64,000 nt of DNA from Nymphaea colorata (lineage: Eukaryota > Streptophyta > Magnoliopsida > Nymphaeales > Nymphaeaceae): the NCBI RefSeq assembly GCF_008831285.2, contig NC_045140.1:475528-539527 (forward strand). Direction: 5' to 3'. The translations under genes and the position numbers were made by a program. Each line of letters begins with the position of its first letter. Within the stretch, counting starts at the first letter, position 1. Of the stretch, positions 1 through 64,000 are shown in pieces. The notes under the pieces were generated by a model. It saw only the letters and a list, made by a program, of their open reading frames with translations. It did not search any database and had not been told where the DNA came from.

Positions 1-1867
1 GCAGCTGAAGAGCTTCACAAAGTGAAGTTTAATTTGGCTGTCTTGGCTTGTTTTGGCTTCAATGGAAGCTGAAATTAATTCAATATTTGGCCTTTTTGGG
101 GAGTCAGGGAGAAGAGTTAAATAGTTATTTTGTTGCTTTAGCCACATTAACAGCATACCATAACCGTATTTTCAGGAAATTAAGTATTGCCATTTGAAGG
201 ATTCTTGTATATTATTTTACATTTTATAAGCTTTTTTTTTGGCATTTCGTGGAAGATGTGTGGTTTTGTTGATGAATTTAAATTGAGAGAGGTGGATTCG
301 AAAAGACTTAGCAGAAGAAAAGAAAAAAATCAATGCTTAGTAGCCAAATTCCTTTCCCGGTTTGAGTGAGAACACGTGATGGGAATATGTTGTGTGAGGA
401 TTTGCACATGGTGCACATCATTATTTGTGCACACTGGAACATGTTCATTTATTTTTTCGTCCTTTGAGTTTTATTTACAAGAACAGAGCAAATACCAACA
501 CTGCTCTAGGAAACAGTAGTAATCCCGCTAATTTGTTGTTCTCAAGAAGATGGTGGCCTTGGAATTTGTTTGGCAACTTTTACCGTCATCGAAAAGTGGG
601 AGGCGACGGTAAAAGAGGTACTGACTAACAAAGGACATTAATTAAAGGCGAGGTTGGACGATCAAAGAGCTCCTTGGCATTGAAATTAAAACCTGTTCTG
701 CTTTCAAGGAGCGCTTCGGCTTTGAAATTGAAACCTGTTCTGCTTTTCACGTTAATCAGGCAAGGGACCCGCCAGCAGCCATGACCACATAGATGAGGTA
801 CTTCCGACAGCAGTCTAGACAAATGCAAGTAATTTATCCTCTTTCTTAGCCCTGTAAGGACGCCAAGATCCAGCAATGATCAGGTTAAAAGCAGACGGAG
901 TCACAGAAGAATGGTAGATTGTTGTTAAAATAAAACATTACCAGCAATGATACGTATCGGCTGACATGCCGTATCGAGAAGCAGACCGCATTCATTCATT
1001 TACAACGCTCTCAGAAACTCTGCTTGGAAAAATGACTGCATACACGAAAGAGCTCCGATGGTATGTGCATTCCTTTCTAGGCAGCTTCCCATAAAAAGTG
1101 GAGGATGGGTAACCTGTTACATCTGGACCCATGAAGGGGAAATGACCAACGTAGCCATGGAATTGGTGTCTTCTTTAGTTTTCACATGGCAGAACGCAGG
1201 ACTGTGAATAGCTGAAACAAGCGACTTTTCTTTTCTCTGCTGTGGAGTTGGCAGTCGCAGGCAGGCTGCCCATGTGCCGGTTGCGGGCCGCGGTCACTTA
1301 CCAACTGCATCATTTCACCAGTTTTGCTAATTATTCCTTCATAAAATATATGACAATCTCTTGGCGGTTATAGTTTTGGTGGGTCATATTCCTTGCCTCT
1401 CCACTGAATTGGTTTGTTGGGCTGCAGTTGTATATGTCGAAGAGCCAGAGGGCAACAACTCAATCATGCAGGAAGTCACCTTTTCTTCTGCAACACCCAT
1501 CATGTAGCTACATCGCTACAGCACCCATCATGTAACTACAGCTAGAGTCTTGATGATCAAGCAGAAGGGAAGCATCAGAGAGGTCTGCTTTCTCTCTCAT
1601 TCAACCACCACACCCATTTTCTGGAAAACCTGAAACGGGTCTAGGTTTTCTCGATTTCTGCTTGAAGAACAGGACACTCTTATTGGCTGCCTTGGTTTTT
1701 GAAGGCAGTTAATATCCTGGGGAAAGAAAGAGACCAGCCTTTGTTTCATTTGGGATTTGGAAGAAGAAAGGAGAAAAGCTCATTTCTTGACCACCAACCT
1801 TGTTGCTTCCTGGTTCTCAAAAACTTATGTTCTTCTTCTGTTCTTAGCGGCCAAACATTTGAGAAGA
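1..1867. other. Upstream intergenic region, no gene recognised
   Basis: No open frame here resembles a known protein. A small imperfect direct repeat with a 42-bp period lies at about 681-746. The last several hundred bases become pyrimidine-rich and probably form the promoter-proximal region of the DUF936 gene that starts at 2017. Confidence 0.5.
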
Positions 1868-1874
1868 TATAAAG
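1868..1874 (+). promoter_or_regulatory. Candidate TATA box of the DUF936 gene
   Basis: The motif TATAAAG lies about 150 nt upstream of the DUF936 start codon. A transcription start about 30 nt downstream would give a 5' leader of roughly 115-120 nt. The call rests on motif and position only. Confidence 0.45.
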
Positions 1875-2016
1875 AGAGGGCCCTCTGGAAAAGGCTCTTG
1901 TCAATCACCAACACCCAAAAACTCTGACGGTTAAAGTTGCCGGGCTTCCGAGAAAAATGATTTCTTGGGTTTGTGGGCTTTCAGAGTGATGCACCTTTTG
2001 GTATCCAGACGGACTA

Positions 2017-3110
2017 ATGGCGACCTTGGTTCCTGGAGTTCTTTTGAAGCTGCTTCAGCATATGAAAACAGATGTAAAGATAGCAGGTGAGCACAGATCG
2101 GTTCTTTTGCAGGTTATAAGCATCGTTCCTGCACTGGCCGGTGGAGAACTGTGGCCGAATCAGGGGTTCTATCTGAAGGTTTCTGATTCCTCCCATGCCA
2201 CCTACGTTACCCTGCCTGATGAACATGATGATCTCATCCTGAGCGATAAGCTCCAATTGGGTCAGTTCATTCATGTGGAGAGGTTGGAGTTTGCATCCCC
2301 TGTACCCATCCTGAGAGGCGTTCGCCCCGTTCCCGGCAGGCATTCATGTGTGGGAAGTCCGGAAGATCTCACCGCAACTCAGTCTCTTTGCTTCCTCAGT
2401 CCATCTGGTTCTGATGGGGAGAAGAAGTCGAGCAATAGGTCGGACAAAAAAATCGGCGAGAATGGGCCTTGGCAGAAATCAAGGTCTGCGTCTATTTCTT
2501 CAACGGGGGCGAAAGACAACAAACCGGCATCGAAGCTCAATGGGGACTCGGGGAAGAAAACTTTCAGCCGATCAACGTCTCTTTCTCTGAAGTCGGTCGG
2601 TGGTTCCAATAAGAAGGAAGGCAACGGCTCTGTTCCATTGGCTCTCGCGGCGGCGAAATTGAAGCCGCTGAATGTCCGATCCATCCCTTCATCGCCGACG
2701 AGCTGCTTCTCGTTGCCGACTTCGTTCGAGAAGTTCTCTGCGGGAATTAAGGAGCAGCAGGACAAGATAAGGAGTTCCGTCTCTTCGATTCATTCTGTGG
2801 CTTCCAAGGGGTCGGCAGAGAAGACAGTTAGGCAAGGGCTGCTGAAGAAGGCAGCGTCCGTGTTAAGGGGAGGTCCAGCAGGCAAGGGCCTGAAGGCTGA
2901 GACTCCTGCATTATATTCGTTTAAAGGGATTGACTTGGGACAGAAGGCTCTCAGAAAGAGCTGGGAGGGAGTCATCGAACTCAAAGGCAGGGAAACCTTA
3001 GGCCCCAAAGCTGTAAAGAAGGAAACCAGACAGGATTCTCGTCCTTCTTCGGTGAGCTCTTTCCGCATGTCATTTTTTTCTGTTATATTCTTTTGCTCCG
3101 GTTCATAAAT

Positions 3111-3160
<50 letters not shown>

Positions 3161-6100
3161 GCGTATGTGCACAAAAAAGATGCAGAGGCACACGCATGCA
3201 CACATATATTCACAACCACATCTCACTAAGTTTAAATGCTTAGCAATTTCATGCGTTATGGTTGACGATGATGCGATCATTGATACCATTTCTGTATAGT
3301 CTTCATCAGATGCTTTTTGAGCTCTTGATCATTACAAGTAGGCTCCCTACCTTTATTTGGAATGAGCTATGTACAGGAAAGAATCTCACAGAAAAACCGA
3401 ATCACCAGAGCTAGTCACTGCAACACTGTAACTCTAAACCAATAAAATCAAATCCATACAGAAAGCTCTATCAAAGAACCCAGTAAACTACTCTAACTAA
3501 ACGAATCAAGCTATCATTTACCCAAAGTCATATCTTCCATCCAGAGCCCTCTCGTCCATCATCACCTGGCCCACTCCTGCTGCTAATTCAATCATTTAGT
3601 AGAAGAACACAGCCAGCATGTTCTTTGACGTTAGACCATCTCACATGCCAAAATCGCCTCCCTTTTAACAGACCTCTTAACCTCCTCATCCACCCTTTGT
3701 TGTTAGAAACTACCATTAGCTTGTCCTTCCTCCTACCACCAAACAAAAAGCCCCAGCATACCAAAGCTAAATCTGGACATTAAAGATGTTTAAACCTGCA
3801 GGATTTTATTTGGTTAGGTCTAACATCTTGTCAGCTATTTTCGCAATGCTGAAAAGTGTAGACTGAGGTGTATTCTATCATGTTTCTGGTTTCAAGACTA
3901 TAGTAGATTTATCTCATTTACGTTGAAATTTCCTTCCCTTACATTTGTGAGTGCTTTTCCTGCCCTTATGTTCATCTCTTTTTACATTGTTTGCTTATCC
4001 TTATCATAGGTTTACCTGTTCTTTTGATTTGTCATTTCCAATCTTATACAGATCAAGCATGATGACAGATTCTATTGGAAGCTAATCCAAGATGCCTTTG
4101 CTAACTTGTGTCAGATGAATTATACTAGACTTTGCTTCATTTGTTGACTCTGCTCAATCTCGTTCTTTGACCATTTGGATTACTTTTTGAGAAGTGTTTT
4201 AGTATCAATGACCCTGTGTTTGATGCCCTTTTTTTTGTCCATATCTTGTTTTTTAAATAACTTTTGAAGGTTGCATTTTTTTTATGTCATATCCCCCTGA
4301 CTATATATAATCATTTGGAAGGTATTTAACTTTTCTTGAAAAAATTAGGTTTCGTCGAAGAAATTGGCTGCAAATGGCAAATCCTCATCTAAGGAGGAAA
4401 ATAGTGCTCCGCCATCCAAAAAAGCATCCACTGATAAAACTCCCCAGGCATCTACAGATAAAGCTCCAGCCACACCAGAAAAGTCAAGTAAGCCTAAGAC
4501 AACTTTGGGAAAGAAAGTACCTGGAGAGGGCTGTAGTAGTACTAGTCCAGGAAACCTGGTTAAGATTGCCCTTAACAGTAGAAAGTTGGCAGAGAACAAT
4601 ATTTCCTGGGCTTCCCTTCCACTCTCTCTAGCAAAGCTTGGGAAGGTACAGTTCACTTGGTAGTCTTATCTGCTTTGCATGAAATCTTGAAGTTTCACTT
4701 AGTTATTTCCTTTTTACCATAAAAATTTTGCTTTCCACATTGTGTTATGAAACCACTGAAATTATATTTAATCTCATTGTTGCTTTGCAGGAGGTCATGA
4801 GATATAGAGATGCAGCACAACTAGCTGCTATTGAAGCCATGCAGGAAGCTTCTGCTGCAGATAGCTTAATTCGGTGCTTGAGGTAAATAGTTGCTTACTT
4901 ACTACACTGTCTATGTTGGAACTAGCAGAATTTCAGGTTTTCATATTTAATGAAGTGCATTCACACGAGATGTGTTTGTTTCTCTAATACATATCCACAT
5001 TGTACTTTGTATAAGACTACAACTATAACTTGTACACTGCCAATGATTTTCTCATCCAAATTTTAGGTTCTGTAGTTCTGGAATGATCCTCTTTCTTGCT
5101 ACACACCCTCTAAATCTACTTTGGTTCTTTATAGGTTAGTTTTTCTCCATAGCTTACTTTGATATTTTGTCTGTTGATTCTTTACTCCATGATTCCACTG
5201 CAACTGCAAGAGAATGTGTGAAACCCAGGTGTTAAAAGTTTAAATTAAAACCATCTGCTCACTCAAACATATGTTAGTTAGAAAATAAGAACGAATCACA
5301 AGTATTTGAAAATCGGATTTGTAAATTTCAGAAAAATTATGAAAGGATTTGCTTTCAGTTGTTTCCCCTAAAACGATGTAGTAATTATCGAAAGAATTGC
5401 CTTTAGAGGGAACATAGTGAATGAGATAAAACAATAAAAACATTAGTAGGAAAACTGTTACAGCAGAAAATTTTAAAATATATCAAAAAATTATTTGTAA
5501 TTGACATGTGGCATTCTCAAATTGGCAATGGAATCAAATCGGCCAATTTAGGTTGATTCTGATAACACTGGTTGTAATCTTAAAAATGCTTCAAAGAGCA
5601 TTGTTATTACAAAGGATATGGCCTTCAATATAAACATCTCAGGAGAAGCCTAATAGCTGTTAGGACTTAGGACTTTAGGAGTGTCCAGCAGCTAGCTGAC
5701 CTAGCCATCGGCTGCTCCCAGCATCTAGTAACCTAATTACATAAACATCCTTCGGACAAAAATATAATTATTGGATGCAAATATTTTCCTTTTTTTATGT
5801 AATTCTATTTTTGTCCGAAGGATGTTTATGTAATTAGGTTACTAGATGCTGGGAGCAGCCGATGGCTAGGTCAGCTAGCTGCTGGACACTCCTAAAGTCC
5901 TAAGTCCTAACAGCTATTAGGCTTCTCCTGAGATGTCTATATTGAAGGCCATATCAACCACTACTTTGAAGCTAGGTCACATTGGTGCTCCTAAACGGCT
6001 GCCGCACCCATGTCACACCCCTGTTGATGCTGGTGCTGGTGCTTCTCTGTCACAACACGTCTGGTACGGTTTGCTGAATCGGATCAAAATTGGCCAATTG

Positions 6101-9100
6101 AAATATGCAGCTAACAAAACTAGCTCTACTACAAAAAGTTCATACGTAAATATAGACAAATAAGGCTACTAAATAGTTAAATTAACTATATAACAAATTA
6201 TATATACACATATTATATATGTATCCTCACTGCACCCACACTTAATTTTTTTTTGAAAAAATTCTGTATCTGCACCTGCACTAGTACCCACACACTGTAC
6301 TCATATGACATAGCTTTGAAGGCCATGTGGTGGTAGATCCTTGAAAACATGAATCTCCATTCTATTGTGAAAAGAAAAATGTGTTGTCTACATGGTGAAT
6401 AACCACATGTTTATGTGCGACATATTGAGATTCAGTCACCTTGTCAAAGAAGCTAAAAAAATTTGGTTCCCATGTGTCATTTGAATATCAGATAACAGAC
6501 TTCTTACAAAATAGTTCCAGGAGTTTGAGACCCAAATCTATGTTCCTTCTAGGCAACCTTTCAGTAATTAGAAAGTAAACTTGGTATATATATATAAAAC
6601 ATAGATTTGGGTCCCAAACTCCTGGAACTATTTTGTGAAGAAGTCTGTTATCTGAGACTTAAATGACACATGGGAGCCAAATTCTTTTAGCTTCTTTGAC
6701 ATGGTGACTGCATCTCAATATGTCGCACATAAACATGTGGTTATTCACCATGTAGACAACACTTTTTTCTTTTTTTTCACAATAGAATGGAGATTCATGT
6801 TTTCAAGGATCTACCACCACATAGTCTTCAAAGCTATGTCATATGGGTACAGGATGCAGGTGCGGGTGCAGATACAGAATTTTTTTCTTTTTAAAAAAAA
6901 GTGTGGGTGCAGCGAGGATGTATACATATATAATGTGTATATATATCATTTGTGATATAGTTAAGCTAACTATTTAGTAGCCTTATTTGTCTATATTTAC
7001 ATATGAATTTTTTGTACTGGAGCTAGTTTGTCAGCTGCATATTTAAAATGGTCAATTTTGACCCGATTCAGCAAACTGTACCAGACGTGCTGTGTCAGAG
7101 AAGCACCAGCATGAACAGGGGTGCGAGTCTGTGACATGGATGCGGCAGCCGTTTAGGAGCACCCTTGCGACATCAATGCTCTGTATTTTGCTTTGTGAAT
7201 GATAATTAGACTTTATGTCATTTCTTAGACTTTCATGACATTAACGAGCCACCTGGTAAAACACAGAAAACATGTAGTTGAGGGTCTGTTATTTATGCCT
7301 TTTCCCCCATCAAGATCAGATATGCATTAAAATCTATAAAGGAAGAAGATGAAAGAAGAACCTTTTGTTAGGAATCCCTTTGAGATATATCTATGATTTT
7401 CATTACTTTACTCCTGTGAACTGGTGTGGGATCATGCTAGAATTGGCTTGTTGTATGTACTAACGTGCAACGTTAGGCTGTTTGATTGGTAGATATGTCA
7501 ATGCTCCTGTCACCAACTGATATTGAGTAGGATTCTGGGTATTCTTCAAGTTCATTTGGATTTTCCACTTTTGGTGTATACACCAACGTTAGGCTGTTTG
7601 ATTGGTAGATATGTCAATGCTCCTGTCACCAACTGATATTGAGTAGGATTCTGGGTATTCTTCAAGTTCATTTGGATTTTCCACTTTTGGTGTATACACT
7701 TGCTTTTCATCTGCAAGACCAGATGTAGAGATTATGTTAGTAATGAACTTTGTTTAAAATAACAAGGATCTAGAAGGAGAATATGCTGCTTCTTCCCCCA
7801 AAAAGTATCTTATGTAGTTAAAACATGACATTTCAAACTGAATTTTGAGATCCTTCTCCACTTTTGGAATACCTAGTCTGTTGCTTCCTATAATACACAT
7901 CGTCTACCTAGAAAAAAAAATGTCTTTGGAAAAGTTATTTTGGTGGCCAGTAGCTCAGTCAGCTCTATCCTCGATACATTATCATTCAGACTAACTATTA
8001 CAAATTTGTTATCATCCTTTACACATAAGGGTCTTCTTTGAGGGAACTTATTTTACCTGAGTGACTGAGTCTGACCAGCTGTAACCTGCAGAGCTAAATT
8101 TAGTTGTTGAGCTAGTGACGGTATATCTGCTTTGTTCTTTTAGGCATATCTACCTGAATGCTTAGCCTACAACATGTTGGCCAGACCTTTTAAGAGTATG
8201 TGTCCTCATCCATGTTTCAGTGTGAAGACTAGCAAGCTTCTGCTTGCACCAAGTTCTGTTATATGGCCTCCTACTTTCAAACAAAGTCGTGTTGACCAGG
8301 CCCAAAGAATTGTAAATCTACTGTATCTAAGTCGACTAAATTGCCTGCCGGAATCCCATGCACTATATTATCTATGTCTTTGTCTTCCACCTTATTCAGT
8401 AATTTTTATTTACCTGCATAATTGGGACACTAACCTGATAATACAACAGCCTCCAACCTGATTACCTTGTTTTGATGATTGAAGTTCTATGTCCATAGGT
8501 TTCACCATGCTATTGTCTTTGTCCAAAGTGCAAACGGCACAATTGGACTTAAAGTTACACGTTAAGCATGATACATTCCCTGTAACCTTGTCTTGCATGT
8601 CCATGTTTTGCATCGGACATTTCAACCATTGAAAATTTCAACCTATCAGGAGTGAACGTTATCTTGCATGTCTACCTTTTGCATGTTTTAAACCAATGAA
8701 AATTTCAACCTATTAAGAGAGGGAAAAATTAAGATCATAAGTTTATGTTAACCAGTTTACACTTTACAGTAACCTGAATTGGCTCAAGGTTCAGAGACTG
8801 AGGTTCCGTCAAATAAAAGAAGTGGCAGAAGAAAAATTTTGATTGGAGCAACCTGGTTGTCAAGAACCTAAGAAACTATTTCACAGGGCATGGCTGCAGG
8901 CATGGGAAAAGGTGCAGATGCACTAAACAGGTTGTATGGGGTGGGGTGTGCATGTGTGTACCATGCACTCACATGTGTGTGTGACAGTAATTGACAACAT
9001 ATTAATTGCTAACTTCCTATTTAAAAACAAAATAGTGAATTCTTAACTTGACAAAAAGAGTTGTGTTTGTGGTGGGGTTCGAACATTGCTGCTGGAGCAG

Positions 9101-10607
9101 TTCTGCATAGTCTATGTTGGGGAGCTGAAAGGATTTCCTTGTTAAGCTGTGATTTTTTCTCTATTTTTAGCTTCAGTGATTGTTTTGATTGGTTAACATC
9201 ATGCAATATTCTATTTGTTGAAGCAGACAACATGCTCAGATATGTCCATGATAATTTTAAAACTGATTTGGAATTCATTATTCACAATTCAAGAATACCA
9301 TAGACTGGGAAAACTGTATGTTCGCAAATGGTAACTAATTCTTAGTATATATGGTGCATGAATGGACTTATATTTAGTGTCATTTAAATACCGTTCTCAC
9401 AAATTGGTCTATTTCTGCAGTTAAATGTCCCAACGGAAAGGTTGTCCGTACTTTAAGACTTTTGAGTGGCATGGAATGTCCTTTGTTGTCGTCGTAGTTT
9501 CCAGAAGCAAGTGCATTAATTTCTGTTAGGCACAGTGGAAGATACTTTGGTATCTCTTTTGGGAAGGAAAAAATTGTTCCTAGTTTCTTCATACAGATGC
9601 ATGCTTCCAGTTAGACATGCAGTCATGCGTGCCAGTCCTTGTATGATTGTCAGTACAGACTTTTGGTTCATTTTAATTTATTTTTTTGTCTAATTCATTG
9701 CAGTGTATATGCTGAACTGAACTCATCTGCTAAAGATGATGATCCACAACCTGCAGTTGAACAATATTTACAGCTCCATGAAGACCTTGGTAGGGTCAGT
9801 TTGATTGCTGAATCCTTATCTAAATCGGTTCCTTCACCTGAAAATCAAGAGTGTGACAAGGGAGATACAGAAGAAGCCCTGAAAATCTCATATGATCAAC
9901 AAAAGCAAGCTACTTCCTGGGTTCAAGCTGCATTGGCCACAAATTTATCTCCTTTCTCTGTATATAGCCATCGTTCCACTGGATCTAGAGTGGCCCTAGT
10001 TCCTTCTGTTACGAAAAACAAACTAACCTCTTCTTCATCTGATCATCCTGTGGTGATTCTCGATAGCTCTGGAAAAGCTGCAGCGCAGAAGCCACAGAGC
10101 AAAGTTCGGTCTCCCACCACTTCCAAGACAACAATAGCAGGAGCACGGCGTGTTATCGATGGGTCAATAACAGCACAGAAAAACCAGCTCCCACCTCCAG
10201 CAGAATGGACTAAAGGATCTGGGTTGTCGGACACTGCTGACTTGGCAACAAAATTGAAAGCGACATCTCAAGAATGGTTCTTGGGTTTTGTTGAGAAATT
10301 TCTGGATGCAGATAGCACTGTCACCACTGGAAACCAGTCAGTTTCTACTTCTGGGGTGCCAGACAATGTTCACATTGTCAACATGCTATCACAACTTAAG
10401 AGAGTGAATGACTGGTTAGACGGAATCAGTTCTGGAAAGGAAAATGATGAGGCTTGTTCTTTGTCAGAAACCATTGAACACCTTAGGAAAAAGATATATG
10501 AGTATTTGCTTGTGCATGTGGAGTCCGCTGCAGCTGCACTTGGTAACCAGTCAACTCCAGCACCAGTGCAGCCGAGTAAGGTTTCAGACTCAAAGCCTGC
10601 AAGATGA
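2017..10607 (+). CDS. DUF936 family protein, 4 exons, 775 aa
   Basis: Exons by GT/AG signals and frame: 2017-3051, 4349-4645, 4791-4882 and 9704-10607; the sum is 2328 nt, in frame, ending in TGA. The start [16 protein letters not shown], followed by a conserved beta-rich N-terminal block (residues about 1-115, ending near the PVPGRH segment), is typical of the plant DUF936 family, whose molecular function is not established. The middle (about 130-300) is Ser/Lys-rich and low complexity, then comes the family motif [11 protein letters not shown]. Exon 2 is Lys/Ser/Pro-rich. Exon 3 encodes a helical segment ([18 protein letters not shown]). Exon 4 supplies a conserved C-terminal helical region. 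The open frame that seems to start at 9639 begins inside intron 3 and is not a separate gene. Intron 1 has a CT/CA microsatellite; intron 3 (4.8 kb) has fold-back elements. Family call is firm; exact splice sites are inferred. Confidence 0.9.
3110..3160. repeat. (CT)n-(AC)n compound microsatellite in DUF936 intron 1
   Basis: A run of about 11 CT units is followed directly by about 14 AC units. It lies 60 bases after the first donor site, so it is intronic. Confidence 0.95.
5588..5975. repeat. Near-perfect hairpin (about 155-nt arms) in DUF936 intron 3
   Basis: The left arm, about 5615-5770, is the reverse complement of 5803-5955 with few mismatches, with a loop of about 32 nt. Weaker complementarity extends outwards to a TTTGAAGC-type motif on both sides. 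It looks like a fold-back MITE. No coding potential is seen. Because it lies in an intron it would be transcribed with the host gene and could form a long stem. Confidence 0.85.
5976..7181. mobile_element. Large fold-back element with about 570-nt inverted arms
   Basis: The segment from about 5976 to 6548 is the reverse complement of 6598-7172 with modest divergence, around a loop of about 50 nt that contains TA repeats. Both arms share a TACCCACAC/GTGTGGGT-type stretch and a segment around CATGTTTTCAAGGATCTACC. A possible outer terminal motif GAGCATTG occurs at 5596-5603 and, inverted, at 7174-7181; if real, the smaller hairpin at 5588-5975 sits inside this element. No transposase frame is present, so it is non-autonomous. 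Confidence 0.8.
7468..7699. repeat. Two-copy tandem duplication, 116-bp unit
   Basis: Positions 7468-7583 and 7584-7699 read the same base for base as far as I can see by eye, beginning CAACGTTAGGCTG and ending GGTGTATACAC. The lack of divergence points to a very recent duplication, or an assembly artefact. It is intronic in the DUF936 gene. Confidence 0.95.
7700..9703. other. Rest of DUF936 intron 3, nothing recognised
   Basis: This part of the intron is AT-rich with no conserved frame. Short open frames at 8174-8461 and 9061-9303 have no recognisable motifs. The intron ends with a pyrimidine tract and CAG at 9701-9703. Confidence 0.6.
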
Positions 10608-13305
10608 GTTGTTGCTGCTTTCAAAGTTGTGATACTTGATTCCTGGGGTTGAGTTGCTGTTTTACTCTCCATCCTTGTTTATTTCCATTGCATGCACACC
10701 AGCTCTCTCGGTATGCACTTTACCAATTCATTGCTGCACATTAGCAGTCCAGCCAATTGCTTCTGTTATATTTCTGCATGCATGATGCTTGCATGATACG
10801 TCTGCTAAATGGTTCGTGTAGTTTGCAGTACTGATGCAAGAGATGGCTGATGCCACCCAGAGAAGAACCGCCATTACTAAATGTTAATGTACCCGGATAA
10901 ATGGGGATAAAGGAAAGTTACTGCATCCCCATTTTTTCCTTTTCCTTAAAAGTCATCTTGTGAAGCTTCTCATAAGCTTGAGATGCAAAGATGGCAGGGT
11001 ATTCTATTTGTATCATGGATGTGAAGTGGTCATATTGTGGTTAGTTGGATTAAATATCAAAATTAAGATGACATTTCGTTACTTTGTAAATTTGTTTTCA
11101 CTTCATTTACATGTGGTTCCAGGCGACTTGTTTGCTTTCCTACGTCTCACCTCACGTCTACACTTCTGGCATCTCATGGCTTTTATCATCCCAGCAATTA
11201 AGGCTGCCAAGCTTGGCTTGTGTAAAATATCTAGATGCCAAAAATGAACTTTTATTTTTCTCTTTATAAAAAAACCAGCTTCTTTTTGTCCATGCCAGTC
11301 TGTCTTCCAATTTTATAGGATGTCTTCGAAGGGAGCGATAAAGCCTGGACTAATGCGCCACAATCATAGTTAGGTTGGCACTATGAATTCCTAACCGCTT
11401 TTTTAGCTGTTTCATGGCCTTGACTTCGCCTCGTATTCATCAAAATGACGCGATCTAACTTTTGTTATTTATTAAATAAATTATGTAGATTATATCCATC
11501 AAACGGTTTTTGTTCTTCTGATCATGAATTCAAATAGATTTGAACAATTCTAAATTCCCAAGGAAAGAGAAGCTACTGAACTTGGACAGAGTTTTACTCG
11601 ATGCATTTTTAAGTTAATTATGACACTTATAAAGGACTAGTCAACTTATGCTTTTCACTGTAATTCAGATAATCTTTATTTTCACTTCCTGTTGATCCCA
11701 CCAAACTTCGAATCGAGCAAGTTAATTATTTGAAGCGAATGGTGGATAATTCGTATCCGACTCTTGACACCAAGGTTGTGCCTAAAGCTTCAACTTTGCC
11801 AGTAGGGCTCCCATCCTCTCCTTTTGGGAGAGAAGGATCAGATCATGGTACCCAACGCTTTTCTTCCTTTTGGCACACTAGAATTTCCTCCATTTCACTA
11901 TGAGAACCAGCTTTCATACTCAAACTCTCGTTGTGAAGAGGTGACAACCATCTTTCAAGCTTAAACTTTCGATGTGAAGAGGTGACACGTTCCCTTCAGA
12001 AATACTCCAAAGTGAAGATGATGCTGTGAACAGATGAAGTCAGGGTAGGGGCGCCGTTCAACTTTCCCTGAGTCTGACCTCTTCATGTACCAGAAAGAAC
12101 CAGATCCATACCTAATGTGGTACCATCTAAAGTACCCCCTCCGACCCTTTCCACGAAATCCTTTTCATGTACAATTACCCAACTACCTTCATCAATGCGG
12201 TATTCTTCCCATGACTACTATTGATTGGACCCTTATACATGCTATCATGCACCATATTCGGCTCCATTGTCGTCTTCTTGCAAATAATTCGACTTGATTT
12301 CCCACCTCTCTTTCCGGAACCAACCACTATTTTTGCTCATATTCACAACGTTACTGTGACCGCCGATCTCACCAGGTGGCGACATGGTATGGAGATTCTA
12401 ACTGTAGTTCTCCTTTGACAGCTTCTTCTCAATAAGATCAGCAACATCTTCAAACGTCGCTTCATCATTCAACCCAGGCATCTTTTTTCCTTTCCTACAT
12501 GAGTAAGGCAAGGCTGGGCACGCTGCCGAGTACCCGGGCCGAGATGCCCAGGCTACTGCCTCGAAACAATTTGAGCTTTTAGATTCTTTAGTTATCACAC
12601 CTTAATTTACGCCTTGAAATCTCTTACAAGGCTACTTCTTGTAAATCCTTCCTATATACATTCACAATGTTACCCTCCATATACTGATGTGGTGAGTATA
12701 TATATTCACAAATAAATTATAGTATGTGTAGAACATCGTATGTGGCAACAATCTTTTTGCGCCACCGGATGAATTTTGAAAGGAGGGTAAAACTGACCGG
12801 CGCTAATTCAATGCATATACGACTGGAACCTGTGAAAAGCGTATCCCTGGTGAATACTAACATGTCAACTAGACATACTCGATAGTGTTTTGATGCACGT
12901 ACGAAGAACCGTTTTGACCAAAGCGTGACTAATAAATCCATAGCCCGACCAAACATAGCGGAGTCATTTGATGTTGTGTGCCAGATGTCGGATGGTTAAA
13001 ACTTAAAGGTTTATCGTTAAAAAACAGCCACTAATTAAACATTGGTCATAGTTTATGATGTAACGATGATGTAACCATGATTTATGGTGGCTTTAACAAT
13101 GATTTATGGTCTGACGACCATTTTTAAAATTTTAACCAGGCAACCCTTTATGCCCTTAAATATAAAACTAGACAGAAGCAAAAGGGTATTCTTTGAGCAC
13201 ACATTACAATCTCACAATGCTCCCTTCAAGTTTCCAAGGATGAATCATGGGCATGTGCCGTTTTCCTGTAGCATTATAATGATGGAACTTCGATTTCCAT
13301 GCTTG
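10608..13305. other. Convergent intergenic region between DUF936 and glyoxalase II
   Basis: It should hold the 3' UTRs of both genes. The stretch 11740-12420 is less AT-rich and contains short open frames on both strands (for example 12085-12297, and 12398-12598 on the minus strand), but I recognise no family. It includes a short diverged repeat around TGTGAAGAGGTGACA at about 11931-11985. No tRNA or rRNA gene was seen. Confidence 0.5.
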
Positions 13306-15513
13306 TCACCAATTGTCTTTTGCCTTGCGAATGACACTTAAAGCTTCAGCATCAGTTGCAGAGCTTGGAATGTTCAAAATTTGTCGAATTTCAGGACTAT
13401 CTGTTCGCAGGAATGGGTTGCATGCCTTCTCTGTCCCCAAGGTTGTTGGTATCTGGAAAAAAAAGACAAAACAATTAAGGAAAGCTGGAATTCTCCTCAA
13501 CCAACGGTATCACAAAGATAAGATTCAGTGCTTTGCCTAACAGGATCAGGACCCATATGAAGAGCCTAGTTCATAGCTGAATGTGAGCCCATATCCTAGC
13601 CCAGCACAACTCAATAGGCATTTGAGATATGTAGGTTAGGATCACCAGCACAATTTTCATCCCAGGCTCTCATATGGACAGAGGATGCCAGCCTGCAAAA
13701 CTGCTATCATGACAAAAGGCCCCAGGCAGTTTGCACAATCAATGAAATAAAGATGAAAAGTTTTTGGCATCCTAGGAATATTTCATGAGCTAATAACAGA
13801 AAAATTTGATCAAACTGCAAGAAGACTGAAACTTTTTGATAGAGACATGTTTCTATCCTTTTAAAATCTAAGCAATTTTGCTTCCTACAACTATGTCTTA
13901 AACATCAAATGAATGCAAACTAGAAAGCTCTCTCAGACAACAAGCACACCAGAAATACAAACAGCAGTTCTTTCAAGGCAGATATTTTCCCTATCCCCCA
14001 CTAGGTAACCAAGACTTATAAGTGATTCACTATAGAAAAATGACAAGCAATTGAGAAATTTACCGTCGGAATGCCTTTGTTACGGAGTTGAGAGACCTCG
14101 GCAGCATAGGCTTGAAGAGCTTCATTCTTGGGCTCTACTGAGAGTGCAAATTTTGCATTGCTCTACCATCATTACAACAACCATGTATTTTCAGACTTAG
14201 TGTTCCCCAAGCTAAGAAAGAAAAGGAAGAAAAGGAAAGAAATCCGCAGACGAAAAAGCAGAATGGATTACAGAAAAAACCATCATAACTGAGAGATACA
14301 AGGATAACCATGGTTACAGCATCTCGTGCATGCAGAAGTGGTGGGATCAGGGCATCAAAGTTATTGATCCCTAATTCATTTTTGTCCCCTTTTGTATATA
14401 CCTCTATAATGAAAATGAAGTGACGGTCATGAATTAAGTCTCCCTAAGGCTACAAGATGGAATTCAGTTACCAAATTAGAGTAAACATATGAATGTCGAG
14501 CATTCAACTGGCTATCCCAGACACATGGTTCACATAGGCGCAAGTAGAAAAGACGTGTAACAAAATCTAAATGTGCATGCAGTTCCAACAGCAAAATCTA
14601 GCATTCTAGCTTCAGCAGGTAGGATGAAAATTCAGATGCCACTTTCAACGCCTTCCTTAGTTGTCAAGGCGACGCCTAGTCATGGACTAGTCATCAGTCC
14701 ACATCCCACGCCTAAGTCCATCACTTAGGTGTGGGGTGTTTGTTTGGCGCCTAGGTTGGACTAGGCGTTCTGTTGCCTAGTCCATTTGGGATGCCTAATA
14801 CATTTGGAAGGTGACTTATCACCTTCCATTTGGATAAACATGTGAATTAGTAAAGATAATATATTAGGAACTGATTAAGATAAACTTGGAAACAGTTTTT
14901 GAAATCTGAAAAGGCATGTTTATCCAAAAAAATACATTATATAGGCTGTATGAAGGGGCTAATATTTTCTACCTTCCATCATGCAAAAACTTCTGCCGCC
15001 TGATGCTGCTGCCAAAAACAGGTATACAACTAGTAACTAACTACTTGTTATATATTACTCATATAGATTAACCTGTGCTGCTGTGCATGATGTTTAGCTT
15101 AACCTGTGCTGCTGTGCATCATTTTTAGCTTAATCTGTGCTGCTGTGCATCATTTTTAGCTTAACCTGTGCCGCCTGCTGCTGCTGCCTTTTAGCTTAAC
15201 CTGTCCTGCTTTGCATGATTTTTATTTGCTTAATCAAACAAATGCAGCTACTTTCTGTTAGTATGAATCATCAGAGTTCTAACCTGTGCTTATATTGAAG
15301 TGAGGCATACAATTTGATGCATTGAAGCGTAAGTTTCATGACTAAATGCTTAAAGTGCGTGTATGAATACAAAGTGAATAAAATTTAATAATTATGTAAT
15401 ATAACAAGTATGTCATTAGAGTCAGCCTATTAAACAAGTTTATATGCTAATATAACTGAAAAAATGTAACCGATAATTCACTTGTAGCAATCATATAACA
15501 AATAAAACTGCCA

Positions 15514-15564
<51 letters not shown>

Positions 15565-18500
15565 ATAATAGAATAAATGAAATAGGCATTTCAGTCTAAG
15601 AATTAGGTAGTTAAGTAATCAGGTATAGATTCATTAATGTACAATAAATACGCTCAGCAGCTGCCTCCAGTAGCCTTTATGCTTCTTGCATAGTTTGCGC
15701 TTAGCTTCCACAAAGCTTCTCCTTCTCTTTTGTACTTAAACGTGATTAAGAGGCTTGAAAGACTCACCATGCCTCATCATGGTCTCCTCAAAGCACTGAT
15801 AAATCACATCCAGTGCTTCGTTTCAGCAAAGCACCCCTGCTTCTAGCAGCTACGAGAATGTAGTCCAGATTGTGACTGACAATGCTTCCAACTATGTGGA
15901 AGGAAGGTAAGATGTTGATGGATGAACCGGATTTGAAACACATGTTTTGGATGCCATGTGCAGCACATTGCTTGGATTTGATGTTAGAAGACATTGGAGA
16001 AATTCCAGATTTCAAAAGCACATTTACTAAAGCAAGGCAGTTGGTGGTCTTTATTTATGCACATGGCAAGACTCTAAACATGATGCGGTCTCATACACCT
16101 TCATAGGTCAGCTGTGACTCGATTTGCGACAAGATTTTTAACTTTGGAAAGTTTAGAAAAATGCAAAAAGGATCTATTATCATGTTCATATCTAATGAAT
16201 GGTCAGAAACAAATTAGCTAAGACTACAATTGGAAAAATGGCAGATCGAACCATTTTGAGAAAGACATTTTGGAATGGTCCTTAAAGTTATGCACCCACT
16301 CGTAGAAGTACTTCGCATGGTTGATAGCGATGAAAGACCATCAATGGGTTACATATATGAGGCAATGGACCCGTGCAAAGGAGAAAATTAAGGTAAGTCA
16401 CAAAATTAGGTTTTTCTATTTCTAAGTTATTAATTTACAGCGATGTCCCATAATGTTTTCGTTTCATGAAATTAGGTGCCTTTGAAAAATGAAGACTCCT
16501 CATATCAACCCATATGAGACATTGTTGACAAGAGATGGGAGGATCAATATAACATCGACCTTTACATGCAGCAGGGCTATACTTAAACTCTGGATTGTTC
16601 TATGATTATCCAGATATCCAATTATGAGATCAAAGATGGGCTCTTCAAGCATATTTCTTGAGGAAGTCCATTAGACCAGAGCAAGATTCATGACCAAATG
16701 GTAGCATATCGGAAAGCAAACTAGCAAAGGGACCATTTGGCATGGACATGGCAATTCAAAAGCAAAAAACACTTTTGCCAAGTATGTATACCTATATACA
16801 ACACTTATACTTTATTGTAATTAATGTTTGTCACTTTGTATTTCTATCACTTACCATATCATTTGATTTGAGTGTATATTCCATTAGTTGATTGGTGGAC
16901 ATCTTATGGCATTGGATGTACTGAACTCCAAAAAATTTACCATACGAATGTTGGGCCTGACATGCAGTGCTTCTAATTGTGACCATAATTGGAGTACATT
17001 TGAACAGGTAATTATACCAAGACATTTGTTGTTATTTAAATATATTCATATGATTGAACGTTGCTCTTATGCAATGCTTCTTTGTATACAACTTCATAAG
17101 AAAAAGAGATAGATTGCAATTGCAACATAAGAAATTGAACGACTTAGTATATGTTTCATATAATTGGAGGCTGAAGGAATGATACGAAAAACGAAAAAGA
17201 CTTAGAGCACAAATTGATCCAAGCATATTGAGAGAAGTGGATGACAATGAAGAATGGCCCAGTGATGATGAAAATGTATACAATGGGGATCTTTCTCTCA
17301 CATGGGACCTTGTAGACAAAGCAAGCAGAGGATCCCAAGACAAGATGGCCCATCCACATGTTTAGATAAGCAAAAAAAAAAAAAAAAATCAAAGGGTGCA
17401 TCTGGAAGCAAAGGCAAGACGAAATTTGCTGAAATACAATAACTTAAAGAAGAAGAAGAAACAATGTTTGAAGACACCAAGGAAGATGATGCGTCACTTG
17501 ATTTAGATGATGATTCAGATGATGATGGCCTTGCATCATCTTTTTCCTCAGATCCCGAGGCTTGAGAATTTTAGCCTATTAGGATGTTTTGGTTTTTGAA
17601 TTTCAATTCCGTAATAGATGTTTAAAAAATTATTTTGCCTATTGTATATAATTCTTCATTTGAATCTTAAGAAGCACGGTCTATGGTTTGGGCTAAGTTG
17701 CTAATTGATATGCTAACCATGTTTATTATTTACAATTTATGCTAATCATGTTTATTATTTACATTATTAGATATTATTATGTCTAGAGAAGTTGTTCCCG
17801 CTTCCCGACACTGAGGAACAATACATCTAACCTTCATAAGATATTGTTCCTGATACAGAAGAACAAGATGATCTACCACTACCAATGTAAGCCTAGGCAA
17901 TGGGCCTGGGTACCTGGTACCCGGGCTGAAAAAACCAGCCCGGGCCAGCCGGATAATATATCGAGCCAGCCTGGTTCGGCCCGATTATTTTTTTTATTAT
18001 TTTTTATTTAATAATAATATATATTTTATTATTAAAAACGTATTTTATATTCAAAATTTTTTATTTTATATTTAAAAAATAATTTTTTATTTTAATCGGG
18101 CCGGGCTGGGGCTTGGGTTTCGAGCATCGGGCCGACTCTTATGGGGTCGGGCCGGGCCAGCCCGATGCCCAGGTCTAGCTAGATGATCTACCAGAGATTG
18201 TTCCTGTCACTCAGGCACAAGAAGATCTGTCTTCGCTTGTAGTCCCAAACGCTCAGCAAGACGATGATGCTTATCAACCACGAAGGAAGTTGATGAAGAC
18301 GAATGAAGAAAATATTCCACTTCAAATAGAAGAGCCTAGTGAAATCATAAAATCTTTCATGATGATTTGCATTCCATCTTATATAGATTAGGTTTAGTTT
18401 TTTTTTTTTTAAACTATCTTGTAATCGGTTAGAGACTTGCCTTATATTTCAAATTCAATGCATTAAACATTTTATTTTGCTGTTTTATAAGTTGATTTTA

Positions 18501-21500
18501 ACTATTTCTAACTTGCTAACATGCTAACTTAACACATAAAACATAAATCTAACATTTTAGACTTACAAATAAATAAACAAAATTGCAGCGACTTTTGGAC
18601 ACCTTTTTAGGCTAGGCACGTCTAGGCAGCACCTGGCCGCCTTGACAACTAAGACGCCTTCACATGAAGGCTTCAAGCAAAAGCATTACTACTACATGAG
18701 ATGAATTTGGATGTAAAGTTGTGATGGAAAATTTACCAATGTATACTCATGACCGCAGAATATTCTTGTATCATCTGGGAATGCCACGAGTTTGGCTAGA
18801 GATGAGAGCATCTGCAGGAGCAAAGCACTAGAAGTATTAGAGATTGTCCAAAATAAGAGCAAGGAGTTGGAAAAGTTAAAAAAACTCTTCATTGTTGTGA
18901 ATGATGCATTTCACTAATTATACTATCTATACATTTTTGAACTGTTGTCCTGTACATCCTACAGTAACAGGTCCAAGTTCTTGGGGTTTTTCATGGTCAG
19001 CCATAAGAAGTCCAATATCACCATAAAGCACAGCTTCAAATTTCTAAACAATGTCATCACCAGAAAACTAAGGAAAATGTCTACATATAAAATCTTAAAG
19101 TAAAGGTCTGCTCTACATATAGAAATGACAGGACCTGTGCTGCATTTCCTTCAAAAAGTTTTCCGCAAGATAAGCTGAAGAGAGTGTCTCCCGAAAATAT
19201 TGCTTTGGATCCCGGAAAATAAAAACAGATATGACCTGAATATAAGAAGTTAGAAAACCTTTTACATAAGAGCAGAATATGTGGATACTGATTAGAAGAC
19301 GCATTCACAACCTGGCAAGAACACATTTGGCAAGATTTTTCAGCATAAGAAATATCACCTGAATTACCTACTCATGATTGATGAAATAATATACTTCCTC
19401 ATAAAGAGACAGGTTTTATGTACTGCAGCAGAAATTGTACCATCTAGTTGCATGAAAAAAAAAATTAACTTGTCGCTAAACCTTTTTCTCGATGTACTTC
19501 GACCTATTACTAATCCATCTCATGTAGTTTAAAATTTAAAATTCATTGCCTATTTGACCTCATTTGAATGCAAATTTCATCTAAATGTTTGAGTACAGAT
19601 TCCATGATCGTCTAAATGCATATTATCAACTATATCTCACAGGCTAAACAACGAGGGCCCTAATCAAGGTCAAGTGGCGAACTTGCTAGTCGAGCAAGAC
19701 CTAGTCAGCCAATGTGACATGGTGGCCAACCCCATATCATGACGATGCTCAAGAGTCTCTAGATATATTTTCTTTTAATTCTACAACTAGAAGGAAAATA
19801 AGATATGTTATGTGGAAGCGGTAAGGTAGATTTTGGACATGGTCCACATACACACACACATGCAAATTTTCATGGTGAGTCATGTTATAGTTGTTCGGAT
19901 AAGCTCCATGTGTGTGTGCGTGCATATGTGTTTCTGTATATTTCTCTATATATGCTTCTTTCCCAGCCCATGTTGATCTTCTACATGTGTTTTTTCATCT
20001 GCATCCTCGCTCCTATCACATGCTGCCCACTAATCCACATCTTTTTGCATTAAGTCAAATTATTTGCTATTGTTCTATATAGAAGCTTGTGTGAGTTCAT
20101 ATGAAGTTCTGAACTCATGAGCTAAACTACTACCATTTCAAGCTCAAATTAGGCTCATTTGATATAACAATCACCAAATCAGACTGCCAATCTTGCAAGC
20201 TCAATGAAGAAGAAAGAAGTTAAGAACTGAAGACCCTCCCTTTATTTATATATGCAGACAAAAAAATGAGCAACTGCTAGGATTCAGCATATCTATTTAT
20301 GCAGTGTATGGAAGAGGAAAATTGCAAACTTTTGCTGTAAAGCACCCTGCCATTTCTTTTTCTGTGTTTTTGTGGTTTTTGGTCAATGGCTTAGAAAATG
20401 TTTTCCACAACCATGTACCATACAGCCTTGTGGATGCTTTAAAATATTGGATATTCCATTTATTGAAAAAGAGAATTTCTATACTAAGTCACATGGATGC
20501 ATGTATAGCAGTTAGCTTTGGACAAATCAATGTCATTTTATGTATAATATTATATATACATATATGTATGTATGTATGGACTATGGATAGTCCACACTCC
20601 ATTGTAACTAAAGATGGAAAAATGGAAGCCTTAAAAAAGAATGGCTGGGATCTGAATCTGATCCAGATCTGAACCATGAAGCACGATACACTATAAGTGT
20701 TCATGTTCCCTAAATTGTTGTACCAACACTGGTATGTCAGCCAGGCAGGGTTACCCATGTGACTTAGTCACTGCATCGTTGGTTGCTGGTGCAAAGATTC
20801 ACAGGTGTTGAGTAGATAACACCCGATGCTCTTAATTAGTTAGATCTGAATGAGATTTCCTTTTTAATGTGAGACTGGATGCATGTGGTGAACCCAAGAA
20901 GATGTGAGCAACTGAACATAGAGAACAGGTAAGTATAAGAAACAGTAAATCCAACTTCATCAAACTCAGGCACGATCTCACTTCATTACATGACCAAAGC
21001 AAAAAAGCAACTTTCAGAAACACAGATGTTCCCAGCCTGTAATATTCTCTGTATTTGCGTCTTCATCACATGTTATATTGAGTATTTTGTGAGATTCAAG
21101 GATTCACCTCGTGTATGACCAGGGGTCTCTATGACCAGAGCCTTATGCCCTGCAAACATCCACGTCTCACCATCACTTAGTGCAATATCTATTCCAGGGA
21201 TACGATCCTTGTCTATTCGTGAGCCAATCACCTTACAGAAAATCAGAATCAATGGGAAAACAGATCTAGCAGCAACCAAATTTCAAATGAAGAGCAAGGA
21301 CAAATAGCATTCTTACAAGCATAATAAAAGTACAAACACCTTAAAGAACCATTCTAGAGGAAGGGAGCTGACCCAACCTTCATTTGTATAAAGTATCATA
21401 GTCACAAATATTGACAGCTTTTCAAAAATGTAAGTTCCATGGAAAGTTCACAAAAACCAATATATTCAAAGAATGTGATAATTACAAAGTAGCACTTGTA

Positions 21501-24500
21501 AACCAAAGCATCCCAACTTTAATGAATATTATCTATTATTAATGTGATGTAGTAATTTATAATTTTATACTGTGTAATATTTTATATTTTTCTTCATACA
21601 TCATATGTACTTTACATTCTAACTGTTTCAATATTTTGCAGATTTTCCCCACAGAATATACTCTCTACCTGTGTGTGTGTGTGTGTGTGTGCATGCACAT
21701 GTGTGCATGAGTGCTCTTCATAATCATATAGACATAAAGAAGGCATTTGAATATGATTGATATATACATGTTTTCACAGGTAGACAGCACATTAACTAAG
21801 AGAATGTTTTAATTTATATAACCTTACACAAGTTTCAAACCTTCAGACGTTAAGATATTTCATGCATTAGGACGAATATTGACATTTTTCTCGAGAAACA
21901 TAAAAGTAAATGGGAAAATTAAGAAAACGAGAAAATATGAAAAGAAATTGCAAACAGTTTGAAGAAGACACCGAAATAAATATGTCGCCTTTTTTTTTTG
22001 CATTTCCTTTTTCAGAAAAAAATGTCCTTGAATACATTTTTTCATGTCTCTTTTAACATTTTTAATAACTATTTTCAATGTTGATCAATGCTTTTGTAAA
22101 AAGATTAGTAGAACATTCAATGTTTTGCAATTTTCTATTTTTTTTTTTTATTTTTAAATTTTTAAAGTCCCCAAGATTTTCCCAAGATAAACGAACTTCC
22201 TAATTAATACCTGAGAAGTTCCTCGCTGATGAAAACCTGAGAACACTATTGTGACAATGATTTCATGTAACCTATTCTAATGGATTACAAATCTGACAGA
22301 GACTATAACATATTAAGAAAGCCCCCAACATACCCATATTCTTCTTACATGGAAACAAGACCCCAGTAGGGAAAGTTAGGATGCATAATCAGAAACATAA
22401 GCAGAAAGAAAAGCATTTTAGATGCACAAAGAGAAGAATAACAGAAAAAGGACAAAGCAGAAGTTGGGTTGCTTTGAACGCAAATGGATAACATTATGAA
22501 TTACAAGATTTGTCTTACTAGAAGCCAAGGTCAGATCATTTTTCCAATGACTTGTTTCCTGAAGTGGGTCGCGCATACCCAAGATGTGTCCATCATAAGA
22601 TAACACTGTCAAACATTTTTAGATAACTACAGAAGAAAAATCAGTTACATTTATCTACTTAATAATAAGAAGGCTTTCATTCGAAGGCTTAACATATACC
22701 ATGAAACTTAAATCCATCTGGAATGGAAAAAGGTAACAATTACAAATACACCAATTGCAGTCCTACTGTTTTTGGATAGATTATGTAAGCTTCCACTAGA
22801 AACACCAAATGAAGGTCACCCAAGATAAGGAAGAATAACTCAGTAGGAGGATAGTTCATACCATTGCACCATACTTGGCTTTTAACTCCATATTCCCACC
22901 AGTATGATCATAATGATGATGAGTATTCAGGATGTAATTCAATTTCTTCCTTTTCCTATTCAGCACATCTACCACAGGGACAGATTCAGATGGATCCACA
23001 ACTCCAATGGTGTCTGTCTTTGTATCACGAAGCAAATATGCATAATTATCTTTGAGGCATGGTATCTGCACAGAAAAAAAAAAGATGATGCTACTTTGAG
23101 GAAAAGAAATCCTAAAAACAGCTAAAATAATATTGTTAGGTACAGAAGGACATTTTACACATTCAGATTATCACCAGACACTTGACAAGAGAGATTATTC
23201 TCTCTTCATTTCTTTTCTTTTCTTTGACAAGCATAAACTAGATTTAATCAAATCATCCACAGGCATCCTATGTGTAGTCATCATGTAAATACCAGGCCTA
23301 AAAATGAATCCACTTCGCACCTCAAAAGGCCATACAAGATAAGATCCAAGATAGTATGGAACAAAGGAACATATCACTACCACTGTATCTCAATTTGCCG
23401 TTCTCACAAAATGTTGGAATCCACTCATCTTAAGAAACACATGACCAAATTGGATATAGTAACAAAGATAAACAAACAAAATCCAGTAATTTGGCTGGGT
23501 TTAGCAGTAGCTCTAGCTAATGGGACTTTCTTTTGGAATTGGACACCATCTTGGATTCTTTTAAACTGTATAAAAATGAAACTTAACAGTTCCGTAAGGT
23601 GAAACCCACTGAAAAGCACCTCCAACGGTGAGTAAGCAACCATACCACCATAATGTATTTTTACCATGAAATAAGTTGGAAATATTTGATATAAAAACAC
23701 CTTTTTAAAATCTGTACAAGTAACATCTGCAATCAGATTCTGGTTCAGACTCAGAAAATGGTTCAAGCCAGACTCAAGTTAACTCGTTAGAGCAGTGTGA
23801 ATGGAATGAAATACACTTTTTATCACTATTGAATGTTATAACATTGCAAATGCTCGAATAATAAAAGAAGCTCCATTAACACAAAAAGGGATGTGATCCA
23901 ATAGGAAGCACAAATCCTTAACAGAGTGCATGGAGGACATGATGCAATTGCAAACCCAGTTTTTATACCAGAAACTGGGTCCTGTGTAGAGACATTGGTT
24001 TCTTTCTCTAGTAAATCAGCACAAATTTCAGATTGAAAAGCTTCTACAACCCCCACACTAATGGCCTGTTTGGATAGAGGAAAAGGGAAAGAAAGGGAGG
24101 AAAGGGTAGTCAATCATGTGTTTGGTTGGTTAATGAAGGAGGGGAAGGAAAGGAAAATAAAAAAACATGTTTGGTTGCAAAGGAAATAAAAGGAAATGAA
24201 GGGAAAGGAAATGATAACGCAATGTAAATCCAATCCCTCCAAAATTGGAGGTATTGGGATGGAAAGGAAAATGGTTGCTCATTTCCTTTCTTTTCCTTTC
24301 TATCAAACAAGCTTTATCATCTTCTCTTTCCTTCCATTTCCTTTCCTCTCCTTTCCCTCTCCTTTCCCTTCCTCTTCCTCTTCCTCTTCCTTTCCTTTCC
24401 ATCCTTCCCTTTCCTTCTATTTCCCTCCATCTAAACAAAGATGTAAGGGTTTATCAGGGACAGGGGTCCATGACCCAGTTTTTCCTCGTGCTTGTTAACT

Positions 24501-27168
24501 AAATTTGGCTTCCATTTGCTTGATATAATTGTGGATAATACAGATTACCTGTTGTAATCACTCCAATTTTGACCACTCTTTTCCTTAAATGCATCTTTAG
24601 TTCTAGAAACTTGAACTGCAACTTCAAACTTGAATTAACTTGGTTAAATTCCTCGAGTTTGCTGAAACAAAGTCAGACAACACCCTCAAGTCCATGAAAG
24701 CTCAAGATGAAAAGCTTTTAAAATTCACCCCTCTCAGAAAAAAAAAAAACAATTTTTGTTTTTTGAAAGCTTAAAATACTTCAAGTTCGCAAAAAATATT
24801 GCCTAGTACATGCAGAACATAGTTTGTCTACAGCGGCACATAATAGCTACAGCACACTGACATCACACATTTTTTGGAACTATTCCCTTAGAAAGCAGCA
24901 ATGCGTAGCTAGTTATTGCGGCTGCATGGTACAATCGTGCATTGGCAGTGCCCATTTTAGAAAAGATTCTCTTTGAAATGGTGGCTGTGTCGTGGTGCAT
25001 GGCATTTTTGCAGCAGTACATACTATTAATATGCAAAGTCAACACCCATTTTGGTAAGGTTCCTTCCAAAATTTTAAAGGCAGTTACAGCACATAAAGTT
25101 TTTATAGTGACACACAGTATTGCGCACCCATTTAAGGAAGTATCCTTCAATAGCACATAGGTTGCATAGTAATAAACAGTACTCTCAAGCTGAAGCATAT
25201 AATTGCTTAAGAGTGATGCAAAGTCTGAAAATGTCTTAACAGACATTTTGCAGGGCCCATTTTAGGAAAAATCTTGTAATGGAACACAATCCACAGACTC
25301 CACAATATGGCAGTCCTTATTGTCAGGCAATTTATCTTGCCTCCTAACTCTAAAACACTATCAATATTGTTTTCCAAAATCAACTGTATATATGGAATTC
25401 TAAAGGATTCAAATCTACCAGATGCCGGATGGCTAAAAAATAAAAATTCGTCCCTGAAAGCACCATATACCGTTGTTAAAAGTACCATGAACTGTTACTG
25501 TGGCAACTCTATTTTAATGACAGATTTTTAATTTTTAACTATTCGGCAATATCCAGCATCTGGCAGCTATCCATGTCATACTGCCACCTAACTGTTTCCT
25601 TACTGCTTCCCCAAGATTGAACTTAAAAGTTTCCATTTTAAACTTACACACAACATAACCATATGATACAGCTCTGTAACTATTTCCCTACTGCTTCCTC
25701 AGTTTGTACTTAAAATCTACCTTTACAAACTTAGGTTTTCCTTTTCAAGTATCTTGCTTCCCACTACCATGTCCTAGACTGCTGCCTTCCACAAGATTAT
25801 CTGTTTAGATATTTTTCTCCATTTCCTCCATAATAATTGCATATATAAATATAAAAGTGTTAATAAAAATCATTACAGCTTTAGCTAGGTAATTAATGTG
25901 TCTGAAACCATTGATGCCAATATTTTTTAGAATAAAATCAGACAATAAAAAGAATTATTTGAACATGAGCTACCTTAAATTGCACCTTAATGGACCATAA
26001 ACAAATACTGCAGCAGCATATCATTTCATCTAGAATGCCATAATGCGGCATTATGAAAAATTTCCACAAAAAGCTAACTCCTTTTATGCTCCTGCTGGAA
26101 TTACACATTGAGTAAAGTGTAAAGTGTAAACCAATGGTTAACTCTAGAATTTTCCAAGGGCACTAAAGTTGAGATTTGATGCAGGCTATGAAAAAGAAGA
26201 TAATGCAATAAGATGTTAGTGTCTGTAAAGGGCAGGACGGAACAAACCAGCTCGATTTGCAGCATAGGGTCCACAGTAGGCATGCTGCAGAAAAATTGTA
26301 CAGCCCTGTAAGAACGGCTGTTTCCACGCAAGGTTTTGATGTGTCTCCCATAGACATGTCCAAAATTGCCAGAAAAAAGAGATCGCCCCACATCTCGGCA
26401 CAGGAAAAGACTTCTCACAGCCTAAACAAATGACAATCTGTGGCATCTTCAGGCATAAAGAAAGACAGAGATAGAACATTCTCAAACTCAAACGACCTAA
26501 CCGTACAAATCATGAAGCCAGACAGCAGAATCATCTAATTCTACAACTACCGCAGGAAACGGAGGAGAAACAATGAGCTCAATAAAATAAGCAACAGAAA
26601 AGTAGCAGAGGTCAATCGGAGCAGAAAACAACAAGCAAGGGGCCTAAATAAGCAACAGCTAACAAAACAGAATCCCAAAATTCACGTGGAGAACAAAATA
26701 AGGATAACATAGGAACCGACAGAGGAAATCTTATATAAAAAAATAAAGGCTTTCGCTATATTAGAATCACCCCTTACAAGTATGCAACCTACCTAGTTGG
26801 AAAAAAAAAAAAAAGAAATTTAGAACTACACGGACCTAATTACGCAAATGACGATACATGGCCAACAGCAGCAGAAAGAATCGGATTCTTATTGCAAGGA
26901 GCATTCTAGATCGTTCCCTTCCACAAGAAAATTAAAACAAAAGAACTTCAACAAGCAATATCCCTAGGATCCACATATCCAACAAAGAAGATCAAAACAT
27001 GGATCATACTCAGTCATTCCCTTAAAGCGAAATCCTGACTACGAGTTCTTTCATCGTATCAGACACCAGAAGGAGAAAATGGACGACGACAAGGTAAAAG
27101 GAGGAAAAGGCAAGACCGCTCACCGTTGAAGAAGGGAAGGAAAGGAAGGCCGGAGTCCTCGAGAACAT
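13306..27168 (-). CDS. GLX2: Glyoxalase II (hydroxyacylglutathione hydrolase), mitochondrial type, 8 exons, 322 aa
   Basis: It hydrolyses S-lactoylglutathione to D-lactate and glutathione, the second step of methylglyoxal detoxification. Exons on the minus strand: 27168-27124, 26421-26248, 23065-22862, 21231-21108, 19235-19135, 18811-18737, 14162-14064 and 13452-13306; the sum is 969 nt, in frame, ending in TGA. Residues 1 to about 55 are rich in Arg/Ser and start [11 protein letters not shown], suiting a mitochondrial presequence. The metallo-beta-lactamase fold follows from [13 protein letters not shown]. Metal ligands are THHHYDH (121-127), H180 in PGHTRGH, D199 in FSGDTLF and H237 in CGHEYT; all are present. 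The C-terminal KACNPFLR region completes the substrate domain. Length agrees with plant GLX2-4/2-5-type proteins, closer than to the cytosolic type. The gene spans 13.9 kb because of long introns carrying a hAT element, a MITE and a TG microsatellite. A broken copy of exon 1 lies at 53075-53768. Confidence 0.93.
15068..15230. repeat. Short tandem repeat in the hAT element
   Basis: About four to five imperfect units of 35-40 bp, each with a TAGCTTAACCTGTGCTGCTG core followed by GCATCAT-type sequence. Subterminal repeats like this are common in hAT elements, where transposase binds, but this role is inferred. Confidence 0.75.
15515..15557. repeat. (AT)n microsatellite
   Basis: About 21 uninterrupted AT units within the hAT element. 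Confidence 0.95.
15850..17330 (+). pseudogene. Degenerate hAT transposase
   Basis: Fragments in order: [11 protein letters not shown] and [18 protein letters not shown] (catalytic region typical of DUF659-type hAT transposases) at about 15865-15995; [14 protein letters not shown] at about 16115-16155, in a different frame; [20 protein letters not shown] at about 16285-16350; a DKRWEDQYN segment near 16520; and the C-terminal dimerisation region ([17 protein letters not shown], then a [16 protein letters not shown]-like segment) at about 16955-17180. An acidic tail, [10 protein letters not shown], follows. A frame change near 16105, several stops and at least one intron-like gap mean it cannot make an intact transposase. 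It reads opposite to its host gene. Confidence 0.85.
17892..18178 (+). mobile_element. MITE family A, copy 1 (nested in the hAT element)
   Basis: GC-rich ends built from GGGCCTGGGTACC...GGGCTGG and GGGCCGGGCCAGCCCGATGCCC surround a core of A/T only, about 100 nt. The same arrangement recurs at 43732-43989 and, inverted, at 47145-47412. Ends are roughly complementary (GCAATGGGCC against GGGCATCGGGC). It is inserted in the 3' part of the hAT element, so it is younger than that insertion or arrived with it. Confidence 0.7.
21671..21691. repeat. (GT)n microsatellite
   Basis: About ten GT units in a glyoxalase II intron, followed by an imperfect GCATGCACATGTGTGCATG palindrome-like stretch. Confidence 0.9.
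24060..24445. mobile_element. Purine/pyrimidine-polarised MITE in glyoxalase II intron 2
   Basis: The left half (about 24062-24260) is made almost only of purines on the plus strand (GGAAAGG-type runs) and the right half (24280-24440) almost only of pyrimidines. Ends TGGCCTGTTTGGATAGAGG and CCTCCATCTAAACAAAG are roughly complementary, so the whole element folds as one hairpin. The GTTTGGATAGAGG-type terminus is common in plant MITEs. Ser/Phe-rich open frames within are compositional artefacts. Confidence 0.75.
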
Positions 27169-27439
27169 GGCAGAGGACCCTCCAGTGTCACTGAGATGGC
27201 GAGCGATTGAATACAACTAAAAATGAGATTAAGTAAGAATGTCTTGTTCTTGTGAAAATGGCGGGGACGCAGGCGGAGCGGAGATTAAGCGTCACTTTCG
27301 AACTCCACCGAACTCGCCAACAGGCGCAAGTTATCCATTTGTCGACCCGAATGTTCGGCTTTGAGCAGTCGGGGACTACCACTGGTTCTGGTGGGCGATG
27401 TAGGGGGTTTGAATCGAACCTTGCCCTTTGCGGTAAATC

Positions 27440-27885
27440 TAATTTATCAGATGTTCAGGTGCTTGGATTCATACTTGGATCCTAGTGTAAATGAAGAAAA
27501 GTCCACACCAAAATTGAATCTGAATTTTAAATTCACTGAATCCAATCCGAATTCGACTTTTAAATTCATAGCTGAATCAGAGTCTGACTTTTAAATGCAC
27601 AATTGAATCCAAACTGCATTATTATATGCAAAAACCGGCTTTCAAAATGTATGGGTATCAAATGTGGGATATTAATTTAAAATTAAATCCAACTTTGAAT
27701 CCAGATCAGAATCTAATTGTACATTTATTTAAAATTGAATCCGACTCAGAATCTGATAAAATATTATTTCTTAAATCCAAATCCGATCTGGTTTCTTGAT
27801 CAAACACGTTTTTGTTCTCCATATCCAACTGATTTAAGCAATTTAATCCGATATGCAATTCAAATCCAATCCTTTGACATTGAAA
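27440..27885. repeat. GAATCC-rich degenerate repeat, copy 1
   Basis: Many imperfect 10-20 bp blocks of the type AATCCGAATTTGACTTTTAAA. The same sequence style appears at 54205-54600 and, on the other strand, at 57100-57505, the latter ending in CCGATCTGTTGACAT. This looks like a dispersed plant MITE or helitron-like family. Boundaries are uncertain. Confidence 0.6.
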
Positions 27886-29109
27886 ACAAGAGAGTTTTAA
27901 GATTGAAGGGGAATGAGACTTATAACTTGATTAGCATTAGGTGGAAATTTTGAGCAAAATGGATGCGGAGACTTTGGCCTTTAATATTTTCAACGAATAT
28001 CTGGAATTAAGCTCAGAAGAAAGCGGATTATTATTATGATAAAATCGTAAACAAACCTATGTTTGCTTTTGGTAAATTAATTTTTAACATTAACAAAATT
28101 TAAAAAAAAACATCACACTGATTTGGATGTTTATAAAAGAAACTACCCAATTTGGATGTAGTAAATCAATATAATTGTGGAAGCTAATAAGCATAAAATT
28201 TGTTTATATTGAAGGTATGAAGTTTATTTTTATCCTATGAAAACCCAGCTTTATAAATTAGTGATAACCTAGGGTTGATGAACAGAAAGGTTATTTGTCA
28301 ACACTGCAAGGAATAGGCTTTTTTTTTTCATAACATTGAGAAATTAGGTATCCTTTTAGTTATCATCAAATATCTTTCAGTGTATTTTTGAAAAAAAGAA
28401 TTTCCAACAAAAGAAAATAAAAGCAATATAAAAAATGGATGAAAAGATAAATTTACAAAACCAAGCTATAACAATTTTAGAAATGGCTGCCCTCGTTTCA
28501 CCAGAATCGGGTGTCAATTCTCCATCTTCCTATCTGAAATGCGAGCGGTCATCATTTCAATTTCGGTTTGAGATCATCAACAAGCAGAACCGCATAGTGG
28601 GCTCGGTGTGGGCAATTGCCCACACCGTCGCATAAAATTTCATATATAGATATATAAGGCGCCTGTCAAGCATTTACTTATTATTTTATACATGATATGC
28701 GGCCTTAGTGATCTTGCTTTACATTTAGTCAAGATTTTTGAATCAGTACTCAATAAAAAAATTTCTGGCACCGCCACCGTTTCAAAATATATATATTCCG
28801 CATTCTTACTCCTTACTTCTCACAACCACTTGCTTTTCAGCTTAACTCAACCTCGTGTGCTTCTGATGCAGTGGAAGAGATGACTTTTCCTCTAATCTAC
28901 GATCAACGCCTAACTAATCTATGGAGAATCAAAAGGAATGCAAAAAATGAATTGTAAGAAAGAAAAAAGTACAAATAAACATTAGGGTTTTTATTAACTT
29001 AAACCCTTTTATATAGCCTAAAGACAGCTCCCTGGATATGGATCCAAAGCAAAATAGCAATAAATAAAAAAAAAAATTTAAAAAATGGAACTGGATCTCC
29101 TATGCTCCG

Positions 29110-29345
29110 CTTCTAAGCAGGGGGCAGAGCCAGAAATTTGTTTTTCATGGGACATTAAACATATGGTTAACAAATTTTCAATTGACTTATAAGGCAGTGA
29201 CCCGGATCTCGTGAGGCTATCTATATAACCGGACCTAAATTCACTTAGTTTCAACACCAAAGTAAGATTTAAATGAGTAGGCTCCGTGGGGCGCACACGG
29301 AGCGCTCTAGGCCCCGCGGAGACCCCACCTCCGTCTGCCCCTGCT
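29110..29345. repeat. Dispersed repeat, copy 1
   Basis: GCAGAGCC, a T-rich run, then TTAACAAATTTTCAATTG and GGCTCCGTGGGGC-type sequence are shared in order with 34040-34200. It is probably a non-autonomous element; ends were not resolved. Confidence 0.5.
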
Positions 29346-30104
29346 TCTAGGCGATTTCAACACCATTAGAGAGCCACAAGATAAGACCAGGAGACGCCTC
29401 GATGCTTAACATGTTGGGAGTTCAACAGATTGAAGAGTGATGCAGATTTAGTAGTTTTAATGACTCTCACCCCAGCCATAAAAGGCTTCAACAATGGCAC
29501 GGGGAAGGTGCCGCTGAAAACCTTTCACTGGCATTATTCCAATGTCATAAAAAAGTGGACAATGGGATAAACACAGCGTCACTGAAAGCCTTTCAATGGC
29601 ATTGTTTAAGTGGTCTCCATTTATGGTGTCCCAGAATTTTGACATTGAAATGAATTAATGTCAGCCAAAAACCTTTAGTGGCACATTCTAAACACCACTA
29701 AAGGTCATAAACGTTGTAGTAGAAGAGGTTAGGAGAGAACTTGCAAGAATGAAGTTCCAACTTCTACGGGGATACACCGAAGAGAGAAGCTAGAGCTGGA
29801 TAAAGTACAAAAGCATAGAGACAAGTATAGGGTTTGAGACGCCGAGTATGAACTAGTGGTAATAAAAGAGCCAGAGACGCCATTAAAGGAAGAGGAAATT
29901 AAGCTACCAGGGACAAAAATCCTGAGCCATGTGGCTGCTAGATGGTGACAAAAATGTAGCATTTTTTCATGCCAAAGTGAAGAATCAACAAAAAAAAATT
30001 ATGTATTTTAGCAGTTGAGGTGAATGGGCATAGGTATGACACCACATTTTGGCCGGGGTGATGAATTGATGGAAAAGGGGAACACTTTGGTGAGTAGGAA
30101 TGTT

Positions 30105-30385
30105 CTGGCTCGACTCAAACCCACTCCGTTAAGCTCGACTCATAAGTTAGAGGAATCGAGTTCGAACTTAACTGATAACTCGAATTTGTAAACCGGTCGA
30201 GTTCGAGTTGGATGAACTCGACTCGATTAGACTCGTTTGACACTAATACTTATTTTCGTAATTTCAAAAACTTAAAATGGCTTAAATAAAAAAATAGAAA
30301 TTTTAAGCATAAAATATATGTTAAAGGACACGACCTTAGCGGGTCAAGCTCGAGCTCAGCTCGCTCGTTGAACATCCGTAGGGAT
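30105..30385. repeat. TCGAGCTCGA-type dispersed element
   Basis: Starts with GGCTCGACTCAAACC and ends with CAAGCTCGAGCTCAGCTCG, so the ends are roughly complementary. It contains repeated GAACTCGACTCGA words around an A/T core, consistent with a MITE. Confidence 0.5.
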
Positions 30386-30559
30386 ATTCAACGTTTTTGC
30401 CGTTAATATTCAAATTAGTAGTCGAGATGTTGTCTAGATGGTTGAAGAGATAAACCCAACTTGCCAAGTTTACATTGCCAAGCTTTGGGGTTATTAATTT
30501 GATTTCTCTTAGGATGTAATTTGTTGATGACATTATAGTTGGTAGCATGGTTAAAAAAA

Positions 30560-31476
30560 AAAAAAGTGTACGTAAAGTGCAAGAAATAAGTCAGTCATTC
30601 AAAACTATAAGAAAACCCCATTCAAAAAAAAAATCCAAGATGAAAAAATATGACAAAACATATTTCCTCCTTTTTTTTTTCATTTTAGGCAAAATTTCAC
30701 GTTTTTTATGCCAAACTGTTTTCATTTTTCAGTTTTCACATTTCTCCTTTTTTTTTTCAAGCTCATCAATTATACCCAAAGAAAAAAGCACATAAAATGC
30801 AAGAAATAAGTCAATAATTCAAAACTTTAAGAAAACACCATTTAAAGAAAATGCTAAAACTAAAAAATACGACAAAATACATTTCCTCCCTTTTTTCCAT
30901 TTTAGGCATTTTTTCACTAATGCCAAACTGTTTTCAGTTTTCACATTTCTCCCTTTTTTTTCAAGCTCACCATATTATGCTCCTAGAAAAAGCACATAAA
31001 ATGCAAGACATAAGTGAGTCATTCAAAACTTTAAGAAAACCCCATTTAGAAAAAAAAAATCCAAAACTAAAAAATACGAGAAAACACATTTCCTCCTTTT
31101 TTTTCATTTTAGGCATTTTTTCACATTTTTTAATGCCAAACTGTTTTCATTTTTTAGATATCACATTTCTCCCTCTTTTTTTTTCAAGCTCACCAGATTA
31201 TACCCCCAGAAAAAGCCCATAAAATGCAAGAAATAAGCCAGTCATTCAAAACTTTAAGAAAACCCCATTTTAAAAAAAAATGCCAAAACTAAAAAAATAC
31301 GACAAAACACACTTCCCCCCTTTTTTTCATTTTAGGCATTTTTTTTTACATTTTTTTAATGTCAAACTGTTTTCATTTTTCAGTTTTCACATTTCTACAT
31401 TTTTTTTCAAGATCATCATATTATACCCAAGAAAAACCTCACTATTTAAAACGTGAAAACTTTTTTTTAGGACTAT
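30560..31476. repeat. Tandem array, about 215-bp unit, 4-5 copies
   Basis: The phrase ATGCAAGAAATAAGTCAGTC (with small changes) recurs near 30577, 30796, 31001 and 31225, each time followed by AAACYCCATT, a TTTAGGCATTTTTT run, TGCCAAACTGTTTTCA and TTTTTTCAAGCTCA. The last copy ends in AAGAAAAACCTC and GACTATGGTTGG, which is the terminus of the MITE at 38503-38809, so the array appears to be an internally amplified copy of that element. Low-complexity open frames here are not genes. Confidence 0.85.
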
Positions 31477-32299
31477 GGTTGGTACTAAAGCATATACAAT
31501 TTTTTTGGCAAATGAGAAATTAGTGCTGGAAGAATTTGAGGTAAACATAGACATGAATACTAATGCTGAAAAAGTCAGTTTGTTTTTCCTTTCATGTAAA
31601 AGAAGCAATATTTGTGGAAATATAACTAATTTGCTGGGACGAAAGGAGGCCAAAGTTACCAACATCATACCTGGGACTGACATTATTCACAGGCAGGACG
31701 CGTGTAGGGCACTATTATGTATTGAAAGAGGGGATTTCTAGAGAGAGTATACATACTTCTCTCTTTAGACGACGGTGTTTGATTGAAGATGAACTACTTG
31801 CTGTAGGTCTTTGAACCTTTACAACTGATTTCTTCCTTTATTAGCTGGTCTTCTTTATGTAGACCGTGGCAGGAATGTGGAACAGTATTAGTGAATTTAA
31901 ACAAACAATATGCGGCATCTAAAACCTTTTATATGAATGTTCCTTGGTTTGGATTGGTGAAGCCAAGGCATCGATTGTAGTTGGATAGTTGGGAAAAACG
32001 TGACTTGGTTAAGGATCGACCCGGTCACTGGGTCAGCGAGTTGACTCGTTGACTTAGTCGAGTATTCAATAACCATAATGTAAATCACTGCAGTTGAATC
32101 TACTGAGTCAGGGGCAAGTCAAGCCAAACCTTGACTCGTGTCCGGTCTTGTTGGTGATCCGAACTGACTCGAGCAATTCCTGAGTCAGCCCAGCCAGTTT
32201 GCCAACTATGAGATGGGAAATTGTGTGTCTTATGGTGAAGCAGGGCGGGCGGTTTGATGTAACCTAAAAACATTGTGGATAACACTGTGGAAGAGCTCT

Positions 32300-32600
32300 C
32301 TGATGTCATAATCCTAGTCACAAAAAATGTTTTTGGGTTTTAAACAGGGAGGTTTTTCTTAGACTTAATACAGCAAACTTGAAAAATACACGAAAATATA
32401 GTTAAATTTTAAAAATTTTAAAAAATCCTAAAAATTAGAGAAATACAAAGTAAGTGAGAAACTAATAATACAAACATAAAAAATAAGTAGATAAACAACA
32501 AATAAAAATTAGAAAACGAAGACAAGTAGTTTGACATTAAAAAATGAAAACAAAAACCTGAATATTTTTTTCATTTTGATATTTGAAAAGAATGTTTTTG
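32300..32600 (-). mobile_element. MITE family B, inverted copy
   Basis: Begins CCTAGTCACAAAAAATG, then GTTTTAAACAGGGAGGTTTTTCTTA, which is the reverse complement of the 3' end of the element at 38503-38809. The A/T-rich interior also matches it inverted (for example TGACATTAAAAAATG). The far terminus is not clear. Confidence 0.65.
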
Positions 32601-34039
32601 TAAGGCTCAAATGATGACATATTTCTCACGTTCATTGTGACAAAAATGATTAGAAACAGATAATTCAGAACACAAATTCACACGTGTAGTTGAATGGTCA
32701 TTAGTGAGTAGTGAACCATATACTTTGATATGGAATGGAAAGGATGTAAGATATTTTAGTCAAAATAGATATCTACATACCAAGAAATAAAGTTGAGAAA
32801 GGCAGTTGTGTTGAAGCACAAATTCATATGGAAGGGAGACAAATATCTACCTTAAAAAGACCGAAGCACCTTCTTGTTTCTCTTTGCCTCAGAGGTTATG
32901 AGCTCCTTGGGACCTAGATAGACAGCGGAACACCCGTCAGCTAAGCATCGTGCATCTACCGTTTGCAGTTCAAAAAGTAGCGTTCACAGAAATTAAACTG
33001 ATGACCGATCAATCATCATTCTATCAGCTTGGCTAGTTACACTACATCGTCGAGAAAATGACGGTGTTGCAAGAGAAAAGCGATATGCTACTAACAAGGG
33101 ATGAGAGATTATTAATGCCAAATACGACACATGAATTGGACATTGGGTTAAGGAGGTCATTTGGCAGCAGGGACACTTTGTGAGTGTCTCATTAAGTCTG
33201 CTTAAAAAAATTGGGTAGATTCACAAAACATTATAACTAATGTAATGCTTGTGATGATTTATGGAACACTCACAGAGTGTCCATACCCTCAAACAACCTA
33301 GTAATCGATTCTTATCTATTTGTGAGTTGTAATGTTTTGTCTATTGCTTGGAGACGTCTGCCAATACAGAATCTTATAAGACGATCTTCTCTTTACGAAC
33401 TACACCTAAACATAGCTTTGTTTGTTGGGATTCTTTTCCATATAGGTGGAAACCATTGGCTTAAGTTGGTGGCTTAATTGGTTCCCGGATTTGTTTGTTT
33501 CATTTTGTTCTTTCTTGATTGATTGGTTTGACATGTTTCCTTTTGCAATAGAATAAAGGAGACTCTTGACTCACAACATGGTTGCATTTGCATTGAAACC
33601 GGTTTGATTTTATGGTCAACTGAGGAATGCCATGTCCCATGTCAATCATTTTTTAAACATTTATTTGTTTTTTTTTATTTTAAGTTACTTTTTTATACAT
33701 TTTTCCATGTTTAGTGTTTCAAATGGAATTTTTAATATTTTTTGACTCAACACATGAATCGGCAAACCTGCATATGCACCGACTCAACAGCCTCGTCGAT
33801 TCGATTCTTGAACCAATTTCAATAACGCGGCTAAAATCTTCTTGAATCCAACAAAGCTGAGTTAGGTTGACGGACTACAGCTAGGGTTGGGCCACCTTGG
33901 TTGGAACGCCTGCTCTTTGCCAAGTCAGCTACTGATCCAGGTTTCAACCTGATTTATATGTTCATCTATTTCTCAAAATTATGGGTTCAAGCTTGCTTCC
34001 AAGCAAGTTGGTCAAGTTTGGGCGTAGCTGGTTGGCAGG

Positions 34040-34200
34040 CACAGAGCCCGAACTTTTTTTTTTTTTTTAATGAAGCATTAAATATATAATTAACAAATTT
34101 TCAATTGGCTTTGCGGGGTTGCCCCATATAAGTGAATCCAGTTCCACGAAGATCCACATGTAAATTCAATGTTTTACCATGCCCCACGGAACCCCTAGAT
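34040..34200. repeat. Dispersed repeat, copy 2
   Basis: Shares the GCAGAGCC / T run / TTAACAAATTTTCAATTG order with 29110-29345. Confidence 0.5.
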
Positions 34201-34912
34201 AGACCTATCTAGTTGTGAGTTCAACTTTCTTGAGCTCTACTTTTTTATACTACAAACAGTGGATGCACTGCCTGTCTCACTTTTTACCAAGCTTTAAAGC
34301 AACTCCATCCGTACCTCCAAACAAGTTGGTGAAGTATGAACACGATGAAGACGATGGGTTCCAACATTACTTGCATTGGATCTCAATTCTCAAGTGATCG
34401 ATCAACATAAGTTTGCAAACATGATACCGATAATTTTTTGCTGTAAGTTCCAAAGATAGGATACATTTAAGACGAGTGGTAGAAGTCCGGCCGGAGAAAA
34501 TGACGGCTCGCACTTTCTCTTGAATTCAATGCTTACCGAACTAAGGGGACCGGCCATAAATGGGTCGGACGTTTAATATTCGAAACCAAATTATTTGAAA
34601 AAATATGGACATTTATTTGAATCGTTTGGTTGGATTCTAACTATTTTAGCATCAATGTTTGTTTTAGATCAATATCGAATAAAAATTGAAGATACCAAGC
34701 ATTATCTACGAGTTGGGGTCTTGTTTAATATCTTCAATTTCGTTTGGAGTTTGATTAATGATTTCTTTGGAGTATGAATGCACAAGGAAGAGCTTTCGAG
34801 GTTTACGGCATTTTTGAGTGGTGGGTGGAAAGTGTGATAGTCGTCGTAGAGTGTCTTGCATTTACAATTGCAGTTCAAATTAATAGTTTCAATTTTATGA
34901 GAAACCGTTCAA

Positions 34913-35070
34913 ATTAATAGTGTTTTATAGAAATCAAACTGATTGAACCTTTACGGTTCACCGACCTTGACAGATCATTATTAATAATTGGTAGATTTTC
35001 ATCTAGGTAGGTTTGAGTCCAGGATTAATATCTTGGGTGCTATTTCAATCTATCTGGATCTCCTTTGATC
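34913..35070 (+). repeat. IPMS 5' flank shared with the exon-1 array
   Basis: This stretch, including ATTAATAATTGGTAGA, TCATCTAGGT and CAATCTATCTGGATC, matches 47413-47570 directly upstream of the first truncated exon-1 copy. It shows that the downstream block arose from a duplication that included the IPMS promoter side. Confidence 0.8.
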
Positions 35071-35187
35071 ATTTTTTTTCTTTTGTTTGCATTCAAACAT
35101 AATTATTCTTCTTCTTGTTCTTTTCATTATTAAGAAGTCTAACTTTTTTTTTTTTCATTCCTTTTTCTCTCACTCCATTCAGCTGTC

Positions 35188-35460
35188 TCTGTCTCCCTCC
35201 ATCCATCAAAGAAGCCGCTAAGTAAAAAAATCTTTTAATTTGACTGCCGACAGGATTGTCGGCACCCCAAACCAAAAGCTGTAATAACTTTTTTTCCATT
35301 TTTTTCTCTCTCAGCATTCAAACAAGCTCAGCCTGTCTCCTTTCCCTCCATCTGACGAGCCTGTCTCCTTTCCCTCCATCCGACTGTAAACAGTTGGCAC
35401 TCCAAACAAATCCTCCAATTTAATTGCACACAGCGGCACCCCAAACCAGAAGCTGCCCAC
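35188..35460 (+). repeat. Stuttered repeats just upstream of the IPMS start
   Basis: Three copies of GGCACYCCAAAC occur at 35261, 35396 and 35435, and CTGTCTCCYTTCCCTCCATC-type blocks occur three times at about 35185-35382. GGCACCCCAAACCAGAAG encodes part of the plastid transit peptide in the downstream copies. The region looks like a 5' end rearranged by small duplications and deletions. Confidence 0.75.
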
Positions 35461-35482
35461 CGTCGCCTTTCCGCCGGGAATC

Positions 35483-38400
35483 ATGCAGGTTCGGCCGGTC
35501 TACTATCCATCCTATATTTTGAATCCTAACTATGTTCGCATATTAGATACTACCCTTCGAGATGGAGAGCAGTCGCCCGGTGCTTGCATGACGAGTAAGG
35601 AGAAGCTAGACATTGCTAGGCAGCTCTCTCGGCTTCGCGTCGACGTCATAGAAGCTGGTTTCCCAAGTGCCTCTAAGGATGATTTCGAAGCCGTCCGAAC
35701 CATTGCCCGTGAGGTCGGGAACGCAGTCACCGACGATGGCTACGTTCCGGTAATCTGTGGCCTGGCGCGCTGCAACAGGCCGGACATCGAGGCAACCTGG
35801 GACGCCGTCCGCCATGCTCTCCGCCCGCGCGTCCATGTCTTCATCGCTACGAGCGACATCCACCTCAAGTACAAGCTCAAAAAGTCGAGGGAGGAGGTGG
35901 TGGACATCGCCAGGAATATGGTCGCTTTCGCAAGGAGCCTTGGGTGCGAGGACGTCGAGTTTGGCACCGAAGATGCGGGAAGGTAAATTCCCTCTTACTA
36001 TATGTAGATAAAATGCCGTCATTTGTGATCGTGGTTGTCGTTTCGAATCATTAGAACTGATGACAACTGTAAAATTTCGCCTGCTGGTCGGTTATACATA
36101 CGATAACAGAATACGAAACAAATCAGTGTATCATGAGGAATAGGAGATAGCAATGCCATATATGTTTTCTGTCTTTCTTTAATGACAAGAGCTCTCAGCG
36201 GAGAGAACATGATCAGTGATGCCTCCACAGTCCACACGGCATCGTTCTTGAAAAGTTCAAGCATGACCCTTGTCTCAGGTTTTTCACCAGGTAGTTATGA
36301 TCCAGCATCTCCAGAAGAAGATCCAAAATCTACCACAATTAAATTCTGGATGCCCAAAAAAAGGTCATGGGCAAAGGGTTCACGTTCAACAGCTAAACAA
36401 AGTATCTATTAGCATCACTTCAGTACACTCTGAAACAAATATGCTCCAAAATTAGATGCATCGATGAACCCTCTTGAGCCTCACACGGACAGTCTTTGCT
36501 AGAAAAAATAAATCAAACTCCTTTGCAGATCTTGTGTCAACATGTCATCTCATAATGTGGAACGGATCACTTTAGCCTTCGGGAGGGTCCAACACCCCAA
36601 AATATAGCTCGACCATGAAACTGCAGATACCTGAGTTCGCAGAGACCTGCAACCGAAGCAATGGAAAAGGAGAATCATTTGATTGTATTAACTTGACCTT
36701 TTCCTGTCATGCTATCTCTCTCAACCATTAGTTCACGATTTGGTTTATCTGTTCAATTTCTGAAGAAGCAGAAGTTTATGTTCTACAACACACCCAATTA
36801 GTTAAGGGAAAAAAACCTACCTTAGTAAAAAACCTTTGTGAATGGGATTGAAAAGTCTTCTATGGAACATGTGTTATGTGTGTGCAAGTCTGTATGTGCT
36901 TCATGACTATGCACGTGCACATGCATGCATTCCAAGGTACAGGATGAGTTTGTTTCTTTTAATTTCATTTTCACCTTATCCAGTGTCTATAGTCTTCTGC
37001 TCGTGGTTGATTTGTGTTTCTGTTGTGTCCTTCTGTTCAGATCTGATAGGGAGTTTCTTTATCTTGTCCTTGGAGAGGTCATCAAGGCTGGGGCAACGAC
37101 CCTTAACATTCCTGACACAGTTGGCTACAATTTGCCCAATGAATATGGAAAGCTGATCTCTGATATTAAGAGCAACACCCCTGCAATTGAGAACGTGATT
37201 ATTTCTACTCATTGCCATAACGATCTTGGCCTGGCTACAGCAAACACCTTAGCGGTACACAGTTTCTTGTGGTTGCCAGATAGAAGGCTTAAATTCATTG
37301 TGGAAATATATGATGCTCCTTTTGAACTAATAGCTTGAGTTATCCCAATCTAGGGTGCTTATGCTGGAGCAAGGCAATTAGAGGTTACTATTAATGGAAT
37401 TGGTGAACGAGCTGGGAATGCTTCACTTGAAGAGGTGGGTTTTAATGATATATGCATATATATCGACCGGATGCATGATACAAATTATGTACTTGGGATT
37501 TCATTAACCATGTTTGCAAGGCTTGACATCCAGCCATCTAAGTTCACTTTAGTGGTTATTTCTTGTGAACTTTCACCATTGTACGAAGGTCCTTTTTGTG
37601 ATAATATGCTGCTGATTTGAACTTTTTTGATCTTTGCATTTGTCTTGATGGCTTGGTGCAAAGATGCTGATATTGTAAATGGAAGAATGCTATCTTCATT
37701 TCTTTTTTGCTTTTCAAAATGATGGATCTCTTCGTACCGGAAAAAATAATTGAATTTCTAGGGCAGTCATTTTTCTAAGTGGATCTCTTTAGGTTTTCTC
37801 TTGGCTGCTTTTTTTGTTTATGCTTCTGTTGGTCTTACTCATAGGTGGTCATGACTTTAAGATGCCGAGGTAAAGAACAGTTGGGAGGACTTTATACTGG
37901 GATCAACACCAAACACATCATGATGGCTAGCAAGATGGTATGTTCAAAAAGATACTGGAAAGGGGAATTTCATTATGCTGATTCCTATGACATGAGATTT
38001 TTGCTGTGGTGTCAGTACAGGTTATGCAATATTCTGGTCTGACTGTTCAACCTCATAAGGCAATTGTTGGGGCCAATGCTTTCACTCATGAAAGTGGAAT
38101 TCACCAGGCATGTGTAAAATCCTTGCACCACAAGTTAAAGCCTTAAGTTATTGACTTGTAGGATTTATGGTTTCAGGCTTTGAGCTATACTTATACTGCA
38201 GCGCAGAGTGGAATCAAACTGAATTTGATTCTGTATTTCTTTTCTTAAATTTATTAAGTGTTTGTCTACAAGAGAAGCTAGATCTGGATCCATGTATATT
38301 TGGTTAGTAGTTTTACTCAATTCCCTTAGTTCATTGACCTATATGGGTGTGGCAATTTTCAGTATTACCTAGGCCAGTGAAAGGATGTGTCCTGTTTGTA

Positions 38401-41400
38401 TTTTGATGTGGATCGGATCCAACTAATGAGGGTCATGTTGTGTTAAAAAATCCCAACGTGTACCTGGGGCATTCTTGTTATGTTGGAACTTGGAAGTGAG
38501 TCCCATAGTCACAGAAAACGTGTTTTTTTTTTACTTTTCGTGTTTTTTTATTTTTTTCACTTTTTCCATTTTTTAATGTCAAGCAGTTTTTTTTTTTCAT
38601 TTTTCATTTTTTATTTGTTGCAAATCTACTTATCTTTTTGATGTTTGTGTTATTAGTTTTTCACTTATTTCATTTTCCCCACTTTTAGTTTTCTTAAATT
38701 TTTAAAAATTTACTGTTTCCATTTTTTTTCCGTTTTTTTCAAGCTCGTTGTATTATACGTAAGAAAAACCTCGCCATTTAAAACTACAAAACGTTATTTG
38801 TGACTATGGTTGGAACATCTCATGTATTTTTATGTCTTGTGAATTCCTGATTAATGATTTAATGAGACTAGGGCATGCCCAGACAGTTTGAGGCTGCCTT
38901 GGTACTATCAAGGAGATCTCCTCTCCTGTCATCTCCGTTCTCAAGGTGAATAAAATCTGGACAAGAAGATCTGACAGCCATAACTGGAGCTGCATGAAGT
39001 TACATGTTCATTAGAACACCTGGATGTACTTTAGAAACCATTTGGAAGATCTGGAAATTAAAAATTATGTTTCTCATGTTGAAGGGCCAAGAAATTCACT
39101 TGTATGAGGTTCAAAACAAAAGTCAGGTCTCTCTCTCTCTCGCACATGCGCACACGTCTTTCATTTGCATCTGTCAATTCGAGGTCTGATTATCTGTGTC
39201 ATCTTCATATTGGGGCACATAGTGGTACTCATAAAAGTAGATTCTTATTTTTTGCTTTGCCCGCTTACAGGATGGAATGCTGAAACACAAAGGTACATAT
39301 GAAATAATGTCCCCTGAAGACATTGGATTGTCTCGATCTGATGAATCTGGTATTGTTTTGGGAAAGCTTAGGTATAATTCTTTTCTTTTTTTTTTGAATT
39401 ATTATGGTATGGAACACATAAATAATTAACAACGTTTTGTAGTATTAGGGGTGCTGTTGTCTTTCTTCTATAGTTCTATGTATTTGATTTGCATGGCTTA
39501 TAATCTCCTCTCTGCTTTATAGCTATATTCGATGTACTTTCCTCTTACCACCTTGCTCATCATAGTATTTTATGATTATGAAGTTCCATGGCTCTCTAAT
39601 AACTGCGAGTTTCTTTGCAGATTCTCTTTGTAGAGATATAGCTCATGAATTAATGAATTCAGAAATCAGATACTACTGTGTTGAATCCACATGTATCTTG
39701 GATATCTGAAGTCATTCTTGCTTTTCCTAGACAAGATTTTCCAGAAGCAAGAAAACACTGAACTTAGAGATTAAAATGGGGAAGTAATGGATGTTGATAT
39801 TAGTTTCTATTTTGCTAGTGGATTTACTTCTGGATTTTGGTCATACTCAGAGTCTCAGACTAGGTTACCTAGGCAGGCTTCCATGAACTAAGCACCTAAA
39901 GGTGGCAAATGGTTTAGTTGTTTAACAACTTAAAACATAATACTTTTGTCACGTTTAATGCAAGAGTGGCATGGATACGTCTTGCATAGTCCTTAAAAGT
40001 GGTTTTTTTTTTCCTCTTTTTGTTTTTTTTTTTTATGGACACGATTCCTAGACAGACTCCAGCCTCGTGAAACAGATACTTTTTTTATTGATAAAAGTTT
40101 CATTAGCAGTTGACATATACACTTTTAGTGCGGGGAAATTATGGATGATGATATTAGTGTCCATTTAGCTAAATGAGGCACCTTTGGATTCTGATCCTAT
40201 TTAGACAAGCCTGCAGGCTTTTATAAACTATGCACCTCCAGGTGGCAGATGATTTATTCTATTCACTAATCAAAAGTTAAGACTAATAACTTTTGAGTAC
40301 TATTGCATTCTATCCTTGTAAAGAGGCGTGTGATTTGTTTTTGATGTACATGATTCCTAAATTAACAGAAGGAACAGACATAAGCAGTTAGCATATATAC
40401 TTATAAATTTTCGTGTCTGAATTTTGTAACCCCAACGTGGTTGGGCTTTGGCTATCACAAAGCACTTCGAGTCTAAATCTCATGGGCACCATCCTCTGCT
40501 GGAGATGAGGGTGCTAGTGATGGGGTTTTGTCCCTGGAGTGCAACTAAGTCTCGCTTCCTTGGTGTAGTTTCATTTTGTTAAAAAGAAAAACTGAAGAAA
40601 AAGAGTCTGAATGTTTACATGTTATGCTCCCTCTTTGTGTCCGTCTGTGCACAGTCATGTTGAGCATCCAGCACTTTTGTGTGGTCTCTTTTGCTTGGCT
40701 TACTGCTTGTGCCTCTATGTACACCTTGGAAGCCCCAACATTTGTTTGGTTGTTCAATTTGTGCGCTAAAAAGGGCTCACAGTAACTTCAAATTACCTTT
40801 TCAATTTGATTTTGAATGACCTGTCAATCCTTCAACAAAACTGTCCCTTTATAGAGCTGTCAAACTTTTTTGTTCCCACATATCTACAGCAGCCAGTTTT
40901 TATGCTTTGGTTTGGCCTAGCTTGTTTCACATTATAATGCTGCTTTGTGTGCTTTTCTAAAATTTCACTTTTTGTTTTAATTTTGGAATAGTGGGCGTCA
41001 TGCTTTGAGGTCTAAACTTGTACAGGTATGCAAGTTATCTTTTTCACTTCCATCTTCTTTCTTCCTCTTATCACATTTGAAGGTTGTTTTGATCAGTTAA
41101 TTAGTATATCTTGAACTTATAAGTTGTGGACTTCCTCCCCAGCTTGGTAAAGAATTAGATGGGAAAGAATTGGATGATGTCTTCTGGCGTTTCAAAACTA
41201 TGGCTGAGAAGAAGAAGGTTTGTGCAAAAAGAGACAACTCTTTAGCATCTTTATCTTCATTCTTTCAGTTGAGTTCAATTTGGATATTTATCCCCAATTT
41301 TTTCATCAGTTCTATTGTCTCATCTCTACCTTAAGGGAAGTGTGGGCACGGAAAATGTGTTTGTCAGTATTTTGTGTACATAGAGATGCTTATGAAGCAC

Positions 41401-44400
41401 AGATATAGTAATGGACCATATTTGCAAAATGTAAAATATACAAACAGATTTGTCACCATGACAGAAAGATGCATGCAATTTGAGACAGGAGCATGGACAA
41501 AATGAAGGCAAGGAGCCCACTTGCCCAGGAAACATGGGTTGCTACCTTAATGATACTGCCATACTGGATTGTAGTCTGGAAATAGCCCCGAGATTTTGAG
41601 AAAGACTATGTGGTTCTGGATATTTGACTTCTTACTATCCTGCTGGTTTATATTATTTTGGCAGTTGGGACACTCGGTAAGATTTTGACTAGGTTGTTAC
41701 ATAGATTACTTGATTACATGCACCATATATAGGTTTTTGTAAATACTTACATATCAAGTGCCTAAAAGATTCATCAATATTTGAAGCTCAAAAGATCATA
41801 ATTCTGCATTAAAAGAAAACATTGTTCAAGTATTTATCCTTGGGAAACAGACTATAGCAAACATGGCTATGATGTTAGATTTAAAAAAATATTAAACAAA
41901 ATTATGGATCTTGATTGTCATATTTCAATAGAGATAGTTTAGCTGGCAATACTCCAGTCACTCCTACACACACAGACACAGGCTACTGGCTGTTCTCTGA
42001 CTATCGATCATTTTCTCTTCCAATGTACCAAACCAGGTACTTGTGTTCTGCTGATAGCAGAACTCTCTTAGCATACTTGCATATGTGCCTGGAATCAGAA
42101 CATTCAACTACCAGTTTATATTGTTGGCGTGGCTTATTCCCGGTCCTCCCGGCATTAAGGATTGAAAGATGTGCTTTTTCTATTTGCATTGTATGTTGTT
42201 TTAAGAATTGAAAGATCAAACATGCATATAATACAATTCTTTTGAATTTTGTTCATTTTCTATGTTGGTAAAAAGTGATCATGTTCAACTATCCTTGATT
42301 TTGTATCATTTTGCTATTAGATATTATGCTCATTTTCTCTTTTCTTAGTCAAAGTAATCCCTTGTGTTAATTACAGCATCTAAGTGATGAAGATATAGAA
42401 GCATTAGTTTCTGATAAAATCTTCCAGCCTCAAACAATTTGGTCTCTGGAGAATGTACAGGTATAATACATTTTATCTTATCCCGTACTTTTCCCATCAC
42501 AAGATGCTTGTTGCTTATGATTTCTATAATGCAGGTTACTTGTGGAACCTTGGGTCTTTCAACAGGAACTGTTAAATTAGTTGGACCTGATGGTGCAAGA
42601 CATGTAGCATGTGCAGTTGGCACAGGCCCTGTAGATGCAACATATAAAGCTATTGATAGCATTGTACAGGTAGACTCAAAACTATTTCCTTTATTTGATC
42701 CATTCCCAATCACAATATGTTCTTTGTATACACCAAAAGAACTTTCTGTTGTTTATGGGATTTGATTTCTTGTGAAAATAGATAGTTATAAGATAAGAAC
42801 TTTTTCATCAAGAGAAATGAGAATACTTTATTGGCAAGCAGAAAATTCAGGTTCACATTATGCACATATCGTCACCGTTTCCCACATTGGAACGTCTGAC
42901 ATTCTTGCCTTTCGTTTCTTCTCTCTTTATCTTCTTGCTGTGTATTGTTATTGGAGATTTCTCACACCTGTGGCTGTATATTTCCAACTTAATCTCAATT
43001 ATGTTTTTACCTTTTTGACATTTGCATCAAGACTTTTGCCTCTCAACTGATTATAAGAGGGTATTTTATATCCAGATTCTATAGAAATAATTGCATTTGT
43101 CATATCCTAGAAATGGAATGAGGTTGGTACTACATGCATTACAGAATCATCTCCCAACTTCATTTTTTGCCTGTCCGATCATATGTTTGGGACTCGTTGT
43201 TTTGAAAACATGAAGCCGTATGAGGAAAAACTTTTGATTGAGTCCGAAACACTCAACCTGCCACTGGGTGTTCTACCACAAGACTTGTCACCTAGTTTCG
43301 CTCTTGTCTTTCTGCTAAAACTAACCATATGGTCTTACGCTAGCATTTGCAGGATCAAAAACAGGGAGCATAACATCATCCTCATTAACCTCATCCACGA
43401 GGGCTCACCATAGTCCATTTATGCTTCTTTCATATCTTTCCTAGCTTTTTTTTACTTTTAAAGCATTTGTCATGTACATAGATTTCCACTGCTGGCACTG
43501 ATATTGATTTGTCAGTGCACAGAGCAACATTCTGATGTGCCTCGGCTAAATGGTGTTTTGGCTGAGCGACCCCTACTAATAAGCCTTTTCTTTGTGGTAG
43601 TTGCAACTTACAAATGATTTTCAGTTGATTATTTTCCTTCACCTATGTGCACCTTTGTCGCTGGGGGTTATTTGAAGTCAATCTTTAAAAGCAGTAGAAA
43701 TCTATCGTAAAAAGTGGAAGGTTTTATATAGAGGTGGGCATTGGGCCGGGTACCGGACGGATACCTGGTACCCAGCCTGATCGGGCCTGGGTTTGGGCTG
43801 GTTAAAATGAAGAATATTTTTTTTAAATATAAAATAATATTTTTTGAATATAAAGTACATTTTTAATAATAACATATATATTATTAGTAAAATAAAAATA
43901 ATATTAAAAACTTACCGAGTTGAATCGAGCCTCGTCAGGCCCAGGCTCGGGTTTTGATCATCGGGCCAGCCCAATATGCCCAGGCCTAGTTTTATACCTT
44001 TGGTGGTATAAATTGAAATCCCCTCTTTCTTCAACTGTAAATCAATATCTCATGTGTAAATCTAGCTTTAAATCAATGTTTTCTGCCCCTAGGTGGCAAG
44101 TTCTCCTCATACGTAACCTGTAAGCAGCCTTCAACAACTTGAGCTCAGGATAACTAGTAAATATACCAGAGGGTCGTGTTTGTAGGGTTGTCTTCCTTGG
44201 TGGGCTCCATGTGTCGTATAAAGTGGGTGGCATGCATTTCTCAGATTTATGAAGTGTGTTTTCTCGGTAAATGTTGATAATTCTTGTGTCCATCTGAACG
44301 TTACATATATTAAACCAGATGGGAAATAAAGGAATTTATATTTATACAGTGATATGTTTTTACTTGGTGGATATGAATCATGCTTGTCTTCTTCAGAGCT

Positions 44401-45023
44401 TGACAAGCAAAAATCCTAGTTTTACTTCTCTTTGTTCATTTACCTATGCTTTGTAAATATATGCGAGTTTCTGGTAAATGTGCCCAAAGTATATGTGAGC
44501 TTGATGATCTGCTTCTGCTTTCTGTTTTAAAATTTTGGTGCTGGACTCAATTATCAACTTAATCTCTGGTTTTTGAAGGTGCCAGTAACACTTCTAGAAT
44601 ACAGTCTAAATTCTGTCACCGAGGGTATTGATGCAATAGCCCATACACGGGTAGTTATACGTGGGGAGAACAGCCATACGGCTACACATGCCTTAAATGG
44701 GGAAACAATCCATCGCACTTTCAGGTTTGAGAGATATCTGCTAACTGGTGTTGACTTTTGTTAAATGCATTTGGCATGTTTTCACTTCTGAAAAATACTG
44801 TTCTGCTTCCTGGAATTAACTCTTGTTCGATGTTCAGATTGACTGAAAACTGTGTTTCTCTTTCAGTGGTTCAGGAGCCGAGATGGATGTTGTTGTATCT
44901 AGTGTTCGGGCATATGTGAGTGCTCTGAACAAGATGCTAGGTTTCAAGTCTGCTTCATCGAGAAAGACATTGAACAGCAGCCAAGAAATTGTTGGGAAGG
45001 AATCGCTTGCTTTTGTTGATTAA
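35483..45023 (+). CDS. IPMS: 2-isopropylmalate synthase, 12 exons, 568 aa, no obvious transit peptide
   Basis: It condenses acetyl-CoA with 2-oxoisovalerate, the first committed step of leucine synthesis, normally in plastids. Exons: 35483-35982, 37041-37254, 37354-37434, 37845-37937, 38021-38107, 39271-39371, 40992-41025, 41143-41217, 42377-42460, 42535-42669, 44579-44724 and 44867-45023; the sum is 1707 nt, in frame. The HMGL-like TIM barrel includes [14 protein letters not shown] (about 20-33), the metal-binding HCHNDLG (224-230) and NGIGERAGN (252-260). Exons 9-12 encode the C-terminal leucine-sensing domain, ending [17 protein letters not shown]; its presence argues against a methylthioalkylmalate synthase. 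Intron 5 has a GC donor. Most plant IPMS proteins are about 60 residues longer at the N-terminus; here an in-frame TAA precedes the first ATG, so the transit peptide is missing unless an upstream exon exists. The usual FSPEDAGR motif reads FGTEDAGR. Confidence 0.92.
38108..38109 (+). other. Non-canonical GC donor of IPMS intron 5
   Basis: Exon 5 ends at the HESGIHQ codons and must join the DGMLKHKG codons of exon 6. The only junction that keeps this conserved protein sequence is CAG|GCATGT with the acceptor TTACAG at 39265-39270, a GC-AG intron. The flank fits the known GC-AG donor pattern. Confidence 0.8.
38503..38809 (+). mobile_element. MITE family B, reference copy in IPMS intron 5
   Basis: Terminal inverted repeats CCATAGTCACAGAAAACG and CGTTATTTGTGACTATGG (imperfect) bound a T-rich core with TTCAAGCTCGTTGTATTATAC and AAGAAAAACCTCGCCATTTAAAAC. 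The same termini occur at 31476 and about 32300. Confidence 0.8.
39776..40380. repeat. Diverged direct duplication in IPMS intron 6
   Basis: About 39776-40060 and 40133-40380 share, in order, GGGGAARTWATGGATG, GATATTAGT, GGATTYTG, GCACCTMMAGGTGGCA and a GATTCCTA-containing end. The copies are clearly diverged, so this is old. Confidence 0.65.
43732..43989 (+). mobile_element. MITE family A, copy 2 in IPMS intron 10
   Basis: AGGTGGGCATTGGGCCGGG, then ACCTGGTACCC and TCGGGCCTGGGTTTGGGCTGG at the left; a pure A/T core; CAGGCCCAGGCTCGGG and CGGGCCAGCCCAATATGCCC at the right. Order and spacing match copies 1 and 3. Confidence 0.75.
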
Positions 45024-47131
45024 CAATGAATGCTTGAAAATGGAAATTTGAGTGGGTGAAAACAGTTTGAAACGAAGAACGAAGTCATTGAGTCAAGGTC
45101 ACATTAAGGAGATTGTTGTTCGTGGGCACATAAGTTCAAGATGTGATATGTGCCTGACCGTAGAATGTCCACCCTAAGGATATGCTTGTAGCAAACAACA
45201 AAGATTTGATTATTCAGTAGCAAATTGTTCTATTATTTCAAAATATTACCTATTTGCAAGCTAAATTTTCCATTGCATTGCGGTATACCAGAGACGGTGT
45301 TAACTTTTCTAGAGTAAAGAGTTTTTATGAGATATACATGGCATTAGAGAATATTATGTCTAGTAAATGAAATTCTGTATCTTATATAGTTTTTTATCAT
45401 TTTGTATATGATATTATAGCATCAATATATTCCTAATTCGATGTTTAAGTTTCTTATTCTTCTAAAATTAGAAGTCAGGTTCAGGTAGGTCCGGTCGTGA
45501 CTTGATTTGGAGTCACTCTAAGTCAGTTCTCTAAAATTAATAGGCATACAGCAACCACACATAATTCACCGCTTGGACCTTACACCACGCAATGATAAAT
45601 TTAAGTATCTAAGGTTCCTCGAGAATTCACATATAAAGTCATTAATCTAAGTAAGAAACAAAAATCTTCCACGTTTCTTTAGCTGTTTGACTAAGCACTT
45701 CTTTATCATCCTTTGGAGGTGAAGGTGGCGGTGGCAGGGACTGCACTGATGGTTGTGGTGGATCATTTATCATTTTCTTATTTAGAGTTAGGAACTGTTA
45801 TATCTTTCAAATTTTCAGTAGGTTGATCATTTTGTTCCTCAAAATCATGAATTGTTTAATCAGCATCATCTAAGCTTGCAATAGCTTCTTCTCTCATACA
45901 TGAACATGTGGAGGTACGTAAGGGCAAACTTTGGTACCTGTGTCGTCATACCCGTACTCATGTTGCCGTACCTGACCCAAAGTGAGTACTTGGATACACT
46001 TGGGTACTTCTTATATCGAAAATGATTCAAACTCCTTAATTTTACTTTATTTAAAATTTTTCAACTCAGTTTTCATTTTGATTTTAAAGTTATTGTTCAT
46101 TAACATGGAATATTTTTTTAATTTATATCATTTGTTTATTTAAATGTTACTTTCATTTTGACTTTTTTGATTATTTTGCATATATACATATATATACCTT
46201 GCCGTACCTTCGTATCTACATTTTCTAAAGTTGTCGTATCTGTACCCATAACTCCATACTCATACCCGAACCAAATTTGCATCCCCATGCTTTTGGGTGC
46301 ATTTCATGAGCCAGTTCGGCTTTCTATCTCGTAGAACTGCCTTGTGATTTAAGTTGCATGTGAATGAATCACCTCTCCTACACAGGTTTTTCCCGGTAAA
46401 ATGATGGATCACTTCTCTTACTTTTTTTATTTTCTCACTAGCCTATAGGAGAAGTATAGTCTTTTCATTTTTCATGCAGGTATAACCAGCATGCATGTTG
46501 ATTATTCGATGTGTAGGATCTTACAAAATGATGTAAGGTTGTGGTCTAGCACACAATTTTGTTCTGAAGTCAGAAGTTATTTCCACTCCCATCATTGTAA
46601 TGTTTATTGGATGGCATCCTAAATGTACTACTAGTTGAATTGGTGTTGCTTATTTGGTGTATTTGACTGTGTAGAATTGATCTGCACTAGGCTGTATATC
46701 TAGGAATAACCTGCCTCCCCCTATACCAGTTTGAGTGTTATTTATTTCTGGGAGAATTGACATCTTTATCAAATTTACTTGCGCTTTTTCTGGTTTGTGT
46801 AAGGTACTGGTATGATACTCCTGTTTTAGATGTGAAAAAATGATGTATTTCAATGAAGAAAACCAGATGGGAAGCCGTTTGGGAGACAGAGAATGAGAAT
46901 CAGTACAATTTTTTTACCTCCAGCTATACATCTGTTCACATTTTTGTTCATTGAATTTTAAAGGGTCCACTCGTGGCAGTCAAATGAGATGGTTTGACGG
47001 AGAGTGCAGTCCAGCTTGCCCCGCTGGTGAATGCAAGGCTAGCAAGCATCACCCCTGTTGGTGTAGGATTTACGGTGTACCGACAAGCTAACCAAATCTA
47101 CTGCTGGTCTCTAGTGTTTTGCATATGCAAC
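44295..47131 (+). repeat. Inverted segmental duplication, plus-strand copy (IPMS 3' end and flank)
   Basis: From TGAACGTTACATATATTAAACC to GCATATGCAACT this segment matches the reverse complement of 58859-62598, apart from about 870 bp present only in the other copy. It covers the end of IPMS intron 10, exons 11-12 and about 2.1 kb of 3' flank. The flank holds no gene; it contains a TACCCGTACTC-type repeat at about 45920-46290 that both copies share. Confidence 0.9.
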
Positions 47132-47144
47132 TTTAATTTTTGAA

Positions 47145-47412
47145 ACCCAAGCATGGGCCCAGCCCAATCCGGCAGAGTTAATTTTTTTTAATATAAAATA
47201 AAAAATTTTAAATATAAAATTATTTTTAATAATAAAATATATATCATTATTAAATAAAACCAATATAAAAAATAACTCGAGCTGAATAGGGCCTCGTTGG
47301 GCCGACCTGAGCTGGCCCAATACATTATTGTGTAAGCCTAAGACAGCTTTTTCAGGCCCAAACCCAGGCCCGATTGGGCTGAGTATGAGGTACCAGCCTA
47401 ATGCCCAAGCTT
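47145..47412 (-). mobile_element. MITE family A, copy 3 (inverted, at a duplication junction)
   Basis: Read on the minus strand it begins GCTTGGGCATTAGGCTGG, continues with CAATCGGGCCTGGGTTTGGGC, an A/T core, and ends GGGCTGGGCCCATGC, matching copies 1 and 2. It sits exactly between the end of the IPMS 3'-flank homology (47131) and the start of the IPMS 5'-flank homology (47413). Confidence 0.75.
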
Positions 47413-47917
47413 AAAATTAATAGTGCTTTATAAAAATCAAACTGACCATAGAACTTTCATCGACCTGGACGGATCATCATTAATAATTGGTAGAATTTCA
47501 TCTAGGTTTGAGTCAAAAATTAATAACCTAGGTGCGGATTCCAATCTATCTGGATCCGTGCTTTGACCAATCAATTTGGATCAGTATTTTTTGCGACCAA
47601 CATCCAAATCCCTTTAGGAGCTCACGAGGAATTTATGTGGTATAAAAAACTAAATTACCTTAATCTAAATCGAGTTTAGATATCCGACGGCAAACTCAAA
47701 TTTAGTTAATTATATCGAGACTCGACCCGTTTGCATCCCTCCGACTGGATTGGCGGCAAGATCCTTTCACTAATTAGATTCGGAACCAGAACTGTGACTG
47801 AGTCCGCTGACATCATTTTAACGCCCCCTTCAGTTCCCTCTCACTAGTAAGTACGAAAATCCTCCAACTTGGCTGCAGCCGCCCACGACAGAGCAGAGGA
47901 GGAGCGAACAGATTCCT

Positions 47918-48202
47918 ATGGCTTCATTAGTTCTAAGCCATAACTTCAGCATCTGTAATAGGTCCTATTGTATCATTGGCACCCCAAACCAGAAGTTGCG
48001 CACCTCAGCATTCTGGCCGAGGATAGTAAGTTGCTGTGTTGGGCAATCCCAACTGGTCTACTACTTGTCGCACATTCTGGATCCCAACTACGTTCGTATG
48101 GGAAGCAATCGCCCAGCACCACCATGACCAGCAAGAAGAAGCTCGACATCGCTATACAGCTCTCCTAGCTTGGTGTCGACAACATAGAAGCTAGTTTCCA
48201 AA
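47918..48202 (+). pseudogene. IPMS exon-1 pseudogene, unit 1
   Basis: Starts MASLVLSHNFSICNRSY, includes GTPNQKLRTSAF and ILDPNYVR, then a roughly 30-nt deletion removes the DTTLRDGEQ codons and shifts the frame before MTSKKKLDIAIQLS. It ends near the IEASF codons and passes into GC-rich repeat. The first about 60 residues look like a plastid transit peptide. The 5' flank is homologous to 34913-35070. Confidence 0.85.
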
Positions 48203-48690
48203 CGGCGCAGCCATGCCTGGTCAGGTCCGCCAGGCCAAGCCTGGCCAGGACACAGCCCAAACCGAACACGCCCGGCCAGGACATGGTCGACTATGCCTAG
48301 CCTGGTCTGGCCAGGACATGTCCGTCCAGACCCGACCACGTCCGATTGGGCCACGGCCAGCCAAACCCTACGACAGCAGCCCAACCCAGCTCGGCCATGT
48401 CCGCCAAGCCACGCCCAGCTCAGCCCGGTCCACCAGGCCATGCCCAGATAGGTTCACCACGCTTGGCCAGGTATGCCAAGGCTGGCCTTGGCCGTCCAAT
48501 CTAGCCCCACTAGGCATGGTATAGGCCATGGCCGCCCAGTCTGGCATTGGCCAGGTACGGTCTATGCCACGGCCCACCACACCCAGCCAGGTCCGGTGGG
48601 TCATGACGGGGACAAGGCCGGGCCATGGTCGACCATGTCAGCCCGGCCTGGCGAGGTCCTTCCTGGACAAGGCCGGCCAGGCCACGTGCG
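48203..48690. repeat. GC-rich degenerate minisatellite, tract 1
   Basis: Imperfect repeats of words such as CCAGCCAGGTCCG, GCCATGCCCAG and GGCCACGGCC, with few TA-containing stop codons, so long open frames appear in several frames on both strands. No protein family is recognised. Confidence 0.8.
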
Positions 48691-49035
48691 TAGATTCTAA
48701 TCTATCCCGATTAGTGACCAATCTATTTGGAACAAATTTTTTTTTTTTGTGACCAACATCCAAAATCCCTTTAGCAACTCATAAAAAATTTTTATGGTAT
48801 AAAAAACTAAATTACCTTAATCTAAATCAAGTATGGATGACCGACTCCAAACAAAAATTAGTTAATTATATTGAGACCCGACCCCTGTTTGCATCCCTCG
48901 AAGTAGATTGGCGGCGGGATTGAGTCCCCTCACATAATTTCATCGCCCTTTCAGTTCACTCTCACTGATAAGTACGAAAATCCTCCAACTTGGTTGTAAC
49001 CACTGACAGCAGAGTAGAGGACTGAGCGGATTCCC

Positions 49036-49310
49036 ATGGCTTCATTAGTCCTAAACCCAAACTTTAGCATCCATAATGAATCCTACCGTATCGTCGTTAA
49101 CCCAAACTAGAAGTTGTGTGTCTCTGCCTTCCGGCTGAGGATTGTCCGCAGCTGTGATGGGTAGTCCATGTCGGTCTACTACCCGTCGGACATCCCGGAT
49201 CCCAACTACGTTCGCATATTCGATATTATCTATCACGATCGGGAGCAGTTGCCTGGCACCACTATGACCAGCAAGGAGAAGCTCAACATCGCTATGCAGC
49301 TCTCTCGGTC
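49036..49310 (+). pseudogene. IPMS exon-1 pseudogene, unit 2
   Basis: Begins MASLVLNPNFSI, but a TAG follows in the PNQKL region. Later codons are largely kept ([26 protein letters not shown]) with the DTTLRDGEQ motif degraded. It breaks off earlier than the other units, at the QLSR codons. Confidence 0.85.
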
Positions 49311-49640
49311 CGCTACGCCACGACCTGGATGGGCCACACCAAGCCATTACACGACCGGCCATGCCTAGCCAGGTCCGGCAATTCTGGCCCAGGTACGTCC
49401 ATGCCACTGCCGGCAAATACCGGCCAGGGCACGGTCGGGCTTGGCCATCCAAACCCGGCTATGTCCAACTGAGTCACGGCCGGCCATGCCTACCCTGGTC
49501 CAACCATGCTTAGTGTGGTGGCCAGGCCTTGGCTGTCCAATCTGGCTTTGGGTAGATCCGGTCCAAGCCACGGGAGGCCAGTACTGGGCATGACCGATTG
49601 GGCCATGGCAGCCCAACCTAGTCGGCCACGTCACGCTGAG
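49311..49640. repeat. GC-rich degenerate minisatellite, tract 2
   Basis: Same word composition as tract 1 (CCGGCCATGCCTAGCCAGGTCC and related). Confidence 0.75.
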
Positions 49641-49687
49641 TGACTGAGTCCGCTGACATCTTTTCATTGCCCCTTTAATTTCCTTTT

Positions 49688-49880
49688 GGCTGAAGATCGT
49701 CTGTTGTTGTTAGGCAGTCCCGACCGATCTACTAACCATCGCACATCCTGAATCCCAACAAGGTTCGCATATTCAATATTGTCCACCATAATGAGGACCA
49801 GTCACCCAGCCCTCCCATGACCAGCAAGGAAAAGCTCAACATCATAGAAGTTGGGCTCGACATCATAGAAGCTGGTTTGC
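49688..49880 (+). pseudogene. IPMS exon-1 pseudogene, unit 3 (partial)
   Basis: Lacks the start and first about 30 codons, because 5' UTR sequence (GCCCCTTTAATTTCC) joins directly to the CTTTTGGCTGAAGATCGTCTG region. Degraded NPNYVR, DTT and MTSKEKLN codons follow, with a local duplication around GACATCATAGAAG. Ends in the shared fusion point. Confidence 0.8.
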
Positions 49881-50145
49881 CGATGGCCGACAGCCCAGCA
49901 CGGCCAGGACACGGCAAACCAATAACAACCAAGTCTGGTTGGGCCACGGTCAGGCATGGTTGTCCAAAACCGACATGTCTGGCCGGGTGATGGTAGGCCA
50001 GACCCGTCCAGGACCGGCTGGGCCATTGTCGGCCAGACCCTGCCACGACAGCCTAGCCACGCCAGCCTAGCCACGCCACGATCGGCCACATCAGCCCATC
50101 TTGGCCATGCCTAGCCCTGCTGACAGACCACGCCCATCCACAGCA
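49881..50145. repeat. GC-rich degenerate minisatellite, tract 3
   Basis: Starts GGCCGACAGCCCAGCACGG after the IPMS fragment, like tracts 4 and 5, and ends at a new 5' UTR-like stretch (TGACTGAGTCTGCTGACATC). Confidence 0.75.
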
Positions 50146-50284
50146 GCGGGGTGCGAAGTGACTGAGTCTGCTGACATCATTTCATCAGCCCCTTCAGTTC
50201 CCTCACACTGATGATGACTGCGAAAATCATCTAACTTGGCTGCAGCCGCTGACAACAGAGTAGAGAAGAAGCGAACATATTTTC

Positions 50285-50592
50285 ATTGTTTCATAAGTCA
50301 TAAACTCTAACTTTAGCATCCGTAATAAGCCATACTGTATCGTCGGAACCCCAAACCAATAGTTTCCAGTCTCTGCCTTTTGGCCGAAGATCGTCTGTTG
50401 TTGCACTGGGCAGTCTCGGCCGGTCTACTAACCATCACACATATCGGATTCGTTCTACGTTCGCATATTTAATACTACCCACCGCGTTTGGGAGCAGTCG
50501 TCCGACGCCACCATGATCATCCAGGAGAAGCTCGACATCGCTAGGCAGCTCTCCTGGCTTGGTGTGGACATCATATAAGGTAGTTTTCCAAT
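50285..50592 (+). pseudogene. IPMS exon-1 pseudogene, unit 4
   Basis: The start codon position reads ATT. GTCGGAACCCCAAACC, CCGGTCTACTAACC, ACTACCCACCGC and CAGGAGAAGCTCGACATCGC follow exon 1. An in-frame TAA replaces the stretch before the fusion point. AT-rich leader sequence is absent upstream. Confidence 0.85.
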
Positions 50593-51008
50593 GGGCCGAC
50601 AGCCAAGTGCGTCCATGCCCTACCAAGTCCACTAGGCCATGGCCGGAACTGGCCACACCCAGCCAGGACATGGCCGGCCATGCCCAACTAATTCTGGCCA
50701 GGCTAAGACCCGAATTGTCCCTCCAATCTGGCCCGACCAAGTCCACTAAGGCACGACCCGGCTCATCCACATCGGCCATGTCCAGCCAAGCCATGGCCGT
50801 CCAATCTGTCTCAGACAAGTACTGTCCAGGCCACGGCCGGCCAGACCCAGCCCAGCACGGTCACGCCTGGCAGCCCAGCTCGGCTAGGTCCACCACGCCA
50901 GGCCAGGTCCGCTGGCCACAGCCAGCCAAGTCCGCTAGGGCAAGCCACGCCCAACCAGGTTCATCCAAGACATGGCCGGCCATGGCCAACCAACTTGGCC
51001 AGGCCACG
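50593..51008. repeat. GC-rich degenerate minisatellite, tract 4
   Basis: Same repeat words. A 167-codon open frame (50559-51062) runs through it but has no conserved motif and reflects composition. Confidence 0.75.
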
Positions 51009-51389
51009 CGAGCAAATTCCAATCTATTTGGATTAGGTTTTTTTTTTGTGACCAACATCTAAATCTCTTTAACAACTCATAAAGAATTTCTGTAGTATAA
51101 AAAACTAATTACCTTAATCTAAATCGAGTTTGGATGTCCGACTGCAAACTGAAATTTAGTTAATTATATCGAGACTCGACCCGTTTGCATCCCTCCGACT
51201 GGATTAACGGTAGGATCCGTTCACTAATTAGATTTAGAACCAGAACTAGCAAGGCAGTGGGATGCTGAGTGATTAAGTCATCTGACATCATTTCATCAAC
51301 CCCAGTTCCCTCTTGTTGATCAGTACCAAAATCATCCAACTTAGCTGCAGATGCCAACAGTAGAGCAAAGAAAGAGCGAGCGGATTCCC

Positions 51390-51697
51390 ATGGCTTCATT
51401 AGTCCTAAACCCTAACTTTAGCATCTGTAATGGGTCCTACCGTATCGTTGGCACCCCAAACTAGAAGTTGTGTGCCTCTACCTTCCAATCGATGATTGTT
51501 TGCTGCAGTGCTGGGTAGTCCCGATCGGTCTGCTAACCGTCGCACATCCGAGGTCCCAACTACGTTCTCATATTCGATACTATACACTGCGATGGGGAGC
51601 AGTTGCTCGGCATGATGATCACCAACAAGGAGAAGGTCGACATCGCTAGGAGTCTCTCCCGACTTGGTGTCGATATCATAGAAACATGTTTTCCAAC
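51390..51697 (+). pseudogene. IPMS exon-1 pseudogene, unit 5
   Basis: Best-preserved leader: MASLVLNPNFSICNGSY then RIVGTPN followed by TAG. Later codons resemble DTTLRDGEQ and KEKLDIAR, with indels. The 5' UTR and AT-rich leader (about 51010-51389) are retained. It ends in ACATGTTTTCCAACAGCCGACAG. Confidence 0.87.
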
Positions 51698-52345
51698 AGC
51701 CGACAGACTAGCACAACCACACTCGACCAAGTCCACCAGGCCACGGCCTGGACCAGCCACGCCTAGCTAGGACACAGCCGGCCACGACCGGCCATGCCTA
51801 GCCATGTCTCGCTAGGACAAGGCTGGCATTGGCCGTCCAATCTGGCCCGGCCAGGTCTGCGAGGCCACGGCCCAATCCAGCTATGCCCGGTCAAGACACG
51901 GTCTGCCATGGCCAACCTAGTCCGGCCAGGCCAAGGTTGTTCAATCTGGGTCGCCCAGGTACGTTCCAGGCCACGACCGGCATGGCCGCCCATACCTGGC
52001 CTTGTCCGGTGGGGTCACGGCCAACCAGACCTGGTTGGGTTTAGCTGGGCCATGGTCGGCCAGGCCTTGCCACGGTAGCCCAACCCAACCCGGCCATGCC
52101 ATAGCTGACCACGTTAACCCATCCCGACCATGCCTGGCAGCCTGGCCAGGTACGCCATGGCCGGCCACACCTAGCCAGATTCGTCCAGGACACGATAGAC
52201 CATGGCCATCCAATTTGGCATGGTACAGGCCATGGCTGGCCATATTTCTGTCCAGATTCCCACCAGACCCTACCATGACAGTGCAGCCATGCCCGGCCGC
52301 CCACGGTAGCCAGCTAGCCATGCCACGACTGACCACGCCAGCCCT
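51698..52345. repeat. GC-rich degenerate minisatellite, tract 5
   Basis: The longest tract (about 650 bp), with the same GCCATGCCCAGCC and GGCCACGG words. Confidence 0.78.
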
Positions 52346-52854
52346 TGACTTGGTCATGAAAAGGATTAAAGGCCTATTTCACAACATAGTCCAAAAGCCC
52401 TGTGGATTATTTTGCCAAAGACCCAACTAAGCCCAAAGACCTTGACCACGTATAAAGGCGTGGTCGATATCACAACCACCATTTATGAGCTTTGGCCCGT
52501 TGAGGCCCCTAATGCGAGAGTGGTCTTCATTCCGCAAATGAAGAGTCAAAGTTATGTTTCACCTATCAGATCTTTGATAGTATGTTGTCATGTGCCCGCA
52601 GTGTCCATGTATGTACTTGTGTCTTCGTAGTAAGCCTGAAAAGATGCCAATACTCTAAAAAGCAGGTACAAGAAGCCCAACTTCAGCCCTCGAGGCATCC
52701 GAATTGACTACCAGAGTTTCTTCCGCGAACGATCAGTTTTGTTGTCCACTGCAATTGCCATGTTCATGACAGGTGCCACCATCGCCATAATCTGACTAGA
52801 TATCTTGAACAGGAGCAGAGCAATTTGTCGTCTCCAGTCCCTGGACAGAGAGAT
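52346..52854. other. Unidentified segment between GC-rich tracts
   Basis: About 500 bp of balanced composition. An open frame at 52412-52630 and others have no motif I recognise. It may be a captured fragment of another gene or an old element, but this is only a possibility. Confidence 0.35.
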
Positions 52855-53068
52855 TCGACCACGCCATGGCCGAGCTGGACTGCCATTGTCGGCTGGGTTA
52901 GGCTGGGCTGGGTTGTTGTGGTAGGGTCGGACCGGCCTGGCCCGATCGGACCTGGTCGGCCGTGGCTTGGACCATACCTGGCTGAGCTAGATTGGACGGA
53001 CCTTGCTGGGCATGGCCGGCCGTGTACTGGCCGGGTGTGGCTGGGCCGGGCCGTGGCCTGGCAGAGCA
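52855..53068. repeat. GC-rich minisatellite, inverted tract 6
   Basis: Reads GGCCGAGCTGG, GGCTGGGTT and GGCCGGCCGTG on the plus strand, the complement of the words in tracts 1-5, so this tract is inverted. It runs directly into the glyoxalase II fragment. Confidence 0.75.
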
Positions 53069-53074
53069 TAAAAT

Positions 53075-53768
53075 AACAAGCAAGGAGAACATAGGAACCG
53101 ACAAATAGAAAAAATGAAGAGGAAATCATATATAAAAGAATAAATAATTTCACGATATGAGAATCACCACTTACAAGTATGCAACCTACCTAGTCGGAAG
53201 AAAAAAAGGAAATTTAGAACTACTCGAACCTAATTACGTAAGTGGCAATACATGGCCAACAGCAAAAAGAATCGGATTCTTATTGCGATGAGCATTCTAG
53301 ATTGTTTCCTTCCACAAGAAAATTAAGACGAAAGAACTTCAACAAGCAATATCCCTAGGATCCACATATCCAACAAAGAAGATCAAAACATGGATCATAC
53401 TCAGTCACTCTCTTGAAAGCGAAATCTTGACTATGAGTTCGTACGATCCACATATCCAACAAAGAAGATCAAAACATGGATCATACTCGGTCACTCCCTT
53501 GAAAGCGAAATCTTGACTACGAGTTCGTTCATTGTATCAGACACAGAAGGAAAACAAGGACAACAACAAGGTAAAAGGAGGAAATGGCATCATTGTTCAC
53601 CCTTGAAGAAGGGAAGGAAACTCGAAGGCCAGAGTCCTCGAGAACATGGCAGAGGATCCTCCAGTGTAGCTGAGATGACGAGCGATTGAGTACAACTAAA
53701 AATGAGATTACGTAAGAATGTCTTGTGAAAATGGCGGTGACGCAGGCAGAGCGAGATTAAGCGGCACT
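53075..53768 (-). pseudogene. Glyoxalase II 5'-end copy (promoter side, exon 1, part of intron 1)
   Basis: It matches about 26695-27290 almost throughout, in the same orientation. The exon-1 start ATGTTCTCGAGGACTC is kept, but a 2-nt net insertion (CTTCGAGTTTCC where the gene has CTTCCTTTCC) shifts the frame, and exons 2-8 are absent. It carries its own 86-bp tandem duplication. It borders the inverted GC-rich tract on the left and AT-rich DNA on the right. Confidence 0.9.
53359..53530. repeat. 86-bp tandem duplication in the glyoxalase II fragment
   Basis: GATCCACATATCCAACAAAG...GAGTTCGT occurs at 53359-53444 and again at 53445-53530; the parental gene (near 26970-27050) has it once. It therefore arose after the copy was made. 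Confidence 0.9.
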
Positions 53769-54204
53769 GTCATTAATGCTCACATGTTTTTTTTTTAACG
53801 ATAGATTTTTTTAAACAATCCAACAACATCTACAACATAGAATTTCCTTTCTAAACTATATATGATAAGAATCAACAATACCTTATTCTTTTAGTGTTTA
53901 ATTATTAGATATCATGTTTGTTGAAACGAGAATACAGTATTTTTAAAATGTAAATTCTTCACGCAGTTCTATTTTAAAACTACAATGTTTTTATTATTAA
54001 ATGCTTCTTAAGAATTTTTGTGTCTAAAACCACAATTAGTTGAACCCTCTCCAGTACTACCATTCGTGAGGATGAGTTATTTTTGTTCAACTAGTCCCCA
54101 CTTAGAGATGATCGAGAAAATAAGGACTGGTTGTCCTTTGAATTTGAGAAATGAGCTAGCCAGGTGCTCTGGGACAGATCGCACATTCTTTCCAATGTGA
54201 ATAG

Positions 54205-54600
54205 GATGTCAACGATCGGATATCCATCTGAATTGCTTTCAAAAAATCGAATATGGTAAGCAATTTAACATCCGAATGAGAAAATCAGATTGAATTCGGA
54301 TTTAAGAAATCACATCCGATCGGATATGGATTCAGATTCGGTTTTAAATAAATATCCGTTCGGATACTATCTTAACAAGTCTATCCGAATCTGAACTGTG
54401 AGTTGATATCCAAATTATAACTTGCTATCGAATCTGAACTGTGAGTTGATATCCGAATTATAACTTGCTATCGAATCCGAACCACAAGAGTTGATATCTG
54501 ATTCCGAAGAGAGCTGATATCCAAATCTTGTAACCTAATATCTGAATCTGAACTGCAAAAATTGATATATGAATCCTATAGCTTAATATCTATTTTGAAG
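54205..54600. repeat. GAATCC-rich degenerate repeat, copy 2
   Basis: Starts near GATGTCAACGATCGGATATCC and contains repeated ATCCGAATCTGAACTG and GAGTTGATATCC words, including a near-exact 57-bp repeat around 54383-54495. Confidence 0.65.
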
Positions 54601-57099
54601 TTGCAACTTATGACAATGGTAGAATGTTTGGGCAAAAGGTATAGCCAAATACACTAATTTAGGTCATGGTACAAGAAGAATATAAATTATATATAAAAGT
54701 ATTATCTAACTAAGAGCTAATGACTTCCATGGAATTGTATATAATAATAGCTCTATAGTTATCATATATAATATTTAACTTAAAATATTTAAAACTATAT
54801 CATGTGAAACTAATTAATTAATAATTAATATTATCTTTAATTTTAAATGTTTTTTGTGTAATCAAGCAAACTATTATAGTTAAGGCATCAACTAAACATG
54901 TATTTATTTAATTGAAAATAATAAAAAAACTTCAATAAACAAATTTCAACAAAATGGGCAATTTTAAAAATATGAAAGTTAAACTCAAATAAATATATTT
55001 AATATGAAAAAACTGTTGAACTCATAAAAAGTTTTATTAATCAAATTATCAATTACTTATTTAATCAATCAAGTAAATTATTTTGTGTAATCATATAATT
55101 GTAAAAGTCTTAGGTATTTGATATATAACACAAAATTCACAAATTTAAAAACAAAAACCTTTAACTAGCAGGAAAACAACAAATTGTTTGATTTAATAAA
55201 CTATTTGATATATGATCTTATTAAAGCTAAGGGAACTAACTCAAAGAGTTAGTGATGATGTGGAGCGAATGAAGGTCCGACATCATTGAACACTCTTTTT
55301 ATGGATGTAACACAAATATTTTTAATTAACTCAATGAAATTAAAAAAATTCATTAAATAATGTCTTTGTTAAAAGAGAAATAATATGAATCACCTGATTT
55401 AATAATTCGCAATAAGTGATCATCATGAAATAATTATTTACTCATTTAAAATATGTTATTTAAAAATAGACAAATCAATGTTCAATATGCACACTTAGTA
55501 TGAAAAAAATATGAAAGTCATATGAATAACTTGTGGAAAAAATATACAAACTATATGAAAACTTGTAGAAAAAGTGTGAGAACCACATGATAAACTTGTT
55601 TATTGAGAAAACTATTTGTCTAATTACTCAAACATATCATTTTCTTGAACATGCAACATTGTAAAAAATTTATTTAGTTGATAAACTAGTTGTTTGAGAT
55701 AAGTATTAAAAAAATGAGACTTGATCAATGAATGTACGTGAAAATAATATAACATATCTTTAAATGACTTGAAGATATATAAACCAAATATGACAAATTA
55801 TGAATATGAAAAACTTATTGAGAAAATTGATAAGCTAACAGTTAAAACATCTTAACCAACTAGGTCAAAATTAAGTAATAAATATTTTGTTCATAAAAAG
55901 AAAATATGAAAATCTAAAAGATCAAAATAAAATTATTTATTCAAAATTCGACAACATTATTTGTATGACAAGTGTGGCTTCCTTCTTCAATGTGGAAATG
56001 TTTTGTGTTTTGTTTGAGGGCTATAACCAGTAACCCCTCTATAAAAAAAGGTGGACGACATCAAAAGGTGAGGAAAAGAGAAAAAAAATGCGGCAAGAGC
56101 TGAGAGAAGCTGACTGAAGCCCAAAGGTAGAGGGGGTGAGACAAGGTGGCCATTGCATTGTTGTGAATAGTCTAGCTGGTATTGCTCTATTCTGGTTCAC
56201 TGTTCTTTCGGTCATTCCTAATCACCTTTTAACTAAAGATTCATTTTTCATTGTATTTCTTTCTTGCTCTGGAGTTGGATAGGGAACGAGTGGAGTCTAT
56301 GGGAGGTGTTTAGAGTCCTATGTTTAGAGTCAATGCATTATTATTTCGAGCAATGGGTTTGCAGAATGACACCTGATATAAACCAACTAAGCGCAAGGAT
56401 TGTGTCCATATTATACACAACTTGCAATTGAAGAAAAAGTTGTCCACCTTACTAGCAGTGATGGGGAAATACACAACACAATGTAGACTTTTGTTTCCTC
56501 TCAAAGTTTTGTTTTGAGAATTAAAGGTTTTTGTTCCTTTCCCACCAATTACTTTCATTTGTATGTTATAACAGTTTAAGTGTATATCACTCTTGAGTTC
56601 TTCTAGAGAGATTCCATCAAGTTTCTTTGACAACCTCAAGCGGCAGAAGATTCAGTAAATTTTACGATTATGAAATGAGGCGTTCAAGGCTTCAGACTAT
56701 ATAATTTTTTGCAGATGCCTAGATATTTAATGGAAATGCATTAGGCAGTCTATGGGGTGGCTAGCCCTTTATACTTTGGGCGTTCTTTGTTTTTTTAAAA
56801 AAAAAGAACCATTGGTAATTAATGTCCTTGGAGGCGTGGATTATCTCGCTAGCCAGTCTTCAGTGGAACAAATGACAAGTTATTTTTACATGGTTAAAGT
56901 ATTCTTGGACTGGATTATGTTATTGACTCATTGGGGCAGATGGTTTTCATATTTCGGTTATGTGATGTTTTCCTCAAATACATGATGCTTTGTTAGGCAG
57001 CACGTGCAGCTATTGTAGCGACAATGTCTTAGGAATTGCCTAGTGGGTCCTTTCTCAACAAATGGTGGAATTTGTTTAGCAGTTTAAAAGTTAGTTTGG

Positions 57100-57505
57100 A
57101 TTTCAAATTTGAAAGTCTTTTGATCAGAATGGGATCTTTAAATATAAAATTTGGATTTGGATTGAAATCAGATATTGAATTAGAAAGTCGGATTCAAATT
57201 TTAATCGGATTTTAAATTGAAAAGACGGAATCGGATTTCGATTTGAATGTCGGTTTCAGATAGGAACCGGATTTGGTTCTAAAAGTCAGATGTGCATTTG
57301 GATTCGGAACCAAATTTTGATTTAAAAGTCAGATTTGGATCGGGACCAGACATGGTTTTAAAAGTCGGATTCAGATATTGTATAAATTTTTTTTCATTCA
57401 CATTCGTATCGGAATTCGAATTCAAAAATATATGAAAAATCAGATATGATAAAGAGTATATTTGATCCAAATCCGATTGATCCAAATCCGATCTGTTGAC
57501 ATACT
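57100..57505. repeat. GAATCC-rich degenerate repeat, copy 3 (inverted)
   Basis: GGATTTGGATT and AAAGTCGGATT words dominate, and it ends CCGATCTGTTGACATAC, complementary to the start of copy 2. Confidence 0.65.
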
Positions 57506-58358
57506 TAGGACATGTGTACTTACTTCATTGGGTTTGTATTGTGAAGGAGTTATAATATATATTATCCAAAACTTCTGTGGATTTTTGCAGAGATTTCAGG
57601 TTATGTTCGACAGTCAGACATTCATTCTCCACATGTAACTACTCAAGCAGCTGTGCCAAGGTCAATTTTTCGACCGTCGCCTAAAGATTTCAAGCAATTT
57701 ATTCCTTTCTTCAATTTGTGCTTCTTCTTGTGAGGTGTCAAGGCTCATCCCAGTGTCACGGAAAATGGATTTGAAATGCCCTATTGTTTGCATTTTGGAT
57801 GAGCAAATCTGAGTTTATAGCCCCGTAATTTTAAAGCCAAATTTGTCTTTCCATGCTGTCATAAAAGTTTCAATAAATGTCCCAGGGTTGCTGAATCCAA
57901 CCTATGACACCAACTTCTGTTTAATCCACTGTGTATTACTTTCACTCTTAAAAGGCCACTACACATTCGCTCCTCCAACATGACCTGCTCAAATCTATTT
58001 CCTTTATCTTTAGTTTCTATTAAAGAAGAGTTTCTATTAAAGAGAGAAGAAGGAGCCAATAAGTGAAGCTGTTGTATCAAGCTTACACAAAGACACACAC
58101 ACACACACTGAGAAAAGAGATGGTTGGTTAAACTACTTTTTTTATTAAGATGCACCTTTCGGTATCTTCTTCTGTTATTTATTTGGTTACGTAAAGTCTA
58201 TGTTTCCGGTGAGAGAGTGGCTCATCCCTACCACCTAGAATGGGGCCTGCTGCATTTGGGCCTTAGGCGATACCGGTCAACTTGAATGTCACACTCCACC
58301 ACCTTAAAACGCAGCAGAATAATGTCCACAAAAATCAAACTAAAGACCTACTTTCTAA

Positions 58359-58470
58359 CACGCTTCTAACCCAACCAACTACACTATGCCCCTTGAAACA
58401 ATGTTAAAATCTACAACACGCTTTTAACCCAACCAGCTACGCCCCTTGAGACAATGTTAAAGTCTACGTT
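58359..58470. repeat. Two-copy tandem repeat, about 58-bp unit
   Basis: CACGCTTYTAACCCAACCARCTAC...CAATGTTAAARTCTAC occurs at 58359-58416 and 58417-58470 with a few changes. Confidence 0.8.
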
Positions 58471-60639
58471 ATTCTCATATACTTGTAGAAGAAGTTATGT
58501 AGGATCATCTACCATCGAATTGTACACAAAACAACCTATTATCAAAATTGAAGTGTCACGCCCTTGTATAAATAGTCGTCTTTGCAATTTCTGTTTTCCA
58601 GTCAGCCATGCCATTTTTTAATATGATTTTTTAACTTTAGGTTCCACCAAGCCAAATTGCATCATCATGCTTCTGCTGGTGAAATTACAATTCCATACCG
58701 TCCTAAACTGACCCTTCCTACTTATAAGCGCAGAAAAGAAAAAATAGTACTGTGTTAGACACAAAGAAAAAATTGGGATCCAAGTCTAAGGAAGTGCACT
58801 GATAGACACAGGTTCGAACCACCCAGCTGATCGTATCATTTAATTGGCTTGCCAGTCGTAGTTGCATGTGCAACACCACCAGAGACCAGCAGTAGTTCTG
58901 GTTAGCTTGTCAGTGCACCGTAAATCCTACACGACAGGTGTGATGCTTGCTAGGCTTGCATTCACCAGCGGGGCAACCTGGACTGCACTCTCCGTCAAAC
59001 CATCTCATTTGACTGCCATCAGTGGACGCACTAAAATCCAATGAACAAAAATGTGAACAGATGTATACCTGCAGGTAAAGAAATTGTACTGATTCTCATT
59101 CTCCGTCTCCCAAACGGCTTCCCATCTGGTTTTCTTCATTGAAATATGCTTACATCATTTTTTCACATCTAAAATAGGAGTATCATACCAGTACCTTACA
59201 CTAACCAGAAACAACAGAAGTAAATTTGATAAAGATGTCAATTCTCCCATAAATAAATAACACTCAAACTGGTATAGAGGGAGGCAGGTTATTCCTAGAT
59301 GTACAGCCTAGTGCAGATCAATCCTGCACAGTCAAATACACCAAATAAGCAACACCAATTCAACTAATACTACATTTAGCATGCCATCCAATAAACATTA
59401 CAATGATGGGAGTGGAAACAACTTATGACCTCGGAACAAAATTGTGTGCTAGACAAGCTAGACCACAACCTTACATCATTTCGTAAGATCCTACACATCG
59501 AATAATCAGCATGCATGTTGGTTATACCTGCATGAAAAATGAAAAGACTATAATTCCCCTATAGGCTAGTGAGAAAATAAAAAAGTAAGAGAAGTGATAC
59601 ATCCTTTTACCGGTAAAAATCTGTGTAGGAGAGGTGATTTATTCAATGCACCCAAAAGAATGGGGATGCAAATTTGTTATCTTAACTCACACAGGTATGG
59701 GTCCGACAACTTTAGAACATATAGCAGAATGTATATGTATATATGCAAAATAATCAAAAAAGTCAAAATGGAAGCAACATTTACACAAACAAGTGATATA
59801 AATTAAAAAAAAATTACATGTTCATGAACAATAACTCTAAAATCAAAATGAAAGCTGAGTTGAAAAAATTTAAACAAAGTAAAATTAAGCAGTTTGGATC
59901 ATTTTCGATATAAGTACCCAACTGTATCCAAGTACCCACTTTTGGGTACGGGTACGGCAACATGGGTATGGGTACAGCGACACGGGTACGTGGACCTTAT
60001 TGAAGTAGCCATGTCACTTAGGTTTGAGTGATTCTTAGGGCACTAACTTAAGAAAGCACATGCTACTTTGTTCTCTCTCTAGAACTTGAAGTTTCCTCCA
60101 CACATAATTTCTCAACGTTTGTCTATGTAACTGTGTACATATAAAAATATATATATATGATGCATGCCTCCCTCTACCAGGCCCCCAGCATAGAGGGCAT
60201 GCTCCTTGCTCAGTGTCTAATGCTCAACAATCGGACACTTTAACATCTTTTATTGTAAAAAATTAGAAAAAAAAAAAAGTGTGGGCCCAAAGGGAAGCCA
60301 TTGCTGTGCCCCATGGCCAACTGGCGGTGCCAGCAGGAAGATGCGATGGCCACCCCTGGCCAGTGCAATTTTTTTTGAAATGGAGGCCGTTCCTCTCCCT
60401 TATGGTGCCATGATGTCGATCGAGATCTCCGCGATGCTTTTCTTTTTTTGTGGAAAGAATAGAGATCAAACTGCCCATGGTCGTCATGGTAACAGTGGAG
60501 CATCATAGGGTCTCACTTTTTCTATATAGTGTATATATGTCTACATGTACATATAGATAGAGAGGGAGATAGCCACTCGGGCCTCCCAGTCTAGCTTGCC
60601 ATCTAGTTTGGCTTCCAACATTCTTATTTTATTTACAAA

Positions 60640-60850
60640 ATCAAGCACATATTAATCATCTTTATGCCCAAGAAATATCTAAGAGATTCTGAAGTGTTTC
60701 TCAAGATGGGGCTTTAGTGCCTGAAATATCTTTCACACTGCTCCCTGTAAGTATAAGGTCATCCACATGTTGTTATTATTAACGTAGAGTTCTAGGCGGA
60801 CTGAAGAGTTTTCAAGAAGAAATTACTGGATCATTCATACACCACTCCCA
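60640..60850 (-). pseudogene. Copia reverse-transcriptase fragment
   Basis: On the minus strand, in shifting frames, KPHLEKHFRIS and LRYFLGIKM resemble the Copia region that follows the YVDD box. It lies within the roughly 870 bp found only in the minus-strand duplicate, so it probably marks an old insertion there. Frames are broken. Confidence 0.55.
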
Positions 60851-61879
60851 AAGTTTGCCCTTACGTACCTCCACATGTTGATGTATGAGAAGAAGCTATT
60901 GCAAGCTTAGATGATGCTGACAAAAAAATTAATGATTTTGAGGAACAAAATGATCAACCTACTGAAATTTAAAAGATATAACAGTTCCTAACTCTAAATA
61001 AGGAAATGATAAATGATCCACCACAACCATCACTGCAGTCCCTGCCACCACCATCTTCACCTCCAAAGTATGATAAAGAAGTGCTTAGTCAAACAGCGAA
61101 AGAAATGTGGAAGATTTTTGTTTCTTACTTAGATTAGTGACTTTATATGTGAATGCTCGAGGAACCTTAGATACTTAAATTTATCATTGTGTGGTGCAAG
61201 GTCCAAGCGGTGAATTATGTGTGGTTGACCTGATTCCTAATAATAGTTTATCTTTTATTATTTTTTTCACTTTAACTGTTGTTTCTGTGTGCCTATTAAT
61301 TTCAGACAAGTGACTTAGACTAACTCAAAATCAAGTCATTACTGGACCTACCTGAACCTGACTTCTACTTTTACAAGAATAAGAAACTTAAACATCGAAT
61401 TAGGAACATATTGATGCTATAGTATCATATACAAAACGATAAAAAACTATATAAAATACAGAATTTCATTTACTAGAGATAATATTCTCTAATGCCATGT
61501 ATATCTCATAAAAACTCTTTACTCTAGAAAAGTTAACACCGTCTCTGGTAAACCGCAATGCAATGGAAAACACAGCTTGCAAATAGGTAATATTTTGAAG
61601 TAATAGAACAATTTGCTACTGAATAATCAAATCTTTGTTCTTTGCTATAAGCATATCCTTAGGGTGGACATTCTACGGTCACATCTTGTGCATGCTGGAG
61701 TACAGCCAAGCATATGTATAGTCCAGGGCACAAAAAAGTCAAAGATTGAACTTATGTGCCCACGAACAACAATCTCATTAATATGACCTTTTCCCAAGTA
61801 TCCCAAAGGACTCAATGACTTCGTTCTTCATTTCAAATTGTTTTCACCCACTCAAATTTCCATTTTCAAGCATTCATTG

Positions 61880-62324
61880 TTAATCAACACAAGCAAGCGA
61901 TACCTTCCCAACAATTTCTTGGCTGCTGTTCAATGTCTTTTTCGATGAAGCAGACTTGAAACCTAGCATCTTGTTCAGAGCACTCACATATGCCCGAACA
62001 CTAGATACAACAACATCCATCTCAGCTCCTGAACCACTGAAACAGAAACACAGTTTTCAGTCAATCTGAAAATCAAACAAGAGTTAATTCCAGGAAGCAG
62101 AACAGTATTTTTCAGAAGTGAAAACATTGCAAATGCATTTAATAAAAGTCAACACCAGTTAGCAGATATCTCTCAAACCTGAAAGTGCGATGGATTGTTT
62201 CCCCAGTTAAGGCATGTGTAGCCGTATGGCTGTTCTCCCCACGTATAACTACCCGTGTATGGGCTATTGCATCAATACCCTCGGTGACAGAATTTAGACC
62301 GTATTCTAGAAGTGTTACCGGCAC
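61880..62324 (-). CDS. Second 2-isopropylmalate synthase gene, last two exons only
   Basis: Exons 62324-62179 and 62036-61880 correspond to IPMS exons 11 and 12: same lengths (146 and 157 nt), same splice sites, both open. The protein part differs from the first gene at only a few positions (for example Ser to Gly in EYSLNS, Asn to Thr in HALNGE, and three changes near the C-terminus). It encodes the end of the leucine-sensing domain and stops at the same TAA. Exons 1-10, if present, would lie beyond the right edge, on the far side of the Copia element in intron 10. It could be a working gene, or a dead 3' fragment. Confidence 0.75.
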
Positions 62325-62598
62325 CTTCAAAGACCAGAGATTATGAATCCAGAACAAAAATTTTAAAACAGAAAGCAGAAGCAGATCATCAAGCTCACAT
62401 ATACTTTGGGCACATTTACCAGAAACTCACATATATTTGCAAAGCATAGATAAATGAACAAAGAGAAGTAAAACTAGGATTTTTGCTTGTCAAGCTCTGA
62501 AGAAGACATGCATGGCTCATATCCACCAAGTAAAAACATATCACTGTTTAAATATAAATTCCTTTATTTCCCATCTGGTTTAATATATGTAACGTTCA

Positions 62599-62791
62599 TG
62601 TTGAATTAGAAGACTTTAAGTTTCTAGGTGGTTCTTTGCAATATTTAATAGTTAGGAGTTCTCTTTAAACATTCCTCTATTATCGGTTGATGTAATTTGT
62701 AAATCTCTCTTCTACCCTAATCTCTTTATTATGGAGATTAGGGTTAGTAAATGAATTAACGATTCTCTCACTAAGACTGCCGGCTGTAACA
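62599..62791 (+). repeat. 5' LTR of the Copia element
   Basis: Begins TGTTGAATTAG and ends GGCTGTAACA, with the standard TG...CA ends (extended TGTT...AACA), followed immediately by the primer-binding site. Confidence 0.87.
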
Positions 62792-62808
62792 TGGTATCAG
62801 AGCTGGCA
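62792..62808 (+). other. Primer-binding site (initiator Met-tRNA)
   Basis: TGGTATCAGAGCTGGCA directly abuts the LTR. TGGTATCAGAGC is the classic plant Copia primer-binding sequence. Confidence 0.92.
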
Positions 62809-63062
62809 ATCTCCACCCTTCTCCGCCGGTGGCTGACGTGACTTTCCGGCGACCTCTTCTCCTCTTCTCTCTCCCATCTCTTCCCACTTCTTTTCTTCCT
62901 CTATCATTCCTTTCTCTCTTCTCTCTGCTGATCGGGAGATAGTGAAGCAGCGTGGAAGGGGAACCTAATCACACGTGAGAGGTATGTGTGATTAGGTCCC
63001 CAACGTGGATGTAGTGGAGCGTGAGCAACTGCGTGGGAGTTGCAGTGGAAAGTTGTAAGTCA

Positions 63063-63270
63063 GATCTAGGCTCATGGAAGAATAGCTGCACGTGGACCAT
63101 ATTATTATTCAAATCTGGGCTCGTGGAAGAGTAGCTACACGTGGACCATACTCTTATCAGATTTTTTTGGCTGACTATGGAAAAGTGGCTGCAAGTGGAG
63201 TAGCTGCACGTGGACCATACTCTTATCAGTTTTTTTTTTGGCTGACTGTGGAAAAGTGGCTGCAAGTTGG
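63063..63270 (+). repeat. Imperfect tandem repeats in the Copia leader
   Basis: TAGCTRCACGTGGACCATA occurs three times with TCTTATCAG and GGCTGACTRTGGAAAAGTGG blocks. A related GTGGACTG..TTTGAACAGCAAG phrase recurs up to about 63500. Confidence 0.8.
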
Positions 63271-63645
63271 GTATACTTTTATCATATTGAATGTCTTTCT
63301 TATCTAGTGGACTGATTTGAACAGCAAGGTTTTTTTTTCTTATATGCATGCGTGGATTATAGAAAGCAATGATATTGATATGAAACCTGCTACGTAGAAG
63401 TCTGGTGGACTGTTTTGAACAGCAAGTTCATATATTTTTGTTCATTTATTGATTGTTGTGATTCGTGGACTGATTTACGGAACAACAAGTTCATAGATAT
63501 TTTTTTAAGGACTGCTATTGATGCTGAAAAAAATTCTGCTGACTAAGTTTTCTCAAGTTGATTGTTGTGCGCTATACTCTTGATTTTATCAAAGTGCAAC
63601 CAGATTGTGCAACCAGATTAAGGTCACATTGTCCAGTCTTGCACT

Positions 63646-64000
63646 ATGGCTGATGAAGGCAAGACAGACATGCAGTATGAGCATAAGAACACAGGCAATC
63701 TCTTTTCTTATGGCTCTACTATAACGTTAGATGGATCTAACTATGAGATTTGGTCATGTGTGTTTATGATGTTTGTGATTGGACATCGGAAGGAGCATGT
63801 TATAGAAGAAGATGAGCCTGTGGTGAATAGTGGAAAATATAGTTCATGGAAAGAAGATAATAATATTGTCATGTCATGGACCATAAATAGTGTACAACCA
63901 CAAATTACTTTTACTATTGCATATTATACCTTTGCCAAACAAATGTGAGATTTTTTAAAAGAAACGTACTCTAATGACAAGAATGTTAGCAAGATCTTGC
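63646..64000 (+). pseudogene. Copia gag, broken by a nonsense codon
   Basis: Starts MADEGKTDMQYEHKNTG and includes LDGSNYEIWSCVFMMFVIG, the usual N-terminal gag motif (LDG-NY--W), then VMSWTINSVQPQI. At 63946-63948 TGA replaces what is normally a Trp codon, and the frame continues open with DFLKETYSNDKNVSKIL to the window edge. A single base change therefore truncates gag at 100 residues in this copy. Confidence 0.8.

Follow-up and report, generated by a model that had tools for sequence, protein, structure and literature searches.

A decayed tandem array of IPMS exon-1 fronts joined to GC-rich short repeats in the spacer of an inverted gene duplication in Nymphaea colorata

How did the front of a single exon come to stand several times over beside its own gene, joined to a GC-rich short repeat? 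A locus of Nymphaea colorata (contig NC_045140.1) raises this question, and we analyzed it in a window of 64,000 nucleotides, meaning the whole stretch of DNA studied. Comparing the A side with the B side by blastn, we observed a large inverted duplication that carries two IPMS genes (A and B), with inverted matches of 78 to 97% identity between its arms. The array occupies the 11.7 kb spacer, framed by the following features.

31318-47132, + strand: left arm of the inverted duplication, carrying IPMS gene A (blastn, A side vs B side)
35390-45023, + strand: IPMS gene A, 5' end of exon 1 rearranged (family assigned through the exon-1 protein of B)
47146-47410, no strand assigned: dispersed AT-rich repeat with GGCCC-rich ends, covering the junction of the A arm and the array (genome-wide matches)
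47411-47569, + strand: copy of the 5' flank of gene A (34908-35071), 78% identity, K2P 0.144
58860-64000 and past the window, - strand: right arm of the inverted duplication, with the 3' part of IPMS gene B (blastn, A side vs B side)

The whole genes A and B are mutually inverted and at least 14 kb apart. The open frame of gene A has its first Met near 35483, without a transit peptide, and ends at 45021-45023 with a stop codon identified by eye. Gene B has an intact front and lies mostly outside the window, with its start codon at C3:550091. The left edge of the array is hidden under the dispersed AT-rich repeat, for which at least 41 matches were found genome-wide, 40 of 247 candidates being scored. 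The rearranged 5' end of gene A and the inverted gene B had been missed by the initial annotation, as had two gene fragments and an inverted GC-rich block at 52350-53771.

Between 47.5 and 52.35 kb, five units (four fuller, one partial) of about 0.5-1.3 kb and of two length types run head to tail, each leading from the front of IPMS exon 1 into a GC-rich block. Alignment of the region to itself and to the intact gene B placed the IPMS pieces at 47880-48202, 49035-49308, 49714-49888 (partial), 50284-50592 and 51389-51696; every piece is on the + strand and 74.6 to 80.3% identical to gene B (E 5e-33 or better). The blocks of units 2 to 5 rest on rhythm analysis and on comparison with blocks near C3:8.216 Mb (L005).

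47530-48203, + strand: unit 1, long type, with AT-rich upstream part, leader and exon-1 front (alignment to B)
48204-48689, + strand: GC-rich block of unit 1 (GC 0.67, 5-bp rhythm, related to L005)
48690-49308, + strand: unit 2, long type, IPMS part stopping about 34 bp before the common site (alignment to B)
49309-49640, + strand: GC-rich block of unit 2
49641-49888, + strand: unit 3, short type, leader and start largely missing, IPMS part at about 49682-49888
49889-50145, + strand: GC-rich block of unit 3
50146-50592, + strand: unit 4, short type, with leader and exon-1 front and a 32 nt stretch identical to gene B
50593-51009, + strand: GC-rich block of unit 4, beginning in register with the unit 5 block
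51010-51696, + strand: unit 5, long type (alignment to B)
51697-52349, + strand: GC-rich block of unit 5

The initial annotation had described at least four units plus a partial one repeating the same chimera, and the self-comparison and unit alignment that it proposed verified the array. Its account of the unit content (leader, start codon, transit peptide and about 60 conserved codons) applies to units 1, 2, 4 and 5, in which the leader is followed by the start region, the transit-peptide codons and the greater part of the ~60 conserved codons after them, although unit 1 has a deletion of about 22 nt and unit 4 reads ATT at the start codon; it does not apply to the partial unit 3. Reading frames were broken in all five units, ruling out a protein-coding array, and differences from gene B, summed over the units, were nearly even across codon positions (102, 79 and 106). 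The exon parts of the units were 22 to 34% apart; with the broken frames, this divergence indicates that the array is old and decayed and no assembly duplicate.

The break inside the exon lies at gene B position 7788 in units 1 and 5, 7783 in unit 3 and 7787 in unit 4, that is, within 6 bp of one site in four of the five units. The proposal of a common breakpoint thus stands for these four but not for unit 2, which breaks at position 7822, about 34 bp earlier in the exon. The same partial agreement was seen for the jump into CGACAGCC, which is exact in units 3 and 4 and carries one change in unit 5, but is altered in unit 1 and missing from the unit 2 junction. In an unrooted tree, the five units formed a single clade apart from genes A and B with 99% ultrafast bootstrap support, which makes it probable that one fusion was made and later amplified, as first suggested. 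The common site and this clade rule out an independent fusion per unit, and the objection that each unit might have its own breakpoint falls with them. No other copy of unit 5 DNA was found in a whole-genome search, and the IPMS exon-1 protein matched seven places genome-wide, namely genes A and B and the five units, in line with local amplification. A genome search matched the AT-rich upstream part of the units only at this locus and the flank also at gene A. The presence of this upstream part and of the 5' flank indicates that genomic DNA with its own flank was copied, not spliced RNA, and an mRNA retrocopy is ruled out. At 35 sites where genes A and B differ, each unit matched B at 22 to 27 and A at 0 to 5; gene conversion from surviving units into gene A is ruled out by this agreement.

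To the right of unit 5, the array continues into pieces of two other genes.

52350-52862, + strand: LTP-like gene fragment with part of an intron, the last exon and a 3' part (71% to C1:35470217-35470731)
52863-53065, - strand: inverted GC-rich block (inverted-repeat pairs, L005 comparison)
53082-53771, - strand: part of the 5' end of glyoxalase II, copied from the neighbouring gene (26700-27299), 86-88% identity

The only other match of the LTP-like piece is the one on C1, which sits downstream of LTP-like exons; the name comes from reading the translation. The glyoxalase II fragment contains an internal 86-bp tandem repeat, and its source is named from an exon of the neighbouring gene that matches glyoxalase II and was joined to the 5' end by eye. 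GC-rich blocks of opposite orientation border the LTP-like piece, the left one being inseparable from the unit 5 block.

All six GC-rich blocks scored higher against L005 than each of their 100 dinucleotide shuffles, and the unit 1 block aligned to it at 84% over 62 bp. Past the junction, a clear in-register alignment was obtained only between the blocks of units 4 and 5. Genome searches were weak for such DNA: the unit 1 block found only itself and missed its L005 relative, while an L005 block as query matched only itself and missed the array. A 27-base GC pattern allowing 3 mismatches matched the L005 locus and nothing in the array, and was replaced by a better-placed 25-base pattern. L005 also contains a dispersed repeat, and four of six further copies fetched have a GC-rich block on the same side, so the GC-rich block of the array may belong to a mobile element. 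We rejected a gene duplication as explanation for this second GC-rich place (C3:8.21-8.23 Mb), as its 4.1 kb direct repeats would rather resemble retrotransposon LTRs.

We consider it probable, though by no means certain, that the locus is the scar of an old local rearrangement, in which a local duplicate was joined to a GC-rich minisatellite, by end-joining or a template switch, before unequal exchange set in. The IPMS 5' flank, leader and first ~100 codons would have been copied to a site just behind gene A, and while the break was repaired, end-joining or template switching would have linked the broken end of exon 1 to the minisatellite with its 5-bp rhythm. The later amplification of this single fusion into a head-to-tail row would be explained most simply by unequal exchange between the GC-rich blocks or by template switching repeated among them. 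Additional breaks in this stretch may have brought in the LTP-like piece and the one from the glyoxalase II gene nearby and flipped one GC-rich block, after which the copies would have decayed. We infer both the order of these events and the mechanism of break repair and unequal exchange, as well as any role of methylation. Large inverted duplications are known for instability, and the location in the spacer of one was counted in favour of a local rearrangement. Counting against it are the different break of unit 2, the restriction of clear in-register GC alignment to units 4 and 5, and the LTP-like piece between opposed GC-rich blocks, which resembles a fragment captured by an element with inverted ends. 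Overall, the array looks like neither a working gene nor an identified mobile element. It offers a legible record of how a fusion between the inside of an exon and a GC-rich short repeat can multiply beside the parent gene and gather pieces of other genes, and it suggests that local processes may build mosaics of gene fragments with no identified transposon at work.

Alternatively, the IPMS front and the LTP-like and glyoxalase II pieces could have been taken up by a gene-capturing transposon whose subterminal repeats are GC-rich (of the foldback, Pack-MULE, CACTA or Helitron type), the IPMS part then being tandemly amplified. The two additional fragments and the inverted block at the right edge keep such an element in play, and we regard it as rather unlikely. 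All three gene fragments adjoin GC-rich blocks, one of them inverted; the IPMS and glyoxalase II fronts, as read from the sequence in sense, each enter a block of the same orientation; and a GC-rich block directly adjoins the dispersed repeat at L005 as well as in the four copies. Against the six dispersed-repeat copies, though, 6 to 56 of 100 shuffles scored as high as or higher than four of the six array blocks, and only block 1 (0/100) and the inverted block (1/100) stood out. IPMS and glyoxalase II, two of the three sources, are local, within 30 kb. Of the 48 inverted-repeat pairs at 46000-54500, the 25 longest included no framing terminal inverted repeats of transposon type, although gapped or strongly diverged repeats could escape this search; the only one of the 25 joining the left and right flanks was AT-rich, 36 nt long and 72% identical. 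The duplication arms with the two genes are the only long inverted repeats that flank the array on both sides. Nor did genome searches, weak for GC-rich DNA, return a second copy of the whole composite, and the Pack-MULE-type element initially put forward was therefore not retained in that form.

A further reading, which we hold to be improbable, treats the segment up to the IIEAGF codons as a recurrent exchange module. The break seen in the array would also mark a change of history in gene A, whose 5' end without transit peptide would come from an old module of this type that replaced the original; the GC-rich block would be a break-prone or mobile sequence that joins gene fronts. If gene A truly swapped its front at that break, scars of this sort could alter the cell location of a leucine-synthesis enzyme.

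Very improbable, in our view, is a regulatory locus, in which truncated sense transcripts, or read-through into the inverted GC-rich block, would feed small RNAs acting on the IPMS genes. The units include DNA from upstream of the gene, and exact stretches of 32, 22 and 21 nt are shared with gene B by units 4, 3 and 2, respectively, but none of the five has an exact stretch of at least 21 nt to gene A and unit 5 has none of at least 18 nt to either gene. Since every IPMS copy has the same orientation, there is no IPMS hairpin, and the units have long decayed. Evidence of past methylation is mixed: transition-type changes were more common at CG and CHG than at CHH sites, but CpG was depleted in only two of the five units (observed/expected 0.56 in unit 1 and 0.60 in unit 3, against 0.96, 1.06 and 0.89 in units 2, 4 and 5 and 0.99 in gene B). 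Gene A compared with gene B showed a similar bias (changes at 6/47 CG, 7/31 CHG, 8/67 CHH and 3/88 A/T sites). Finally, an assembly artefact from repeated or collapsed reads, an objection anticipated by the initial annotation, can practically be dismissed: tandem arrays misassemble easily, but artificial duplication makes neither 22-34% differences between exon parts nor unequal lengths and boundaries.

Truncated paralogues are known to silence their parent genes, as for AtFOLT, PAI and soybean CHS. The array shares with these systems partial gene copies close to a paralogue, but it has low identity and no inverted copies of the target, the five IPMS pieces all being on the + strand, and a small-RNA role is only a prediction here. 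Composite satellites and minisatellites can be born from gene pieces, and the array likewise combines a gene piece and a short repeat in tandem. It differs from them in consisting of five diverged copies at one locus, not of many copies kept alike. In grasses, Pack-MULEs prefer GC-rich 5' gene ends. Pack-MULEs and MULEs with multiple TIRs hold gene fragments in a composite with repeated terminal-like blocks, and the array also has host-gene fragments (IPMS, glyoxalase II and, by eye, LTP-like) amid such blocks (PMC3310237). In contrast to Pack-MULEs, no framing inverted repeats were found, the array was a single locus in our searches and the gene fragment itself is in tandem. Plasmid sequences gave no match, which is uninformative for a plant locus. 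Literature searches returned no array of this make-up, which does not prove that none has been published; the nearest system was the maize P1-wr cluster. In that cluster, tandem gene copies are framed by fusion genes, and end-joining is named as a source of gene fusions (PMC2686159). P1-wr comprises eleven nearly perfect 12-kb repeats, whereas the units here are much shorter, decayed and truncated; the two are alike in their head-to-tail amplification adjoining fusion genes (PMC2686159).

The tandem array of chimeric units reported in the initial annotation is real: IPMS exon 1 is represented at 47.5-52.35 kb by five head-to-tail pieces, each joined to a GC-rich block. Units 1, 2, and 5 are long, with approximately 230 bp of AT-rich DNA upstream, and units 3 and 4 are short. 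The array is located in the 11.7 kb spacer of an inverted duplication, the arms of which carry two IPMS genes (A and B) tail to tail. The window covers C3:475528-539527. Gene A is on the + strand, from about 35.4 to 45.0 kb; gene B runs in the opposite orientation, and only its 3' part falls inside the window, the start codon being approximately 10.6 kb past the end, at C3:550091. The exon-1 protein of gene B matched the Pfam family HMGL-like as well as solved 2-isopropylmalate synthases (best E 1e-63), and its search against the genome (407.8 Mb in 783 contigs) returned seven places, which are genes A and B and the five array pieces. The A arm also carries a tandem array of four 223-bp units at its outer extremity (30573-31436), parts of which have matches at the outer extremity of the B arm.

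31318-47132 (about 31.3-47.13 kb): left arm of the inverted duplication, with gene A
58860 (58.86 kb) to approximately 80.5 kb, in coordinates extended past the window: right arm of the inverted duplication, with gene B
52863-53065: inverted GC-rich block, directly after a putative lipid-transfer-type piece

The shared mid-exon breakpoint that had been proposed holds for units 1, 3, 4, and 5, in which the IPMS part ends at gene B positions 7788, 7783, 7787, and 7788, but not for unit 2, in which it ends at 7822. An unrooted tree built from the exon part placed the five units apart from genes A and B (ultrafast bootstrap 99%, stem 0.069), and support within the array was 44-68%. Past the junction, the GC-rich blocks of units 4 and 5 show a clear in-register alignment (scores 85 and 83), and the remaining 18 ordered pairs had in-register scores of 23-49, in many cases not exceeding those obtained out of register. 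Taken together, breakpoints, tree, and register indicate one fusion that was amplified afterwards, as first suggested. Support for this history is good in the case of units 1, 3, 4, and 5, and unit 2 is likely to share it.

The six GC-rich blocks (GC 0.63-0.67) have GGCCA as their commonest 5-mer, and lags of 5 and 10 bp were among the strongest autocorrelations in most of them. Against L005, a locus with related blocks at C3:8.214-8.218 Mb, all six scored above every one of 100 dinucleotide shuffles each. A 25-base pattern (≤3 mismatches) was found in seven places, three in the array region and four around C3:8.216-8.233 Mb, its reversed control giving no match at this threshold; an earlier 27-base pattern matched at L005 only. 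This locus also holds one copy of a dispersed AT-rich repeat with at least 44 matches (40 of 257 candidates scored), and a GC-rich block directly adjoins the repeat in four of six further copies examined. The array blocks matched these repeat-side blocks weakly (equalled or exceeded by 0 of 100 shuffles for block 1, 1 of 100 for the inverted block, and 6 to 56 of 100 for the other four). Based on the relation with L005 and the blocks beside the dispersed repeat, the GC-rich block belongs with a repeat type of the Nymphaea colorata genome. Nearby, 4.1 kb direct repeats (95.6% identity) between GC-rich blocks at C3:8220128-8231182 are probably retrotransposon LTRs.

Other gene pieces occupy the right edge. 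The segment 52350-52862 has a 71% match to C1:35470217-35470731, just downstream of exons reading as a putative lipid-transfer-type protein (named by eye); repeated exons of a putative gene of this type were also read at positions 3874-5154 of the C1 locus L004. The segment 53082-53771 is a partial copy (86-88% identity) of 26700-27299, read as the 5' end of a neighbouring minus-strand gene whose exon 22859-23167 matches glyoxalase II (E 1.4e-29). This partial copy contains an 86-bp tandem repeat, and a further short match lies at C7:6343595-6343657. Followed along the sense strand, the front of IPMS and that of glyoxalase II each lead into a GC-rich block in the same orientation.

Ahead of unit 1 is a copy of the gene A 5' flank (47411-47569 versus 34908-35071), indicating that genomic 5' DNA was copied. 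We consider, with reasonable confidence, that the most likely origin is a local duplication during break repair, in which the duplicated IPMS front would have been joined to a GC-rich minisatellite and the fused unit then multiplied by unequal exchange. The main rival, a gene-capturing transposon that made the composite, had been offered as an option initially and is possible but rather improbable: the inverted repeats that should frame such an element were not found among the 25 longest of 48 pairs, nor was a second copy found genome-wide, by a search that is weak for GC-rich blocks since one search missed the L005 relative and another missed the array.

Gene A also changes history near the codons at which the array units break. 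Its open frame has no transit peptide (first Met near 35483), and the motif GGCACCCCAAACCA occurs three times at its 5' end (35250-35985), once altered. In exon 1, 34 sites distinguish gene A from gene B in 35435-35667, and 7 do so from there up to 36000; the likeliest change point, 35646 (2-unit support interval 35597-35674), is close to the gene A position that corresponds to the array break, approximately 35665. As the interval is 77 bp wide and the exon about 550 bp, we estimate that chance alone could place it over the break about one time in seven. Exchange of gene A with surviving units is disfavoured, as the units side with gene B at differing sites. In 250-bp steps, divergence between the arms was 4.5-15.6% in the left flank, 1.6-6.8% in most of the gene body (35750-45250), and 5.2-9.8% in the 3' flank, which hints at gene conversion in the gene body; the one exception, the step at 43750 (26.4%), contains a dispersed repeat.

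The units are decayed: K2P distances between them span 0.256-0.475 across the exon part and, among the three long units, 0.18-0.242 across the AT-rich upstream DNA, and none of the five frames is open as far as the junction. Taking gene B as ancestor, transition-type differences summed over units, which share ancestry so that sites are not independent, affected 60/247 CG, 51/199 CHG, 46/381 CHH, and 24/539 A/T sites. This CG and CHG excess could mean long methylation in both contexts. Two observations count against that reading: gene A versus B gave like counts (CG 6/47, CHG 7/31, CHH 8/67, A/T 3/88), showing that the array is not alone in this bias, and the CpG observed/expected ratio was low in units 1 (0.56) and 3 (0.60) alone (units 2, 4, and 5: 0.96, 1.06, and 0.89; gene B: 0.99). 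A regulatory small-RNA role seems very unlikely; what would favour it is mainly that three units share perfect matches with gene B, of 32, 22, and 21 nt. The array is unusual in its detail and, most probably, a functionless old scar.
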